This document shows, piece by piece, positions 1 to 64,000 of a DNA stretch of 64,000 bases. The translations under genes and the position numbers were made by a program. Under the pieces are notes generated by a model. That model had not been told where the DNA came from and did not search any database. It saw only the letters and a program-made list of their open reading frames with translations. The stretch comes from Leptolyngbya ohadii IS1 (GTDB lineage: Bacteria; Cyanobacteriota; Cyanobacteriia; Elainellales; Elainellaceae). Every line of letters starts with the position of its first letter. The stretch's first letter is position 1. The stretch is taken from the NCBI RefSeq assembly GCF_002215035.1, contig NZ_NKFP01000006.1, positions 1,996,530-2,060,529 on the forward strand, written 5' to 3'.

Positions 1-1587
<1,587 letters not shown>

Positions 1588-1713
1588 ATAGAAGCAGGCT
1601 AACGATCGCCGGACGGGTAAGGTGAATTTATCTCCATTCCCTTGCCCATCCCTCAGGGATCTGCTAGATGATTGCTAGACGTTCACTAATCCTTGTTGGA
1701 TTATTCCTCCATT

Positions 1714-1763
1714 GCGTTGCCAAGGTGAAGTTAGGCTTATACCTGACCATTGGCAACGCTTTT
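1714..1763 (+). terminator. Possible ppsA terminator hairpin
   Basis: The perfect 10-bp inverted repeat GCGTTGCCAA (1714-1723) / TTGGCAACGC (1750-1759) is followed by TTTT. The 26-nt loop can itself pair through AGG/CCT and GGT/ACC. It lies 127 nt after ppsA, which is rather far, so a terminator role is inferred. Confidence 0.4.
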
Positions 1764-1819
1764 GCGATCGGGTAGATTCAGCGATTTCATAACTGAATAG
1801 TCGATCGAAGTTTAACAAA

Positions 1820-1960
1820 TTCGTTTTCCCTCGTTTGCCTTTGTTTTGTCCTCGTTTGTCCTCGTTCCAATGCTCTGCGTTGGCATGTTCTTTAGAAGGC
1901 TCTGCCTCTAGATAGTATGGGCGGCAGAGCCGCATCCGAGCCATATCCAGGCTGAGATAC
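1820..1960. repeat. Dispersed palindromic repeat, copy 1 (GGCTCTGCC family)
   Basis: Contains CTCGTTCCAATGCTCTGCG (from 1861), the inverted repeat GGCTCTGCC (1898-1906) / GGCAGAGCC (1923-1931), then CGCATCCGAGCCATATCC and AGGCTGAG. The same modules in the same order occur at 9800-10045. It is preceded by degenerate CTCGTTTGTC tandem units. The open frame on the minus strand here is a translation of the repeat and not a gene. The rest of the 1588-2082 gap holds only the hairpin at 1714. Confidence 0.75.
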
Positions 1961-2082
1961 TTCAAGAATCCAGGTTGTTAAGCGTTCCGCTACAAATTCC
2001 TTGTCCTTGGGTGACTCGGCTTAAAATCGTTTCTAATCTCGCACCATTCCCATCCCATTCGATCGCCTTCCTCCATAAAGCA

Positions 2083-3549
2083 ATGCGAATTTCTCCAAAC
2101 CTTTCCCCCAACAATTCCTTTGACGATCGCCTTTCTCCCCCATCCCAGTCCAGCTATCTTTCCATCACAGAGCGGATTGCGGCTGGAAAAGCGTTGCGCC
2201 AGCAGGTCAAGCGTTCCGTCCATGCTGAGTATTGTCCGCCCAGCGATCCGCCTGGGGCGGCTGCGCGAAGCGGTCGCGATCCGGTTGCCGTTCTGGAAGC
2301 GCAGGCAAAAACCCGCATACCGGGATTGGTTCCCATTCGCTATGCCCGGATGCTGACCTCTCCGTTTGCCTTTCTGCGGGGCGGGGCAGCAATTTTTATT
2401 CAGGATATTGCCAGTGCGCCGACGACAGGTATCCAGGTTCAGGCTTGCGGCGATCTGCACGTCAGTAATTTTGGCTTGTTTGCCTCCGCTGAACGCAATC
2501 TGGTTTTTGGGATCAACGATTTTGATGAAACCTATCCGGGAGCCTGGGAATGGGATCTGAAGCGGCTGGTGGCGAGTGCGGTGGTGGCGGGGCGACATTT
2601 GGGAGGCGATCGGGCAACTTGCGAAAATGCGGTGCGGGCAACGGTGCGTTCCTATCGGCGACATCTCCAGGACTATGCAGAAATGAGCTACCTGGATTTG
2701 TGGTACGAAAACATTGCGGGGGATGACCTGCTACAAAAGGTGCCGGATGAGCTGCAAAAGCAGGCGATCCAGTTTTTTGCCAAGGCAAGACAGCGCAACC
2801 ATCTTCAGGTGCTGCACAAAATGACTGAACTGGTCGATCAGCAGCATCAGCTCCTTGAATCCCCGCCGCTGGTGGTTCGCGTTACCACAACATCCGACCG
2901 TAGACCGATTCAGGAAGCCTTGGGGCAGCTCATACAGGATTACTTTGCATCTCTCAGCGTCGATCGCCGTCTGCTGCTGTCGCGCTATCGCATCATTGAT
3001 GTGGCGCATAAGGTCGTCGGCGTCGGGAGTGTGGGAACCCGCTGCTGGGTAGCTTATTTGGAGGGCGTGGGGGCAGATGATCCGCTGTTTCTGCAAGTTA
3101 AAGAGGCAAAGCCTTCCGTGCTGGCTTCCTACTCCAGCGTCCTGTGCAGCGATTTTGTGCCAGATAACCACCAGGGACATCGCGTGGTGATTGGACAGCG
3201 GATGATTCAGGGTGCGCCGGATATCTTCCTGGGCTGGGGCGAGATGAACGGTATTCACTACTATATTCGCCAGTTGCGGGATATGAAGGGCGGCATCAAG
3301 CTGGAACCGGGTAAATATCGCCCTGCTTCGTTACCAGACTACTGCGGACTCTGCGGCTGGGCACTGGCGCTGGCTCATGCAAAATCGGGCGATGCGGCAT
3401 TGCTGGCGGGCTATATGGGCAAAAGCGAAGCCCTGGACGATGCGCTGGTCAAATTTGCCTTTGCCTACGCCGACCAGACCGAGCGGGACTACGAACAGCT
3501 TGCCCTTGCCGCAAAACAGGGACGAATTCCGGTTGCCAGCGAGTTTTAG
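2083..3549 (+). CDS. DUF2252 family protein
   Basis: Cytosolic protein of the DUF2252 family, which has a protein-kinase-like/aminoglycoside-phosphotransferase-type fold and no established function. Family marks are the conserved FLRGGAAIF segment, GDLHVSNFG (the catalytic-loop-like HxxN motif), NDFDET (DFD-like) and WDLKRL, followed by a long helical C-terminal half. The ATG at 2083 gives 488 residues, a usual size for the family. A TTG at 1975 would add 36 residues but has no ribosome-binding site and starts at the edge of the 1820-1960 repeat, so 2083 is preferred. The next gene, a BrkB-type protein, starts 97 nt downstream on the same strand. Confidence 0.88.
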   Translation: MRISPNLSPNNSFDDRLSPPSQSSYLSITERIAAGKALRQQVKRSVHAEYCPPSDPPGAAARSGRDPVAVLEAQAKTRIPGLVPIRYARMLTSPFAFLRGGAAIFIQDIASAPTTGIQVQACGDLHVSNFGLFASAERNLVFGINDFDETYPGAWEWDLKRLVASAVVAGRHLGGDRATCENAVRATVRSYRRHLQDYAEMSYLDLWYENIAGDDLLQKVPDELQKQAIQFFAKARQRNHLQVLHKMTELVDQQHQLLESPPLVVRVTTTSDRRPIQEALGQLIQDYFASLSVDRRLLLSRYRIIDVAHKVVGVGSVGTRCWVAYLEGVGADDPLFLQVKEAKPSVLASYSSVLCSDFVPDNHQGHRVVIGQRMIQGAPDIFLGWGEMNGIHYYIRQLRDMKGGIKLEPGKYRPASLPDYCGLCGWALALAHAKSGDAALLAGYMGKSEALDDALVKFAFAYADQTERDYEQLALAAKQGRIPVASEF

Positions 3550-3646
3550 CCTTTTAGCTTTACTATGGGAACACCGCTGCGGGGAAACTGCTACGGGAAA
3601 CCTCCAAGCGACCGCCCACAACGCGCTACTGCCCACGCTGAAATCC

Positions 3647-4609
3647 ATGATGGACTATATTCGATCGACCCTTCTGCCTTCTAAGCCTGCCCAACTCCTG
3701 ATTAAAACTGGGATGAAATGGAATCAGGATAACTGTGCGGGAATGGCAGCGTCGCTGTCGTATTTTTCGCTGTTTTCCCTGTTTCCCATGCTGCTGGTCG
3801 TTTTGAGTATCATCGGTCGTCTGATTGCGCCGGGCACCGAGGCATTCGAGCAGATTCAGGAAGGCGTCGAAAGATTTTTGCCGCCGGAAGTTCATGACTT
3901 AATCAAGGAAACGGTCATTGCCCTGGGGCAAAACAGTGTAGGAGCCGGATTGATTGGCTTTGGTTTTCTCCTCTGGACGGCAAGTGCGGTCTTTTCTATC
4001 CTGCGGGATTCTGTGAACCGGATCTGGCGATCGCCTTTACACGGAATGCCCACCCACCCACCGAATCAAAATTCTGGGTCGGTGACAGGAATGGTGCTGT
4101 CCTTTGCGGCAAATCGGCTGTTTGCATTTCTGCTGGTACTCGGAACCGCCTTTTTGCTGATGGCTTCCCTGATGGTCAATCTGGCAGTTAAAACCATCCT
4201 CAAACTGGTGACAACTTTTCAGGAAACCTTCGCCTTTATCCAAATCGATGAACTGCTTTTAAGCAGAGGTCTACAAACTAGCTCCTCCCTACTGCTGCTG
4301 GCGCTAGCAATCTGCGTTTTGTACAAAATTCTGCCCTCGGTGTATGTTGCATGGGGCGATATCTGGCTGGGGGCGCTGCTGGTTGCTGTGGTGCTGGTGG
4401 GTCTTCAGCAGTTGGTCAGCAATAGCGTCATCTCGATCGGCAGTCATTTCCTGTCCTATGGGGTAATCGGCGGCGTCATGATTTTGCTGCTGTGGATTTT
4501 CCTCACCTGCCAGATTTTTCTATGTGGCTGCGTGTTCTCCTACGTTTATGCTCACCTGTTTGGCAGTCGTCGCCGCAAGGATTTCAACCAATCGTTAGAG
4601 TCTAAGTGA
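3647..4609 (+). CDS. YihY/BrkB family inner-membrane protein
   Basis: A 320-residue multi-pass membrane protein of the YihY/virulence factor BrkB family (formerly mis-annotated as ribonuclease BN). The family mark is the N-terminal segment around WNQDNCAGMAASLSYF followed by a TM segment beginning SLFPMLLVV. About six hydrophobic helices are visible (residues roughly 30-55, 95-120, 145-175, 205-230, 240-265, 275-305). The C-terminus is short, basic and cytoplasmic (GSRRRKDFNQ). The start is ATG at 3647 (MMDY). A longer open frame upstream overlaps the DUF2252 gene and carries no family sequence. The substrate is unknown for the family. Confidence 0.88.
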   Translation: MMDYIRSTLLPSKPAQLLIKTGMKWNQDNCAGMAASLSYFSLFSLFPMLLVVLSIIGRLIAPGTEAFEQIQEGVERFLPPEVHDLIKETVIALGQNSVGAGLIGFGFLLWTASAVFSILRDSVNRIWRSPLHGMPTHPPNQNSGSVTGMVLSFAANRLFAFLLVLGTAFLLMASLMVNLAVKTILKLVTTFQETFAFIQIDELLLSRGLQTSSSLLLLALAICVLYKILPSVYVAWGDIWLGALLVAVVLVGLQQLVSNSVISIGSHFLSYGVIGGVMILLLWIFLTCQIFLCGCVFSYVYAHLFGSRRRKDFNQSLESK

Positions 4610-4919
4610 CATGAGGTAGTCCTTCCAGGTTGCGGGTTGCCACAACACTGAGGGTTTGAGGGGCGACAGGGGAAGAGAGGCGGTCATTGCAAGAAGACTG
4701 AAAGAATAGGGTTGCTTTGATTTTCTCCAGGGGTTGGAGGCGAAGCAATGTAGGGGATCTCTCCCCAGTGACAGATTTTTTTCTAATTAAAATTAAGCAC
4801 CAGTTCAGCCCCTAGAACGATTCGATCGCCTAGGATTTCCGAGTACAAAAGAGCATAAGGATTGAAAGAAAACGATTCAAGAAACAAACACGACGTAAAT
4901 ACTTTTGGAGGCACTTGTT
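4610..4919. other. Intergenic region upstream of the small secreted protein
   Basis: 310 bp without a gene. It holds a short GC hairpin (GGGGA/TCCCC at 4753-4766) and an AT-rich stretch at 4771-4800 that could carry the promoter of the following gene. No dispersed repeat was recognised. Confidence 0.4.
4907..4911 (+). promoter_or_regulatory. Strong ribosome-binding site that fixes the start at 4920
   Basis: GGAGG lies 8 nt before the ATG at 4920. This supports that ATG over the in-frame upstream start at 4905, which would leave the site inside the gene. Confidence 0.7.
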
Positions 4920-5303
4920 ATGAATTTTCGGCATCGGATGGCGGCAGTTTTACGCCCGATTCGCACCCTGCTTATTGCAGTGACCTGTGCAGTGATGCTC
5001 TTTATGAATGCTGCGCCTGCAATGGCAATTAGCAGCCAGCCCACCGATCCCGCAAAGGGAGAACCGGGACTGCAAGATATTTTTGAACGCTCGGAAGATG
5101 CGCTCAAGTCGGACGATACCCTGACGATGAAAGTGAAGGATGCAGCCAACGGAGGCATCAACGAAGTGCAGGGTGCAGCCGACAAGAACGATATGTATCG
5201 CCCTGAAACCTCCAAGAAAGCAACCTCTGCTGAGGAACAGGTTGAGAACGTCCTGAGCAAAATCACCGACAAGTTTCCGGGGAACGATCGCAGCGATCGC
5301 TAA
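4920..5303 (+). CDS. Small secreted/lumenal protein, low-temperature-induced (Lti) type
   Basis: A 127-residue protein with a classic signal peptide: basic start (MNFRHRM), hydrophobic core (LLIAVTCAVMLFMNAA) and an AMA cleavage site near residue 36. The mature part is small, charged and helical, with NGGINEVQGAADKNDM and a C-terminal AEEQVENVLSKITDKF. This resembles the cyanobacterial 'low temperature-induced protein' family, from memory of the family and not from a search. The function is unknown; export to the periplasm or thylakoid lumen is inferred from the signal. It is a single-gene unit with a strong RBS upstream and a terminator at 5395. Cold or stress induction is family knowledge only. 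Confidence 0.78.
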   Translation: MNFRHRMAAVLRPIRTLLIAVTCAVMLFMNAAPAMAISSQPTDPAKGEPGLQDIFERSEDALKSDDTLTMKVKDAANGGINEVQGAADKNDMYRPETSKKATSAEEQVENVLSKITDKFPGNDRSDR

Positions 5304-5394
5304 ACTCCTTTAATCTCTGCGAGTTTTCTTCTGCGAATTTCTTTGCTAAGTTTCAGCCTTGAGAACTGCGTTTTGAAGTCGGGTGTAATATCAG

Positions 5395-5427
5395 AGCCGG
5401 GATGGGGCATCTCTCCTGGCTTTTTTT
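5395..5427 (+). terminator. Rho-independent terminator
   Basis: AGCCGGGA (5395-5402) pairs with TCCTGGCT (5414-5421) with one G-T wobble and an 11-nt loop. It is followed directly by a T-run (5421-5427). It lies 91 nt after the small secreted protein gene. Confidence 0.75.
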
Positions 5428-5849
5428 GTGTCTTTATTTTTCGCCTTTATTTTGTAGTCAGATTTTATATTCATTAGATGCGGCTAGATGCTGCATCCCT
5501 GGCAGGAATTTTAAGACTTTGACAGACTGCTGAATTTCCCTGGAATTGGAAGGTGGAGGGGAGACGAAGGGAAACGAAAGGTACATTACGATGGCTTTGG
5601 GGAATAGTTTTAGCCAGCAATTCGTCAAAATTTCAGCGATCGACGTAAAATTGCGCTATATATCTTAGGATGTAACGCTGAATATAGCGGTGAAAACTTC
5701 TAATCTCTGGAAGGGTACGCTATTTGAGGCGATCGATCGGGGCTATGATCAGTTTTCTATTTAGCCCCTGTTTTGCCCTATTTTTTATCGTCTCGATTAC
5801 TCCGCAACTCTATTCCTCCACTAGCCTTGTCGATTAAGAGTGTCCTGCT
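5428..5849. other. Intergenic region with an 8-bp inverted repeat
   Basis: About 420 bp without a gene between a terminator and the FAD oxidoreductase. It contains the perfect inverted repeat CGCTATAT (5654-5661) / ATATAGCG (5682-5689), with arm centres 28 bp apart, which could be an operator. Two GATCGATC-type clusters lie near 5639 and 5731. No open frame of note. Confidence 0.4.
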
Positions 5850-7814
5850 GTGAGCCAATCTCCCCTTCGTCAACTCGCACTATTTGCCTTTCTGATTCCG
5901 GTCGGCGCAACGGGTCTGCTGGGCGCGCTTCAGTATTACTCCTGGGGTGGCACGGTCACGCCCATTTCCTCGGCGGCTTCGGTGCCCGACAACAGTGCCA
6001 AAAGCCTTGACCCTGAAGGGATCGATCGCCTGGTGAACCGGATGAACGGCAGACCGACGCTCAAGCCCCTTCCAGAAGCAAAGGAAGTCTGGGAATGTGA
6101 GGTCGTGGTGCTGGGCGGCACAATGGGGGGGGTCTCTGCGGCAGCTCAGTCGATGCGATCGGGGGCAAAAACCTGTCTGATTGAGCTGACTCCCTGGCTG
6201 GGCGGACAGATTAGCTCTCAGGGAGTGTCTGCCCTGGATGAGTCGGTGAGCATGAATGCGCGGGGCAACCTGTCGCCAGACTGGATTGATTTCAAACGAT
6301 TAGTGAAGGATCAGCAGGTTGAAGTTCCCCCCTGGACAAATCTGGCTTCACCGCAAAATACCTCTGATTTGAACAGCTGCTGGGTCGCGACCCTGTGTTT
6401 TCTGCCCAAGGCAGGCGAACAAGCATCGGAACAGTGGCTTCAGCAGGCGGCAACCCAATCGCCGGAGAGCAAATGGACAACTTCCACTGCGTTTAAGGGC
6501 GCAACGTTCGATCCCACCGGACGGCTGATCACGTCGGTTTATGCGGTGCGTCGGATTCCGAAAAATCCGGGCTATGTGCCGCTGGGTCGTCCCTCAAAGG
6601 AGTTGCCCGTCTGGTACTCCTGGTCGCCTAACGATCAGTTTGATAAGGTGCCAATGCGCCTTCAGCCACCCGCTGGCAAACAAATGATTGTGATTGATGC
6701 TACGGATACGGGGGAGTTTCTCGGCTGGGCAGGGATTCCCTATCGGCTGGGTTCGGAGGGGCGGTCAACCACCAGCGAATATTTTGCCTCCCAGCAGGAC
6801 AATCCAGATTGTACGCAAGCATTTACCTTCCCGTTTGGCTTGGGAATTTTGGACGACGGCAAAGCCAGTCAGCAGCTCCTCGCCCAGGTGCAGCCGGGGT
6901 ATCCCAAAGCAGAACACCGCGCCTATTTCGACATGGAGGGCTTCCCCATGTTTGGCAGTGCCAGCGTGTTTAACTATCGCCGCATCCTCAGCACCACATC
7001 AAACGACTCGCGCAGCGATGATCCCGCTCCGGGCGACATTTCCATGCTCAACTGGAACCGGGGGAACGACTGGCCCTTTATGGACCCGCCCCTGATCCTG
7101 AACGAAAAGCAGATTACGGAGTTAGGGCAGCACGAAAACTGGCTGGGGGGACTTTCCCTGAGTGCGCTGCGCCACGGCGAGGAACATGCGCTGCTGTTTG
7201 CCGAATGGCTGATGGAAACCCAGTCCAAACCAGGACTGCCCATGACCTACCTCTACGGGATTGATATGCCGATGGGCACCGCTTCCGGGCTTAGCATGAT
7301 GCCCTACATTCGGGAGGGACGGCGGATGCTCGGTCGGAACGGCTACGGTCAGGTGGAATTTATGCTGCGCGAAGCCGATATCCGTACCGATATGCGGGGC
7401 GGCAGAGATTTTCGTCCCACAGCGATCGCCCTCACCCACTACCCGATCGATATGCACGGATGCCGCTACCGCAACCAGAGCGAAACCTGGGAAGCCAGCA
7501 GTGCGCCCCTCAAGGACGAACATTTAATTAAACCGATCTACATTCCCCTGGAAGCGATCGTGCCTCAGGAAGTTGATAATTTGCTGATTGGCGGCAAGTC
7601 GATCGCCGCAAGCCATATTGTCAACGGCGCAACACGGCTCCACTACGGCGAGTGGGTCATTGGGGGAGCCGCAGGCGCAACGGCTGGCTGGCTGGCAAAC
7701 TACAACCGTCGTCCCAATCATCCCTATCTACTGCCGCCGGAAATTATTCGCAAAAACTATATTGGGGAGCTGCAAACTAAGATCCGCGAACGGGGTTTTA
7801 CGCTCGACTGGTAA
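5850..7814 (+). CDS. Secreted/membrane-anchored FAD-dependent oxidoreductase
   Basis: A 654-residue protein starting at GTG 5850. It has an N-terminal hydrophobic segment (LALFAFLIPVGATGLLGAL, residues 8-26) that is either a signal peptide or an anchor. A flavin-binding Rossmann motif follows at about residue 87 (VVVLGGTMGGVSAAA) with IELTPWLGGQISSQG behind it, the pattern of the FAD-dependent oxidoreductase family PF12831. The second dinucleotide-domain half is near the C-terminus (LLIGGKSIAASHIVNGATR then GEWVIGGAAGATAGW). Substrate and partner are unknown. The protein ends FTLDW. A location outside the plasma membrane is inferred. It stands alone, with long gaps on both sides. Confidence 0.87.
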   Translation: MSQSPLRQLALFAFLIPVGATGLLGALQYYSWGGTVTPISSAASVPDNSAKSLDPEGIDRLVNRMNGRPTLKPLPEAKEVWECEVVVLGGTMGGVSAAAQSMRSGAKTCLIELTPWLGGQISSQGVSALDESVSMNARGNLSPDWIDFKRLVKDQQVEVPPWTNLASPQNTSDLNSCWVATLCFLPKAGEQASEQWLQQAATQSPESKWTTSTAFKGATFDPTGRLITSVYAVRRIPKNPGYVPLGRPSKELPVWYSWSPNDQFDKVPMRLQPPAGKQMIVIDATDTGEFLGWAGIPYRLGSEGRSTTSEYFASQQDNPDCTQAFTFPFGLGILDDGKASQQLLAQVQPGYPKAEHRAYFDMEGFPMFGSASVFNYRRILSTTSNDSRSDDPAPGDISMLNWNRGNDWPFMDPPLILNEKQITELGQHENWLGGLSLSALRHGEEHALLFAEWLMETQSKPGLPMTYLYGIDMPMGTASGLSMMPYIREGRRMLGRNGYGQVEFMLREADIRTDMRGGRDFRPTAIALTHYPIDMHGCRYRNQSETWEASSAPLKDEHLIKPIYIPLEAIVPQEVDNLLIGGKSIAASHIVNGATRLHYGEWVIGGAAGATAGWLANYNRRPNHPYLLPPEIIRKNYIGELQTKIRERGFTLDW

Positions 7815-7835
7815 TTCTGCCGCTTCTTTCCCATG

Positions 7836-7879
7836 AGGGTCTGCCCCCTATAAAGCAAGGGTCTGCCCCCTATAAAGCA
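7836..7879. repeat. Perfect 22-bp tandem duplication
   Basis: Two identical 22-nt units (AGGGTCTGCCCCCTATAAAG plus CA) at 7836-7857 and 7858-7879, just after the oxidoreductase stop. The rest of the 7815-8158 gap is AT-rich and unremarkable. Confidence 0.85.
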
Positions 7880-8158
7880 CTGGAAAAACCCTCCGATCGC
7901 GCTTAATCTACCCCCGGTCAAGCAAGCATAATTTTTTCTGTGGTTTTAAATAATCCAATTAGCTTTTGCTAAACCGATGATTTCAGTGCAATGACCGGGG
8001 AAATACGGAAAAGACCAGCATCAGGGGAAATTCATTCCGGAGAAAGATATGAATTTTTAGCAAATCTCCGCTGGCACTAAACATTTTTTTGAGGGATTCC
8101 CCGTATGCTTGATTTATATTTCGGGCAGAATAAGTGTATTCCCTGAGGGTAAAAATCT

Positions 8159-8758
8159 ATGGGCACTTACAAAAACATAATGGAAATGCTGGTTGAGGAG
8201 GAAGTGATCCGCCAGTGTAAAGCGCTTCCTTCCCGTTCCTCTAGCTACTTCAACTCTGAAGAGCTGATCGCCTATGCCCTGAATCAACTGCCGCCGCTTT
8301 ATGCCACCAGTGAACAGGGTTTACAGTACCAGCTGCAAAAAGGACGGGCAAAGTTTGGACCGCAAATTACGCAAGCAGTTCAGCGGGCGATCGCGGCAGT
8401 CCGGCGTGATCCTCTGCGTCGCAATACGCCCCTGGAGAAAGGACAGGCAGTTCCCCTGAACAACGTGCTTCAGCAAATGCGGCAGCTGCTTCGAGACGAA
8501 GACATTGAATGGGAAACGCTGCCGATGGCAGTTGAACGAGCGATCAAACGGGTTGCTTTCCGGGCTGCCCGTGGTGCATCCGCGAATCCTGTTACCAGTG
8601 GCGCTGCGAACCAAGCCCCTACCCCCGATCGCACAGCAACGGTCAGTCGCTCCTCCCAGGTTAGAGCCGCTGCGGAAACTCGCCCCAATTCAGAAGGGTT
8701 AACGGATGATGCAGTTGCAGAATACGGCTGGGACAACCCACTATATTTTTCTCGCTAG
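8159..8758 (+). CDS. ComFB domain protein (c-di-GMP receptor family)
   Basis: A 199-residue protein whose first half is a ComFB domain: YKNIMEMLVEEEVIRQC, then LIAYALNQLPPLYATSEQG and a helical end (QITQAVQRAIAAVRRDP). ComFB was named after a Bacillus competence operon. Cyanobacterial members (CdgR type) have been described as c-di-GMP receptors affecting cell size and motility. The last 80 residues are low-complexity, Ala/Thr/Ser-rich and end AEYGWDNPLYFSR, probably a disordered tail. The start is ATG 8159 after GAGGG. It is monocistronic and convergent with the MDR gene. Nucleotide binding is inferred from the family. Confidence 0.85.
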   Translation: MGTYKNIMEMLVEEEVIRQCKALPSRSSSYFNSEELIAYALNQLPPLYATSEQGLQYQLQKGRAKFGPQITQAVQRAIAAVRRDPLRRNTPLEKGQAVPLNNVLQQMRQLLRDEDIEWETLPMAVERAIKRVAFRAARGASANPVTSGAANQAPTPDRTATVSRSSQVRAAAETRPNSEGLTDDAVAEYGWDNPLYFSR

Positions 8759-8831
8759 GTTTCCCGCTAAGTCTCTCTCGCTAGATTTTTGCCCAAAGCC
8801 CTCGCCCCGATCTCTGCCCTCGATCCAGGCA

Positions 8832-9761
8832 CTAGCTCACCTGAAACACAATCTTGCCGCGTGTGCGTCCACTCTGGCTGAGCCGATGTGCCTCCGCAAC
8901 CTGCTCCAGAGGAAGGACTGTTTCGACGATCGATCGAAGTTGACCTGCATCGATTAGCTTTGCCATTTCCGTCAGCCAGTCGGCTCTGGGCTGAATAAAG
9001 ATGTAGGCACTGCGGCACTGATGCGCGGCTGCTTTCTCTTCGGAGGGCGGCGACACCACCGAAACCAGAATGCCCCCTGGCTTTAGCACCTGCCAAGAAC
9101 GCTCCTGCACCTCACCGCCGATCGTATCGAACACCACATCGACGGGATCAACCGCAGATTCAAACGGGGTGGACTGATAATCAATCACTTCATCTGCACC
9201 CAGTTCCAGCACCAGATCCCGATTGCGAGCGGAAGCCGTGCCAATCACGTGCGCCCCTTTCCAGTGGGCGAGCTGCACCGCATAGCTGCCAACCCCACCC
9301 GCTGCCGCATGGATTAAAACCCGCTGTCCAGCCGTGAGTTGGGCGGATTCAAACAGGGCGTGCCATGCCGTAATTGCTGCGAGGGGCACTGCGGCTGCCT
9401 CAACGTGATCGATCGTCTTTGGCTTGAGGGCAACCTCCGAGGCTTTCACCGCAATGTATTCCGCATACGCGCCATCCCGTTCAATATTGGGGCGAGAATA
9501 AACCTCATCGCCTGACTTAAAATTCGTGACGTTTGCACCGACGGACTCCACCACGCCAGAGACATCCCAGCCCAAAGTCAGCGGCAGCGGGTAGGGAATA
9601 AACTCCTTCAGATAGCCTTCCCGGATCTTCCAGTCCACCGGATTAACCGACGCTGCACAAACCCGAATCAGAACATCATCTTCGGCGATCGAGGGCAGGG
9701 GAACGTCTTCCAGTTGCAGAACTTCGGAACCGCCATAGGCATGAATTCGGACTGCTTTCAT
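8832..9761 (-). CDS. NADP-dependent MDR oxidoreductase (quinone oxidoreductase-like)
   Basis: A 309-residue medium-chain dehydrogenase/reductase. The GroES-like half opens MKAVRIHAYGGSEVLQ and includes AASVNPVDWKIREG and LGWDVSGVVESVG. The Rossmann half has AAAGGVGSYAVQLAHWKGA (an NADP-binding AxxGxxG type) and DVVFDTIGG. No catalytic-zinc cysteine or histidine set is visible, so it belongs to the zinc-independent quinone reductase side of the family. The probable role is NADPH-dependent reduction of quinones or enones in the cytoplasm. It runs as a single gene on the minus strand. Confidence 0.9.
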   Translation of the reverse strand: MKAVRIHAYGGSEVLQLEDVPLPSIAEDDVLIRVCAASVNPVDWKIREGYLKEFIPYPLPLTLGWDVSGVVESVGANVTNFKSGDEVYSRPNIERDGAYAEYIAVKASEVALKPKTIDHVEAAAVPLAAITAWHALFESAQLTAGQRVLIHAAAGGVGSYAVQLAHWKGAHVIGTASARNRDLVLELGADEVIDYQSTPFESAVDPVDVVFDTIGGEVQERSWQVLKPGGILVSVVSPPSEEKAAAHQCRSAYIFIQPRADWLTEMAKLIDAGQLRSIVETVLPLEQVAEAHRLSQSGRTRGKIVFQVS

Positions 9762-9799
9762 AGTGTGACCTGCTTGCCTTTCAACTACTCTTCTTTCAG

Positions 9800-10045
9800 C
9801 GCTAAGGTTGCTTTTCGTCGTTTCGTCGTTTCCTCAGTTTCCTCAGTTTCCTATTCCAATATTCTGCGTTGAAATAGATTCGTTCCTCGTTCGTTCCTCG
9901 TTTCGTTCCTCGTTCCAATGCTCTACGTTTCCTCTTTCCTCGTTCCAATGCTCTGCGTTGGAATTGTAAATAGGAGGCTCTGCCTCCAGATCCGATGAGT
10001 TAGCGGCAGAGCCGCATCCGATCCACATCCAGGCTGAGCCTGGAC
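9800..10045. repeat. Dispersed palindromic repeat, copy 2, with degenerate tandem units
   Basis: Degenerate tandem units first (TTTCGTCG, TTTCCTCAG, CGTTCCTCGTT), then three versions of CTCGTTCCAATGCTCTGCGTT (near 9851, 9908 and 9938). Next come GGAGGC/GCCTCC (9973-9987), GGCTCTGCC (9977-9985) / GGCAGAGCC (10004-10012), CGCATCCGATCCACATCC and the palindrome CCAGGCTGAGCCTGG (10030-10044). The module order matches 1820-1960. It fills most of the 9762-10149 gap. The minus-strand open frame across it is a repeat translation. Confidence 0.8.
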
Positions 10046-10077
10046 ACCAGAAAAACCAGAAAAGGCAATTTCCTCTT

Positions 10078-10110
10078 GTAGGGTGGGCAGCCTGCCCGCC
10101 GATCGGGTTT
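10078..10110. repeat. Short GTGGGC-type inverted repeat
   Basis: TGTAGGGTGGGCAGCCTGCC followed by CGCCGATCGGG, with GGGCAG/CTGCCC able to form a hairpin. A diverged relative (TTGTGGGCATTCTGTCCGCC then GATTGGGG) occurs near 17061-17090, upstream of the CheA region, suggesting a dispersed family. Confidence 0.4.
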
Positions 10111-10149
10111 TCTTCCCACCTTATTCAAGTTACTGAATTCTCCCCTGTT

Positions 10150-12378
10150 CTAAACCGATTCCAGCAAATGTTTTAACTCCTCCTCCCGGTGCTGAAGCCG
10201 CTCTGCCAGCAGATCCACAATAAAGCGGTGAATATTAGACGCCAGAACCGGATCTGAGGATTCGATGCGCTCAAAGGTTTCCGACGACAGGAAGTACAGC
10301 ACGCTCGGCTTATCCGCAATCACGGAGGCAATGCGAACCGTGCGGCGATACAGTCCCATCTCCCCGATCGTATTCCCCACCGTGTAGGTGCGAATCCGCT
10401 TCATCTGTCCGTCGCTCAATTCCAGCACCACGCTCACCTGTCCGGCGGCGACAAAATATAGCCCGTCGAACAGATCGCCCTGGCGGAATAAACAATCTCC
10501 CTCATTTAAGTGCCGCTGTTCCAGCAGATCCATCAGGCGATCGACCTGTTTGGGGTCAGAGAAGTCGGTTTTGAGGTGGGAAGCCAGGGCAGCCGCGGGA
10601 GAGGAAAAGCTATTTTCGGATTGGGGAGTATGTCGCAGGAGAATTTGCTGCTCGTACCACTCCAGCCCGCGATCGAGATCCGAAAAGGCGTGGCAGAACG
10701 GATCGTTTTCGTCCAGGCAGTCTCCCTGCTCCAGTTGCCGCTTTGCCTGGGCGGAGAGGTGGGTGTACAGCAAATGCACCTGCTTCTGGTCGGCAACCTG
10801 TTTGAGCTTGGCAAAACTGAGAACCGCTGAGGCATCCAGTCCGCTCACCAGCCGGAAATCCAGAACCACATAGCGCACGGGCGGCAAATCTTCGTGGTTA
10901 ATTCGATCGCGCACCTGATTCAGCAGTTTATTGGCGGTGCCAAAGAAGATCAGCCCTTGCAGTTCCACAATATACGCCTGCTCGCCCTCAGCCTCCAGGA
11001 TTTCCAGTTCCTCAGAGGTTCGCAGCACATTGCTGTGATGGTATGCCCCAGAGCTAACCCGCCGCGTCACATTGAGCTGGCTGTAGCTGATCACAAACAG
11101 TACGATCGCCGCCACCAGCCCTGCCCCGATCGCCTGAAGGAAGCCCACCGTCACGGTGATCAGCACAATCAGCAGAATGATCGCGTAGTCCGAGCGGGAG
11201 AACTTAAACCAGGCTTCGTAGAGCCATTCGTTAAAGAATTCGATCGTGATCAGCAGCGGCATTCCAATCAGAATAAAGTTGGGGAACAGCGCCAGGATCG
11301 GCGCACCGCCCAGCATCATTGCCAGACACATTGCCGCGATAATCCAGCTTACGATTCGCCGAGTGGCTCCCAGTTCATGGGACAGGGCATTCTCTCCCGC
11401 ACTGGCAAACCCGCCCACACCGCCACCCACTCCGGCAATCAGCCAGGCAATTCCCGCCGCATTCAGTTCCCGATTTAAGTCCAGATCGCGAGAAGCAACC
11501 AGCTCTACCCCGTTGATATGCAGCAGCAGGGCGATCGAGGAAACCAGCCAGAAAGCCGCCATTGTAGGCAACTGCTGAAACACCACGCTCCAGTTTGCCT
11601 GCTGGAATGCCTGCACCGTTGCAAACTGATAGAGCCCACCGGAGGGCACCGTTCCCAGGAGCCAGCCTCGTTCCGTAGCATCCGCGATCGAAATGCCGCC
11701 GAGCGATAGTGCCAGATAGAACAGCGCAACCGCCGCCGCCAGAATTGCCGGATAGACCGCAACGTGATGGATTCTCTGGGGCAAAACAAACATCACCACC
11801 GCAAAAATTAGCGCCGGGAACCATTGCAGCAGCACATTGGGCTGAAAGAATGCCGCGATCGAGAAAGGCTGCAAACTCAAACCTGATACTGACCCGAATG
11901 CCGCAATCAGGAGGAGTGCGCCGATCGCCGCCAGGAAGCCGCCTACCACCGGATAGGGAATAAAGCGGACAAAACTGCCCAGCTTGAATTTACCCAGCGC
12001 CAGAAAGATAATTCCGGTAGCAAAGCTATTGACCACCAGGGTCGCTACAAACGTCAGCAGCTTTTGTTCTGCCGATGCCCCCGGCATATCCTCCACAACC
12101 TGCTTACCCAGTAGGGCAAAGATGGGAATGGTCACTTCGGCGATCGTGACAACCAGGGGCGGATAGGAACTGAGCGAACCCACAACCCCGCTAACAATCA
12201 CTGAACTGAACAGCAGCAGCCCAATGCCAAAGGGAAGGACGGAAGCCAGATCCCCCGCAAAGATCACCTTGCCAAACGAGACTGCGCTTGTAACCGTCAG
12301 CAGACCCATAATTGCCCCCGCAATCAGGTTGGATACCACTGGATTTGTTGCTGGTTTGGAATAGGTGATAGTCGCCAC
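10150..12378 (-). CDS. SulP/SLC26 anion transporter with STAS and cyclic-nucleotide-binding domains
   Basis: A 742-residue membrane protein. Residues 1-420 form the SulP permease core: many hydrophobic helices, starting NPVVSNLIAGAIMGLLTV and including SYPPLVVTIAE. Residues about 450-560 are a STAS domain (YVVLDFRLVSGLDASAVLSF, the loop that is phosphorylated or binds nucleotides in anti-sigma antagonists). Residues about 615-735 are a CAP-type cNMP domain (FRQGDLFDGLYFVAAG, GNTIGEMGLYRRTVRIASV). The phosphate-binding cassette carries GEMGLY..RTVR, near the consensus GE..L....R.A. The likely job is sulfate, bicarbonate or related anion uptake gated by a nucleotide, inferred from the domains. 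The substrate cannot be set from sequence. It is a single gene, divergent from the Wsp-like operon. Confidence 0.9.
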   Translation of the reverse strand: MATITYSKPATNPVVSNLIAGAIMGLLTVTSAVSFGKVIFAGDLASVLPFGIGLLLFSSVIVSGVVGSLSSYPPLVVTIAEVTIPIFALLGKQVVEDMPGASAEQKLLTFVATLVVNSFATGIIFLALGKFKLGSFVRFIPYPVVGGFLAAIGALLLIAAFGSVSGLSLQPFSIAAFFQPNVLLQWFPALIFAVVMFVLPQRIHHVAVYPAILAAAVALFYLALSLGGISIADATERGWLLGTVPSGGLYQFATVQAFQQANWSVVFQQLPTMAAFWLVSSIALLLHINGVELVASRDLDLNRELNAAGIAWLIAGVGGGVGGFASAGENALSHELGATRRIVSWIIAAMCLAMMLGGAPILALFPNFILIGMPLLITIEFFNEWLYEAWFKFSRSDYAIILLIVLITVTVGFLQAIGAGLVAAIVLFVISYSQLNVTRRVSSGAYHHSNVLRTSEELEILEAEGEQAYIVELQGLIFFGTANKLLNQVRDRINHEDLPPVRYVVLDFRLVSGLDASAVLSFAKLKQVADQKQVHLLYTHLSAQAKRQLEQGDCLDENDPFCHAFSDLDRGLEWYEQQILLRHTPQSENSFSSPAAALASHLKTDFSDPKQVDRLMDLLEQRHLNEGDCLFRQGDLFDGLYFVAAGQVSVVLELSDGQMKRIRTYTVGNTIGEMGLYRRTVRIASVIADKPSVLYFLSSETFERIESSDPVLASNIHRFIVDLLAERLQHREEELKHLLESV

Positions 12379-12764
12379 GTTAGTTGGAGAAGGTTAAAAG
12401 ATTTGGAAAAAGGTGCAGGATCGAGGACGGCAGCGATTGCTGTGCTTATCGTATAGAATTCTCTCCGGCTCGTATTAGAACAGCAAGCAACTTCCTACTT
12501 CAGAGGTAGCCTAGCCGCTACGCAGGGGGTCACAATCCAAAGGATTACAGCATTTTGTAGATGTTTTGCGGAATCTATTCGCACCGATCGAGATATTTTT
12601 TGCCGGCATAGAGTTTTCTATCCCTACGGAGGATGTGGCATGAGAGGCGCTGGGATAATGTCAGTAGAGGTCGTGCTGTCCTTTAGCAAAGGCTAAACCC
12701 GCTAGCAACTTTGACATAGCGGCAGCCACACCCTAATTTCAGGATCTCATCTCTGGCTGAAGCA
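12379..12764. other. Divergent promoter region (SulP gene / Wsp-like operon)
   Basis: 386 bp without a gene. It must hold the promoters of the minus-strand transporter and the plus-strand chemosensory operon. No clear -10/-35 pair, operator palindrome or dispersed repeat could be assigned by eye. Confidence 0.4.
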
Positions 12765-13256
12765 ATGCTGCTGCTGTTCCACATTGGCGAGAATCTTTAT
12801 GCCATTGACACCGATCGCGTGATCGAAATTGTGCCAATGGTTTTGCTGCGAAAGATTGAGCCTGCGCCGGATCACATTGCGGGCGTTTTTAACTATCGCG
12901 GCAACATCGTGCCTGTGATCGATCTCTGTCGTTTAATTCGGGGAAATCCCTGTCGAATTTGCTACAGCAGCCGTCTGATTATGGTGAGCTACAGCCCGGA
13001 GGAAGGGAAGACCCAAGAGCAGCCCCAGCGTCAATTCGGACTGATTGTAGAACGAGTTTCAGAAACGCTAAAAGTAGCAGCCGATCGCATTAAAACCGCA
13101 GAACCGATCAGCGACTCACCCTATTTCGGTGAACTGTTTGTGGATGAAAAAGGAATTATTCAGACGGTGAATTGGGAGCAGTTAATCAAAGATGCTGATC
13201 AAGCAGCACTACTGGGCAAAGGGAATCATCAAGCAAATGGTGCAGGATGCAATTGA
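12765..13256 (+). CDS. wspB: CheW-like coupling protein, WspB type
   Basis: A 163-residue CheW-domain protein, first gene of a chemosensory operon. It opens MLLLFHIGENLYAIDTDRVI and contains PDHIAGVFNYRGNIVPVIDL, which match Pseudomonas WspB closely in style. CheW proteins link the receptor array to the histidine kinase at the inner membrane. The C-terminus (PYFGELFVDEKGIIQTVNW) is also WspB-like. The stop at 13256 overlaps the CheR gene, so the two are probably translationally coupled. The Wsp assignment rests on remembered family sequences; CheW membership is firm. Confidence 0.87.
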   Translation: MLLLFHIGENLYAIDTDRVIEIVPMVLLRKIEPAPDHIAGVFNYRGNIVPVIDLCRLIRGNPCRICYSSRLIMVSYSPEEGKTQEQPQRQFGLIVERVSETLKVAADRIKTAEPISDSPYFGELFVDEKGIIQTVNWEQLIKDADQAALLGKGNHQANGAGCN

Positions 13257-14274
13257 GGCATTGTTGAGGCAAAAGCTCGGACTCGATGCCAACAGCGTTG
13301 GTTCACGTCTGATTGAACGGGCGGTAGAACAGCGGCAAATTGCCTGCCAAATCACCAATCGCGCTACCTATCTTGCTCACCTGCGATCGTCCCCCGATGA
13401 AATGAATCAGCTTGTGGAAGCCGTCGTTGTTCCAGAAACGTGGTTTTTCCGCGATCGGGAACCGTTTGAGTATCTGCGTCAGTATGTAAAGCAGCCCGTG
13501 AAGCAGCCTGTAACGACAGAATATCAAAGAGCGCCAGGGGAAATTTTTCGGGTTCTCAGCTTGCCCTGCTCCACCGGAGAAGAACCCTACTCGATCGCCA
13601 TTACTCTCCTGGAAGCCGGACTGAAGCCAGCCCAATTTCAGGTAGACGCGATCGACGTGAGCCAGCAGGCACTCCTCCAGGCACAGCGGGGCGTTTATCG
13701 CAAAAAATCCTTTCGCGGCGGCGCAATCCAGCACCTAGAGCAATATTTTCAACCCCAGACAGGTCAGCCCCCAACAGAAGGCTATACCGTGCGATCGGTT
13801 GTGCAAGAAAGCGTCGAATTCCGCCAGGGCAACGTCCTCAACGCGAACCTCCTGCTCGGCAGACAGTACCACGCCATTTTCTGTCGCAATCTGCTGATCT
13901 ACCTCGACGAAGCCGCCCGTCATCAGGTGATGACCTCCCTCGATCGCGCCCTCCTCCCCCTGGGTCTTCTCTTCCTGGGGTCTGCCGAAACCACCCAGAT
14001 CAACCCCAAAACCTACCAGTCGATCGAGGACAAGATGGAGAGAACGGGCGATCGGGGGATGAGGACGGTTCACACAAATGATTTAAACCGGGATTCAGGC
14101 ATACATTCAGACATACGTTCAGGCAGACTAAGTTCAGGCAAATTACTATGGTTCGATCGTTCTGGAATCGGGTTTCAAATCAGCCGAACGCCTACCTGTT
14201 GCTGGGGCAGATCTATCAGGGACTCAACCAGACCCACCAGGCAGAACGCTGTTTTCAAAAGGCAGTTTATCTGA
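13237..14274 (+). CDS. wspC: CheR methyltransferase, WspC type, with disrupted C-terminus
   Basis: CheR uses SAM to methylate glutamates on the chemoreceptor. It has the N-terminal helical domain, FFRDREPFEYL, SAM-site motif LSLPCSTGEEPYSIAI and IFCRNLLIYLD. An intact WspC would continue to a TPR tail. Here the frame after QSIED (about 14029) enters a 164-bp copy of the cheR-3'/mcp-5' junction and reads nonsense (MERTGDRGMRTVHTND...) to the stop at 14274, while the TPR repeat survives in another frame. The ATG at 13237 (MVQDAIEALLRQKLGLDA) fits WspC better than ATG 13192, and leaves a 20-nt overlap with wspB. The catalytic domain looks complete up to QSIE, so methylation may persist without the TPR. 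Confidence 0.85.
   Translation: MVQDAIEALLRQKLGLDANSVGSRLIERAVEQRQIACQITNRATYLAHLRSSPDEMNQLVEAVVVPETWFFRDREPFEYLRQYVKQPVKQPVTTEYQRAPGEIFRVLSLPCSTGEEPYSIAITLLEAGLKPAQFQVDAIDVSQQALLQAQRGVYRKKSFRGGAIQHLEQYFQPQTGQPPTEGYTVRSVVQESVEFRQGNVLNANLLLGRQYHAIFCRNLLIYLDEAARHQVMTSLDRALLPLGLLFLGSAETTQINPKTYQSIEDKMERTGDRGMRTVHTNDLNRDSGIHSDIRSGRLSSGKLLWFDRSGIGFQISRTPTCCWGRSIRDSTRPTRQNAVFKRQFI
14018..14181. repeat. 164-bp direct duplication, copy A (inside cheR)
   Basis: Identical to copy B (14375-14553) except for one A/G difference at 14027 and a 15-nt unit (AGACTAAGTTCAGGC) present once here and twice in B. Copy A carries the tail of cheR, the intergenic spacer and the first 11 codons of the mcp gene, placed inside cheR. 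Copy B is in the natural context, so A is the inserted copy. Both begin at AGTCGATCG, a possible microhomology junction. Confidence 0.93.
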
Positions 14275-14438
14275 ACCCCTACGACTATGAAGCCCTGATC
14301 TACCTTGCCCTTTTGAAGGAACAGCAGGGCAATCCCACCGAGGCAGAAAGATTGAGGCGACGAGCGCAGCGGCTAGTCGATCGGGGACAAGATGGAGAGA
14401 ACGGGCGATCGGGGGATGAGGACGGTTCACACAAATGA
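14148..14438 (+). CDS. Orphaned TPR tail of CheR/WspC with an mcp-derived start
   Basis: A 96-residue open frame. The first 11 residues (MVRSFWNRVSN) are those of the downstream chemoreceptor, supplied by the duplicated segment. From residue 12 it reads in frame into a TPR unit (QPNAYLLLGQIYQGLNQTHQ, AERCFQKAVYLNPYDYEALI, LALLKEQQGNPTEAERL), the usual C-terminal repeat of WspC. It ends with the natural cheR C-terminus. The duplication thus supplies a start codon and upstream context like those of the mcp gene, so a separate TPR peptide could be made. Whether it is real or an assembly product is open. Confidence 0.55.
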   Translation: MVRSFWNRVSNQPNAYLLLGQIYQGLNQTHQAERCFQKAVYLNPYDYEALIYLALLKEQQGNPTEAERLRRRAQRLVDRGQDGENGRSGDEDGSHK

Positions 14439-14553
14439 TTTAAACCGGGATTCAGGCATACATTCAGACATACGTTCAGGCAGACTAAGTTCAGGCAGAC
14501 TAAGTTCAGGCAAATTACTATGGTTCGATCGTTCTGGAATCGGGTTTCAAATC
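14375..14553. repeat. 164/179-bp direct duplication, copy B (natural cheR-mcp junction)
   Basis: Covers the cheR 3' end, the spacer and the first codons of the mcp gene. It contains the direct 15-nt repeat AGACTAAGTTCAGGC twice, within a run of ATTCAGG/GTTCAGG units. Partner of 14018-14181. Confidence 0.93.
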
Positions 14554-16133
14554 GAATTTTGCTGGGGTACTCTATTCCGCTCCTGGCACTGCTGGGATTG
14601 AGCATTATTGTGTACGACTCCACGACGCGCACTTTTCGGCTTCAGCAGCAGAGCGATCGCATTGAGCAGCAGATCCGCAGTGTGAATACCCTGGTGGACG
14701 AACTGAATCAGATGATTGGCTTTACCCGCGCCTACGTCATTTTTCCAGGCGATCGGGCAGCCACCGATGCCTACTCCGATTCCCGCCAGTCTTTTCTGGA
14801 CAGCGCTCAAAATGCAGTCACATTGTCCGACGACCAAACCCGATCGTCCGTGGAACAGCTCACCCAGCTTGGGGAAGAGTTCGATCGATCGCTGCAAAAT
14901 GTTTTCCGTCTGGTAGATGAGAATCGGCTGCCCCAGGCAAGGGAAGAAGTGCGGCGTACCCGCATTGTGGATGCCGTTGAACAGCGCGACCGGGTAGTGA
15001 GCGAACTGGAAGGAGAACTAAATCTCAATAATGAGGCAGTTCAGAACTCCCAGGATTTCCTGCTGCGACTGATCGTGATTGGCACAGCCCTAACCATTCT
15101 TGCCACCCTGATCACCGGACTGCTGGTGACTTTGCCGCTGCGTAGACAGCTACCGCCGATCGTCGATGCCGCAACCGCCATTGCCAAAGGGGATTTAACC
15201 CAATCGATCGGAGCCACCAAAGACCCCACGGAAGTCGGACGGCTGCTTCGGGCATTTCGGGAGATGATCCGCAGTCTGAACGCACTAATCACCCAGGCAC
15301 AGCGATCGGGCATTCAAATCAGTACGTCAACCACGCAAATTGCGGCAGCAGGCAGACAGCTCGAAGCGACCGTCAACGAACAGGTTGCCTCCATGCACGA
15401 AGTCAAAGCGACCTCCCGCCAAATTGCCTCCACTGCCGGAGAGCTGGCAAAGTCGATGGACGATGTAGTTGATACCGCCCAATCCACCACGAACGCTGCT
15501 GTAGACAGTCAGGCGAACCTGGATAAGATTCAGTTGGCAATGCAAAATTTAGTCCTGGCAACCCAATCGATCGCCTCCAAACTGAAAGTGATGGATGAAA
15601 AGGCGAACAATATTAACAATGTGGTTACAACGATTACGAAAGTCGCGGATCAAACCAATTTGCTTTCCCTGAACGCGGCGATCGAGGCAGAGAAAGCAGG
15701 AGAGTACGGAGCCGGATTCGCAGTGGTGGCGCGGGAAATTCGTCGGCTTGCAGACCAGACCGCACTGGCAACGCTGGAAATCGAACAGATGGTGAAGGGA
15801 ATGCAGTCCTCAGTTTCGACGGGCGTAATTGAAATGGATCGCTTCAGCCGGGAAGTCACCCAATACGTGCAGGAGGTCGGCGATATCAGCCAGCAAATTG
15901 CCAGCTTTATTGAGGATGTCCAGGGACTCACGCCCCAATTTTGCACGATTAGCGATCGAATGGAGGAACAGTATCGCGGCGCAGAACAAATTAGTACGGC
16001 GATCGCCCAGCTCAGCGATGCCTCTTTCCAAACCATGCAGTCGCTTCAGGAAACCAATAATGCCCTCACTCAGCTAGATGATGCAGCACAGGGGCTACAG
16101 CGAGAGATTTCCCAGTTTAAGGTCGCAGTTTAG
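14520..16133 (+). CDS. wspA: Methyl-accepting chemotaxis protein, WspA type
   Basis: A 537-residue transmembrane receptor. TM1 is at about residues 12-30 (ILLGYSIPLLALLGLSIIV). A roughly 150-residue periplasmic four-helix sensor follows, then TM2 at about 180-205 (LLRLIVIGTALTILATLI), a HAMP linker (ATAIAKGDLTQSIG) and the cytoplasmic signalling coiled coil. The hairpin tip (NLLSLNAAIEAEKAGEYG, AGFAVVAREIRRLADQT) near residue 378 is the CheA/CheW-binding region and is intact. It lies between the CheR and second CheW genes. Its first 11 codons are duplicated inside cheR (14148). Surface-contact sensing would be the Wsp role but is inferred. Confidence 0.92.
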   Translation: MVRSFWNRVSNRILLGYSIPLLALLGLSIIVYDSTTRTFRLQQQSDRIEQQIRSVNTLVDELNQMIGFTRAYVIFPGDRAATDAYSDSRQSFLDSAQNAVTLSDDQTRSSVEQLTQLGEEFDRSLQNVFRLVDENRLPQAREEVRRTRIVDAVEQRDRVVSELEGELNLNNEAVQNSQDFLLRLIVIGTALTILATLITGLLVTLPLRRQLPPIVDAATAIAKGDLTQSIGATKDPTEVGRLLRAFREMIRSLNALITQAQRSGIQISTSTTQIAAAGRQLEATVNEQVASMHEVKATSRQIASTAGELAKSMDDVVDTAQSTTNAAVDSQANLDKIQLAMQNLVLATQSIASKLKVMDEKANNINNVVTTITKVADQTNLLSLNAAIEAEKAGEYGAGFAVVAREIRRLADQTALATLEIEQMVKGMQSSVSTGVIEMDRFSREVTQYVQEVGDISQQIASFIEDVQGLTPQFCTISDRMEEQYRGAEQISTAIAQLSDASFQTMQSLQETNNALTQLDDAAQGLQREISQFKVAV

Positions 16134-16158
16134 GGTGACAAGCCAGGGAGAGCGGAAC

Positions 16159-16902
16159 ATGACCAGCAACGGACGGCATTCCACTGGTAATAATCAGCAC
16201 AACGGTCAGTACGACAATCAGAATAACAGCCAGAACAATAATCCGCACAACGGTCAGTACAACGGTCAGAACAGCGACCCCTCCTCTGAGGCAATCGATC
16301 GCCCGGAAGCTGCCCAGTACAGCCTGCTCGATCGCGAAATTCCGCTGGATTATCTGGAGGAATGGACAAAAGCCCTGGCGGAACCCCTGGATATACAAAT
16401 AGGGTCGGTGGCGCTGCGCCAGGATTCTCTCAAAATTGGACAGGCACAGGCAACCCAGTCCGCCATGATCTTTCGCCTCGGCAGTGAGCGGTTTGCCCTC
16501 CCGGTCTGCGTGCTGCAAGAGATTACCCGTCCTGCACCGATCCACACTCTGCCCCACCGCACCAACGATTTGTTTTTGGGATTGGTGAACATTCGCGGCG
16601 AAATTTTGCCCTGTGCCTCTTTAAGTGAATTTTTGGGCGTTGAAATGCCGATCGATCCAACCTACAGCCGGATTAACCTCCGACGCATGATGGTAGTCGG
16701 GCAGGAAAACCGCTGGGTGTTTCCCGTTGATGAAGTGGAGCGGGTCTATCGCTTCCATTTTGATGAGCTTCAGCCGCCGCCCGTGGTCGTTGCAAAAGCG
16801 GCTAAAGCCTATACCCAGGGGATCATTGACTGGCATAACGAAAAAGTGAATTATCTGGATGCGGAACGGTTGTTGGAGACGCTGGATCGGAGGCTTTTGT
16901 AA
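16159..16902 (+). CDS. wspD: CheW-like coupling protein, WspD type, with Asn/Gln-rich N-terminus
   Basis: A 247-residue protein. Residues 1-45 are an Asn/Gln/Gly-rich repeat tract (HNGQYDNQNNSQNNNPHNGQ), coded by near-repeats of CACAACGGTCAGTACRACRR. Then comes LLDREIPLDYLEEWTKALAE, a WspD-like segment, and a CheW domain (FRLGSERFALPVCVLQEITR, GLVNIRGEILPCASLSEFLG, VFPVDEVERVYRF). The start is ATG 16159 with GGGAG 10 nt upstream; an open frame reaching back to 16078 overlaps mcp and is not favoured. Two CheW proteins in one operon are the Wsp pattern. The polar tract is probably disordered and prone to length change. Confidence 0.85.
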   Translation: MTSNGRHSTGNNQHNGQYDNQNNSQNNNPHNGQYNGQNSDPSSEAIDRPEAAQYSLLDREIPLDYLEEWTKALAEPLDIQIGSVALRQDSLKIGQAQATQSAMIFRLGSERFALPVCVLQEITRPAPIHTLPHRTNDLFLGLVNIRGEILPCASLSEFLGVEMPIDPTYSRINLRRMMVVGQENRWVFPVDEVERVYRFHFDELQPPPVVVAKAAKAYTQGIIDWHNEKVNYLDAERLLETLDRRLL

Positions 16903-16918
16903 GGTGGGAAGTGGGGTG

Positions 16919-16946
16919 TGGATGGGTGGATGGGTGGATGGGTGAG
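16919..16946. repeat. Octanucleotide tandem repeat TGGATGGG
   Basis: Three perfect TGGATGGG units followed by TGAGTG, 17 nt after the wspD stop. A sister array (TGGATGRG) lies just after the histidine kinase stop at 44150. These are STRR-type repeats as known in cyanobacteria. Confidence 0.75.
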
Positions 16947-16950
16947 TGAA

Positions 16951-16986
16951 ACGTAGGATGTGTTAGCGCAGCGTAACGCATGATTT
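16951..16986. repeat. Dispersed repeat (ACGYAGGATGT...GCAGCGTAACGCATGATTT), copy 1
   Basis: ACGTAGGATGTGTTAGCGCA followed by GCGTAACGCATGATTT. It matches the minus strand of 32622-32657 with only a few differences. It lies between wspD and the CheA region. Confidence 0.7.
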
Positions 16987-17138
16987 CAAACGGAAGGCGC
17001 AGTGAAGGGGAGCGGGCAATGTTTTGGAGTTGGACGGGACTGCCATAGGCTGAAATTTCTCTTGTGGGCATTCTGTCCGCCGATTGGGGACTCTGCCACT
17101 GTTTCGGGTGATTTAATCGACGTTCGTTTGGGTTGGGT

Positions 17139-17504
17139 ATGGCGGATTATTCGATGCTGGATTTACTTCGTCAGGAGGTGGATGCTCAGGTGGCAAACCT
17201 GAAGCAAAACTTGACGATGCTTAAACAGCAGCCCGGATCACCACCCGATCGATCACTGCGCGAATTAGAAGATGGGCAGCGGGCACTGAAGACGATTGAT
17301 GCACTGGCTCAAGTTGTTGGAGTAGAAGCAGCTGCGACCGTTGCGGGAGCAATTCAGGCAAATTTGCTTGAATTGCTCCCGCAACGGTCGCAGCTGCTTC
17401 TACTCCAACAACTTGAGCCAGTGCATCAATCGTCTTCAGTGCCCGCTGCCCATCTTCTAATTCGCGCAGTGATCGATCGGGTGGTGATCCGGGCTGCTGT
17501 TTAA
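17139..17504 (+). pseudogene. Hpt/CheA-N-like fragment disrupted by a palindrome
   Basis: From ATG 17139 the frame reads MADYSMLDLLRQEVDAQVAN and LRELEDGQRALKTIDALAQV, then VGVEAAATVAGAIQANL. This resembles a second, diverged Hpt-type helical module related to the start of the CheA gene (MMDLFRLEVEEQ). At 17363 it crosses the centre of a palindrome and reads the reverse complement of itself until the stop at 17504. Its true C-terminus is therefore missing. It may once have been a separate small protein between WspD and WspE, or the front of WspE. Which one cannot be told here. Confidence 0.55.
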
Positions 17505-17533
17505 GCATCGTCAAGTTTTGCTTCAGGTTCGCC
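17192..17533. repeat. 342-bp near-perfect spacerless palindrome
   Basis: The left arm 17192-17362 and right arm 17363-17533 are reverse complements over 171 bp, with two mismatches (17195/17530 and 17358/17367) and no loop; the centre is AAA|TTT at 17362/17363. A palindrome this long and without spacer is normally unstable in bacteria, so it is either a chimera or a very unusual structure. Confidence 0.93.
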
Positions 17534-17575
17534 CCCTGGCCACCCCCCCCCATCCAACTCCGTGTCGATGCCCAA

Positions 17576-19963
17576 ATGATGGATCTCTTCCGTCTAGAAG
17601 TGGAAGAACAGGCAAAGATCCTCAATGATGGACTGCTGACCCTGGAGGCGGAACCGACGGCAATTCAGCCGCTAGAGGCACTGATGCGGGCTGCTCATTC
17701 AATCAAGGGGGCGGCGCGGATTGTAGGACTGGATGCGGCAGTGAACCTGGCTCACACGATGGAGGATTGCTTTGTTGCAGCTCAGGAACGGACGCTGACC
17801 CTCAACGCGGATCTGGTGGATCAGCTTTTGTGCGGCGTTGATTTATTGCAGGAACTCAGCCATACCAGCGATCGCGATCTGCCCGAATGGTTTGCTGAAC
17901 ACGATAACGCGATCGCCACCGTTCGATCGAGGATTGAATCCCTGCGGCAGTCTCCCTCGGATGCTCAAACTGGTTCATCTCCAGATTCACAAAGCCCTTC
18001 TTCCCCCGATTCGCCCGATCATCCTGCGAATAATAATTCTTCGGGAAATTCACCCCATTCTTCAGACCTTGCTGCTAGTGGGAACGGTTACAGTCAGGCA
18101 CAGCCGAGTCAAAACCAGTCTGTTTTAGTCGCTGCCCGATCGCCCTCTGGAGAAACGGCAAAGCAGCCGATCGACTCACAGCGGGATTCATCCACTCGTG
18201 ATTCAGCGGCTTCTGGGTCGCAGCGGGTGGTGCGGGTGAGTGCGGATAACCTGAATCGGATTATGGGACTTGCCGGAGAATCGCTGATTGAGGCGAATGC
18301 CCTGCCTGCCTTTGCCAATGCCCTGATGAAGGTGCGATCGCATCAGATCGAGCTGGCTACCAATTTAGATGCCCTGGAACAGCGACTCCTTGGCGAATCT
18401 GCCCTCAGTCCGGTCGAGCAGGTGCTATTTGAGCGGGTTCGGCAGCAGGAGCGACAGTGCCGCAATTTGCTCAGCGATCGGGTCGCGGAACTGGAGGAAT
18501 TTATTCGCCGCACCACAAATTTGTCCGATCGGCTGTATCGGGAGGTCATTACGTCCCATATGCGTCCCTTTGAGGAGGGGGTGCAGAACTTTTCTCGCAT
18601 GGTACGCGACCTTGCCCGCAGTCTCAACAAGCAAGTTCGACTGGAAATTATTGGCAAATCCACGACGGTCGATCGGGATATTCTGGCGCGACTGGAAACC
18701 CCCATCACCCACATTCTGCGAAATGCGATCGATCACGGCATCGAATTCCCGGCAGACCGGGTTGCAGCAGGCAAATTACCTGAAGGCAGAATTCGGCTGG
18801 AAGCAGCCCATCGGGGCGGAATGCTCACGATTACCGTTTCAGACGATGGGACAGGCATCAACGTGCAGCGGCTTCGCCAAAAGGCGATCGATCGGCAGCT
18901 CATCACCCCAGATATGGCTTCCCGCCTCTCGGATGCCGAACTGATGGAGTTCCTCTTCCTGCCCGGCTTTACCCTGTCTCAGCAGGTGACGGAACTTTCT
19001 GGACGTGGGGTGGGCTTGGATATTGTCAAAAGTATGGCGCAGGAAGTGGGCGGGACGGTGCGCGTGACCTCTCAGCCGGGGAAAGGCACGGCATTTCATT
19101 TCCAGTTGCCCCTCACCCTTTCCGTCGTGCGAACGCTGATGGTCGAAGTCGCAGGCGAAGTCTATGCCTTTCCGCTCTCCCGTATTGACCAGATCGTGAC
19201 GCTGAAGCAGCAAGACCTTTCCGTGGTGGAAAATCGGCAGTACTTCACGCTGGAGGAGCAAAACATCGGGCTGATTCCTCTCTACCAAGTGCTGGATCTG
19301 CCGCCGCCGCAAACCCCATCCGAGTCCTACTGGGTGGTCGTTCTGAGCGATCAGTCTGACCCCTACGGCTTAATGGTCGATCGCTGTCTGGGAGAACGGG
19401 AACTGGTTGTGCGCCCGCTCGACCCGCGTCTGGGCAAATTGCAGGATGTGAGCGCAGCGGCACTGATGGGCGACGGTTCGCTGGTGCTGATCCTGGATGT
19501 ATCTGACCTGATTCGATCGGTTAACGGACTGCTCGGAAACAGCAGATTGGCAAAGGTAGGCGAAACGCGCAATAGCAAGCAGGGGAAAGCAGAAGCAAAA
19601 CGAGTGCTGGTTGTCGATGATTCGATTACCGTGCGGGAAATGGAGCGCAAACTGCTGCAAAACCACGGCTATATCGTCGATGTTGCGGTAGACGGCATGG
19701 AAGCCTGGAACGCCGTTCGCTCCTATCCCTACGATCTGGTGATCAGCGATATCGATATGCCGCGCATGAACGGAATTGATCTGATTAAACAAATTAAACG
19801 TCACTCCAGATTTCAGTCTATTCCCGTGATTGTGGTGTCCTACCGCGATCGCGAAAACGATCGAATTCAGGGATTAGAAGCCGGAGCAGATTATTATCTA
19901 ACCAAAAATAGCTTCCACGACGATACACTCATCCGCGCTGTCGCTGACCTGATTGGCGAATAA
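17576..19963 (+). CDS. wspE: CheA hybrid histidine kinase with receiver, WspE type
   Basis: A 795-residue protein. The Hpt domain has its phospho-histidine at residue 41 (AAHSIKGAARIVGL). Residues about 115-215 are a Ser/Pro-rich low-complexity linker. Then come a dimer/ATPase core (HILRNAIDHGIEFPADRV near 378, DDGTGIN near 422, GRGVGLDIVK), a CheW-like domain (VEVAGEVYAFPLSRIDQIV near 517) and a receiver (RVLVVDDSITVREME near 675, phospho-acceptor in VISDIDMP). The architecture and opening (MMDLFRLEVEEQAKILNDGL) match WspE. A run of nine C (17543-17551) and the 342-bp palindrome lie immediately upstream, so the natural start region may be damaged. In frame upstream the sequence reads LRVDAQ, recalling the VDAQ of the fragment at 17139. 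Confidence 0.92.
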   Translation: MMDLFRLEVEEQAKILNDGLLTLEAEPTAIQPLEALMRAAHSIKGAARIVGLDAAVNLAHTMEDCFVAAQERTLTLNADLVDQLLCGVDLLQELSHTSDRDLPEWFAEHDNAIATVRSRIESLRQSPSDAQTGSSPDSQSPSSPDSPDHPANNNSSGNSPHSSDLAASGNGYSQAQPSQNQSVLVAARSPSGETAKQPIDSQRDSSTRDSAASGSQRVVRVSADNLNRIMGLAGESLIEANALPAFANALMKVRSHQIELATNLDALEQRLLGESALSPVEQVLFERVRQQERQCRNLLSDRVAELEEFIRRTTNLSDRLYREVITSHMRPFEEGVQNFSRMVRDLARSLNKQVRLEIIGKSTTVDRDILARLETPITHILRNAIDHGIEFPADRVAAGKLPEGRIRLEAAHRGGMLTITVSDDGTGINVQRLRQKAIDRQLITPDMASRLSDAELMEFLFLPGFTLSQQVTELSGRGVGLDIVKSMAQEVGGTVRVTSQPGKGTAFHFQLPLTLSVVRTLMVEVAGEVYAFPLSRIDQIVTLKQQDLSVVENRQYFTLEEQNIGLIPLYQVLDLPPPQTPSESYWVVVLSDQSDPYGLMVDRCLGERELVVRPLDPRLGKLQDVSAAALMGDGSLVLILDVSDLIRSVNGLLGNSRLAKVGETRNSKQGKAEAKRVLVVDDSITVREMERKLLQNHGYIVDVAVDGMEAWNAVRSYPYDLVISDIDMPRMNGIDLIKQIKRHSRFQSIPVIVVSYRDRENDRIQGLEAGADYYLTKNSFHDDTLIRAVADLIGE

Positions 19964-20202
19964 ATGGGTGAATAGACTGAATAATAAAGTGAATAATGAA
20001 GACATGAAGGATTTCTGGATAGGCGGCAAGGCGATCGAGACCTCCCAAAATCCCCCTTTTATAATCTGCCGATCCTCTCCACACCCAACCCCCGACCGCT
20101 CCGCGCAGCCGCCTTTTGCGGATCGACTAATCCCCCCATTCATTCACACCATTTCTCGAGCAAGATTTAACAGGATTACGGTTAAACATACGGTTAAACA
20201 CA

Positions 20203-20616
20203 ATGAGAATTGCGATTGTAAATGACATGGTGATTGCGATCGAAGCAATGCGGCGGGTGCTGTTGACCGTTGCTGAACATCAGGTCGTTTGGGTTGCAAA
20301 AAATGGTGTGGAAGCGGTTGCCAAATGTGCCCAGGACACGCCCGACTTAATTTTGATGGATTTGATTATGCCCGTGATGGACGGCATTGAAGCTACCCGG
20401 CAAATCATGCAGCGATCGCCCTGCGCCATCCTGATTGTCACCGCAGACGTTAAACTCAACGCCGCCAAAGTCTACGAAGCCATGAGCTACGGTGCCCTCG
20501 ATGCCGTCAACACGCCGATTCTAGGCACCTACGGCAATCCCGAAATCACCCAGTCGCTCCTCCGGCGGACCAAAAGCCCTCGCCACCATCCTCTCCCCCC
20601 TGCCTGCCAGCTTTGA
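20203..20616 (+). CDS. wspF: CheB/WspF receiver half (frameshifted gene, N-terminal part)
   Basis: It opens MRIAIVNDM, the WspF signature where VND replaces the usual VDD, then [12 protein letters not shown] and [20 protein letters not shown] (phospho-acceptor Asp in LMDLIMP) and [15 protein letters not shown]. After GNPEITQS (about 20554) the frame runs out to a stop at 20616. The methylesterase domain continues in the +1 frame from the same point ([12 protein letters not shown], from 20558). Intact CheB has a linker of some 30 residues here, and it is absent. It is thus a receiver-only product unless frameshifting occurs. It is the last gene of the Wsp-like set. Confidence 0.8.
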
Positions 20617-21094
20617 CAGCGCGATCGTCATCATCCAGCACGTCGATGCCCACTTTGCCGAAGGCTTAATCGACTGGCTCGACCATCAAACCGCCCTCAG
20701 GGTCAAAAAAGCCGAAGTTGGCGATCGTCCTGTGAAAGGAACCGCGTTAGTCGCCTGTACGGATGATCACCTCACGCTGCAACCGGGCGGCATCCTCACC
20801 TATGTCCGAGAACCAGCAGACTATCCCTACCGTCCCTCGATCGATGTGTTCTTCAAAAGTTTGGCGCGATCGGGGCGTCAGTCCGGCACAGCAATCCTGC
20901 TTACGGGCATGGGACGCGACGGGGCAGAAGGATTGAGTCTCCTTCGCAAAAAAGGCTGGTACACGATCGCCCAGGATCAGGCGAGCAGCGTGGTTTATGG
21001 AATGCCTAAAGCAGCGGTCGAACTCAATGCCGCCGTAGCAGTCTGGAATCCAGAGGAGATTGCGCGGCATTTGCTGAATCCGGTGCTGCGCTAA
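20525..21094 (+). pseudogene. wspF: CheB/WspF methylesterase half, out of frame with the receiver
   Basis: Open from 20525 to 21094 in the frame +1 to the receiver. CheB removes methyl groups from the chemoreceptor. The catalytic motifs are all present: SSGGPKAL (Ser nucleophile; normally GASTGGP), VIIQHVD (His) and [12 protein letters not shown] (Asp). It ends [15 protein letters not shown]. The first in-frame initiation codon is GTG 20732 (VKGTALVAC), which would omit Ser and His, so independent translation would not give an active enzyme. Together with 20203-20616 it forms one frameshifted cheB with its interdomain linker lost. Confidence 0.75.
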
Positions 21095-21166
21095 ATTTCT
21101 CTTTGTCCTCACAGGTTTCCCAAATTTGAGGATTACTTTGAGGGCAGGGATTACAGGTGAAGCGCA

Positions 21167-22225
21167 ATGAACACACCCAAACGATTAGGAATCTTAACCA
21201 GCGGCGGAGATTGTCCAGGACTCAATGCCGTGATTCGAGCCGTCGTGAGTCATGCCACGCTCACCTATAACTGGGAGGTTTTTGGGATTCCCTACGCAAC
21301 GCAGGGCTTGCGGGAACGGCAGATCATTCCGCTCCGGATGCACAGTTTTGATCTGCGGGGCATTGATCCGCTCGTGAGTATGGGCGGCACGATCTTGGGC
21401 ACCGTGAACGGGGGTAATACCCTGGCGCAGGCAGAGGACATTATTGCCGGATATCGAGCGCTAAACCTGGATGCCCTGATTGCGATCGGCGGAGATGGGA
21501 GCCTCAGAATCCTCAGCGAACTGGCAATGCGGGGCAACTGGCAGTTTATCGGCATTCCCAAAACTATCGACAATGATGTGGCGGTGACGGAGCGATCGGT
21601 TGGCTTTGATACGGCAGTCAATACGATTACCGATGCGCTCAATCGTCTGACGTTTACGGCTGCCAGCCACGATCGGGTGATGGTGGTGGAAGTGATGGGA
21701 CGGGACGCCGGACACCTGGCACTCCATGCCGGAATTGCAGGTGGGGCAGATGTGATTTTGCTGCCGGAAATTCCCTATTCTGTTCAGGAAATCTGCGAGC
21801 ACCTGGCAGAACTGCGCGATCGCTGGCAGCGACGATTTGCGATCGTGGTGGTGGCAGAAGGCATTCATCCCCCCGCCGAATCCCCCTGTCGTGAAAAGCC
21901 TGCCTGCGGGATGGGGCAATTTATTGCCAGCCAGATTGGCGAGTGCAGTCCCTATCCGGTTGATGTGCGCGTTTCCGTTCTAGGACACATCCAGCGGGGC
22001 GGTATTCCCACAGCACTCGATCGGCTGATTGCGGCTGCCTTTGGCAAGACTGCGGTGGATCTGGTGGCGGCAGGAAAATCGAACCAGATCGTAACCTGGC
22101 AGTGCGGAGAAGTTGTTGCCGTGCCGATCGAGCAGGTGTGTGAGCAAAGTCCCCACGGCGTTGAGCCGGACAGCCCTCTGGTTCAAACCGCACGGGCACT
22201 GGGAATCTACGTCGGCAAGAAGTAA
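21167..22225 (+). CDS. pfkA: 6-phosphofructokinase
   Basis: A 352-residue glycolytic enzyme: fructose 6-phosphate plus ATP to fructose 1,6-bisphosphate, in the cytoplasm. Motifs are LGILTSGGDCPGLNAVI at the start, AIGGDGSLRIL (Gly at the position that decides ATP rather than pyrophosphate), IGIPKTIDNDV (Lys before TIDND, the catalytic TID motif), VEVMGRDAGHLAL and GHIQRGGIPTALDR. The GGDG + KTIDND combination is that of the 'group III' ATP enzymes, which often lack the classical allosteric control. That regulatory point is family knowledge. ATG 21167 is chosen from the alignment to the family start. It stands alone, 72 nt after cheB. Confidence 0.93.
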   Translation: MNTPKRLGILTSGGDCPGLNAVIRAVVSHATLTYNWEVFGIPYATQGLRERQIIPLRMHSFDLRGIDPLVSMGGTILGTVNGGNTLAQAEDIIAGYRALNLDALIAIGGDGSLRILSELAMRGNWQFIGIPKTIDNDVAVTERSVGFDTAVNTITDALNRLTFTAASHDRVMVVEVMGRDAGHLALHAGIAGGADVILLPEIPYSVQEICEHLAELRDRWQRRFAIVVVAEGIHPPAESPCREKPACGMGQFIASQIGECSPYPVDVRVSVLGHIQRGGIPTALDRLIAAAFGKTAVDLVAAGKSNQIVTWQCGEVVAVPIEQVCEQSPHGVEPDSPLVQTARALGIYVGKK

Positions 22226-22256
22226 TAGCTGCCAAAAAGCAGTCGCTGAAGGGCCA

Positions 22257-23066
22257 CTAGGCTGACCAGGGTTCGCGGAAATCGGCGTAGAGGGTTAATC
22301 CACCGTCAATATAGAGCGTTTGTCCCGTGATGTAGGTCGCTTCATCCGATACCAGAAAAGCAACTGCGGCTGCCATTTCCTCTGACGTTCCGGCACGGCC
22401 CATTGGAATATGGCTTTCCACGATCGCCTTTTGCTCTGGATCGTCCGTCCAGGCGTCGTTAATGGGTGTAATCGTTGCTCCAGGCGCGATCGCATTCACC
22501 CGAATTCCCCGATTGGCATATTCCAGGGCGAGGGTGCGGGTCATATTGCCCATGCCGCCCTTACTGATTGAGTAGGTAATGTACATGGGGCGGGGAATGA
22601 TTTCGTGAACGCTGGAAACATTGATAATGACGCCGGGACGATTCTGCTCCAAAAACTGTTGGATAGCTTCCCGCGCACAGAGATACGCTCCACGCAGGTT
22701 CACCCCAATAATGCGATCGAATTCCTCGGTAGGGACTTCATGGGAGGCGTATTCGGTCTGAATTCCCGCATTGTTAATCAAAATATCCAGACCGCCAAAT
22801 TTCTCCACCACAGCTTGCATGACTTGCTGGATATCCTCTTCTTTGGAAACATCGCCCTGCACCAGGAGAGACTGTACGCCGCACTGCTCCGCATCCCCGC
22901 AGGCTTTCTGCATTGCCAGTTCTTCCGTATCCTCTGCCCCATCGGGATTTTTGCGGTAGTTAATCGCAATATTGCAGCCCTCCTGCGCCAACCGAATGGC
23001 GATCGCCTGCCCAATGCCGGAACTCGCACCTGTAATCAGAGCTGTCTTTCCCTTCAAGCCTTTCAT
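22257..23066 (-). CDS. SDR family oxidoreductase (glucose 1-dehydrogenase-like)
   Basis: A 269-residue short-chain dehydrogenase. NAD(P)-binding TGASSGIGQAIA is near residue 14, then the NNAG motif (DILINNAGIQTEYAS), the catalytic Ser in NVSSVHE and YxxxK in ITYSISKGGMGN. The end reads TYITGQTLYIDGGLTLYADF, typical of glucose 1-dehydrogenase-like SDRs. The start is ATG 23066 (MKGLKGKTALITG) with GGAGAG 7 nt upstream. A longer frame reaching 23183 adds an unrelated N-terminus and is rejected. The substrate is not certain. Convergent with pfkA, with a gap of 31 nt. Confidence 0.9.
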   Translation of the reverse strand: MKGLKGKTALITGASSGIGQAIAIRLAQEGCNIAINYRKNPDGAEDTEELAMQKACGDAEQCGVQSLLVQGDVSKEEDIQQVMQAVVEKFGGLDILINNAGIQTEYASHEVPTEEFDRIIGVNLRGAYLCAREAIQQFLEQNRPGVIINVSSVHEIIPRPMYITYSISKGGMGNMTRTLALEYANRGIRVNAIAPGATITPINDAWTDDPEQKAIVESHIPMGRAGTSEEMAAAVAFLVSDEATYITGQTLYIDGGLTLYADFREPWSA

Positions 23067-23205
23067 TATTCTCTCCAGAGCCGCAGTTAGAACGCTTTCA
23101 GTTTCACCCACCCCTCCGCTGTCGCTCCACCTATCTGAAGAGAGAAATTTACAGCAGTTCCAGTTTTCAGCTTCGGTTTTCACTTCAAATTTTCAGTTGC
23201 AGTTC

Positions 23206-23288
23206 GCAGATCCCTCCCTTAGATCCAACTCTCGGATTAATTGCAGTTCCATCTCTCAAATCCAACGCCCAGACTAATTCGCAGATCC
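23206..23288. repeat. Degenerate tandem repeat, about 38-bp unit
   Basis: Two diverged units (GCAGATCCCTCCCTTAGATC... 23206-23242 and GCAGTTCCATCTCTCAAATC... 23243-23280) plus a partial third (GCAGATCC). It is in the 434-bp gap 23067-23500, which otherwise holds the divergent promoters of the SDR and the protease. Confidence 0.55.
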
Positions 23289-23500
23289 AAACTATCTCTA
23301 CTCACCTTCATCGTCAGCAGCAATCAGTAGTCAGAAGACTTTGCCTCTTTCGATAGTTGGCACCAGATGGGTGATTCCGTAGCATCAAAACGCAACGGGT
23401 TTTTCTTTGTCATCGTTTAATACCGCACGCATTTATCGCCGTTCTGCGATCGGTGGACAAACCCTATTTCGTAAATTCTCAAATTCGTAAAGGAGTTGGC

Positions 23501-24373
23501 ATGGGCTTTTCTACCCTCTTCTGGATTTTCATTATTTTTTCAACTTTGCAGCCCCTCATTCAGCGCAGAGTCGTGGAGTCTCGTCGCTTGGGGGCAATCC
23601 AAACCTTTCAGCAGAAGCGGCAGAGCCGTACAATTTTGCTGATCCATCGGCAGGAGTCGATCAGCCTGTTAGGTATTCCCCTGTCTCGCTACATCACGAT
23701 CGAAGATTCCGAGCAGATTTTGCGTGCCATTCGCCTGACTCCCCCCGATGTGCCGATCGATCTCATCCTGCATACCCCCGGCGGACTTGTCCTTGCCACT
23801 GAGCAGATTGCCAGAGCCTTGATTCGCCATCGGGCAAAAGTAACCGTCTTTATTCCCCATTACGCGATGAGCGGGGGAACCATGCTGGCGCTAGCAGCCG
23901 ATGAAATTGTGATGGACGAAAACGCGGTGCTGGGTCCGGTTGATCCGCAGCTTGGCAACGTACCTGCCGCCAGCGTGATCAAGGTCGTCGAAGAAAAGCC
24001 CATCAGCGAAATTGATGATCAGACCCTCATTACCGCCGATATTGCCCGCAAGGCGTTGGCGCAGGTGCAGCGGTTTGTTCGCACTTTGCTGGCAGACGAA
24101 TTTCCCGAAAAGAAGATTGACCCAGAACATGTCGATCGCATTGTAGATGCCCTGACAACAGGCAGAGTCACCCACGACTACCCGATTACGGTCGAAGAAG
24201 CAAAAGACATGGGATTGCCCATCACCGTGGGACTGCCGAAGGAAATCTATCAGCTCATGGATTTCTATCCGCAGCCAATGACGGGTCGCCCGTCTGTGCA
24301 ATACGTTCCGCTGCCGTTCCAACCCCGCCGGATGCCCTTACCGGAAGGTGCAGAGGCAAGAAGCGATCGTTAA
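23501..24373 (+). CDS. SDH-family Clp-fold serine proteinase, membrane-anchored
   Basis: A 290-residue protein with an N-terminal hydrophobic anchor (GFSTLFWIFIIFSTLQPLI) and a ClpP/crotonase-type protease domain. Family marks are ILHTPGGLVLATEQIARAL (oxyanion glycines), HYAMSGGTMLALAADEIVM (nucleophile Ser in MSGG) and LGPVDPQLG. This matches the serine dehydrogenase proteinase family PF01972 (SppA-like relatives). The probable role is cleavage of membrane or signal-peptide substrates at the inner face of the membrane; the target is unknown. The start is ATG 23501 with AAAGGAG upstream; an in-frame GTG at 23453 is possible but lacks a site. Confidence 0.87.
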   Translation: MGFSTLFWIFIIFSTLQPLIQRRVVESRRLGAIQTFQQKRQSRTILLIHRQESISLLGIPLSRYITIEDSEQILRAIRLTPPDVPIDLILHTPGGLVLATEQIARALIRHRAKVTVFIPHYAMSGGTMLALAADEIVMDENAVLGPVDPQLGNVPAASVIKVVEEKPISEIDDQTLITADIARKALAQVQRFVRTLLADEFPEKKIDPEHVDRIVDALTTGRVTHDYPITVEEAKDMGLPITVGLPKEIYQLMDFYPQPMTGRPSVQYVPLPFQPRRMPLPEGAEARSDR

Positions 24374-24897
24374 ACGCGGTGCTGCCGAGAAGAGAGAACG
24401 TGAGATTCAAAGTCCCCCCTCGCGCTTTAGGAGCGGCAACAAACAAGGGGGGATTCAGGGGGCGGCAAAAACTAGAGCGTTTAGAGAGAGTCGTTAGGAG
24501 ACTGTATCTAGAGGCTGTATCTACTGTATCTAGATACTATGGGCGTCTGACTTCAGGCAAATTTCTGCGTTCAGACTTAAAAAATATGAATTCGATCGCA
24601 AAATTTCTTTATCAATTTATGTTTCTAAAAACCGATCGAACATTGCAGAAAATGAAGCGGCGGAGCAGAAATAGCGATCGTTCAAATTCGCTCCCTGTAA
24701 ACATTATAGCCATTTGTTAAATTATTTTCACTCACAGTCTAGACGTTAAATCTTCTTGCATCAACACCTCATCGCAGGGAAGCTGCTTTTCAATAGAAAT
24801 AGGACGAGGAGTCGATCGAGCCGCTGCTAACAAATAGGTTCAACCCTTCGATTTCCTCATCTATCCCAAACCGCAAGCGCCCCATGAGGATTCGAGG
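24374..24897. other. Intergenic region with a CCCCCCT/AGGGGGG hairpin
   Basis: About 520 bp without a gene. CCCCCCT (24414-24420) pairs with AGGGGGG (24446-24452), and GGGGGGATTCAGGGGGC belongs to the dispersed GGGGGATTTAGGGGGC family also seen at 25340-25400 and 54429-54569. A short direct repeat of CTGTATCTAGA lies near 24500-24540. The remainder is AT-rich. Confidence 0.5.
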
Positions 24898-25185
24898 ATG
24901 ATGAACTTTTACGCCCAACTGACCCAACTCATCTTCAGCTTCTACCGTGAAAATCCCCATGAGCTTGAGGAAATTCGCTATCTGCAAAGCTGCAAACTGT
25001 CGCGACGCTGGGGTGTGCTGAAAATTACCTGCCCGACCCACGAAATCGCAGAAGCTCTAATTCTAGGCATTGATACCCTGAAGGAGCCGATCGCCCAACT
25101 GCGCCTTGCTCAGCAAATTGAAATCAGCGTGAATCGCGGACTTGTGCAGTCCTTTGCCGTACCCTCCTCCAGACTCACTGCTTAG
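24898..25185 (+). CDS. Small conserved-type hypothetical protein
   Basis: 95 residues, not recognised. It opens MMNFYAQLTQLIFSFYRENP and continues ELEEIRYLQSCKLSRRWGVL, with a mixed alpha/beta look and a length of a single domain. KITCPTHEIAEALILGIDTL suggests a compact cytosolic fold. There is no signal peptide, TM segment or metal motif. GAGGATG precedes the double ATG (24898/24901), and codon use resembles the neighbours, so it is probably real. No operon partner: flanking gaps exceed 300 bp on both sides. Confidence 0.6.
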   Translation: MMNFYAQLTQLIFSFYRENPHELEEIRYLQSCKLSRRWGVLKITCPTHEIAEALILGIDTLKEPIAQLRLAQQIEISVNRGLVQSFAVPSSRLTA

Positions 25186-25519
25186 CAGCTTTTCGGGTCA
25201 AGGATTTCTGAGTCAATCAGCTGATCAATTCCTTGAGTTCTGGTCGTTCTCCCCAATCCCCCAATTGTTCTTGGGCACGCTCAAAGCATGAAGGGGACTT
25301 TGAGTTTTAAAGCGGATGTTTTCCGCAGGGGAATCCTATTTCAAAGCAAAATCCCCCTTTGCAGGGGGTCAGGGGAAATCTTCAAGGGGGAACCTTCAAA
25401 GGGTTAAGTGCTCTTTGCATCCCCAGGAACACACGATCGCCAGGTCTTTCTAAGGGCAAATTGGCCAGTAGCAGATTGTCAAAGCGATTCAAACAATCCT
25501 CAAGCAATCCTCAAGCAAT
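25186..25519. other. Intergenic region with G-rich dispersed-repeat fragments
   Basis: 334 bp. It contains the palindrome ATCAGCTGAT (25216-25225), flanked by TCAAGGA (25198) and TCCTTGA (25230), and a G-rich part (25330-25400, AAAATCCCCCTTTGCAGGGG and CAAGGGGGAAC) of the family seen at 24414 and 54429. The direct repeat CAATCCTCAAG is at 25493-25520. Confidence 0.45.
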
Positions 25520-26053
25520 CTACTGGACGCCTGCCTCTTCCCGAACTGCCGCAGGAACGGTTGCTGCATCCGCCGGAGTCTGAGCCGCCACGGAAGCACT
25601 GAGCCAGCCAGCCAGCAGTGAATCAACAGAAAATAGACCGGCACCGTTCACCAGGAAGAACAGAAAGACCGATGCGTACAGGGCAGACAGTTCCAGGTAG
25701 GGAATGCTGAAACCTGCCACCAGCACATGGTGATACATTGCCACCAGCATGGTCGAAAACAAACCCAGGGCAGCGGGACGGGTCAGGAAGCCCAGTGCCA
25801 GCAGGGGTGCGCCCAGGAGTTCGGTGAAACCTGCAACGTAGCTGAAGAAGATCGGGAAAGGCAACCCAATTACCTGAACGTAAGCCTGGGCAAAGCTTTC
25901 GATATTGGAGAGTTTATCGAGTCCATTGTGAACCATCACCACGCCAGCAACCACCCGGAGAACCGTCCAGGCAACCTGGGAGAGATAGTTAGGCGTAAAG
26001 TTGGGCTGAAGAGCAGCGATCGTCGTCGCCGTGAGACGTTGTGCGAGATTCAT
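25520..26053 (-). CDS. DoxX family membrane protein
   Basis: A 177-residue protein with four TM helices in the DoxX pattern: TVLRVVAGVVMVHNGLDKLS (TM1 with the conserved HNGxxK), PIFFSYVAGFTELLGAPLL, RPAALGLFSTMLVAMYHHVL and SALYASVFLFFLVNGAGLF, then an Ala-rich tail. DoxX proteins are inner-membrane subunits tied to quinone or thiosulfate redox and oxidative stress; the specific role here is unknown. ATG 26053 (MNLAQRLT) is preferred to a TTG at 26080. Two adjacent palindromes at 26140-26176 upstream suggest a dedicated regulator. Confidence 0.88.
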   Translation of the reverse strand: MNLAQRLTATTIAALQPNFTPNYLSQVAWTVLRVVAGVVMVHNGLDKLSNIESFAQAYVQVIGLPFPIFFSYVAGFTELLGAPLLALGFLTRPAALGLFSTMLVAMYHHVLVAGFSIPYLELSALYASVFLFFLVNGAGLFSVDSLLAGWLSASVAAQTPADAATVPAAVREEAGVQ

Positions 26054-26139
26054 GGGTTGTTCTAAAAAAGATGAGTGCAAAAAACGAAGCGAAGCGCAGA
26101 ACAGCCTGAGGGATAAACCTGCCAGGGGATCTGGCGGAG

Positions 26140-26176
26140 AGTGAGTCTATACTCACTATTACATTAACTAATGTAA
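26140..26176. promoter_or_regulatory. Two adjacent operator-like palindromes
   Basis: AGTGAGT-CTAT-ACTCACT (26140-26157) is immediately followed by TTACATTA-AC-TAATGTAA (26159-26176). Both are perfect. They sit in the divergent doxX/ldhA gap, 87 nt from the doxX start, and look like binding sites for dimeric regulators. No regulator gene is adjacent. Confidence 0.55.
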
Positions 26177-26353
26177 CAAATTCTAATGAATAATCAAGAA
26201 CTTTAGGGCAAAATTTTACTGCCCTCTTCTCGACCTGTTTGGAGACGGAAATCTACAGTTTTTTTTCCTGGAGAAGATCCGCCTGCTGATAGTTCAATGA
26301 AGACGGCATTCCTTCGATCGTGGAATTAAATTGAACCGTGTGTGAGGTGCGGG

Positions 26354-27373
26354 ATGAAAGTTGCAGTGTTCAGTACACGACAGTACGATCGTCAGTTCCT
26401 CGAAGTGGCGAACTATGACCATGAGCATGAGCTGGTTTTCTTTGAGGTGTCGCTCGATCGCAATTCCGCATCCCTGGCAAATCGCTATCCTGCCGTTTGT
26501 CTCTTTGTCAATGATGTCGCCGATGCCACAACATTGGAGATTCTGGCATCCCACGGAGTAGCTCTGGTTGCGCTGCGCTGTGCCGGGTTCAACAATGTGG
26601 ATCTGAGGGCAGCGTCACGGTTGGGCATTCGCGTGGTTCGGGTTCCAGCCTATTCCCCCTATGCGGTGGCAGAACACGTCGTCGCCATGATCCAAACTCT
26701 GAATCGCAAAACCCACCGAGCCTACAACCGCGTGCGGGAAGGCAATTTTTCCCTGGAAGGGCTGCTGGGCTACGATCTGCATGGGCGTACCGTAGGGGTA
26801 GTCGGAACAGGGAAGATTGGGCAGATTTTCGCGCAAATTATGCAGGGGTTTGGCTGTCGGGTGCTGGGCTACGACTTGTTCAAAAATCCGGCATTTGAGG
26901 CGATTGGTCACTATGTCCAGCTACCCGAACTGCTGTCCCAATCGGATATTATTTCGCTCCACTGTCCCCTGACGCCCGAAACCTATCACCTGATTAACCA
27001 GCAGGCGATCGAGAAGATGAAGCTGGGAGCCATGCTAATTAATACCAGCCGGGGCGGGTTAGTCGATACGGAAGCAGCGATCGAGGGATTGAAGTCGCAC
27101 AAAATTGGCGCATTAGGGCTGGATGTTTACGAGCAGGAGTCGGATTTGTTCTTTGAAGACCTCTCAAACGAGATTATCCAGGATGATTTGTTCGAGCGTC
27201 TAACGACCTTTCCCAACGTGCTAATTACGGCGCACCAGGCATTCTTCACAAAGGAAGCCCTGGAAAATATTGCAGAAACTACGCTGCAAAATATCACAGA
27301 TTTCGAGGCAGAACAGCCCTTAAAAAACGAAGTGAAAGCCGAAGAAAAAATCGTTTCCAAATCCTCCGCGTAG
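26354..27373 (+). CDS. ldhA: D-lactate dehydrogenase / 2-hydroxyacid dehydrogenase
   Basis: A 339-residue NAD-dependent enzyme (pyruvate to D-lactate). Motifs: LRCAGFNNVD (catalytic Arg region), Rossmann VGVVGTGKIGQIFAQ, LHCPLTPETYHLI, NTSRGGLVDT, DVYEQESDLFFEDLSNE and VLITAHQAFFTKEAL (catalytic His). The DVYEQE..LFFED..N....DD segment marks D-LDH rather than phosphoglycerate dehydrogenase. The start is ATG 26354 with GAGGTG upstream, rather than GTG 26342. The C-terminal EKIVSKSSA is a short charged tail. Fermentative or osmolyte-linked lactate production is the likely role. Confidence 0.92.
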   Translation: MKVAVFSTRQYDRQFLEVANYDHEHELVFFEVSLDRNSASLANRYPAVCLFVNDVADATTLEILASHGVALVALRCAGFNNVDLRAASRLGIRVVRVPAYSPYAVAEHVVAMIQTLNRKTHRAYNRVREGNFSLEGLLGYDLHGRTVGVVGTGKIGQIFAQIMQGFGCRVLGYDLFKNPAFEAIGHYVQLPELLSQSDIISLHCPLTPETYHLINQQAIEKMKLGAMLINTSRGGLVDTEAAIEGLKSHKIGALGLDVYEQESDLFFEDLSNEIIQDDLFERLTTFPNVLITAHQAFFTKEALENIAETTLQNITDFEAEQPLKNEVKAEEKIVSKSSA

Positions 27374-27425
27374 ACGGACGAAGAGGAATCCTTTTAAGCC
27401 ACAAGAAGTTCCTGTTTCTCAAAAT

Positions 27426-27463
27426 CCCTCGCCCAGTATTGGGAGACGGATTTAGGGTGAGGG
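27426..27463. repeat. REP-like dispersed repeat
   Basis: CCCTCGCCC (27426-27434) / GGGTGAGGG (27455-27463) form an inverted repeat with one mismatch around AGTATTGGGAGACGGATTTA. The minus-strand reading LTLNPSPNTGRG is a hallmark of a widespread bacterial intergenic repeat. It lies after ldhA. Confidence 0.6.
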
Positions 27464-27607
27464 CGTAGCCGCATTCCAGAAACAATCCGTCTGGATCACC
27501 AAAGCTTTGTATTGCAGATCACAAAGTTAAGGATTCTATATTCTTCGGGAAGGGTTCCCTGCCGACCTGTTGATTGAAGCAGGAGTTCACGAAAGGAAGC
27601 CCCCTTT

Positions 27608-29383
27608 ATGGCTAGAGATTCTGGAAATACGTTACTGTCTGCCCGATCGCTTAATCTGGCAACGGGTGCTAAAACCCGCAGAGAGACGATCGGTGGAACT
27701 GACCTGCGGGATTTCTTCAAGTTCAATCTGACCAGCCGCAGCAGCTTTGACCTGAGTTTAAAGAAACTGCGATCCAACGTCGATGTGTCCCTGCTGGATA
27801 GTACCCGCAAAGTCATTGCTTCTTCCCGCCAACCCGCTCGGCGATCGGAATCGATTAAAACGACGCTAGATGCTGGCACCTTCTACATCCGGTTAAATAC
27901 CAAGGAAGCGACGACTGGCTATCAGTTGACCGTTTCAGCAACTCCTGCTCCGGGCGGTGGGACTCCTGGTGGTGGCACTCCCGGTGGTGGCACTCTGCCC
28001 AATACGGCTCCAACGATCGCCACCAATACAGCCCTGACCGTAAACCGAAACGGAACTGGGACGATCGGACGCGCAAATTTGCTGTCGAGCGACACGCAGC
28101 AAACCGCCGATCAGCTCTTGTACCGCGTCACCACCTTGCCTGCAAACGGATCGCTGTTTTTGAATGGGACGTTGCTGGGAGTCGGTAGTGCCTTCACGCA
28201 AACGGACATTGACAACAATCGGTTGACCTACAAGCAGACCGCCATCAAATCGATTCCCAATACCGGGCAAATTGACACGGGCAGCACCAGAGGAGCAAAA
28301 ATTTCGGGTTCCAATGTGGTGTGGGCTGCGGAAGACGGCACTGGCGACACGGAGATCTTCCTCTATCGGGGGAGCACTGGCGCCGTGACCCAACTGACCA
28401 ACAACGCCGTTAACGATAGGAGTCCCGAAATTTTTGGTTCCAATGTCGTCTGGCAAAGCGGCACTGGTAACGACGCGGAAATTTTCCTCTACAACGGCAC
28501 AACTACCACCCAACTCAGCACCAATACGGTTGAAGACAGCAAGGCAAAGATTTCCGACGGCTATGTAGTCTGGCAGCGGCAGACTTCCTCAACCCAGAGC
28601 GATATTCGCTACTATCGACTGAGCGATGGGACAAGAGGATCTGTAGACCTCGATGCAGACAATGATGACATCGATCCTGCCATTTCTGGGTCTAAGGTGG
28701 TGTTTAAGCGGAACTATGTACCGAGCAGCAGCGATTCCCGGAACGGCATCTACTTCGTTGATCTGGCATCGGGGACAGGGGAAACTCAGGTTTCGTTCGG
28801 CTCATCCGGTTACACCGATCGCAGACCCCAAATTTCCGGCTCTACTGTGGTCTGGGAACGGGATTTCACGGGTGGCAACATGGACATCCTGTACGATGCA
28901 GATCTGCTTGTTCCCGGCGCATCAACCGTGAATACCAGCGTAACCCTGGGGGATGAGGCACCGCTGATTTCTGGCTCCAATATCGTCTTCAGACGCACAG
29001 GCTCTCCCGGCGGCACCCAGGACGGTGGCTATGTGTTTAATATCACGACAGGCACAGAGGAACGTTTTATCCCCACACCCTCCTTCTCCATCAACAGCAT
29101 TGACGGCAATCTGGTGGGCTGGACAGGAAACATGGGTGGCTCTGCCAATGCAAACCTCTACAATCTAACAACCCGAACTCCTCTGACGCTGGATGGCGGG
29201 GTTGCGCTTCAGGGCTTGGTCAGCGTTTCTGGTGCAAATGCAGCCTGGGTTGGTGGGGCTGGACCGGGCACAATCGATCGCCTCTTCTTCTACGATGGCA
29301 CGATCGCATCGGATAGCTTTGGCTTTAGCGTCAGCGACGGTTCATTGACGACGAACGGTACATTTAACTTCACCGTTGCTTAG
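27608..29383 (+). CDS. Secreted PPC / cadherin-like protein with inserted propeller-type repeats
   Basis: 591 residues, no classical signal peptide. Residues 1-115 are a pre-peptidase C-terminal-type domain (GGTDLRDFFKFNL, SLLDSTRKVIASSRQ, TLDAGTFYIRL). A PGGGTPGGGTPGGG linker follows. Then comes a cadherin-like/CSPG-type repeat (NTAPTIATNTALTVNRNGTG, LLYRVTTLPANGSLFLNG, FTQTDIDNNRLTY). The closing strand of that repeat is found only at the C-terminus (ASDSFGFSVSDGSLTTNGTF). Between the halves, residues about 220-560, lie roughly seven units of ISGSNVVW...EIFLY type, resembling TolB/YWTD beta-propeller blades. It probably acts extracellularly, through type I or similar secretion (inferred). 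It is convergent with a metalloprotease of the same N-terminal type. Strong ATG 27608. Confidence 0.82.
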   Translation: MARDSGNTLLSARSLNLATGAKTRRETIGGTDLRDFFKFNLTSRSSFDLSLKKLRSNVDVSLLDSTRKVIASSRQPARRSESIKTTLDAGTFYIRLNTKEATTGYQLTVSATPAPGGGTPGGGTPGGGTLPNTAPTIATNTALTVNRNGTGTIGRANLLSSDTQQTADQLLYRVTTLPANGSLFLNGTLLGVGSAFTQTDIDNNRLTYKQTAIKSIPNTGQIDTGSTRGAKISGSNVVWAAEDGTGDTEIFLYRGSTGAVTQLTNNAVNDRSPEIFGSNVVWQSGTGNDAEIFLYNGTTTTQLSTNTVEDSKAKISDGYVVWQRQTSSTQSDIRYYRLSDGTRGSVDLDADNDDIDPAISGSKVVFKRNYVPSSSDSRNGIYFVDLASGTGETQVSFGSSGYTDRRPQISGSTVVWERDFTGGNMDILYDADLLVPGASTVNTSVTLGDEAPLISGSNIVFRRTGSPGGTQDGGYVFNITTGTEERFIPTPSFSINSIDGNLVGWTGNMGGSANANLYNLTTRTPLTLDGGVALQGLVSVSGANAAWVGGAGPGTIDRLFFYDGTIASDSFGFSVSDGSLTTNGTFNFTVA

Positions 29384-29386
29384 GCG

Positions 29387-29428
29387 AATTTGCTGGGTCT
29401 AATTTGCCAGGTCTAATTTGCCAGGTCT
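29387..29428. repeat. 14-bp tandem repeat, three units
   Basis: AATTTGCTGGGTCT (29387-29400) then AATTTGCCAGGTCT twice (29401-29428), immediately after the stop of the preceding gene. Confidence 0.85.
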
Positions 29429-29484
29429 AAAAGTTTGCTGAGGATGAGTCGATCGGTCTGGTCGATTCGTTCAGGGCGCACGTT

Positions 29485-29513
29485 AAGGGAGGAGTGGTTC
29501 AAGCTCTTCCCTT
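29485..29513. terminator. Possible bidirectional terminator between convergent genes
   Basis: AAGGGAGGAG (29485-29494) pairs with CTCTTCCCTT (29504-29513) over 10 bp with one wobble and a 9-nt loop, midway between two convergent genes. The T-run is weak on both strands, so activity is uncertain. Confidence 0.45.
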
Positions 29514-29558
29514 TCCTATGTTTTCTACGCATCGAGAGGCTACTTCAACGAGCGAAAC

Positions 29559-31640
29559 CTATGCCCAGTTCACCCGCAGGTTGCTGCCTGCATAGTAGTT
29601 CTTCACAGTAATCGAATCATTCGTTCCTAAACGAATCACCAGATCATTGCCAGAACGATTCTGAATTGCATTCGCAGAATTATAGTCGCTAAGGTCTAGG
29701 ATGTCATCACTGGTTGCATCCCAGATCACATCATTTCCGGTCGATCGCAGTGGATCGTATCCGCTAAACGTATTTGCAGCCGCGTTTTCGTAAATGATAT
29801 CGCTGCTGCTGGAATTAATTAAATTTTCAATGAGTACGTCGTAGGCGATCGCAGTGCCAAACTTGGTGGTAAATGCCTGTCCCGATCGCTGCTCAAGAAT
29901 TTCCAAACTATCACTGTATTCCAACGTTTTGTATTCGACTTGGTTAGTCAGCATTCCACCCGGATTCAGATCAAATCGATATCCAGCCGCATCGACAGAC
30001 AGATTCCTAAAATCCAAAGTATCAATCCCGCCGCCATCCCAAATGGTTTGTTTTATTCGATTTGGGGTACTCAAGAACTGCTGTCCGTCAACAAAATATT
30101 GATCCACCCCGTTGGTGAACTGGTAGGTTGTATTGCCCGTGTTATGGCTTCTCGTTCCATACAAATACTGCAACGCTCTGATGTCAAAGGGCATGAAGGT
30201 CGCAGAACTCTCCGTAAAGTTGTAGGTCATTACGGTATTGGTGGTGTTGTCCTCCTGAAGGGTTAATCTGGGCGAATCCTCGAACGGGTGTTTTAATCCC
30301 AGCGCATGACCAATTTCGTGAATTAGGGTCATGTAACCGTGGCTTCCTGGAGAGTTTTGAAACCCATTGGTATCCGTCCCTGCAAAGTCAGAAGCCGGGC
30401 TGAGATGGATGTCCCCTGCTGTACTGTTGAGAGTATCGACCTGTGGGAAGTAGGCATAGGCGTACCGGGGGCTGCTGGACAGCATAAATCGTAAACGACC
30501 ATAGTTCGCTGGCGTTTCTGTCACTTCCTGGAAATTAACGTCGATCAAATCCTCAATGTGACTAAAAATAGCTCGGACATTCCTTTTCACGCCTTCACTT
30601 ACTTCTCTAACTCCGGTTTCAGAACCGTAATAGGAACCTCCAAAAATAGAGTCTTCATAGAAGCTGTAGGTCAGGGTTCGATCGCCCCAGGAAAAGCCCC
30701 ACTTGTTTTGAGAAAGCAAAGCATCGATCTGAGGATCACCTGACGGCGTAACCAGAGTCGGATTTGTCCCCGGCGGTACGCTCACTTCCTGAGTTTGATC
30801 CGGCGTCGTCAGAGGTGCCAGGCTGAGGGAGAGGGTGTAGTTCGTGTCGCCGATCGCCTGCTTCACCTGCAAGAAATAGGTGCCTGAGGAGAGCATTCCG
30901 CTCAAAGTCTCTGCGGCAGTGGGGCTGTTAGAACTGCTGCTCACTAGCTCCGATGGATCGATCGTGCCGTTACCGTCCGCATCCTGGATCAGGTTTAAAG
31001 TCACATTACCTGACGTTGGCACTACGGACACCGAAAGCTGACCCGTCCTATTCAAAGTGAACCGATAAAAGTCATCCAAATCAGCTCCACCCACCCAATC
31101 GATAAAGGAAGAGCTGGCGCTAGAACCGATCACAATATTGCGGGCAGAGGCGATCGAATTTCCAGCAAAATCCGGTGGAGCAACAGGCGATTCTGGAGAA
31201 AACGGAGCAGCAGACGGGACGGAAGTTGGCGCAGGGTCAGCAATGAGAATAGCAGCCGGATCTGGGGGCACTGTGGGAAACACAGGCAAGGCGATCGCCG
31301 ATGTGGAGAGGCGATACCTCGTCGAAGCAGCATTTCGACCCGCACCAGAATAAACGCGCAGAAAATAGACGCCTGCATCTAAGGTCACTCTAATCGATTC
31401 ACTGCTTTTGCCTCGGCGAGCGGAGGTAGACACAACCCGTCCACTGCCGTTCAGGAGCTGCAAGTTTGCATCTGCTTTGAGCTGGGTTAGCGAGAAAACA
31501 CCGCTGCTGTGCTGGCTGAGGCTAAAGCGGAAAAAATCACGGCTGTCTGCACCACCAATCCGATCGCTGAAGGGCTGACTGCTCGAAAGGTCAATTGCTC
31601 TTGCGCGATTTAACGTATTCCCAGCCCGATCGCCAGCCAT
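29559..31640 (-). CDS. Secreted serralysin-like metalloprotease with two pre-peptidase domains
   Basis: 693 residues. Two PPC-type domains lie at about 5-115 (GGADSRDFFRFSLSQ, TLDAGVYFLRVYS) and 165-275 (GGADLDDFYRFTLNRTGQLS, SGTYFLQVKQ), joined by a Pro/Ala-rich linker. The catalytic domain is at about 300-520: zinc motif HEIGHALGLKHP near residue 442 and Met-turn TNTVMTYNF, the M10 (serralysin/metzincin) pattern. The C-terminal 170 residues resemble a degenerate M10 C-terminal beta-roll (IENLINSSSSDIIYENAAAN, SGYDPLRSTGNDVIWD). There is no signal peptide; type I secretion is inferred. The N-terminal domain resembles that of the neighbour at 27608, suggesting duplication or shared export. 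Confidence 0.88.
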   Translation of the reverse strand: MAGDRAGNTLNRARAIDLSSSQPFSDRIGGADSRDFFRFSLSQHSSGVFSLTQLKADANLQLLNGSGRVVSTSARRGKSSESIRVTLDAGVYFLRVYSGAGRNAASTRYRLSTSAIALPVFPTVPPDPAAILIADPAPTSVPSAAPFSPESPVAPPDFAGNSIASARNIVIGSSASSSFIDWVGGADLDDFYRFTLNRTGQLSVSVVPTSGNVTLNLIQDADGNGTIDPSELVSSSSNSPTAAETLSGMLSSGTYFLQVKQAIGDTNYTLSLSLAPLTTPDQTQEVSVPPGTNPTLVTPSGDPQIDALLSQNKWGFSWGDRTLTYSFYEDSIFGGSYYGSETGVREVSEGVKRNVRAIFSHIEDLIDVNFQEVTETPANYGRLRFMLSSSPRYAYAYFPQVDTLNSTAGDIHLSPASDFAGTDTNGFQNSPGSHGYMTLIHEIGHALGLKHPFEDSPRLTLQEDNTTNTVMTYNFTESSATFMPFDIRALQYLYGTRSHNTGNTTYQFTNGVDQYFVDGQQFLSTPNRIKQTIWDGGGIDTLDFRNLSVDAAGYRFDLNPGGMLTNQVEYKTLEYSDSLEILEQRSGQAFTTKFGTAIAYDVLIENLINSSSSDIIYENAAANTFSGYDPLRSTGNDVIWDATSDDILDLSDYNSANAIQNRSGNDLVIRLGTNDSITVKNYYAGSNLRVNWA

Positions 31641-31802
31641 AACTGCACTCTAGAGGGTACAGTCAGAGCATTCCCGCCATATTTTGCGGAATCGAGATTG
31701 ATAATTTTGCCTGACGGAATCTTCAAAAGGGGTCTAACTACCGATCGGGGAATGCGGAAAGTGCGCTGGTAATTTTACAGAGAACCGCCTCAGCGAACCG
31801 TT

Positions 31803-32429
31803 TCAGCGAATCATTGACATTTTGATTGCAGCCGTTGCGCCATCGGTAATGTATTGAACCGCTAACGCTGCTAGCAGGATTCCCAGAACGCGAGTAATCA
31901 CATTCACGCCTGTTTGTCCCAGTCTTTTGGCAATCTGTTCCGATAAGCAAAAGAGCGTATAGGCAATGAACAGCACAACAGCCGCGATCGCCAGAATCAT
32001 TACTATGCCCAAGCCATGTCCCTGCACATCGCTCGTTAAAATCAGGATACTTGCCAGGGTTCCCGGTCCCGCCAGCAGAGGAATTGCCAGGGGAAACACG
32101 CTAATATCCTCCCGCAGCCGCGCTTCCTGCTCCTCCTGTTCCGTTTCCCGTTCGCGATGGGCAAACACCATATCCAGAGCAATCTTAAGCAGCAGCAGTC
32201 CCGCCGCCACCTGAAACGCCTCGATCGTAATTCCTAGATAGCGCAGCAGCCAGTTTCCCACTAGCGCAAACCCCAGCATAATCATGCCAGCCACCAGAAC
32301 CGAGCGACGGGCAATTTGAATCTGCTGTGTTGTTGGATATCTCCCCGCCAGCGTAATGAAAATCGGCAGGAGTCCGACCGGATCGATCACTACAAACAGC
32401 GTTAGAAATGCTTTAACCAGAAATGCCAT
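31803..32429 (-). CDS. MarC family integral membrane protein
   Basis: 208 residues with six TM helices of the MarC/UPF0056 family: FLTLFVVIDPVGLLPIFITL (TM1 with the conserved DPxG), IEAFQVAAGLLLLKIALDM, the charged cytoplasmic loop HRERETEQEEQEARLREDIS, then VFPLAIPLLAGPGTLASIL (conserved P.L.GPG), IAAVVLFIAYTLFCL and VNVITRVLGILLAALAVQYI. The family was once linked to multiple antibiotic resistance but the function is unproven. It is a single gene; start ATG 32429. Confidence 0.92.
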   Translation of the reverse strand: MAFLVKAFLTLFVVIDPVGLLPIFITLAGRYPTTQQIQIARRSVLVAGMIMLGFALVGNWLLRYLGITIEAFQVAAGLLLLKIALDMVFAHRERETEQEEQEARLREDISVFPLAIPLLAGPGTLASILILTSDVQGHGLGIVMILAIAAVVLFIAYTLFCLSEQIAKRLGQTGVNVITRVLGILLAALAVQYITDGATAAIKMSMIR

Positions 32430-32621
32430 CTGCTGAGCCGCAATGTTAGCCGGATGTTTGCCGCAAATCGGATCGGAAATCCAACCGGGAGTTCGAGGAA
32501 CGCACTTAAGCTCAAAATAACTCCAGCAAAAGAGTAGTGCTTGCGTCTCCCGACGGATTTTGGCAGGGGTTCAGGGATGGCTGTCCTGGTTCAGGTTATC
32601 CTACGACTAGAGATTACTCGA

Positions 32622-32657
32622 AAATCATGCGTTACGCTGCACTCATACATCCTGCGT
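32622..32657. repeat. Dispersed repeat (ACGYAGGATGT...), copy 2
   Basis: On the minus strand it reads ACGCAGGATGTATGAGTGCA then GCGTAACGCATGATTT, matching 16951-16986. It abuts the wecB stop. Confidence 0.7.
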
Positions 32658-32662
32658 AAACC

Positions 32663-33778
32663 CTATGCCTGGAAATAGGCTCGCACTGCCTCAACAATGC
32701 GCTCCGACGCATGACCATCTCCAAAGGGATTCACGGCGTTTGCCATCGTGCCGTATGCCTCCGGGTTGCTCAACAGTTCGGATGCCTCTTGTAGAATGCG
32801 ATCGGCTGCGGTGCCAATCAGTTTAGCGGTGCCTGCTTCGATCGCCTCAGGACGTTCGGTGGTTTCGCGCAGCACCAAAACAGGTTTACCCAGGCTAGGA
32901 GCCTCTTCTTGCAGCCCGCCGGAGTCAGTCATTAGCAGGTAGGAACGCTGGATTGCGCCCACCAGTTCTGCGTAGTCTAGCGGTTCAGTGAGGAAGACGC
33001 GGGGATGATCGCCCAGAATTGCCTGGAGCGGTTCGCGCACGGTGGGATTGCGGTGTAGCGGCAGCAGCAGTGCCGTATCGGGGAATTTTTCCAGCGTCTT
33101 CAGGAAGCCCTGAGCAATGTCCTGCAAGGGTTCGCCCCAGTTTTCCCGCCGATGTACCGTTGCCAGAATCACCCGATAGTTTTGCCAGTCTAACCCCGAC
33201 ACGTTGCAGGGTGGATGGCGATCGGCTACCGTAAGCAGCGCATCAATCACCGTGTTGCCCGTCAGGTAAATGTTGCCCAGAACCCCCGATCGTTCCAAAT
33301 GCTGCACCGAAAGCTGGGTGGGGGCAAAGTGAAGCTGGGTAATCTGGGAAATTAGCCGCCGATTGGCTTCCTCCGGGTAGGGATTGTAAATATCGTTGGT
33401 TCGCAGTCCGGCTTCCACATGACCCACCGGAATCTTGCGATAGAATGCTGCCAGTGCCGCCGCAAATGCTGTGGTAGTGTCCCCCTGAACCAGCACAATC
33501 TGGGGCTGTTTTTCCTCAAAGAATTGCTCTAAGCCGCGCAGAGTGCGATCGGTGATATCAGTGAGGGTTTGCCCGTGCTGCATAATCGCCAGGTCGTGGT
33601 CGGCTTGCAGATCGAATAAATCCATGACCTGCGCCACCATTTCCTGATGTTGTCCGGTCAGCACAACCTGCGTCTCAAAATCAGCCTGCTCCCGGCACTG
33701 CCGAATCACTGGCGCAAGCTTAATCGCTTCAGGACGGGTGCCCAGAATGATACAGGTGCGGATGGGGGAGTTTGCCAT
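32663..33778 (-). CDS. wecB: UDP-N-acetylglucosamine 2-epimerase (non-hydrolysing)
   Basis: 371 residues. It interconverts UDP-GlcNAc and UDP-ManNAc for surface polysaccharides, in the cytoplasm. Family sequence: CIILGTRPEAIKLAPVI at the start, GQHQEMVAQVMDLF, VLVQGDTTTAFAAALAAFYR, VGHVEAGLRTNDIYNPYPEE, ILATVHRRENWG and LMTDSGGLQEEAPSLGKPVL (catalytic and UDP-binding segments). The start is ATG 33778 (MANSPIRT); an upstream in-frame extension to 33817 lacks family sequence. It stands alone, but its product fits the exopolysaccharide genes 13 kb downstream. Confidence 0.94.
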   Translation of the reverse strand: MANSPIRTCIILGTRPEAIKLAPVIRQCREQADFETQVVLTGQHQEMVAQVMDLFDLQADHDLAIMQHGQTLTDITDRTLRGLEQFFEEKQPQIVLVQGDTTTAFAAALAAFYRKIPVGHVEAGLRTNDIYNPYPEEANRRLISQITQLHFAPTQLSVQHLERSGVLGNIYLTGNTVIDALLTVADRHPPCNVSGLDWQNYRVILATVHRRENWGEPLQDIAQGFLKTLEKFPDTALLLPLHRNPTVREPLQAILGDHPRVFLTEPLDYAELVGAIQRSYLLMTDSGGLQEEAPSLGKPVLVLRETTERPEAIEAGTAKLIGTAADRILQEASELLSNPEAYGTMANAVNPFGDGHASERIVEAVRAYFQA

Positions 33779-34027
33779 AGCGGTAAATGCGAAGGACAAT
33801 CCGAGCGTACCAGCCATCGAGAAGGTTTGAGAAGTGGGTCATCTCTGGAGATAGGGGTCAGTATTCAGCAGAATGTTTTTGCTGCTGCATCCTCAAATCC
33901 CGAAATCCAGCTCTCTCAAACCTTTTCGACACTGCCCAAAATCCTGAAACCCCAAAGCCTCTCTTCTTTAAAGAGTTATTGAAGAAGGAGTGATTGGAGA
34001 AAGAGTTATGAAGTTTAGCCTGAACGT

Positions 34028-34918
34028 TTAGCTGAGAATCTGTACCGCATTTCCAACGGCGAGGGTGCCTCTGCTGCGATGAATGAGATTCTGCCCAAAA
34101 ATAACGCCATTTTTCCAGCGGCGATAGGTGGATAGGGTGGCTAAAGGCTCCTTGCCGCGATCGGTGGTTTCCTGGTCGGTGGTGGTGATGATGCAGCGGG
34201 TGCAGGGCTTCACTACATCGAGCAAAACATCCGCGATCTGGATTTGCTGCCATTCGTCCTCGGCATAGGCACTACAGCCCGACACCACCAAATTGGGACG
34301 AAAGCGATTCATCGGCAGGGGTTCATCAAGGCGCTGATTCAAGTCTTCCAGGGAGGCTTCCGAGATCAGCAGCAGCGGATAACTGTCCGCAAAACTTACC
34401 TGAGCCGTCGTGCCCCGATCGTATTTGGCATCCACCGGACGATCGTAGCCTGTCCCAATTCTGACGAGGCGGGCGGGGGTTCCTAGGGCGCGGCTAAACC
34501 AGGCAGCAACCGCGTCTCCCTGATCGATCGCCTGACACCGATCGCCCCAGACTGTGACCTGCATCGATTTGCCGGGGTCAGACTGTTGCAGGGGTACCTG
34601 AAAGTCTCGCTGTCCAGGAGCCATCAAATACAGAGACTCCGCCGTGATGACGGGTTCAATCAGCGCCAGTTCGGGCAGGGTCCGCTGCGTGATAAATTCG
34701 CCCTCTGGCGTCACGATCATCCACTGCCGATCCCACTGCAAGCCCCAGGGAGTCAGTTCAGCAGATTGAACAGAGATGCCGCGACAGGATTTGATCGGAT
34801 AAATATTGATGGCAGTCACGATCGGGGAAGGGGAAGGGGAATCCGCCGATGATTTGGACTGGGAATGGGGCAGAGAATCCGATGGGGAAACGGGAGGAAC
34901 AGACGGAGGAAGAGACAT
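34028..34918 (-). CDS. MOSC domain protein (mARC-like)
   Basis: 296 residues. A Pro/Ser-rich, probably disordered start (residues 1-33) is followed by the MOSC beta-barrel N-terminal domain (INIYPIKSCRGISVQSAELT, LQWDRQWMIVTPEG) and the MOSC domain (FADSYPLLLISEASLEDLN, MNRFRPNLVVSG, VVKPCTRCIITTTDQET). Two cysteines lie in the PCTRC motif, one of which ligates molybdenum in mARC-type enzymes. The likely role is molybdenum-cofactor-dependent N-hydroxyl reduction or sulfur carrying. Gap of 87 nt to the kinase at 35006, same strand. Confidence 0.88.
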   Translation of the reverse strand: MSLPPSVPPVSPSDSLPHSQSKSSADSPSPSPIVTAINIYPIKSCRGISVQSAELTPWGLQWDRQWMIVTPEGEFITQRTLPELALIEPVITAESLYLMAPGQRDFQVPLQQSDPGKSMQVTVWGDRCQAIDQGDAVAAWFSRALGTPARLVRIGTGYDRPVDAKYDRGTTAQVSFADSYPLLLISEASLEDLNQRLDEPLPMNRFRPNLVVSGCSAYAEDEWQQIQIADVLLDVVKPCTRCIITTTDQETTDRGKEPLATLSTYRRWKNGVIFGQNLIHRSRGTLAVGNAVQILS

Positions 34919-35005
34919 TACAGCGATCGGGCTTAAAGGTCAGATCAAAAGGTCAGCCTATAGTGTATCGCCTCATAATTTGAATTAACTGGAAGAGTAT
35001 TGAAA

Positions 35006-37642
35006 TTAATGCAAGGCATGATGGAGCGGTAACGTCAGGGTAAATACCGTGGTGCCTTTCCCCGACTTGACCTGAATCTCCCCCTGCAAATGTTCTACCA
35101 GCTTTTTGACCAGTGCCAGTCCCAAGCCTGTACCGCCCTGCTTCCACGGATCGGCGCTGGGAACACGATAAAACTTATCGAAAATTCGGGGCAACTCATC
35201 GGCAGAAACCTCCGTGCCGGAATTGTGAACCGATAGGAGAATCTTCTGCGGTCTGGGCTGAGACTCAACGCTTGCCCGCAGGATAATCTGTTCGCCCGGC
35301 GGGGTGTATTTGCAGGCATTATTCAGCAGTTCCGCCAGAATGCGATCGAGGCTATCGGCATCGCTCATCAGGATGGGTAGAGGCACCTGGGGAAGTTCCA
35401 GCCGTAAATGCTGCTGACGGTTCTGGGCACGTTCCTGGAAGGGTTCAACCAGGCGAGGCAGCCAATTGAGCAGATCGATCGGTTCCAGGCTGAGTTCGCG
35501 CTTATTGGCTTCCAGTCTTTGCAGATCGAGCAGATCGTTAATCAGGGAAATTTCCCGATCGCACTCCCGATCCAGAATGGTCAAATATTGAAGGGTGCGG
35601 GCATCGGGTTCAAACCCTGCCTGCTGCAAAGCCACCTCCAGCATCCGAATAGACAGCCGCATATTAGACACAGGGGTACGCAGTTCGTGGGAAACGGTGC
35701 TGAGGAATTCGTCCTTCAGGCGGTTTAGCCGCTCCAGTTCATCGATCGCCTGCTGAAGTCGCTGTTCTGCTTGTTTCAACTGGGTAATATCGCGCCCAAT
35801 AATCAGGGCAGATACGACGTTTCCCTGCTCATCTATCTCTGGAACAGCCCAAGACTGGTGATATTGCCTGCCGTCTACTGTGTCGATTGCCAACTCGATT
35901 TTTTGCTGCTCACAGCGATCGAACAGCGGGACAAGGGACTGATGACAAATCGCAGCCACATCAGAGGGGAAGCCAGCCTCAGCTGCGGTTTTGCCCAGAT
36001 AGTCCTGCGGTGGCAGCCCAAAGGCACGGGAAAAACTAGGGCTGACGTAAAGATAGCGTCCTTCGCGATCGAGCCGGATGATCATATCGGGGGAATGCTC
36101 GACCAGGGTGCGATACTCCCGCTCCCGCTGTGCCACGATCGCCTCCGCCCGTTTGCGTTCTTCCTCAACCCGCTTGCGTTCGGTAATGTCCAGACAAATA
36201 CCGCCTACTGCGTAGAGTTCGCCGCGCCTGTTAAAGAGGGGAAATTTGTTGGAGAAAAAAATGCGCTTCTGCTGATGGACTTGCAGCACTTCTTCAACTT
36301 CGATCGGCTTTCTGGTGTCGCGCACCTGCTGAATATGCGCCAGTGCAGCTGCAATATTACAGGCAATGGTGGGATCGTCACTTGCCCAGATATCCTCCAG
36401 CGGTACGCCAATCAATTCCTGCTGCGATAGCCCCACCAGTTCCTCGTAGCGACGGTTGACCATCAGGTGGCGATTTTCGCGATCGAGCAGGTAGATGATC
36501 ATGGGGGAATTGTCCAGAACCGCTCGAAGCTGGCTTTGACTGGTTTGCAGAGCGGATTGGGAGTCCTGTAATTCCTGGGTTCGCTGCTGTACGATCGATT
36601 CTAGTTCCTCATTCAGCTGTTGCAGATCCGCCTGCACGCGGCGATAGTCAGTCAGGTCTTCCGCCAGCAGCAGCAGATGCGGTTCCCCGTTCAGGTCGAT
36701 CGTTTCCGAGGACAGTCGCACCAGGCGTCTCCTACCAGAGCGCAGATGAAACCAGAATTCGATCGGCTTTCCCTTTGTGCTTGCTAGCAGCGCCATCATG
36801 AAATTCCACTCGCCAGGCTGAAGCAGCCCAAGCTGAACCCACGTTTTGCCGATCAGCTCTTCGCGGCTAGAGTCCACCAATTCCAGGTGGCGATCGTTGA
36901 CCTCCACAAAGCAACCGTCTGCCAATCGACTAATGCTAATAGCAAGCGGACTGGCACGAAACGCATGGAAAAACCGTTCCTGCATCTGTTGCAGATGGTA
37001 CTCGTTCTGCTTGCGCTGCGTGATATCGGTCTCAATGCAGGTGATCAGCCAGCAATTTTTGGATGCGTCGTACTGGGAAGTGAGATTTGCCTGAAACCAG
37101 CGCAGCTTACCGTCTTTACCGCAGAACCGATATTCCACCGACAGGAAAGCCTCTGTCATCAGGGCATCCAGGGCAGGGAGGACGATCGCTTCCAGATCCT
37201 CCGGGTGAACATTGGAAAGCCAGTAGGAGGGGTTTGCTTCCGCTTCTGCCACGCTGTAGCCGTACACCGCTTCCCAGTCGCCCAATCGCTGGTCGTAGAC
37301 AATCGATCGATCGGGATAGAGGCGAAACCGCAGCATGACCGCGTTGACCCGGTTAATGCCACGATTCTGCTCAGGTTTCAGGGGGTTTCCCTGCTGGGTC
37401 TGCCCTAAATCCTGCCAGTTGCGCTGAACCCAGTCTGCAACCTCGTGCAGAACGCCCGTATCTAACTGAAGCTGCTCTGCTAGATTTTCGGTGCCCTTTG
37501 CACGGATTGCATCGGAGTTTTCAGCTTGTGCAAGACTGCATTTTAGGCGATCGAGCCGCTGGGCTATACTTCTCAGCGAATCTACAATACCTTCTGGGAC
37601 AGCTTCAGGATTTCTGACCAAAAAATGACCAAAATGAGTCAC
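35006..37642 (-). CDS. Multi-PAS sensor histidine kinase
   Basis: 878 residues, soluble. The N-terminal helical region (about 1-100) may be an RsbRD-like sensor. Four PAS domains follow: near 105-220 (VYGYSVAEAEANPSYWL), 222-340 (FHAFRASPLAISISRLADG), 365-490 (LRAVLDNSPMIIYLLDRENR) and 500-620 (YRTLVEHSPDMIIRLDREGR), each with PAC-type tails. Then HisKA with phospho-histidine in DEFLSTVSHELRTPVSNM, and HATPase with LLNNACKYTPPGE (N box) and GGTGLGLALVKKLVEH (G2). No TM or receiver domain, so a partner regulator must be elsewhere. Signal unknown. Start ATG 37642 on the minus strand. Confidence 0.92.
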   Translation of the reverse strand: MTHFGHFLVRNPEAVPEGIVDSLRSIAQRLDRLKCSLAQAENSDAIRAKGTENLAEQLQLDTGVLHEVADWVQRNWQDLGQTQQGNPLKPEQNRGINRVNAVMLRFRLYPDRSIVYDQRLGDWEAVYGYSVAEAEANPSYWLSNVHPEDLEAIVLPALDALMTEAFLSVEYRFCGKDGKLRWFQANLTSQYDASKNCWLITCIETDITQRKQNEYHLQQMQERFFHAFRASPLAISISRLADGCFVEVNDRHLELVDSSREELIGKTWVQLGLLQPGEWNFMMALLASTKGKPIEFWFHLRSGRRRLVRLSSETIDLNGEPHLLLLAEDLTDYRRVQADLQQLNEELESIVQQRTQELQDSQSALQTSQSQLRAVLDNSPMIIYLLDRENRHLMVNRRYEELVGLSQQELIGVPLEDIWASDDPTIACNIAAALAHIQQVRDTRKPIEVEEVLQVHQQKRIFFSNKFPLFNRRGELYAVGGICLDITERKRVEEERKRAEAIVAQREREYRTLVEHSPDMIIRLDREGRYLYVSPSFSRAFGLPPQDYLGKTAAEAGFPSDVAAICHQSLVPLFDRCEQQKIELAIDTVDGRQYHQSWAVPEIDEQGNVVSALIIGRDITQLKQAEQRLQQAIDELERLNRLKDEFLSTVSHELRTPVSNMRLSIRMLEVALQQAGFEPDARTLQYLTILDRECDREISLINDLLDLQRLEANKRELSLEPIDLLNWLPRLVEPFQERAQNRQQHLRLELPQVPLPILMSDADSLDRILAELLNNACKYTPPGEQIILRASVESQPRPQKILLSVHNSGTEVSADELPRIFDKFYRVPSADPWKQGGTGLGLALVKKLVEHLQGEIQVKSGKGTTVFTLTLPLHHALH

Positions 37643-37767
37643 AGCGGGCTAGAAAGGGTGGAAGGTCATCTCTCTAGCCTAATCGGGTCTCCGCATCTGG
37701 CAATCGGGAGAATACTGAAATTATCTCTGAGCTTAATAAAAATTTATAGCAATCTAACTGTTCAAGG

Positions 37768-37953
37768 TTAGGCGGATTCCGGCACATCTGCCTTAACGGC
37801 AACTGGCTCTACGAATTCATCGATCGGCAGTCCTGAAATATCGAGTTCTTCGTTGGGAGGCTCTTGCACGTCTTGCAGGCTGTAATCGTCCAGCAGTTCG
37901 CTGGTTGAAGGATCTCCCGCTGGGTGGCGTTCGCCGGATGGATCAGGCATCAT
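37768..37953 (-). CDS. Small acidic hypothetical protein
   Basis: 61 residues, not recognised. Sequence is Pro/Glu/Asp-rich (SLQDVQEPPNEELDISGLP) and has no TM or signal. GGGGA lies 4-8 nt before the double ATG (37953/37950), and it fills a gap that would otherwise be empty. Low-complexity acidic content may be chance, so confidence is modest. Confidence 0.4.
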   Translation of the reverse strand: MMPDPSGERHPAGDPSTSELLDDYSLQDVQEPPNEELDISGLPIDEFVEPVAVKADVPESA

Positions 37954-38136
37954 ATTTCCCCTTTATTTCTAATTCCCATCTATTCTTTTAACAGTTAGCG
38001 ATCGAGTTCAAAAAGAATCTCCTGAACGGCTTACATCAACCCTCAGGAGATCCTTACTAAGACAGAATTTTAACGGCTAGTCAGCATTCGCCTTTTTATC
38101 GGTTTTACTTTCCCTTGTCTGTCTCTCCGTATTTCA

Positions 38137-38679
38137 CTATACTTTCGCCGTCGTCTTCATCCGATCGTCACCAAATACAGAACCGTCGGGTTGCAGCGAT
38201 TGACCTTCGATAAAGGAGCGCAGCATCCACGCCATTTCCTCGTGCTGTTCCATAATGGCAGTCAGGAAGTCCGCCGTACCCTGATCGTGGAATTCTTCAT
38301 CGCACTGATCGATGTGTTCCCGCAGACCGCGAATGATTTGCTCGTGATCGTCTACCAGGAGGGACACCATTTGGGTGGCAAGGGGGATCTGACCCGGCTC
38401 TTCTTTGATGATCGATCGCTCAACGAAGCCTGCTGCGGTGCCGATCGGGTAGCCGCCCAGCGCCCGAATCCGTTCTGCAATTGCGTCGATATTTTCCGTT
38501 AGAATTTGGTACTGCTCATCCCACAGTTCATGCAGGGAGCGAAACTGAGGACCCACCACATCCCAGTGAAACTTTCTGGTTTTAACCAGCAGCAGATAGG
38601 TATTCGACAAATCTTGATTCAGCAGTTCAATGACACCTTTGCGCTGTTCTTCGCTCAATCCAATGTTAATCTTACGCAT
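38137..38679 (-). CDS. dps: Dps family DNA-binding ferritin
   Basis: 180 residues. Dps dodecamers oxidise Fe(II) with peroxide and store iron while protecting DNA. The inter-subunit ferroxidase ligands are visible in KFHWDVVGPQFRSLHELWDE (two His, Asp/Glu) and EQYQILTENIDAIAERIRAL. The segment HDQGTADFLTAIMEQHEEMA forms the last helix. The C-terminal tail (SVFGDDRMKTTAKV) is basic at the end. Start ATG 38679. Cyanobacteria carry several Dps paralogs; which one this is cannot be said. It is close to uvsE on the same strand (gap 115 nt upstream), a plausible stress-response neighbourhood. Confidence 0.93.
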   Translation of the reverse strand: MRKINIGLSEEQRKGVIELLNQDLSNTYLLLVKTRKFHWDVVGPQFRSLHELWDEQYQILTENIDAIAERIRALGGYPIGTAAGFVERSIIKEEPGQIPLATQMVSLLVDDHEQIIRGLREHIDQCDEEFHDQGTADFLTAIMEQHEEMAWMLRSFIEGQSLQPDGSVFGDDRMKTTAKV

Positions 38680-38794
38680 CGCTTAAGTTCCTAGCAATTA
38701 CTCCATTACCAGTTCAACAAATTTCCCCTGGAAAGAGCATCAACCTACAGAGAGATCACCGTTTTGGCAAATTCTCTGCTTTTTTCAGGATTTG

Positions 38795-39880
38795 CTACAC
38801 CATTTGTTCCACGATCGCCTCTTCTATTTCCTCCGAGAGTTCCATGACTTCGGGGGATTCCTCTTCAATGATTAATTCATCAATTGATTCATCGGAAACC
38901 ACAGGCGCATATTGCACCATTGCATCAGGCGAACCCTTAATCCACTCTGCTTGCAGTTTAGCGATCGCCTCTTCCTTTTGCTTTGCCTCCACTTCGATCC
39001 AGGGAACCGATCGATAGCAGCTCGGCATGAGGGTAATTAGATCGCTGTGCCGCTGGTCGCGAAAGAACTTGTCGCCGTTGGAAATATGGACAAGCTGCCA
39101 TTCAGGATTTGCCCAGGTTTGTCGCGCCGCCGCCAGCATTTCTGCCACGCTGGGATCTTCGTAGGTATCCACGCCTTCGTGAATCACATGATGATGGGCA
39201 TCAAACACCATTGCCACCCCTGTCGCCTGACAAACCTCGAAAATCTGGCGAGCATCGTAGGTGTACTCATCGTTTTCCAGCGTCAGCCGCAGCCGAATGT
39301 TATCCGGTAAACTGCGGATCGTTTCAATCAATCGCTCTGCCCGATCGCCCTTTCCTCCGTGGATATTCATCAGCGCCCAGGGAGATTGGGGCAGTCCCAG
39401 CATATCCAGCACCCGCGCATGGGTGGACAGAATTTTAATGCTATTTTCAATCACCTCTGGACGATCGGAGTTCAGCACCACAAACTGATCAGGATGCAGC
39501 ACGAGCCGCACGCCCAGCTTTTCTGCCCGTTGACCCACTTCACGCATCGGTTCTGCAAATTCCGGCAGGATCGCCTCCCCCACCGTATCGTCCGCAAAGG
39601 GAAACATTCCCGACCCCATGCGATAGAGCGGAATTCCCTGACGGTGGCAGTATTCGATCGCCACACCCAACCGTCGCAGGTTTTCGGCATAGAGTTCGCG
39701 GAGAATTTGCGCTTGCTCCTCCAGTTCTAGCTGCAATAGCCGTTTGCGGGTTGTGGTCTTGAACCGTACATCCTTCGATGCCGTAATGCAGACCAGTCCC
39801 AACTTAGGAACGATCGTCCCCGTTGAGGGGGTAGCGGTTGCAGTGGAGAGCAACGGTTGCACAGGCAATTCATTTTCCAT
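38795..39880 (-). CDS. uvsE: UV DNA damage endonuclease UvsE/UvdE
   Basis: 361 residues. UvdE nicks DNA 5' to UV photoproducts, an alternative excision-repair start. TIM-barrel metal ligands are visible: IPLYRMGSGMFPFADD, VRLVLHPDQFVVLNSDRPE, LMNIHGGKGDRAER, LTLENDEYTYDARQ, VFDAHHHVIHEG, LVHISNGD and WIEVEAKQKEEAI. The N-terminal 20 residues are a low-complexity extension. The 40-residue acidic tail (ESPEVMELSEEIEEAIVEQ) is unusual and probably disordered. Start ATG 39880, upstream of which lies a 5 x 13-bp tandem repeat (39939). Light or UV induction is plausible but not shown. Confidence 0.93.
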   Translation of the reverse strand: MENELPVQPLLSTATATPSTGTIVPKLGLVCITASKDVRFKTTTRKRLLQLELEEQAQILRELYAENLRRLGVAIEYCHRQGIPLYRMGSGMFPFADDTVGEAILPEFAEPMREVGQRAEKLGVRLVLHPDQFVVLNSDRPEVIENSIKILSTHARVLDMLGLPQSPWALMNIHGGKGDRAERLIETIRSLPDNIRLRLTLENDEYTYDARQIFEVCQATGVAMVFDAHHHVIHEGVDTYEDPSVAEMLAAARQTWANPEWQLVHISNGDKFFRDQRHSDLITLMPSCYRSVPWIEVEAKQKEEAIAKLQAEWIKGSPDAMVQYAPVVSDESIDELIIEEESPEVMELSEEIEEAIVEQMV

Positions 39881-39938
39881 AGCCGCAGTTCCAAAAGCGA
39901 TCCGAAGATTTGTTAGCAGGTTTTATTTTCAGGTTCTG

Positions 39939-40003
39939 TTTACAAGCTTTATTTGCAAGTTCTATTTGCAAGTTCTGTTTGCAAGTTCTGTTTGCAAATT
40001 TTC
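39939..40003. repeat. 13-bp tandem repeat, five units
   Basis: Units TTTACAAGCTTTA, TTTGCAAGTTCTA, TTTGCAAGTTCTG, TTTGCAAGTTCTG, TTTGCAAATTTTC, starting 59 nt upstream of uvsE. The rest of the 39881-40244 gap is AT-rich with no other feature. Confidence 0.9.
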
Positions 40004-40244
40004 AATTTTTACTGGTGCATGGCAGCATCAGCGTTTAATGATGTTTTTAAGAATGCTTTCTCAACGTAACGAACGGTAGAACGATCGCCCTCTACCTTTT
40101 GAAGCTTTTAGACTCGAAGCCGCAGGTCAGGTGAACTGGAAATGTCTATTATTTGTTTGGAAACATCGTGCTGTTGATAGATCTTTAACAATGCATTAAC
40201 CATTTCTCTCCCTGGATAGAGAGACAATTTAAGAGGGAGTCCGG

Positions 40245-40430
40245 ATGATGGGATTAGGTTATATTGCTGGGGCGAGTAGCACGACTGCCTATGTCCTTAT
40301 GTTTGCCCGCTCTGGTTTAACCGTCATGACACCGCCAAACTTTTTCCAAAACAGTTTTTCCCAGGACATTCTTTTAAGGACAGTCTGCACTGTCGGACTT
40401 TTCCTGATAACCCCCATGTCTCTGGGATAA
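40245..40430 (+). CDS. Doubtful small membrane-type ORF
   Basis: 61 residues (MMGLGYIAGASSTTAYVLMF... TVGLFLITPMSLG) with two weak hydrophobic stretches. AGAGGGAG lies 8 nt upstream. It is not recognised and may be chance, since it lies in the 5' region of a histidine kinase gene. Confidence 0.25.
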   Translation: MMGLGYIAGASSTTAYVLMFARSGLTVMTPPNFFQNSFSQDILLRTVCTVGLFLITPMSLG

Positions 40431-40452
40431 TTTAAGACAGTTTAAAGACGCC

Positions 40453-43400
40453 GTGAATGATCCTCTGAATCACTCCGCTAACTGCGAGATCAATCCAGTT
40501 GAGACTCTTCGGAATAGCGACAGTAGACGCTCGCACTTTAATGGAATGAACAAAATCCACCCGCAAACGCTGCAAGTTCTAGAACAAATGACGGATGGAT
40601 TTATTGCGATCGATCTATCCGAGCGAACACAAAATGGAAAAACGAGCGGGGTTGTTCACTACGTTAATCCAGCCGCTGCAAAACTGTTGTGCTGCGCTGC
40701 GGAATCGCTGGTGGGGTTAGCAGGTCATGAACTTTGTCAGGAAGTTGGGATAGAGCCTGCTGCTGAAAAGCTTCAGCAAGCGATCGAAACCGGGGCAGAA
40801 AGTGAGCTTGAGACGTTTATTCCCGCACTGCGGATCTGGCTCGAAATTCGTATCTATCGATCGCCCAGTGAACTCTCGGCAGAATCCCCAAGTGAACTCA
40901 CCGTTTATTTGCGTGATATCACTCAGGTTAAACAGCAGGAGGCAATTCGGCAACAGCGGACAGAACAGCTCCGGGAACAGCAGTGGCTGCTTGAGCAAGT
41001 TACGGAGATGATTCCCGGCATTCTCTACATTTACGATCTGCTCGAACAGCGCAACGTTTATGTGAATTCCCATATTTGTCAGTCCTTAGGCTATACGCCC
41101 GTCGAAATTCAAGCGCTGGGCGATCAACTCTTTCTTGAACTGGTGCATCCAGACGACTTGCTCAAATTTCCGGAACAGATTGCCCGACTTCAGACGCTAG
41201 CGGACGGCGAACTGCTGGAGAACGAATATCGGATGCGTCACCGCAACGGAAAATGGCTCTGGTTTAATGGCAGAGATACGGTGTTTAGCCGCACTCCCGC
41301 TGGACAGGCGAAGCAGATTTTGGGCAGTGCCTTCGACATCACGAACCGCAAGCATTTAGAGCAAAAGCAGCAGTTTTTGCTGGAACTCAACGACTCAATG
41401 CGCCTCCTGAGCGAACCAGAACAGGTCATTCAAGTCACCGCCACGCTGGTTAGCCGCTACTTTCAGGTCGATCGATGCATCTACGGCGAAGTAGACACTT
41501 CGGAAGAATTGCTCATCATCCATCCGCAAATTTGTCATGGCGTTATCAATTCTGCGACCCATTATCGAATGGCAAACTACAGCGCTATCTGTTTAGAAGA
41601 GCTAAAGCAGGGCAAGACTGTTGCCATTGAGAATGCCGAGACCGATGAACGCTGTGCCGATTACCGGAGGGCACTGGCGGCAGAGCAAACCCTCTCGACG
41701 CTAGCCGTTCCTCTGATTAAACAAAACCATCTGGTTGCTATCTTTAGCCTCAGCCATTCCCAGCCCCACCCCTGGACGACAGCAGAAATCCACCTGGTCG
41801 AGGAAATCGCCGATCGCATCTGGTTTGCTGTGGAAACTCTGCGAACCCAGCGTGCCCTGCGCCAGAGTGACGCCCGCTTTCAGCGATTGGCACATAACGT
41901 CCCCGGTGCTATTTGTCGCTATGTACGCGATGCAAACGGCAAGGACTCCATTCCCTACATCAGTCCAAGCTGCCGCACCCTGTTTGAAGTAGAACCGGAA
42001 ATGCTCCAGCAGGACATTACCGTTTTGTGGCAAATGCTGCATCCGGACGATCGCGAAGAGCTAGTGCAGGTGATCGAAGAATCGATCGCGACGGGTGAAC
42101 CGATCCAGTGGGAAGGACGCTATTTGCTGCCGTCGGGCAAGCTGAAATGGGTAAGGTACGCTTCCCGCCCCGATCGCCTGCCGGATGGCTCGATTCTCTG
42201 GGATGGCGTCGCCACGGATGTCACGCCGCAAAAGACCCAGGCAGCAGAACGGGAAAGACTTCTGGCACAGGCGCAGCAGTATGCCCAGCAGCTCGGCGGC
42301 TTAACCGATGCCGCGATCGCTATTAACGGTGTCCTGTCGGTGGAGGAAGTACTGCAAGTGATCACCCTCCAGGCACGATCGATTATTGGTGCCCACCAAG
42401 CCGTCACGGTTCTCAAAACGGGCGACACGCTGGAAGGAGCCATCTATAACATCTCCATGTCCGAAAAGTATCGCGACTGGTCAGGCTATAGCGCCAAACC
42501 CACGGGACAGGGCATCTATGCGATCGTTTGTCAGACCAATCAGCCCACCCGCATGACCCAGGCAGAACTGGAGTCCCATCCCCACTGGCAAAACTTTGGC
42601 GCAGAAAACGGCAAACATCCCCCCATGCGAGGTTGGCTGGCAGCACCGCTGATTCGACGAGACGGACAAAACCTCGGTCTGATCCAGCTTTCCGATAAGC
42701 ACCAAGGCGACTTCACCGATGCCGATGAGGATATCCTGATGCAGCTCGCGCAGATGGCATCCGTGGCAATCGAAAATTCCCGCCTCTATGCCGCCGAACA
42801 GTCTGCCCGCACCCAGGCAGAAGCCGCGAACCGGATCAAAGACGAGTTTCTCGCCGTCCTCTCCCACGAACTGCGATCGCCCCTGAATCCCATTTTGGGC
42901 TGGGCAAAACTCCTGCGCGAACAGCAGCTCGACCGCACCGCCACCGATCGCGCCCTGGAAATTATCGAACGCAACGCCAGACTCCAAACTCAGCTGATTG
43001 AAGACCTGCTCGACGTGTCCCGCATCCTGCGCGGCAAAATGAGCCTGACAATTAGCGAAGTTAACCTCAAGGACACGATCGAAGCGGCGATCGAAACCGT
43101 CCGTCTTGCGGCTCAGGCAAAAGCTATCCACATCCAAACCGATCTTGCTCAAGAAAATGCGATCGTTGCAGGTGACGCCAACCGTTTGCAGCAGGTGATC
43201 TGGAATCTCCTCTCTAATGCGGTGAAGTTCACGCCCAGTGGAGGCAGAGCGGAGGTGAGGTTGGAACGGGTGGTGGGAAGGGAATGGGGAGTGGGGAGTG
43301 GGGAGCAAAGGAGATGGGGAAATGGGGAGATGGGGAGCAATCAACCGGATAAAATCACAGATCGCCTCTCATTCCCTCAGTCGCTCATCCTGCAACCCTC

Positions 43401-44139
43401 GCAATCCTCGCAATCCTCGCAATCCCCCACTCCCTCACTCCCAACTCCCGACTCCCCCTTCTTTGCCCAAATCACCGTCATCGACACCGGAAAAGGCATC
43501 CACCCCGACTTTCTACCCTACGTGTTTGACTACTTCCGGCAGGAGGATGGAGCAACGACGCGCCAGTTTGGCGGGCTGGGATTGGGACTGGCGATCGTCC
43601 GACATCTGGTGGAGCTGCACGGCGGGACGGTGAGAGCCTTTAGCGAGGGAGAAGGCAAAGGGGCAACGTTTGTGGTGAGGCTGCCGCTTTTGGGAAGCAG
43701 GAAAGCAGGAAAGCAGGGGAGCGGGGAAGAAATCGGTGCTTCTGATTCTTCAGTGCTTCATCCTCTCAGCGGGATGCGAATTCTGGTAGTCGATGATGAT
43801 GACGATACGCGGGAGCTGGTGACTTATGCCCTCGATCGAGCTGGAGCCGTTTCCACTGCGGTTAATTCAGCAAAGGCGGCAATTCAGGCGATCGCGCGAT
43901 CGGAGTTCGATTTGTTGATTAGCGATATTGGAATGCCGGAAATGGACGGCTATATGCTGATGCGCCAGATTCGATCGCTTTCACTTAAGAATGGCTTTCT
44001 GCCCGCGATCGCCCTGACTGCCTATGCCAGTGAAATGGATCAGCAGCAGGCAATGCAGGTGGGATTTGCCCGTCATGTATCGAAGCCAATTGACCCGGAG
44101 GAGCTGGTGCGGGTGGTGGTGGCGGTAGTGGCTGGGTGA
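40453..44139 (+). CDS. Hybrid sensor histidine kinase (PAS/GAF) with receiver; repeat insertion in the ATPase domain
   Basis: 1228 residues from GTG 40453; ATG 40546 (MNKIHPQTLQ) is an alternative start. Order: PAS near 35-150; PAS-3 type near 170-300 (VYVNSHICQSLGYTPVEIQ, LVHPDD, WLWFNGRDTV); GAF near 310-460; PAS near 470-600; GAF near 610-780; HisKA near 796 (DEFLAVLSHELRSPLNPILG); HATPase from 906 (WNLLSNAVKFTPSGG ... ITVIDTGKGI ... GLGLGLAIVRHLVE); receiver from 1108 (ILVVDDDDDTRELVTYALD, LISDIGMPEMDG). Residues about 940-1003, between the N and G1 boxes, are a Gly/Ser/Gln/Pro-rich insert coded by short repeats. It may still fold, because such loops tolerate length. Soluble; signal unknown. 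Confidence 0.9.
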   Translation: MNDPLNHSANCEINPVETLRNSDSRRSHFNGMNKIHPQTLQVLEQMTDGFIAIDLSERTQNGKTSGVVHYVNPAAAKLLCCAAESLVGLAGHELCQEVGIEPAAEKLQQAIETGAESELETFIPALRIWLEIRIYRSPSELSAESPSELTVYLRDITQVKQQEAIRQQRTEQLREQQWLLEQVTEMIPGILYIYDLLEQRNVYVNSHICQSLGYTPVEIQALGDQLFLELVHPDDLLKFPEQIARLQTLADGELLENEYRMRHRNGKWLWFNGRDTVFSRTPAGQAKQILGSAFDITNRKHLEQKQQFLLELNDSMRLLSEPEQVIQVTATLVSRYFQVDRCIYGEVDTSEELLIIHPQICHGVINSATHYRMANYSAICLEELKQGKTVAIENAETDERCADYRRALAAEQTLSTLAVPLIKQNHLVAIFSLSHSQPHPWTTAEIHLVEEIADRIWFAVETLRTQRALRQSDARFQRLAHNVPGAICRYVRDANGKDSIPYISPSCRTLFEVEPEMLQQDITVLWQMLHPDDREELVQVIEESIATGEPIQWEGRYLLPSGKLKWVRYASRPDRLPDGSILWDGVATDVTPQKTQAAERERLLAQAQQYAQQLGGLTDAAIAINGVLSVEEVLQVITLQARSIIGAHQAVTVLKTGDTLEGAIYNISMSEKYRDWSGYSAKPTGQGIYAIVCQTNQPTRMTQAELESHPHWQNFGAENGKHPPMRGWLAAPLIRRDGQNLGLIQLSDKHQGDFTDADEDILMQLAQMASVAIENSRLYAAEQSARTQAEAANRIKDEFLAVLSHELRSPLNPILGWAKLLREQQLDRTATDRALEIIERNARLQTQLIEDLLDVSRILRGKMSLTISEVNLKDTIEAAIETVRLAAQAKAIHIQTDLAQENAIVAGDANRLQQVIWNLLSNAVKFTPSGGRAEVRLERVVGREWGVGSGEQRRWGNGEMGSNQPDKITDRLSFPQSLILQPSQSSQSSQSPTPSLPTPDSPFFAQITVIDTGKGIHPDFLPYVFDYFRQEDGATTRQFGGLGLGLAIVRHLVELHGGTVRAFSEGEGKGATFVVRLPLLGSRKAGKQGSGEEIGASDSSVLHPLSGMRILVVDDDDDTRELVTYALDRAGAVSTAVNSAKAAIQAIARSEFDLLISDIGMPEMDGYMLMRQIRSLSLKNGFLPAIALTAYASEMDQQQAMQVGFARHVSKPIDPEELVRVVVAVVAG
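43274..43461 (+). repeat. In-frame repeat insertion inside the kinase ATPase domain
   Basis: G-rich units (GGGGAGT, ATGGGGA, about 43283-43340) on the left, then CAATCCTCG tandem units (43397-43427), then C-rich CCCACTCCCTCACTCCC (from 43425), the rough inverse of the left part. The whole is 188 bp and keeps the frame. Confidence 0.8.
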
Positions 44140-44149
44140 GGGGGTGATT

Positions 44150-44191
44150 GGATGGGTGGATGAGTGGATGAGTGGATGAGTGAATGGGTAA
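44150..44191. repeat. Octanucleotide tandem repeat TGGATGRG
   Basis: TGGATGGG, three TGGATGAG and a diverged TGAATGGG, beginning 11 nt after the kinase stop. Same unit as 16919-16946. Confidence 0.8.
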
Positions 44192-44282
44192 TACCAGGGA
44201 GTGATGTCTGATTAGGGTTGAGGATTAACGATCGATTTAGGAATTTGGTGCCTATCTTTCGTGTCGTTATCCTGGAATCGCC

Positions 44283-45707
44283 GTGGTTAAGTTTAAGCCT
44301 GATTTTGAACGTCGCCATCCTCGTGTAGCGCTGATTGTTGCGATCGTAGCGCTGATTAATTTAGGTCTGGTCTTTTTTGATTTGACTTATTTGGGTTTGC
44401 GTCCGGTTTATCAGCAGTATTTGCCGGGTGTGGCACAGCTCTACGATCCGGTGAAGGGCGTTGAGGTGCAGCCGCAGACTCAGGCTTATCGGATGCAGGT
44501 CGATCGGCTGAAGGATCAGCTTGACGACACGGGGCTGATTTCGCCGCAGGCGGAGGCGTCGCTGGCAGAGCTGAGAACGTTCAGTCAGGAGATTGTGAGC
44601 GATCGGGCGTTTGTGTCGCCTCGCGGGGAGGAAGTTCTGGCGACGATTCAGCAAAAGATTCGGGAGCGGACGGGTGAGCCTTCTGCGCGGGAAGGGTTCG
44701 ATCGCTTCTGGAGTGCGGAATATCTGGAACAGCAGGGATGGGAACAGGAACTCGATTTTTGGGATGCTCAGATTGCCCCCTTCTTTGCGGCGAACTATTA
44801 TCGACGGGTGAATGTGATCGGGTTGCCAGTGAACTATTTCTGGCTGATCGATCTGCCGTTTGTGCTGATTTTTGCGGCGGATATCGGGTCGCGGATTTTG
44901 CTGATTCGGCGTCGCAATCCCGAACTTGCCTGGATCGACGTGGTGCTGCGTGAATGGTACGACCTGCTGCTGCTGGTTCCCTTCTGGCGCTGGCTGCGGG
45001 TCATCCCCGTTTCCCTGAGACTGTATCTGGTAGAGCTGCTGGATCTGGAGCCGATCAGGGCACAGGCACAGCGAGATACGATCGTCACCGTTGGCGCAGA
45101 CCTAGCCGGAATTGTGGGGATTGAAATCATTGAGCAGCTTCAGGAATCTCTGCGTCAGGGCAATCTGCTCGAACTGCTGTCTGCGACTGCGGACAAGGCA
45201 GAACAAAACGGCGCGAATAATAACAGCACGAATAACGACATTGACCCCCAGGAAGCGGTTGCCATTACCGATCGCCTCTACGATGCCAGCGTTCAGCACA
45301 TTTTGCCGCGCATTCAGCCCGACCTAGAAAATCTGGTGCAGCACAGCCTCACCAAAACCCTGGAGCAGATGACCGGATATCCACAACTACATCACCTGCC
45401 GGGACTGGGACGCCTCTCGACACAGCTCGTTCAGCAGCTCTCCAATTCGGTGGTGCAGAACGTCTATCACGGTATAACAGGCGCAATTACTGACACCGAG
45501 GGCAGACAAATTACCGATCGCTTACAGCACAATTTGCGAAAGGCGATCGCCGAAGAATTTGACCAGAACCACACCCTTAAAGAAATCCAGTCTCGCTTAG
45601 ACGATGTGCTGGAGGAATTCAAGTCGAAATACGTGAAGGCACTGGCAGAAGCAGGAGGAGAACGATTAGCCGACCGAACCGAGGTACTGCATCGGCAAAT
45701 CAGCTAG
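44283..45707 (+). CDS. Conserved-type membrane protein of unknown function
   Basis: 474 residues from GTG 44283. TM1 is at about 14-36 (VALIVAIVALINLGLVFFDL). A roughly 130-residue acidic, probably extracytoplasmic part follows, then TM2 near 182-202 (YFWLIDLPFVLIFAADIGSR) and a third hydrophobic stretch near 225-245 (EWYDLLLLVPFWRWLRVIPV). The C-terminal 200 residues are helical and charged, with Asn-rich low complexity (NGANNNSTNNDIDP). The TM2-TM3 region resembles the S-helix layout of ion-channel-like proteins, but the resemblance is weak and no pore motif is visible. It is convergent with the ligase at 45700 and overlaps it by 8 nt. Function unknown. Confidence 0.75.
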   Translation: MVKFKPDFERRHPRVALIVAIVALINLGLVFFDLTYLGLRPVYQQYLPGVAQLYDPVKGVEVQPQTQAYRMQVDRLKDQLDDTGLISPQAEASLAELRTFSQEIVSDRAFVSPRGEEVLATIQQKIRERTGEPSAREGFDRFWSAEYLEQQGWEQELDFWDAQIAPFFAANYYRRVNVIGLPVNYFWLIDLPFVLIFAADIGSRILLIRRRNPELAWIDVVLREWYDLLLLVPFWRWLRVIPVSLRLYLVELLDLEPIRAQAQRDTIVTVGADLAGIVGIEIIEQLQESLRQGNLLELLSATADKAEQNGANNNSTNNDIDPQEAVAITDRLYDASVQHILPRIQPDLENLVQHSLTKTLEQMTGYPQLHHLPGLGRLSTQLVQQLSNSVVQNVYHGITGAITDTEGRQITDRLQHNLRKAIAEEFDQNHTLKEIQSRLDDVLEEFKSKYVKALAEAGGERLADRTEVLHRQIS

Positions 45708-47055
45708 AACCTATTTTGGAGGTAAGAGCGTACATTCCTCCCAGCGCCACCCAGTTGATCAAATTCACCCGGATATCGTGATAGGTGACATCAAACAGGG
45801 AAAAGAGGCTAAAGGCAAGCACCGCTAGCAAATAACCCGTGAGCAGTGCCTCGCCCCCCTTCTCCACGTCCTCAGATTTTCCTGAGACGATCCGCCTTTG
45901 GCGGCAGCGTAAAACGATCGCCCTTCCCGCCCGGAAACAAAGCCATCCGATAAACAGCGTGAATCCGATCGCTACCAGAAAGCCCGCCTCGCTGGTGAGC
46001 AGCAGCCAGAAATTATGGGGATGACTGGCATCGGCACATTCCACCGGAATCACCCGGTAGACTTCCCGCTGTGCTTCGCATTGGGGAAACTGATTCAGCA
46101 GGCGATCGACATAGAGAAACTTAAAATTACCCAATCCCCAGCCCAGCCAGGGACGCTCCTGGATCATGCCCCCTGCAATTCGCCAGATCCGCAGCCGCGA
46201 GTCCCCCAGCCAGTTCAGCGAGATCGATCGTCCGCCCACCCCAAACGCGATCGCCCCGGCAACCATTCCGCCCAGGCTAACCAGTCCCGCCGTCAGAACT
46301 ACCCGATTCGATCGATTGATGACGCTGAAGACCAGGATCAGTAAAACGGCAATCAGCAACCCGTTCCGGGAGCCGGAGCTAAAAATGCCCAGTAGCGTTG
46401 AGTAGGTGCCAACGTAGAGGAGCTTTTGTCGCAGGGAGGGCGATCGCTTCACGTCACCGGACTGTCGCTCTTTCGGGTCGCCATCTTTCTGGTCACGCAC
46501 GGTCTGGTAGTACAGCACCCCCAGCCCCAGAGCCAGAATCACCACCAGATAGACCGCAACCGAATTGGGGTGGTTGAACATCATCATCGCCCGACCTGCA
46601 TGGGGGGCAGACCGCACCCAGCGCACAACGGGAATCCGACGCAGCGATCGGGGCAAACTATCCGCCTTGAGAGCCGCCTCCAGACAGGCATAAAGATTAA
46701 TCGGAATTGTGGCGATCACCCAATCCGTCGTTAGCAGCGCCAGTCGTTCCGTCGATCTGAAGAAATAGGGCAGGACAGCAAACAGCAAAAAGAAAGGCAA
46801 AAAGTGAATGAGCTGGAGAAACGCCTCTCCACGATCGTAGGCAAACAACGAACTGAGAACCAGCAGCCCGCTCAGCACCCACAAACTATTCCGTGTAATG
46901 GGATCAAGCGCCGCCTTCCCCCGACGCCACACATAGCCCATCGCTGCCGCAATGCCGACCATACTGACCGCGTGTAGATATAGAAAACCCGCCATCGACC
47001 CGCGAAACAGGCGATCGAACAAATTCTCCCTCGTCCCGGAAAGCCTCTGCACCAT
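45700..47055 (-). CDS. O-antigen ligase/polymerase-like membrane protein (Wzy_C)
   Basis: 451 residues with about 10-11 TM helices. Family marks: NSVAVYLVVILALG, SGSRNGLLIAVLLILVFSV, the lumenal loop ERPWLGWGLGNFKFLYVDRL and the conserved His in DASHPHNFWLLLTSEAGFLV. Such proteins polymerise or ligate undecaprenyl-linked glycans on the outer face of the inner membrane. It is third in the minus-strand operon after the GT4 and WbaP genes (gaps 29 and 44 nt). A charged loop DQKDGDPKERQSGDVKRS is cytoplasmic. Whether it is polymerase or ligase is not resolved by sequence. Confidence 0.87.
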   Translation of the reverse strand: MVQRLSGTRENLFDRLFRGSMAGFLYLHAVSMVGIAAAMGYVWRRGKAALDPITRNSLWVLSGLLVLSSLFAYDRGEAFLQLIHFLPFFLLFAVLPYFFRSTERLALLTTDWVIATIPINLYACLEAALKADSLPRSLRRIPVVRWVRSAPHAGRAMMMFNHPNSVAVYLVVILALGLGVLYYQTVRDQKDGDPKERQSGDVKRSPSLRQKLLYVGTYSTLLGIFSSGSRNGLLIAVLLILVFSVINRSNRVVLTAGLVSLGGMVAGAIAFGVGGRSISLNWLGDSRLRIWRIAGGMIQERPWLGWGLGNFKFLYVDRLLNQFPQCEAQREVYRVIPVECADASHPHNFWLLLTSEAGFLVAIGFTLFIGWLCFRAGRAIVLRCRQRRIVSGKSEDVEKGGEALLTGYLLAVLAFSLFSLFDVTYHDIRVNLINWVALGGMYALTSKIGSS

Positions 47056-47099
47056 CCCCTAGCCACCCACTATCAATTATTCCCCCTGCTCCCCACTCC

Positions 47100-48542
47100 C
47101 TAATAAGCCCCCTCCCCCGTCACCACCACCCAAACCGTCCGCGCCAAAATATACAGATCCAGCCAGACCGACCAGTTTCGCACATAGTAGGCATCCAGGC
47201 TCACCCGCTCTTCATAGGTGACATTATTCCGTCCCGAAACCTGCCAGAGTCCCGTGAGTCCGGGCACGACTTTGGTGTACAGCGAAAACTTGTCCCCGTA
47301 GCGCGGAATTTCCTCCTCCACGATCGGGCGCGGTCCCACCAGGCTCATTTCTCCCCGCAGAATATTCCAGAGCTGGGGCAGTTCGTCCAGGCTCGTCCGC
47401 CGCAAAAACCGTCCAACGCGAGTCACACGCGGGTCATAGCGCAATTTCTGATCCCGCCCCCATTCCTCCCGGAGTTCAGGGTGCGCCTCCAGGTAATCCT
47501 TCAGTGCGCGATCGGCGTGTTGAACCATCGTGCGAAACTTCCAGGCTTTAAATTCCTCGCCACCCTGCCCGATCCGGGTTTGTCCATAAAAAATCGGTCC
47601 CGGCGAATCGAGCTTGATCAGCACCGCAATAATCACAATCATCGGCAGCAGAACGACTCCACCAAGCAAGGTGGCGATCAGGTCGATCAAAAATCGGGCG
47701 AACCGAGGTCCAGGCAGAAGCAATCGCTGCCGCACTTCCAGCCCCAAAACGCCGCCCATGTCCTTTGCCGTAACCCACAAACTGGAAAACTCAAACAGGT
47801 CAGGAATAATCAGCAAATGGGCAAAACTGCTGCCGTACTGCTCAATCACTTCCAGCAGCCGATTTCGAGCCACCCCCGGCATTGCCACGATCGCGTAGGG
47901 AATTCGTCGCTTCCTTGCCAGCCGGGGAGCCATTGCCACACCGCCAATCACCGGAACGCCGTGCAGCGACCCATGCTTTTGCGGATCGTCATCCAGCACC
48001 AGGACGGGCTTCAGCCCAATTCCAGGACGACGCTTCAGGGTTCGGATTACCATTTCTCCCGTTTTGCCAGCCCCCAGCACCACCACCGGATAACCCCACC
48101 AGGGCTGCGGCGCAAACACCGATCGCATTAGCCCCCGGCAGACGGGCACCAGCACCAGAGATAACACCCATGCGAGCACAAACACGCCGCGATCGTAGAC
48201 CTCCCCTTCCCGCTGCATAAAGAGCGTTGCTGCCAGTGCCAAATAAATCAGCGTTGTGGACAGGCTGAGCCATCGCATTTCGTCAACTGGACTGATTGCC
48301 ACCCCTGGATACAAGCCAATTGTTGCGTATGCCAGCACAAACAGACCCAGCGTTGGAAAAAGTTGCCAGTACAGGGTGGGCTGCAATTGCCCTTCCATCA
48401 ATAGATGCAGGTAGACACTCAGGGCAGCGGCAACACATAGCGCCAGCACATCCGAGGCAATCATCAGTGCAAAAGTGAGCAGCGATCGCGTTGAAAGCGA
48501 CAGCGTCACCAGAGCAGGTCGTAACGTTCGGTTTAGTTGCAT
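47100..48542 (-). CDS. wbaP: Undecaprenyl-phosphate sugar phosphotransferase, WbaP type
   Basis: 480 residues. It transfers a sugar-1-phosphate (galactose in the named member) to undecaprenyl phosphate and so starts polysaccharide synthesis. N-terminal four-TM domain, then a CoA-binding-like domain ([17 protein letters not shown]), TM5 re-entrant helix ([20 protein letters not shown]) and the catalytic domain: [64 protein letters not shown]. All key segments are intact. Start ATG 48542. The actual sugar may be glucose or galactose. Confidence 0.94.
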
Positions 48543-48571
48543 TGCAATCGCTTACTCCTCACGTCACTACT

Positions 48572-49702
48572 CTAGGGCATCTCCTGCTGAAAAGTTTGCT
48601 GGAAATGTATCCATTTGTCCGTCACATAGTCAGAGAACCGCTGACGGAAGCGATCGGTGGAGAAACGATCGGCATTGTGCCGCAGGTCAGCCACATCAAA
48701 CTCCAATCTGCCCGATTCAAACTGGCGAATCGCTGCCATCAAACTTTCGACCGTTTGTTCTGCAAATAGAATGCCCGTTTTCCCCGGTATCACCGTTTCG
48801 ACTGCCCCGCCCTTCCCGTAAGCAATCACGGGTGCGCCTGCTGCCTGTGCCTCCACCAGAGAAATGCCAAAATCCTCCGACGCCGCATAGACAAACGCCC
48901 TGCATCGCTGCATATATTGGACGATCACTTCCTCCGGTTGGTGTCCCAAAATTTCGACATTTTTGCCTGCCATTGCCCGCAGCGCCCTCTCGCCTCCGCC
49001 GCCCCCAATCACCACTAGTGGCAATCCCAGCCGGGTAAACGCTTCCACAATTAAATCCACCCGCTTATAGGGCACAAACCGAGACAGGGTGAAAAAGAAG
49101 TTCTCCCGCTGCGGCATTGCCCGAAACCGATCGACCGACACGGGCGGATAGATCACCTCCGATTCCCGTCGGTAGGTTTTCCAGATGCGCTGCGCCACAT
49201 AGCGAGAATTTGCAACGAAGTGATCGACTCGATTGGTCGTCGAGAGATCCCAGAGCCGCAGATAGTGCAGCGTGAGATTCGCGATCGCCGCCCTAATCCC
49301 CTTCTTGAGATTCGCGCCCTGAAGATACTGCTGCTGCAAATCCCAGGCGTAGCGGACAGGCGTATGCACGTAGGACAAATGAAGCTGATCGGGACGAGTT
49401 AAAACGCCCTTCGCCACTGCATGATTGCTGGAAAGGATCAGATCATATTCCGATAGGTCAAACTGCTCGATCGCCAGAGGCATCAGGGGAAGATATTGCC
49501 GGAAGTGGGGGTTGGCAAGGGGAAGACGCTGGATAAACGAGGTCTTCACAGATTTGTTGCGAATAAAATACCGCAAATTCTCTGGCAGAAACTCAACCAG
49601 ACTGAATAGATCTGCCTCCGGATAGAGGTTTAAAATCTGCTCGACAACCCGCTCCGAGCCAGCATGAGTCACTAGCCATTCATGGACGATCGCAACTTTC
49701 AC
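48572..49702 (-). CDS. Glycosyltransferase family 4
   Basis: 376 residues, GT-B fold. It opens VKVAIVHEWLVTHAGSERVV (GTG start 49702 with GGGGAAGCG upstream). Acceptor-side features include YVHTPVRYAWDLQQQYL. Donor-side features are FTLSRFVPYKRVDLIVEAF and the EX7E motif in EDFGISLVEAQAAGAPVIAY. It resembles WbaZ-type mannosyltransferases. First gene of the three-gene exopolysaccharide operon, followed by wbaP after 29 nt. The donor sugar is a guess (GDP-mannose in relatives). Confidence 0.9.
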   Translation of the reverse strand: MKVAIVHEWLVTHAGSERVVEQILNLYPEADLFSLVEFLPENLRYFIRNKSVKTSFIQRLPLANPHFRQYLPLMPLAIEQFDLSEYDLILSSNHAVAKGVLTRPDQLHLSYVHTPVRYAWDLQQQYLQGANLKKGIRAAIANLTLHYLRLWDLSTTNRVDHFVANSRYVAQRIWKTYRRESEVIYPPVSVDRFRAMPQRENFFFTLSRFVPYKRVDLIVEAFTRLGLPLVVIGGGGGERALRAMAGKNVEILGHQPEEVIVQYMQRCRAFVYAASEDFGISLVEAQAAGAPVIAYGKGGAVETVIPGKTGILFAEQTVESLMAAIRQFESGRLEFDVADLRHNADRFSTDRFRQRFSDYVTDKWIHFQQTFQQEMP

Positions 49703-49815
49703 CGCTTCCCCACCCCGACACTACGCCCCCATAGTACGTCCCCTACTGCTTAGTGATTGTCCCAGGTGGGGGGAAGTTTCAACAAGTTTTATGACGCTAT
49801 GCCGCCTAATTCACT

Positions 49816-50052
49816 TCAGTAAGCAATCCGGCTGCCTGTAATGCTGTCTAGGCACCTCACACCAAGCTGCTCCAAGCCTGTCTCTTCCCAAATCTCGCGC
49901 CGCCAGCCTTCTAGAATAGCTTCCTGAGATTCCAGTTCACCTCTCGGCAAGTTCAGACAGTTCGGCTCCGGCGGGATCGTTTGATGGATCAGCAGCACAT
50001 TGCCAGAAACACTCACCCGAAACCCACCAGCAGACCCGCCACAATCACGCAC
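49816..50052 (-). pseudogene. Truncated NUDIX hydrolase remnant
   Basis: 78 residues with a complete Nudix box: Gx5Ex7REUxEExGU is seen as GELESQEAILEGWR-REIWEETGL. It lacks the rest of the usual 130-150-residue fold: about 20 residues before NVLLIHQT and everything after GSRIAY. GTG start 50052; stop at 49816. It sits 22 nt after the M23 gene. It is probably a decaying copy or fragment; the box alone cannot give an active enzyme. Confidence 0.55.
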
Positions 50053-50073
50053 AGGCTCACCGCTAAAGGCGTA

Positions 50074-50916
50074 CTACTGGTTCAGATTTGCACTCGCAGA
50101 CCGCTGGTTGGCATACATAGCACGGATTACAAACGCCGGATCAACCCAGCCGCTATCGTACTTGAGTCCCCAGTGCAGGTGCGGACCCGTGGTGCGTCCC
50201 GTCATGCCAACTCGTCCAATCCGCTGTCCGGCACTAACCGTATCTCCCAGCGCCACCTTGACGCCACCCTCCGTGTCCACCATGTAGCGTCCGCTACTGT
50301 CTTCCTCAACGTAACCCATCATGTGGCAGTAGATATGCGTCCAGGGACCCGATTCCACCACAACCGAAGTACCGCAGTTCGTATCGTCTGTGAGTTCAAC
50401 GACCTTCCCTGTCCACCAGTTGCGAACGTAGCTGCCTTCTGGAGCCGCCATATCCAGCCCATAGTGGAATTCCTGGCTGTAGCCCCCAGTTGCGGACTGC
50501 CGATAGCCAAAGGGCGAGGTATAAGCCTGAAATCCTTCGACCGGAAAGGACGCACCGCTCCAATTCCCTGTAGCCAACTGCTGCGGATCTTGTGCCACCT
50601 GCTGCGCTTCACGGGCAGTATTCATGGCAATTTGCTGTGGCTGGGATGCAGAGGACGATCGCGGTTTTGCCGCTTCTGCGCTCGGTCGCACATTAAAATC
50701 GAGGGCTGGATTTTGGGTCTGAGTTGCCTGCACTGGGGCAGCGGGAAGCCGGGAAGCCGGAACTTGTAATGCCACTTCGGGACGACCTGTGAGATCCAGG
50801 GCATTGACCATCTTTTCACCAAACTGAAGCATCACCAGGCTGAACAAACTGAGTGCTGCTAACAGAAAAAATTTGGCAAAGCGTCTAACTGTTTTCGGCG
50901 TCGTTTTCAGCGTCAT
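50074..50916 (-). CDS. M23 family metallopeptidase (LytM domain)
   Basis: 280 residues. An N-terminal anchor or signal (FAKFFLLAALSLFSLVMLQF, residues 13-32) is followed by a Pro/Ala/Gln-rich linker (60-125) and the LytM domain. Zinc and catalytic residues: FHYGLDMAAPEGS (His and Asp ligands), TGPHLHWGL (HxH) and HIYCHM. It acts on peptidoglycan in the periplasm as an endopeptidase, or as an activator if inactive; the ligands are complete here. Start ATG 50916. Faces a long gap towards the cyclase gene. Confidence 0.92.
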   Translation of the reverse strand: MTLKTTPKTVRRFAKFFLLAALSLFSLVMLQFGEKMVNALDLTGRPEVALQVPASRLPAAPVQATQTQNPALDFNVRPSAEAAKPRSSSASQPQQIAMNTAREAQQVAQDPQQLATGNWSGASFPVEGFQAYTSPFGYRQSATGGYSQEFHYGLDMAAPEGSYVRNWWTGKVVELTDDTNCGTSVVVESGPWTHIYCHMMGYVEEDSSGRYMVDTEGGVKVALGDTVSAGQRIGRVGMTGRTTGPHLHWGLKYDSGWVDPAFVIRAMYANQRSASANLNQ

Positions 50917-51802
50917 TGTCCTGCGTCGTTAAGTTCTGCGTTATTAACTGTCTGCAATAGTTCCGCAAATAGTTCCGTAACGGGGGATTTGCGTGATGGG
51001 CATCAGGGCGGCTGGAATGCATTCCACCTAAACAATGGCTTAACCCAACGGCGTACCCACTGAAATACAAGAGTCTAACCCTGTGCCAGAGTTCCCAATT
51101 TTTTGGAGGAAACCTGCTCATCGCCCGACTCATCTCGCTGCCCGGTGCCTTTTACCCCTTTCATAGTCAAAGGACTGCGATCGGTAAAATAATCGGCATC
51201 GACTGGCAAATCATCCGGCAAAATATAGGCGCGTCAACACTGTACCTTAGCAAACATTGATTTGTTGCGGCACAAAAACTCCGATCGCCTTTGGCATCTT
51301 CTAATCCAAATAGCCCAGGAGGGTTTGAAAACAAACTAGATACAGCGATCGAAACAGGTGAATAACGCTAGCCTTAGCCACTCTTTCAAAGAATAGTCAG
51401 AATTTCGCAAATTTTCCAGGCTTTTGCATAATTTATCTGCCCTGCACAGAGGGAGAGTTTCAAACAACCTTCAAATAACCTATGGCGCATCGTGGAGCTA
51501 GAGCATCGTAGAGCGCAATATCTGTAGCAACGAGTATCGGCGGTAGGGGCAGGCATCATACAGCCATTAGGGGATAGTTGGAGCGGCGAATCGATAAAGT
51601 CTTGGTAAACCGGGTCGGTTTGCGGTTGACCGTCATCCGACGGAAGGGGTAGATCAATATTTACGAAGACGGTAATGTAAAGCAGTAGTAAGTTTCGTTA
51701 AAGAAGCTTTAACTTACCGCCCTGATTATTGCTCTAGTTATTGCCCTAATCAGTCCCTATCGCCCGTCCCCCAAAGCCCACGCCGCTCCTGGTAATTGCC
51801 CT
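50917..51802. other. Long intergenic region upstream of the cyclase gene
   Basis: 886 bp without a convincing gene. It holds the divergent promoters of the M23 gene and the cyclase gene. A perfect inverted repeat CTGATTA (51722-51728) / TAATCAG (51747-51753) lies about 50-80 nt upstream of the cyclase start and could be an operator or part of the 5' leader. AT-rich runs occur at 51400-51440. No dispersed repeat was recognised. Confidence 0.45.
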
Positions 51803-54271
51803 ATGGTCAAGAGTGACGTTTCTTCCAGCTTGCTCACTTCCCTTGCCCAGATCGATCGTGCGGGCAGTTTAACCGATCGAATGCAGGCACTTTCGCTAGA
51901 AAAATTTCAAGATCTCCTGGAGAAGATTACGGGCGAGTTTCAGCACTTTCTCAAGGCGATCGAGTTAATCAACGACGAAACGCTGGAAACCATGCTGGAG
52001 CAGATCCTCCAGGCGTTTACCCTCAAGATTGGGCAACTGCTGCGGGCAGATCGCACCACCATTTTTCTGGTCGATTTGGAGAAGGAGCAGCTCTGGTCAA
52101 AGGTGGCTCAGGGGTCAGACGGCAAACCTACGGAAATTCGGGTGCCCCTGCGGGTGGGGATTGCGGGTCACGTTGCCAGCACGGGCGAATGTCTCAATAT
52201 CCACGATGCCTACGAGCATCCGCTGTTTAATCCGGAGGTCGATCGCCAGACCCAGTACCGGACGCGCAACATTCTCTGTATGCCTGTCTTCAGCAGCGAT
52301 CGCCAGGTGGTTGCGGTGGTGCAGCTCTTGAACAAGCAGCAGGGCAATTTTTTCGATGCCGAGGACGAACGGCTGTTCCGGGAATTTGCCGAGTCGATGG
52401 GGATTATTCTGGAAAGCTGCAATTCCTTCTACATCGCGGCTCGTAACCAGCGCGGCGTGGCGGCACTGCTGAAAGCAACCTCCTCGCTGGGGCAAAGCCT
52501 CGACCTCGACAAAACCCTGCGCGTGGTCATGGAGGAAGCCCGGACACTGATGCAGGCAGACCGCAGTACTCTGTTTCTGCTCGATCACGACAAGAACGAA
52601 CTCTGGTCAAAGATTGCCAAGGCAGACGGAGAAAGCCTGATCGAAATTCGGATTCCCGCCAATCGCGGTATTGCGGGCTATGTGGCATCCACGAAGCTGC
52701 CCCTCAATGTCCCCGATGCCTACGAAGATCCCCGGTTTGACTCAACGATCGATCGCAAAACGGGCTACCGCACCCGATCCATTCTCTGTATGCCCATCTT
52801 CAACTCAGAGGGCGATCTGATCGGCGTGACGCAGCTCATCAACAAGCTTCAGGGCACGTTTAATGCCTCCGACGAGAAGTTCATGCAGGCGTTTAACATC
52901 CAGGCAGGCGTTGCCCTGGAAAATGCCCAGCTCTTTCAAAGCGTCATGCAGGAGAAGCAGTATCAAAAAGACATTCTGCAAAGCCTTTCGGATGCAGTTA
53001 TCTCCACGAATACTCAAGGCGAAATTGTCACGATTAACGAGGCAGCACTGCGGCTGCTAGGCTGTCTTCCGCCCGGTCAGAATGCGGCTGAAACCGACCA
53101 GGAGCGGCAGAATCGGGAACGGCAGGCACAGCGAATTTGGCAGCAGCGATTAGTGGGGCAGTTGGTCTGGAACGTGGTACCGATCGATCACCTTCAGTTC
53201 CGCCTGCAAGACAGCCTCACCTATGGTGCAAAGCACTATGTTCCGGAGCAAACCCTGCGTTTGAGCGACAGTGCCCTTTGGCAGCAATATGAGCAGGAGT
53301 TGAGGCAGCAGCCTACGGAGCGCAGCATTAACCTGACCGTAAATCCGCTCACCAATCCCGAAGGCGAAGTCCGGGGTGGACTGGTCGTTCTAGAGGACAT
53401 TAGCCAGGAAAAGCGGATGAAGGCAACCATGTATCGCTATATGACTCCCAGCGTGGCGGAACGGGTAATGATGCTGGGCGAAAATGCCCTGATGGGCGGC
53501 GAACGCAAGGATGTCACCATTCTCTTTTCTGATATTCGCGGCTATACCTCTCTGACGGAGAAGATGGAGGCGCCAGAGGTAGTATCCCTGCTCAACCACT
53601 ATTTCGAGACGATGGTGGAAGCAGTGTTTAACTATGAAGGCACGCTGGACAAGTTCATTGGCGATGCGCTGATGGCGGTCTTTGGCGCACCCCTGCCGAT
53701 CGAAAGCCATGCCTGGAAGTCAGTTCAGTCTGCCCTGGATATGCGTCGCCGACTTGCTGAGTTTAACCACGATCGCCTTGCAGTCGGGCATCAGCCGCTG
53801 CGAATCGGAATTGGTATCAGTTCGGGCGAGGTGGTATCGGGCAGTATCGGCTCCCAGCGGTTGATGAATTACACGGTGATTGGGGATGGCGTAGATGTTA
53901 GCTCTCGCTTAGAGGGAATCACCAAGGAATACGGCTGCGATATTATCCTCAGCGAGTACACCTACCGCCTCTGCTCAGACAAAATCTGGGCGCGGGAACT
54001 CGATCGCATCCGAGTCAAAGGTAAAACCCGCCCCGTGCTGATCTACGAACTTCTAGGCGATCGCCGCCAGCCCCTCGATCTCACCACGCAGGATTTTCTC
54101 CAGGTCTATCAGGCAGGACGCACCGCCTATAGCAACGGCTGCTTTGCCCAGGCGATCGACTATTTCACCCAGGCAAAACGTCTGAAAGGCTTCGACCCCG
54201 CCACAGAGAATTACTTACAGCGATCGCAAAAACACCTGCTCAATCCGCCAACGACCTGGGAAGCGGGCTAA
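51803..54271 (+). CDS. Class III nucleotide cyclase with two GAF and one PAS domain
   Basis: 822 residues, soluble. GAF1 near 55-205 (ADRTTIFLVDLEKEQLWSK), GAF2 near 230-385 (ADRSTLFLLDHDKNELWSK), PAS near 390-530, cyclase near 560-750, helical C-terminal tail. Same layout as Anabaena CyaB-type adenylate cyclases, whose GAF domains bind cyclic nucleotides. Metal Asp residues are in FSDIRGYTSL and DKFIGDALMAVFG; adenine-binding Lys in LDKFIGD and Thr in NYTVIGDG point to ATP. The usual transition-state Asn (GVNxxSR) is Asp here: GVDVSSR; the Arg is kept. Activity could be reduced. cAMP made here might act on cNMP-domain proteins such as the transporter at 10150. Confidence 0.9.
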   Translation: MVKSDVSSSLLTSLAQIDRAGSLTDRMQALSLEKFQDLLEKITGEFQHFLKAIELINDETLETMLEQILQAFTLKIGQLLRADRTTIFLVDLEKEQLWSKVAQGSDGKPTEIRVPLRVGIAGHVASTGECLNIHDAYEHPLFNPEVDRQTQYRTRNILCMPVFSSDRQVVAVVQLLNKQQGNFFDAEDERLFREFAESMGIILESCNSFYIAARNQRGVAALLKATSSLGQSLDLDKTLRVVMEEARTLMQADRSTLFLLDHDKNELWSKIAKADGESLIEIRIPANRGIAGYVASTKLPLNVPDAYEDPRFDSTIDRKTGYRTRSILCMPIFNSEGDLIGVTQLINKLQGTFNASDEKFMQAFNIQAGVALENAQLFQSVMQEKQYQKDILQSLSDAVISTNTQGEIVTINEAALRLLGCLPPGQNAAETDQERQNRERQAQRIWQQRLVGQLVWNVVPIDHLQFRLQDSLTYGAKHYVPEQTLRLSDSALWQQYEQELRQQPTERSINLTVNPLTNPEGEVRGGLVVLEDISQEKRMKATMYRYMTPSVAERVMMLGENALMGGERKDVTILFSDIRGYTSLTEKMEAPEVVSLLNHYFETMVEAVFNYEGTLDKFIGDALMAVFGAPLPIESHAWKSVQSALDMRRRLAEFNHDRLAVGHQPLRIGIGISSGEVVSGSIGSQRLMNYTVIGDGVDVSSRLEGITKEYGCDIILSEYTYRLCSDKIWARELDRIRVKGKTRPVLIYELLGDRRQPLDLTTQDFLQVYQAGRTAYSNGCFAQAIDYFTQAKRLKGFDPATENYLQRSQKHLLNPPTTWEAG

Positions 54272-54381
54272 GGGAGTCGATTCGCAATATTCGTAATTGC
54301 CAGACTGCCTGCATCATGGCAAGCCTTGCCAGAGGATGTTGGAATAGAAGCAAGGGTAGGAGCAATGTCCCTTTTAGCGCA

Positions 54382-54618
54382 GCTACGGTGTACACATAAA
54401 TCTTCTGTGGGGTAGCGCGACTCCTAACGCCCCCTAAATCCCCAAGCTTGGGGGACTTTGAAACCCTCTCGTCCCGACTCTTTAACCAGTTATGTTTTGC
54501 GCCTCATCCAACTCGATTGCTGGGTCGGTCAGGATCGGAAGGCCCCCAGAATTGGGGGATTTAGGGGGCTACAAGACGTTGAACACTCACAGACTCTATC
54601 GTGTGTGTACACCGTAGC
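54382..54618. mobile_element. MITE-like element with nested inverted repeats
   Basis: The 15-bp terminal inverted repeat GCTACGGTGTACACA (54382-54396) / TGTGTACACCGTAGC (54604-54618) is perfect. Inside, the 15-bp pair GCCCCCTAAATCCCC (54429-54443) / GGGGATTTAGGGGGC (54555-54569) is also perfect. 237 bp, no transposase, no clear target-site duplication. The G-rich motif is shared with 24414 and 25340. The rest of the 54272-54749 gap is promoter-like AT-rich sequence. Confidence 0.6.
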
Positions 54619-54749
54619 CGTAGCACAGAAGATCGCAGCAGGAGCGCCTGTGTGCAGAGAGGTCTTAAACTTACTCAATCTATCTTGATTAATATTAATC
54701 ATACTTAGGATAATGTAATAAATACCTAACCGTGAACCAGGAGACCTCC

Positions 54750-55202
54750 GTGACAGGATTTATCAAAGGTTTGTTTCGTTCTAAGCCGAAAGCCGAACCC
54801 GTCGAACCTGAAGTAGATGTAGCTCAGCCGCAGCAGAAGCCCGGTGCTTACTACCTGCCCCCCGACGATGCCAGAACACTGGGCAACGTGGAATATATGC
54901 GATCGGCAAAGTCGGTTCGTCGCACCTTCTCCAAAAAGAAAGTGGGTGAGGATAACGAGTCGATTCGCGTAATTTCAGCGATGGAAATGCAGAAGATGGT
55001 GGAAAACGGCAAGGTTGCCCCAATGTCTTCCAACACAACCTCCAGCACCCCCATGAATGGTGCGACGAACGGTTCTGTCAATGGCTCCACCAACGGCACA
55101 GCCCCCAAAGCCGCTGAAAGTCCCGAAGTGGTAGAGCGCCGCCGCAGCGATGAAAGCATGGATATGTTCCGCAACATGGCACGCGATCTGAAAAAGCGCT
55201 AA
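54750..55202 (+). CDS. Hypothetical protein of cyanobacterial type
   Basis: 150 residues from GTG 54750, chosen because AGGAG lies 6 nt upstream; GTG 54732 in frame is possible. Not recognised as a named family. It begins VTGFIKGLFRSKPKAEP, has YYLPPDDARTLGNVEYMRSA, then KSVRRTFSKKKVGED and an Asn/Ser/Thr-rich stretch (NGATNGSVNGSTNGTA), and ends MFRNMARDLKKR. Basic, no TM or signal, probably partly disordered. Followed after 79 nt by ndk on the same strand, so an operon is possible. A link to light harvesting or carbon fixation would be guesswork. Confidence 0.65.
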   Translation: MTGFIKGLFRSKPKAEPVEPEVDVAQPQQKPGAYYLPPDDARTLGNVEYMRSAKSVRRTFSKKKVGEDNESIRVISAMEMQKMVENGKVAPMSSNTTSSTPMNGATNGSVNGSTNGTAPKAAESPEVVERRRSDESMDMFRNMARDLKKR

Positions 55203-55269
55203 TCTGCGGTTCTGGGAAACCTTCTAGGGTAATCTGGGAACTGGAGCGTTTTAGCGTTTAGATTAAAGC

Positions 55270-55275
55270 GAGGAG
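55270..55275 (+). promoter_or_regulatory. RBS supporting a TTG start for ndk
   Basis: GAGGAG lies 6 nt before TTG 55282. The first residues after it ([14 protein letters not shown]) are the conserved Ndk start, so TTG is the initiation codon. Confidence 0.75.
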
Positions 55276-55281
55276 TCACCT

Positions 55282-55731
55282 TTGGAACGGACATTTATTG
55301 CTGTAAAACCCGATGGCGTTCAGCGGGCGATCGTAGGCGACATCATCCGTCGTTTTGAGACAAAAGGCTTTACCCTGGTGGGTTTGAAGCTGGTTAAACC
55401 CAGTCGCGAACTGGCAGAACAGCATTACGGTGTCCACCGGGAAAGACCGTTTTTCGCAGGACTGGTTGAGTTCATTACCTCCGGTCCCGTCGTGGCAATG
55501 GTGTGGGAAGGCGATGGCGTCATTGCGGCTGCTCGTAAGCTCATTGGCGCAACTAATCCTCTCACAGCAGAACCCGGCACGATCCGCGGCGACTACGGCG
55601 TTAGCATTGGACGGAATATTATTCACGGTTCTGATGCTCCCGAAACCGCTCAGCAGGAAATTAGCCTGTGGTTTAAGGATGACGAGCTAGTTTCCTGGCA
55701 ACCGACGATTACGCCCTGGCTGTACGAATAA
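55282..55731 (+). CDS. ndk: Nucleoside diphosphate kinase
   Basis: 149 residues, the usual length. It transfers the gamma-phosphate among nucleoside di/triphosphates. Motifs: [19 protein letters not shown] at the start and the phospho-histidine in [37 protein letters not shown] is also typical. It starts at TTG 55282. A clear terminator lies at 55822. Confidence 0.96.
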
Positions 55732-55821
55732 ACTGATTTGAGATTAGCGCGAGATTAATCCGAGTTAGTCCAAAGTCGATGCACGCTTTTGGCGATCGAA
55801 GGCTTAGCTGAATAGAAGCAG

Positions 55822-55854
55822 ACCCCCTTTCCAAATTACAGGCGAGGGGGTTTT
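55822..55854 (+). terminator. Rho-independent terminator after ndk
   Basis: ACCCCCT (55822-55828) pairs with AGGGGGT (55845-55851) over a 16-nt loop, followed by TTTT. It lies 90 nt after ndk and before the convergent raf1. Confidence 0.7.
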
Positions 55855-55967
55855 GCGATCGGGGGACACGGGGTGTTTTTGTAGCGTTTCGGTTGGGTGG
55901 CTCTGGGTAAGGACGGTTCGCAAACCGCCCCTACGGAGAATTCAACACACCTGTGAGAAGTACATTT

Positions 55968-57053
55968 CTACTCGTCAATCTGCCAGAGGTCTTTGTTATA
56001 GCTCTCGTCCAGGACTTTCTTCGGACGCAGCACCAGAATCACACGACCGAGGAGCGTTTTGGGCGGAGCTTCCTCAAACCAGTCGATCGCAATCTGCCCT
56101 TCCTGGTCTAGAACGAAATAGCTGTTGTCCTGCCAGGCTCGTTCCGCCCGATCGATCACCACCACTACTTCTTCCGATACTTCCGAGTCGTAGTTGGGTA
56201 AGCGATCGCTGTCTGCCAGAAATGCCACCGGATCTTCTGCGGCAAAAATAACCTGCCAGCTCGGCAAACTCATCCAGGCTCCGCTACCGGAGAACTGCAC
56301 GATCTGAAAATTTCCCTGCGGCTCCACTAGGGGAACTGCTTGAAGATCGGCGATCGCCAGAGGCAGCTTACCCACAACGGGCACAATACGCGGCTGATCG
56401 CTGGCAGACTCTAGCCGATAGAGGGGCAACCGGGGAGCAGGACGGCTGCGGGCAACGGTGAAATCGGTGAGAAGCTGTTCAACCTGTTTGCGGGCAGTTT
56501 CACTCTCGGCAAACCGCAACGCCAGAGCAATGAGACGCGATCGGGCTTGCAGATCGCCCTGCTGTCGTGCCAGTTTCCAGTAGTGGTAAGCAACACCGTC
56601 CCCAGCTGCCTCGGTAAAACCGTCGGGTTTCTTGGACAGCCGCGAGTAGTCCTTCATGGCTTTTGCCACATCTCTTGCCGCTTCCGAATCGATGCCTTTT
56701 TCAACCGCAAGGGTAGCCGCAGCAGCGCGTTCACTCTGGGTAAGAATCCGAAATTCGTACAGCGTATCGCTTCCTGCCCGCTCAAATCGCGCCAGCACAT
56801 CGGAAGAAACAGCTGAGGCGATCGTCTCGTAAACCTGCGCCGCTACAATAATCTGGTTTTGCTGAATCGGCTCGAAGCCCGTTTCCTCAAAGATTTTCTG
56901 CGGTGCATAGCCCGCTTTCTGCAACTGCTGACAGGCTTGTCCCCAGGAAACCCAGTTATCTTCTTTGCGTCGGAGTCGCTGAAGCAACACAGCAGCCTCT
57001 TCTGGATCTAGCGAGGGGGATTGCTCCGAAGCATCGGGGGGTAGAACTGACAT
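55968..57053 (-). CDS. raf1: RuBisCO accumulation factor 1
   Basis: 361 residues. Raf1 is an assembly chaperone for the large subunit of form IB RuBisCO. The N-terminal helical domain includes LRRKEDNWVSWGQACQQLQK and APQKIFEETGFEPIQQNQI. The middle helical part includes LSKKPDGFTEAAGDGVAYHY. The C-terminal beta domain begins RPAPRLPLYRLESASDQPRI and ends with the charged tail KKVLDESYNKDLWQIDE. All are family features. ATG 57053 (MSVLPPDA) is preferred to the in-frame start at 57068. Divergent from the SAM hydrolase gene; no carbon-fixation gene is adjacent. Confidence 0.93.
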   Translation of the reverse strand: MSVLPPDASEQSPSLDPEEAAVLLQRLRRKEDNWVSWGQACQQLQKAGYAPQKIFEETGFEPIQQNQIIVAAQVYETIASAVSSDVLARFERAGSDTLYEFRILTQSERAAAATLAVEKGIDSEAARDVAKAMKDYSRLSKKPDGFTEAAGDGVAYHYWKLARQQGDLQARSRLIALALRFAESETARKQVEQLLTDFTVARSRPAPRLPLYRLESASDQPRIVPVVGKLPLAIADLQAVPLVEPQGNFQIVQFSGSGAWMSLPSWQVIFAAEDPVAFLADSDRLPNYDSEVSEEVVVVIDRAERAWQDNSYFVLDQEGQIAIDWFEEAPPKTLLGRVILVLRPKKVLDESYNKDLWQIDE

Positions 57054-57138
57054 AGACCAAACCTGCAAACTTCCTTTCCAATTCTAAAAGTTGGGCGGAC
57101 GATCCGCCAAAAGCAGTTAGCGCGAAGCGGTCGCTTTC

Positions 57139-57208
57139 ACAGATGCAGTTCTCACAGATGCAGTTCTCACAGATGCAATTCTCACAGATGCAGTTCTCAC
57201 AGATGCAA
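57139..57208. repeat. 15-bp tandem repeat, about 4.7 units
   Basis: ACAGATGCAGTTCTC at 57139, 57154, 57169 (as ACAGATGCAATTCTC), 57184, and a partial at 57199 (ACAGATGCAATAATC). It lies between raf1 and the SAM hydrolase gene, in the promoter region of both. Confidence 0.92.
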
Positions 57209-57309
57209 TAATCTGCTTCTCTAAAGTCCCGTTTTCCACCGAATCCTGCCCATACCGAATGCTATAACAGGTGAAAAATTCTCTCACGCCCAGCCCTGCG
57301 GGTATTGCC

Positions 57310-58101
57310 ATGCCTTCCAACCGTCTGATCACGCTGCTCACTGACTTTGGCTTAAACGACGTGTATGTTGGCGTAATGAAGGGCGTCATTGCCAGTATTG
57401 ATCAAAGCCTGCGAGTAATTGATTTAACCCATCAGATTCCACCGCAAAATATTGCATCCGCACAGTTTAATTTGCTCAATGCCTATCCCTACTTTCCAGC
57501 AGGCACGGTTCATGTTGCGGTGGTTGATCCGGGCGTGGGAGGCGATCGTCGGGCAGTGGCAATCGAGTTGGAAGACGGGTTTTTAGTGGGTCCCGATAAT
57601 GGTTTGTTTACAGGCTTGCTGACCGCTAAATCCGTGATTCGGGCAGCGGAATTAACCAATCGCAACTACTGGCGCGTTCCCGATCCCAGCCATACTTTCC
57701 ACGGGCGGGATATCTTTGCGCCGATCGCGGCACATCTGGCACTGGGAACTGCGATAGCGAAATTAGGAACACCGATCGATCCCAAAACCTTGATGCAAAA
57801 TCCGATCGCACTCTATAAAACTACCGCAAACGGCTATCAGGGAAAGATTCAGCACATCGATCGCTTTGGCAATGTGATCACCAATCTTCCTGGTCACTTA
57901 GTTGCCCATAAACGCTGGTCGGTGCGGGTGAAGAAACGATCGATTCCGGGCTGCCAGCGCTATGGAGAAGTTGAGGCAGGAAGCGCGATCGCACTCGTGG
58001 GCAGTCATGGCTGGGTGGAGATTGCCATTAACGGCGGCGATGCCCATTTTCAGCTGCGGTTGAACTGGGAGGATGAAATTGATTTGCAGATTGAATCATA
58101 G
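57310..58101 (+). CDS. SAM hydrolase (SAM-dependent hydroxide adenosyltransferase, DUF62)
   Basis: 263 residues. Related to fluorinase/chlorinase but hydrolyses SAM to adenosine and methionine. Motifs: ITLLTDFGLNDVYVGVMKGV, HVAVVDPGVGGDRRAVAIEL, VGPDNGLFTGLL, FHGRDIFAPIAAHLALG and HIDRFGNVITNLPG. The hydrolase subfamily (D/R/H triad) is expected; the Arg and His lie in these segments. The start is ATG 57310 (MPSNRLITL); GTG 57271 in frame is less likely. No halide-enzyme signature is claimed. Role in SAM homeostasis unproven. Confidence 0.92.
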   Translation: MPSNRLITLLTDFGLNDVYVGVMKGVIASIDQSLRVIDLTHQIPPQNIASAQFNLLNAYPYFPAGTVHVAVVDPGVGGDRRAVAIELEDGFLVGPDNGLFTGLLTAKSVIRAAELTNRNYWRVPDPSHTFHGRDIFAPIAAHLALGTAIAKLGTPIDPKTLMQNPIALYKTTANGYQGKIQHIDRFGNVITNLPGHLVAHKRWSVRVKKRSIPGCQRYGEVEAGSAIALVGSHGWVEIAINGGDAHFQLRLNWEDEIDLQIES

Positions 58102-58128
58102 GGTCACACGCTGCGGATTATTTATCTT

Positions 58129-58632
58129 TCACTTATCTTGCTCAAAGAGGTTCAGCAGATCACTAGGACTGCCGGGATAAAAGCGATCGTCCAGCAGTTG
58201 ATCGACAGAATAGGGACAGTCCTGGGGAAACGTCTTTCTGGACAGGTTTGTTTCGCCGATCGCCATTTCTACCGCTCTGTCATAGACTTTATGACAAATC
58301 TCCGCTAGTGCAGGCTGAAGGCTCGGACTCTCTTTCAGCAGATCTTTAATATCTGCTCTCTGAACTCGAATTGTACTGACCCAGCTCGGAGTTCGCTTAC
58401 TAGGCTGGTACTCCCATTTAAGAAGATGCTGAATTAACACGGCTAGACGACTGCCGAGTTCTCGCCTGACCTGTTTCCCCAAAGATTCAATTTCCTCAAC
58501 GATGTTTGTGAGATCAAGTCGCTCCCACTGGTGCTGAATCAGCAAGTCCACCTGCTGTTGCGTCCAAGCGTAGAAATCTCTGTCGTAAAGATCGCTTTGA
58601 TACCCTTCAAGCTTTGGGTCTGCTTCCAGCAT
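58129..58632 (-). CDS. DUF29 family protein
   Basis: 167 residues, alpha-helical. Family sequence: LYDRDFYAWTQQQVDLLIQH, LDLTNIVEEIESLGKQVRRE, LGSRLAVLIQHLLKWEYQP and TFPQDCPYSVDQLLDDRFYP. DUF29 is very abundant in cyanobacteria with no known function; some copies sit beside toxin-antitoxin genes, but no such partner is seen here. Start ATG 58632, convergent with the SAM hydrolase. Confidence 0.92.
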   Translation of the reverse strand: MLEADPKLEGYQSDLYDRDFYAWTQQQVDLLIQHQWERLDLTNIVEEIESLGKQVRRELGSRLAVLIQHLLKWEYQPSKRTPSWVSTIRVQRADIKDLLKESPSLQPALAEICHKVYDRAVEMAIGETNLSRKTFPQDCPYSVDQLLDDRFYPGSPSDLLNLFEQDK

Positions 58633-58747
58633 CGATTTTCACCCGTGCGATAGCTCTATTCTATGCGACTTAAATAAATGGAACTTTGAGACACCGCACT
58701 AGAATCAAGGAAGGCAACCGCGCCAGAAAAGCAGAGGAGGAAGGGCA

Positions 58748-59413
58748 ATGCAGGCTGAAACTATTCCAACTAGTGACTCGCCTACCTATCAGGGGCAATT
58801 CGGTGAATTTACTATCACACCAACCGATCGCCGCGAAGTCATTATTTACCGGGCAGGGCTGACGATCGCCGCCCTCTGTTTTGCCGCTGGCTCAATGCTG
58901 GCACTCACGCAGGGCAATAGTTCCTTCATTCAATCCTTGCTGACGCCCCTCTACACCCTGTTTGTCCTCAGTCTGGGGGTCAGCCTCTTCTTCATTCACA
59001 TCTATATGAAGGTACTGCACCGCACTCTGCAAGCTTTCTGGCTGATTGGCACGATCGCCTCTCTGGGAGTGGCTCACTTCAGTCCCGAACCCTTTGCCGT
59101 CACGGTCTATCGCTATCCACTGACTCTACTGGGAGTCGGATTTGTCTTTGCTGCCCTCACCGGAATTTTCTTCAAGGAAGCCTTCTGCTTCGATCGCCTG
59201 GAGACCAAACTGCTCACGCCGATCGTTCCTTTGCTGCTGCTCGGACACCTCTCTGGACTGCTGCCGCTCCAGGTCGAGCAAATTTTACTGGCAAGCTGGG
59301 CGATTTTGTTTGCGGTGTTTGCCCTACGAAAAGTCATACAGCAAATCCCGCCGGATATTGGCGATAAAAGCGTTTTTGAATATCTGAAGCAAAAGCGATC
59401 GAACCCGATATAA
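58748..59413 (+). CDS. DUF2301 membrane protein
   Basis: 221 residues with about seven TM helices, N-terminal soluble segment (GQFGEFTITPTDRREVIIYR) typical of DUF2301, then GLTIAALCFAAGSMLAL and others. ALTGIFFKEAFCFDRLETKL is the best-conserved part, just before the last two helices. A cyanobacterial/plastid-type integral membrane family of unknown function. GAGGAAG lies upstream of ATG 58748. Followed by dprA after 106 nt on the same strand. Confidence 0.87.
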   Translation: MQAETIPTSDSPTYQGQFGEFTITPTDRREVIIYRAGLTIAALCFAAGSMLALTQGNSSFIQSLLTPLYTLFVLSLGVSLFFIHIYMKVLHRTLQAFWLIGTIASLGVAHFSPEPFAVTVYRYPLTLLGVGFVFAALTGIFFKEAFCFDRLETKLLTPIVPLLLLGHLSGLLPLQVEQILLASWAILFAVFALRKVIQQIPPDIGDKSVFEYLKQKRSNPI

Positions 59414-59519
59414 CTCAATTTTTTTCAACTCATCTTCCATCGATCGTCGTTCTAGCTTCGATTCCGGGCATTCTAGGCTGACTGACAGGATTGCCGGACG
59501 GATACAAAGGACAAAAACG

Positions 59520-60854
59520 GTGGGAGACGATCGCGCTTACTGGGTTGCCTGGACACAAATTTCGGGCGTAGGGGCAATTCTGCTGCGGCGACTGCATATC
59601 CATTTTGGTTCTCTGGCGGCAGCCTGGTCTGCAAACCCAGAAGAGTTGCAGATGATTGAAGGCGTCGGCTGGCAAACGGCAGAATCCATTGCGGCAGTAC
59701 GATCGTCCCTCGATCCTGAGAGTCTGTTGCGCCAGCATGAGCAGGAAAACCCCCGGTTCTGGACACCCGCCGACCCAGACTATCCCCAACTGCTGCTAGA
59801 AACGCCCGACCCGCCACCTGTCCTCTACTACTGGGGTCGAGTTGAGCCACTGGAAAACCAGGGACAAACCCCCTGCATTGCGATCGTGGGAACGCGCAAC
59901 CCTTCAGATTACGGAAGACGCTGGACGCGCCGGATTGCTACTGCCCTCTGCGAAGCGGGCTACACGGTGGTTTCCGGATTAGCAGACGGCATTGATACGA
60001 TCGCCCACCATGCCTGCCTGAATGCGGAAGGACGGACGATCGCAGTACTGGGAACGGGCGTCGATGTGGTTTATCCCTGGCGCAATAAGGAACTTGCCCG
60101 GCAGGTGCGGCAGCACGGCTTACTGCTGAGCGAATATCCGGCAGGAACCCAGCCCGATCGCGTTCATTTTCCGCGCCGAAATCGGATTATTGCAGGGCTG
60201 AGTCGCGTGACGCTGGTGCTGGAGGCTCCGCAAAAATCGGGGGCACTGATTACAGCCCGACTGGCAAACGAATACGGACGTGATGTGTATGTACTGCCCA
60301 ACTCCCTGGACAATCCGAATGCGAGAGGATGCCTGGATCTGCTGAATCAAGGAGCCGCCTTGATCCTGGGTGAAGCGGAATTGCTGGACAGCCTGGCATC
60401 CCTGCCGCTGCTTCAGTTTTTGTCCACTAACAGCCAATCGGCGAGCAATTCGGCAACGCATCCAACCGCACAGCTTTCCTTGTTATCGGGTGAAAGCTCC
60501 GGTGAAAAAGATGGAGCGCCGATCGCCCTTCAGAAAAATGTCCCTGCCTCGCGCAAACGAACCAATCTCGATCGAACTAAAAAAAACTCAGACCAATCCG
60601 CAGCAAAGAACGCTAATGCAAGTCCCACCAAAAAAACCAAAGAAAACCCTTCACAGGAAAGCGATGAATTAGTGCAGGGATTGCCCGACGAGTTGCGGCA
60701 GGTGTTTGACGCCGTTGCTCTGGAGCCTGTACTGCTCGATCAAATTGTGCAGGACAGCGGACTAACACCAGGGAAAGTCCTGAGTGCCCTGACCCAGCTT
60801 GAACTGATGGGATTAGTAGTGCTGTCTGCTGGAACGCGCTATTCCAGAGTATGA
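59520..60854 (+). CDS. dprA: DNA-processing protein DprA
   Basis: 444 residues from GTG 59520. DprA loads RecA onto incoming single-stranded DNA in natural transformation. N-terminal helix-hairpin-helix-like region (ISGVGAILLRRLHIHFG, IEGVGWQTAESIAAV), Rossmann-type core with IAIVGTRNPSDYGRR, SGLADGIDTIAHHACL, AVLGTGVDVVYPWRN and HFPRRNRIIAGLS. A Ser/Lys/Asn-rich linker (residues about 300-380) precedes a C-terminal winged helix (LDQIVQDSGLTPGKVLSALT). The linker is longer than usual. The window also has ComFB, but no pilus genes. Confidence 0.94.
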   Translation: MGDDRAYWVAWTQISGVGAILLRRLHIHFGSLAAAWSANPEELQMIEGVGWQTAESIAAVRSSLDPESLLRQHEQENPRFWTPADPDYPQLLLETPDPPPVLYYWGRVEPLENQGQTPCIAIVGTRNPSDYGRRWTRRIATALCEAGYTVVSGLADGIDTIAHHACLNAEGRTIAVLGTGVDVVYPWRNKELARQVRQHGLLLSEYPAGTQPDRVHFPRRNRIIAGLSRVTLVLEAPQKSGALITARLANEYGRDVYVLPNSLDNPNARGCLDLLNQGAALILGEAELLDSLASLPLLQFLSTNSQSASNSATHPTAQLSLLSGESSGEKDGAPIALQKNVPASRKRTNLDRTKKNSDQSAAKNANASPTKKTKENPSQESDELVQGLPDELRQVFDAVALEPVLLDQIVQDSGLTPGKVLSALTQLELMGLVVLSAGTRYSRV

Positions 60855-61401
60855 ACTGGGTATGTTATGAAATATCGACGAATCAAGGTTCGTTCCAGGG
60901 TGTTGTACATCATCATCGGGGGTTCTGCAAATGTTGCTCGCTCGGCTTAGAGGGTTTGTTTTACCGCTTACGATCGCCATGCTCACGACCTTTTTAACGG
61001 TGGGAACGCTTTCCCTACTGCTGCAAACGCCAGTCCGGGAAGCCTCCAGGGCAAAATCTGTCTACGTTCAGTAGTTCCTGTACCAATTGCTTGGCGAGGA
61101 AGAATAGCGTGGCTAGGCAAGTCCAGCTACCTGTATGGCTCCAGGAATTATGGATCAGGAACTGTCGTAGATCGAATTTATTTATACAGGAAAAATTAGA
61201 TAAATGATAAAGACTTTATGACGAACTCGTCTTGTTAGTTCCTTTTGTGCGGGTGTCTGCTGAGAGCAATGTATTCTCTTAACAGGGTTTCCTGTATGGG
61301 AAAATCTCCTTCTTCTCTAACATAAATGGGTCAAACAGCAAACGGTCGTTCGCAGAGAAGCCTATGCTAACCGAGATAGCCATAGCAATGGAGCAACAGA
61401 G
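60855..61401. other. Intergenic region between dprA and uxs
   Basis: About 550 bp holding one possible short membrane peptide (60931-61074). The rest contains the uxs promoter region; AT-rich stretch at 61160-61220. No repeat recognised. Confidence 0.4.
60931..61074 (+). CDS. Possible 47-residue membrane peptide
   Basis: ATG 60931 with GGGGG upstream. Reads MLLARLRGFVLPLTIAMLTT then FLTVGTLSLLLQTPVREASR and a short end to TAG 61072-61074. One TM helix with basic N-terminus, as in small membrane subunits. Not recognised; may be chance. Confidence 0.35.
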   Translation: MLLARLRGFVLPLTIAMLTTFLTVGTLSLLLQTPVREASRAKSVYVQ

Positions 61402-62382
61402 ATGCGAATTTTAGTTACAGGTGGTGCTGGATTTATCGGCTCTCACTTGATCGATCGCCTGATGCATCAAGGGCACGACGTGATTTGCCTAGATAACTTC
61501 TACACGGGGCACAAGCGCAATATTGCCCACTGGTTGGGTAATCCTAACTTTGAGCTGATTCGCCACGACATCACAGAACCCATTCGTTTAGAAGTCGATC
61601 AGGTTTATCACCTTGCCTGTCCCGCTTCCCCCGTTCACTACCAGTACAACCCGGTGAAGACGATCAAAACGAACGTCATGGGAACGCTGAATATGCTGGG
61701 ACTGGCAAAGCGAGTGAAGGCTCGTTTCCTGCTGGCTTCTACCTCGGAAGTTTATGGCGACCCTGAAATCCATCCCCAAACCGAAGACTACCGGGGCAAT
61801 GTCAATCCGATCGGCATTCGGAGCTGCTATGACGAAGGCAAGCGCGTTGCAGAAACCCTGGCATTTGACTATCACCGTCAGAGCGACGTAGAAATCCGGG
61901 TTGCCCGCATCTTCAACACCTACGGTCCCAGAATGCTGGAAAATGACGGGCGAGTCGTCAGCAACTTTGTCGTTCAAGCCCTTCGGGAACAACCGCTAAC
62001 CGTGTACGGTGAGGGCGCGCAGACTCGCAGTTTTTGCTACGTTTCCGACCTGGTTGAAGGACTGATGCGGTTAATGAACGGCGACTTCATCGGTCCGATC
62101 AATTTAGGGAACCCTGACGAGTACACGATTCTACAGCTCGCTCAAGCAGTACAGCAGATGGTCAATCCTGATGTGGCGATCGAGTTTAAGCCTCTACCCC
62201 AGGACGATCCTCGCCGCCGGAAGCCGGACATTAGCCGCGCTAAAACCCATTTGGGATGGCAGCCCACTGTGCCGCTTGCAGAAGGACTCAGCCGCACGAT
62301 CGAAGATTTCCGCACCCGGATTATGGCAGATCAGGGAGCATCCTCTGAAACCCATTCGGTTCAGGTTGAGTCTGTGCTGTAG
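61402..62382 (+). CDS. uxs: UDP-glucuronate decarboxylase (UDP-xylose synthase)
   Basis: 326 residues. NAD-dependent decarboxylation of UDP-glucuronate to UDP-xylose in the cytoplasm. Extended [72 protein letters not shown] and the catalytic YxxxK in [29 protein letters not shown] and [15 protein letters not shown] complete the UXS pattern. Soluble type without a TM anchor. Immediately followed (gap 131 nt) by ugd, which makes its substrate, so the two form a pathway unit. Confidence 0.95.
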
Positions 62383-62513
62383 AACCTGACAGCACGATCG
62401 TTTGTCGTCTTTTCCCTGGGTGTCTCCGGTTCAGAGCCAGTTCAGCCTGATGGTTTCAGGTTCTGTCGTTTGGCAGCTTTATTCACGATTTGCAGTTCAG
62501 TTGAGGAGAAACT

Positions 62514-63893
62514 ATGCGCGTTTGTGTGATCGGCACGGGCTACGTAGGTCTGGTAACGGGCGTTTGTCTAGCGCACATTGGGCATCAGGTTATTTGCGTT
62601 GACAACAACGAAGAAAAAGTCAAGCTGATGCAGTCAGGGCAGTCCCCCATTTTTGAACCCGGACTGTCGGAGCTGATGCAGAACGCGATTCAAAACGGAA
62701 ACATCGAGTTCACGACCGATCTGGGTGCAGGCGTACAGCACGGCGAAATTCTATTTATTGCTGTAGGTACCCCACCCCTCCCCAACGGAGAAAGCGACAC
62801 CCGCTATGTGGAAGCTGTGGCACGTGGAATCGGCTCCCACCTGAATGGCGGCTATAAGGTGATCGTCAACAAATCCACTGTCCCGATCGGCTCTGGCGAC
62901 TGGGTTCGCATGATTGTTCTGGACGGGGTGGCAGAACAGCAGGCAGCCCTGGTCGGTAGCGGCGGCACGACCGTTCTGGATAGCAAGCCCGACTTTGATG
63001 TGGTCAGCAACCCGGAGTTTCTGCGGGAAGGTTCTGCCGTCTATGACACCTTCAACCCCGATCGGATTGTGCTGGGCGGCAATAGTCCCAGAGCCGCTGC
63101 GATGATGAAGGAACTCTATGCGCCGATCGTCTCGCGGGAGTTTGCTGAAGATAAGTCCCTGCCCACCGTGCCTGTACTGGTAACGGATCTCAGCTCGGCG
63201 GAAATGATCAAGTACGCGGCGAACGCATTCCTGGCAACCAAAATTAGCTTTATCAACGAAGTTGCCAACATTTGCGATCGGGTGGGGGCAGACGTAACCC
63301 AGGTGGCAAAGGGCATCGGTCTGGATTCTCGCATCGGCGGCAAGTTCCTGAACGCGGGCATTGGCTGGGGCGGTTCCTGCTTCCCGAAGGATGTGTCTGC
63401 GCTGATCCATACTGCGGATGACTACGGCTATGAGGCACAGTTGCTCAAGGCAGCGGTGAGTGTCAACCAGCGACAGCGCCTGATTGCCCTGGAAAAACTC
63501 CAGCAGGTTCTCAAGATTCTGAAGGGCAAAACGGTGGGACTGCTGGGATTAACTTTCAAGCCAGATACGGATGATATGCGCGACGCACCCGCTCTGGATC
63601 TGATTGAAAACCTGACCCGTCTGGGGGCAAAGGTGAAGGCATACGACCCGCTGGTTTCCCAGAGCGGAATGCGTCACGGTTTATCAAACGTTCTGGTCGA
63701 AACCGATGCGGAGCGTCTGGCAGACGGCTGCGATGCGCTGGTCGTTGTTACAGAATGGAAGCAGTTTGCCAACCTGGACTATAGCAAGATGGCAGAACTG
63801 ATGAACAATCCCGTAATCATCGACGGTCGGAACTTCCTGGATCAGACGGCTATTGAGAAAGCAGGCTTCCGCTACGTCGGCGTCGGTCGTTAA
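62514..63893 (+). CDS. ugd: UDP-glucose 6-dehydrogenase
   Basis: 459 residues. Two-step NAD oxidation of UDP-glucose to UDP-glucuronate. Motifs: VCVIGTGYVGLVTGVCLAH, LFIAVGTPPLPNGESDTRY, NKSTVPIGSGDWV, NPEFLREGSAVYD, NAFLATKISFINEVANICD and the catalytic Cys in GIGWGGSCFPKDVSALI, then GLTFKPDTDDMRDAPALDL. Start ATG 62514 with GAGGAG upstream. Complete at the C-terminus. Forms a pathway pair with uxs. Confidence 0.97.
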   Translation: MRVCVIGTGYVGLVTGVCLAHIGHQVICVDNNEEKVKLMQSGQSPIFEPGLSELMQNAIQNGNIEFTTDLGAGVQHGEILFIAVGTPPLPNGESDTRYVEAVARGIGSHLNGGYKVIVNKSTVPIGSGDWVRMIVLDGVAEQQAALVGSGGTTVLDSKPDFDVVSNPEFLREGSAVYDTFNPDRIVLGGNSPRAAAMMKELYAPIVSREFAEDKSLPTVPVLVTDLSSAEMIKYAANAFLATKISFINEVANICDRVGADVTQVAKGIGLDSRIGGKFLNAGIGWGGSCFPKDVSALIHTADDYGYEAQLLKAAVSVNQRQRLIALEKLQQVLKILKGKTVGLLGLTFKPDTDDMRDAPALDLIENLTRLGAKVKAYDPLVSQSGMRHGLSNVLVETDAERLADGCDALVVVTEWKQFANLDYSKMAELMNNPVIIDGRNFLDQTAIEKAGFRYVGVGR

Positions 63894-63925
63894 TTAATTC
63901 CGATCGCTTCTGTCCTTCTGGCAGT

Positions 63926-63964
63926 CGATCGTTTAATTCGATCGTTCAATTCGATCGTTCAATT
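63926..63964. repeat. 13-bp tandem repeat, three units
   Basis: CGATCGTTTAATT then CGATCGTTCAATT twice (63926-63964), 33 nt after the ugd stop. It contains the HIP1-core CGATCG. Confidence 0.85.
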
Positions 63965-64000
63965 CATAGTGATTGTCTGTCTTGATTTCGAGGGTTTGGG

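What the first reader, a model, noticed from the sequence alone, without database searches (positions are those of the whole stretch)
17192..17533. 342-bp spacerless near-perfect palindrome destroying an Hpt-like module ahead of CheA
Arms 17192-17362 and 17363-17533 are reverse complements with two mismatches and no loop. Long spacerless palindromes are normally cut or lost in bacteria (SbcCD-type nuclease), so a native one would be exceptional. The left arm is coding (MADYSMLDLLRQEVDAQ...), the right arm is its mirror. Foldback chimeras of this form are also typical of multiple-displacement amplification or assembly errors.
Basis: seen in the sequence. Interest (0 to 1): 0.72.

Follow-up and report, generated by a model that had tools for sequence, protein, structure and literature searches.

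The report
Foldback artefact in a cyanobacterial assembly
The long mirror-image DNA stretch is really in the sequence file, but the same kind of scar recurs elsewhere in this genome assembly and even cuts a gene the cell almost certainly needs, so it is most likely a sequencing or assembly error and not a feature of the living cell.

Summary
Confirmed: 17192-17362 and 17363-17533 are reverse complements, 2 mismatches in 171, no spacer. Three relatives carry one long cheA here: Hpt1, linker, Hpt2, kinase. In the window 70-103 residues after Hpt1's 'AIQANL' are missing; an inverted copy of Hpt1 coding sequence stands in their place, and Hpt1 and kinase are out of frame. The lost stretch was not found elsewhere in the assembly. 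This is not local: 864 kb of the same contig hold 9 such palindromes (arms 33-606 bp) and 18 other near-identical local repeat pairs; 820 kb of three relatives hold no palindrome. One palindrome removes the first 44 residues of the only purH, which is full-length in 5 of 5 relatives checked. SbcC and SbcD, expected to cut such DNA, are encoded. At 2 of 3 fold centres compared, the sibling FACHB-502 carries a native short palindrome, as self-priming would need; at cheA itself it does not. Best reading: foldback chimeras from amplification, library preparation or gap filling, left in the assembly. Raw reads were unavailable. Interest low.

The parts
17192..17362 (+). left arm of the palindrome: native coding DNA of the first Hpt domain of cheA
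17363..17533 (.). right arm: inverted copy of the left arm, standing where relatives have the rest of Hpt1 and a linker
17369..17529 (.). 161-nt tract that is a perfect mirror of 17196-17356: the copied part proper
17355..17370 (.). fold centre CAGGCAAATTTGCTTG; possibly a native quasi-palindrome that primed the foldback; its one mismatch would be a G-T pair
   Evidence: that it is native is only inferred (leucine codon conserved in relatives); the sibling FACHB-502 has no palindrome at this point
17139..17362 (+). remaining 5' part of cheA (Hpt1; Pfam Hpt match of the frame 17139-17504 is E 0.0051, 17.5 bits, under the gathering score of 24.6)
17552..19963 (+). remaining 3' part of cheA: Hpt2, dimerisation, ATPase, CheW and receiver domains; out of frame with Hpt1
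14018..14181 (+). direct near-copy of 14375-14553 inside cheR, standing where relatives have 78-108 residues of linker: a second scar of the same family
20540..20600 (+). cheB break: linker and (by eye) the start of the methylesterase domain missing, frame shifted; no copied sequence was seen here

Best explanation
The palindrome is a foldback chimera that entered the assembly, not DNA of the living cell. Shown: left-flank cheA sequence is mirrored at a centre GCAAATTTGC, the native continuation is missing, forward sequence resumes in the linker just before Hpt2, and similar scars recur in the same assembly. Inferred: at a poorly covered spot a 3' end (or a gap-filling program's growing edge) folded onto itself at a short palindrome and ran back along its own copy for about 160 nt; the product was then joined to the contig that begins in the linker. 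The true gene is very probably an intact double-Hpt cheA of about 900-1000 codons. Which step made the foldback (whole-genome amplification, library preparation, long-read foldback, or gap-filling software) cannot be told from the sequence.
For: (1) 9 spacerless palindromes of 50 bp or more (arms 33-606 bp), 9 other inverted and 9 direct near-identical pairs within 3 kb, in 9 of 41 own stretches (864 kb, N-free); in 41 stretches (820 kb) of three relatives no palindrome, no inverted pair and 4 direct pairs. (2) The only purH of the genome begins at profile position 45 of 510, at a palindrome, while 5 of 5 relatives checked have positions 3 or 4 to 510. Weaker: the one pdxJ has its native start codon, first few residues and upstream DNA replaced by a 1212-bp palindrome; its conserved part is otherwise complete, profile 4-237 against 2-237 in the sibling. 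(3) Native sequence is lost with the copy: 103, 92 and 70 residues of cheA against FACHB-502, FACHB-8 and G020, and the lost part was not found elsewhere in the assembly (three weak matches, best E 0.008, in the second-Hpt region of the same gene). (4) Two fold centres coincide with short palindromes in the sibling FACHB-502: GTCAATATTGAC in pdxJ and GGAATTCC in purH. (5) SbcD and SbcC are encoded, above family cut-offs. (6) This assembly holds N runs of 261 (C2) and 361 (C6) and many scattered single Ns in C3 and C4, so it looks patched, unless the tool's operators put those Ns there. (7) Palindromic chimeras are a known product of amplification and of nanopore libraries (PMC1855051, PMC6218980, PMC12870357: passages; PMC13141652: abstract and outline).
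Against: No reads, coverage or assembly record could be examined, so the artefact is inferred. The genome is rated 100% complete with 0.58% contamination, and the window's contig is 4.26 Mb, unlike a typical amplified single-cell assembly. The scars cluster (9 of 41 stretches), which genomic islands could also give. Short-range direct copies are a third of the pairs here (9 of 27), but in the published MDA set only 11 direct against 337 inverted were under 10 kb (PMC1855051), so plain MDA alone fits poorly. Nine further own stretches (contig starts and one end) had no palindrome. At the cheA centre the sibling FACHB-502 has no palindrome, and at the purH centre the three further relatives displayed (L123, L125, L126) lack a perfect one.
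Confidence: 0.94

Rival explanations
1. A real in-vivo template switch: during replication the nascent strand snapped back at GCAAATTTGC, copied about 160 nt and rejoined further on, destroying cheA in this strain. The polyploid cyanobacterium tolerates it.
For: The anatomy (copy, deletion, short palindrome at the centre) is what snap-back priming in vivo would also leave. cheR and cheB in the same cluster are broken too, as in a decaying pathway.
Against: The same kind of scar removes the start of the only purH. Spacerless palindromes with about 500 perfectly mirrored bp per arm, in a genome that encodes SbcC and SbcD, would not be expected to persist. No palindrome in 820 kb of three relatives.
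Confidence: 0.05
2. A functional palindrome: a hairpin regulatory element, a MITE or another mobile element placed between Hpt1 and the kinase.
For: Near-perfect hairpin potential.
Against: The left arm is cheA coding sequence and the right arm its mirror. The left-arm DNA has no third copy in the genome at E 0.001. It leaves the gene out of frame.
Confidence: 0.01

Closest known systems
Inverted chimeras of multiple displacement amplification (PMC1855051, passages read; PMC6218980, passages)
   Same: Inverted copy with an intervening deletion; short complementary sequence at the junction; artificial palindromes and inverted duplications surviving into assemblies.
   Different: The scars traced here (cheA, cheR) return to forward sequence after a few hundred bases, and direct short-range copies are common (9 of 27 pairs) where that study found few. 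No evidence that this DNA was amplified.
Foldback reads of long-read libraries (PMC12870357, passages; PMC13141652, abstract and outline)
   Same: Second segment lies on the opposite strand at the same place, with no or little spacer.
   Different: Such reads are a small fraction (about 0.55-0.6% of ONT genomic reads in the first paper; 0.18-7.33% inverted repeats in the second) and should be outvoted at good depth. The sequencing method of this genome is unknown to me.
Chemosensory (CheA-type hybrid kinase) clusters of relatives: FACHB-502 L020, Leptolyngbya sp. FACHB-8 L028, G020 L018
   Same: Same gene order cheW, cheR, mcp, cheW, cheA, cheB, read from the matches.
   Different: In the three relatives cheR, cheA and cheB are each one open frame; in the window all three are broken.

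Membership tests
foldback (inverted) chimera in an assembly | near-identical mirrored arms with no or little spacer | tested here: met
   171 bp, 2 mismatches, spacer 0
foldback (inverted) chimera in an assembly | native sequence missing at the junction | tested here: met
   70-103 residues missing against three relatives; not found elsewhere in the genome
foldback (inverted) chimera in an assembly | short native complementarity at the fold | tested here: inconclusive
   sibling FACHB-502 has a palindrome at 2 of 3 centres compared, pdxJ and purH, not at cheA; the other six centres were not compared
foldback (inverted) chimera in an assembly | recurrent, gene-blind events in one assembly, including a gene expected to be essential | tested here: met
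   that purH is needed is recalled, not tested
foldback (inverted) chimera in an assembly | absent from spanning raw reads | not testable with these tools
   no reads held
MDA chimera in the narrow sense | short-range direct joins rare relative to inverted ones | tested here: not met
   9 direct of 27 repeat pairs, not independent events, against 11 direct and 337 inverted under 10 kb in PMC1855051
stably inherited long palindrome | host lacks the SbcCD nuclease (recalled condition) | tested here: not met
   SbcD 242.5 bits over cut-off 77.65; SbcC 498.2 bits with its neighbours in the frame over cut-off 478.5, frame 1045 aa
CheA-type hybrid histidine kinase | Hpt, dimerisation, HATPase, CheW and receiver domains | tested here: met
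   for 17552-19963

The most novel reading that the evidence does not exclude
The palindromes are real: this polyploid cyanobacterium suffers genome-wide snap-back template switching at short native palindromes (several with a CGATCG core). It keeps broken copies of genes such as purH and cheA beside intact ones on other chromosome copies, and carries kilobase palindromes despite SbcCD.
Probability: 0.03. Interest if true: 0.85.

Novelty: not a real feature. Interest (0 to 1): 0.08.

Why it matters
As biology it very likely does not matter. As a warning it does: a genome rated 100% complete with 0.58% contamination carries scars that break cheR, cheA, cheB and purH and displace the start of pdxJ. 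Pseudogene counts, inverted-repeat surveys or template-switch catalogues built on such assemblies would be wrong. A scan for spacerless palindromes of 50 bp or more is a cheap quality test.

Tried and rejected
Looked for the missing cheA stretch elsewhere in the genome: only three weak matches, E 0.008 to 0.67, the best in the second-Hpt region of the same gene. Considered a mobile element or MITE: rejected, since the arms are cheA coding DNA without a third copy in the genome at E 0.001. Considered loss of SbcCD as an excuse for a native palindrome: both are encoded. Considered plain MDA chimerism: the shape fits, the share of direct copies does not. Considered the single inner mismatch as a G-T pair in the priming stem: possible for cheA; the comparable mismatch at L078 would be an A-C pair if the right arm is the native one, so I make no general claim. 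Considered pdxJ as a second destroyed essential gene: too strong, because its frame stays open and nearly the whole profile (4-237 of 239) is there. Tried to learn the strain through its smallest contig in the plasmid collection: no match, but the tool may leave the own genome's records out. A paper search for misassembled cyanobacterial palindromes gave 3 papers, by their listing not on this subject. The choice of own stretches was not fully blind: L072, L078 and L086 were taken next to stretches already known to have scars, and the window was chosen because of its palindrome. Without these four, together give 7 palindromes in 5 of 46 own stretches (920 kb). In one search the script set the centre of L078 four bases off; its true centre holds no CGATCG either.

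Full report
Observation. The palindrome is in the sequence at the stated place: arms 17192-17362 and 17363-17533, 171 bp, no spacer, mismatches at positions 6 and 168 from the centre. The longest perfect mirrored tract is 161 nt, 17196-17356 against 17369-17529. The two mismatches therefore sit at the two ends of the copied tract, one in the fold centre and one where native sequence appears to resume.

What stood there. The window is contig C6 (4.26 Mb), 1996530-2060529, of a 7.9-Mb assembly in 8 contigs; that it is a cyanobacterium follows from its named relatives. In one search, 9 of 60 genomes, the own one included, have a match to the left-arm protein. In Cyanobacteria bacterium FACHB-502 (L020), Leptolyngbya sp. 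FACHB-8 (L028) and G020 (L018) the place is one cheA frame of 1019, 954 and 903 codons measured from stop to stop, with Hpt1, a linker, Hpt2 and the kinase. Against these, the window lacks 103, 92 and 70 residues between Hpt1 and the restart before Hpt2. The first part (ATG 17139) and the kinase part (ATG 17576) are in different frames. The missing stretch of FACHB-502 was not found elsewhere in the own genome: three weak matches, the best E 0.008 at 33% identity, in the second-Hpt region of the same gene.

Neighbours. The same cluster has two more breaks. In cheR, 14018-14181 is a near-copy of 14375-14553 (91% over 179 columns, with one 15-nt unit missing), standing in for 78-108 residues of linker. 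In cheB 39 residues against G020, and by eye more against the other two, are gone, including the start of the methylesterase domain, and the frame is shifted; no copied sequence was seen there.

Genome-wide. I sampled 40 stretches of 20 kb from C6 and added the window: 41 stretches, 864 kb, no N. Repeats of 50 bp or more at 90% or more identity within 3 kb: 9 spacerless palindromes, 9 other inverted pairs and 9 direct pairs, in 9 of 41 stretches; these are BLAST pairs, not independent events. The palindromes are 66 to 1212 bp long; two have 504 and 510 perfectly mirrored bases per arm. The same scan of 21 stretches of G001 (420 kb), 10 of G003 and 10 of G008 (200 kb each) gave no palindrome, no inverted pair and 4 direct pairs. 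Nine more own stretches (contig starts and one end) gave no palindrome and one direct pair. Three of the 40 stretches were taken next to known scars, and the window was chosen for its palindrome; leaving these four out, 7 palindromes remain in 5 of 46 own stretches, 920 kb (arithmetic).

Genes hit. One palindrome (L032 4893-4998) replaces the start of purH. The remaining frame matches profile positions 45-510, and the only other match in the genome is a weak one to positions 10-63 (20.5 bits). In 5 of 5 relatives examined purH covers positions 3 or 4 to 510. A 1212-bp palindrome replaces the native start codon, first few residues and upstream DNA of pdxJ. No other copy exists except its mirrored part. 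The rest of pdxJ is complete, profile 4-237 against 2-237 in the sibling, and its frame is open, so this case is weaker. That a free-living phototroph needs purH is recalled and not tested here; I did not search for unrelated replacements of its function.

Fold centres. In the sibling FACHB-502 (G001) the pdxJ centre reads GTCAATATTGAC and the purH centre GGAATTCC: short palindromes native to the gene. Three further relatives displayed at the purH centre (L123, L125, L126) lack a perfect one. At the cheA centre the sibling has no palindrome. So the sibling supports 2 of 3 centres compared; six others were not compared. Positions with a perfect palindrome of 8 bp or more make up 0.3% of the own sample. 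Four of nine centres contain CGATCG within 14 nt, against 4% of all 14-mers; this comparison flatters the effect because palindrome centres are palindromic by definition. The cheA centre CAGGCAAATTTGCTTG would pair with one G-T mismatch; that it is native is inferred only from the leucine codon conserved in relatives. These facts fit a 3' end that primed on itself, or a gap-filling edge that changed strand at a short palindromic overlap.

Cell biology. SbcD and SbcC are encoded above family cut-offs. That long spacerless palindromes are cut by SbcCD and are unstable or inviable in E. coli is recalled; of the papers found I saw only the search listing with the starts of abstracts.

Literature on artefacts. 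Passages of PMC1855051: 406 of 475 MDA chimeras (85%) were inverted, and 3' ends primed at 2 or more complementary bases in 76.8%. Passages of PMC6218980: amplification yields artificial palindromes, and an assembly made from such reads showed many inverted duplications that were not detected after correction. Passages of PMC12870357: foldback reads at about 0.55-0.6% of ONT genomic reads. Abstract and outline of PMC13141652: inverted-repeat chimeras, 0.18-7.33%, with ligation libraries of microbial and human standards. The share of short-range direct copies here does not fit plain MDA, so I leave the source open. N runs of 261 (C2) and 361 (C6) and scattered Ns in C3 and C4 suggest patching, though the tools warn that withheld stretches also read N.

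Verdict. No mechanism in the living cell needs to be invoked.

Noticed in passing
window 14018-14181 and 14375-14553: cheR carries a direct near-copy of the cheR-mcp spacer and mcp start in place of its linker.
   Followed up: yes
window 20540-20600: cheB has lost its linker and, by eye, the start of its methylesterase domain, with a frameshift.
   Followed up: partly
L032 (C6 300001-320000), 4053-18014: Seven near-identical local repeat pairs including palindromes of 1212 and 106 bp; purH loses its start and pdxJ its native start codon.
   Followed up: yes
L037 11595-12501; L045 1441-3318; L073 13363-13728; L074 5127-7069; L078 10670-11055; L083 1541-2605; L088 9651-11118: Further palindromes or inverted and direct near-copies, in or beside frames matching a TrkH transporter, a ring-opening amidohydrolase, an acetyl-CoA acyltransferase and, weakly and below cut-offs, a peptidase/amidohydrolase.
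   Followed up: partly
L113 (C3 start) 765-12436; L114 (C4 start) 618-1725; L112 (C2) 6103-6363; L116 (C6 start) 12722-13082: Scattered single Ns (in C4 in what reads like 16S rRNA, by eye) and N runs of 261 and 361 bases.
   Followed up: no
window 16920-16945: GGATGGGT-type short tandem repeat between cheW and cheA; such arrays could be where assembly broke.
   Followed up: no
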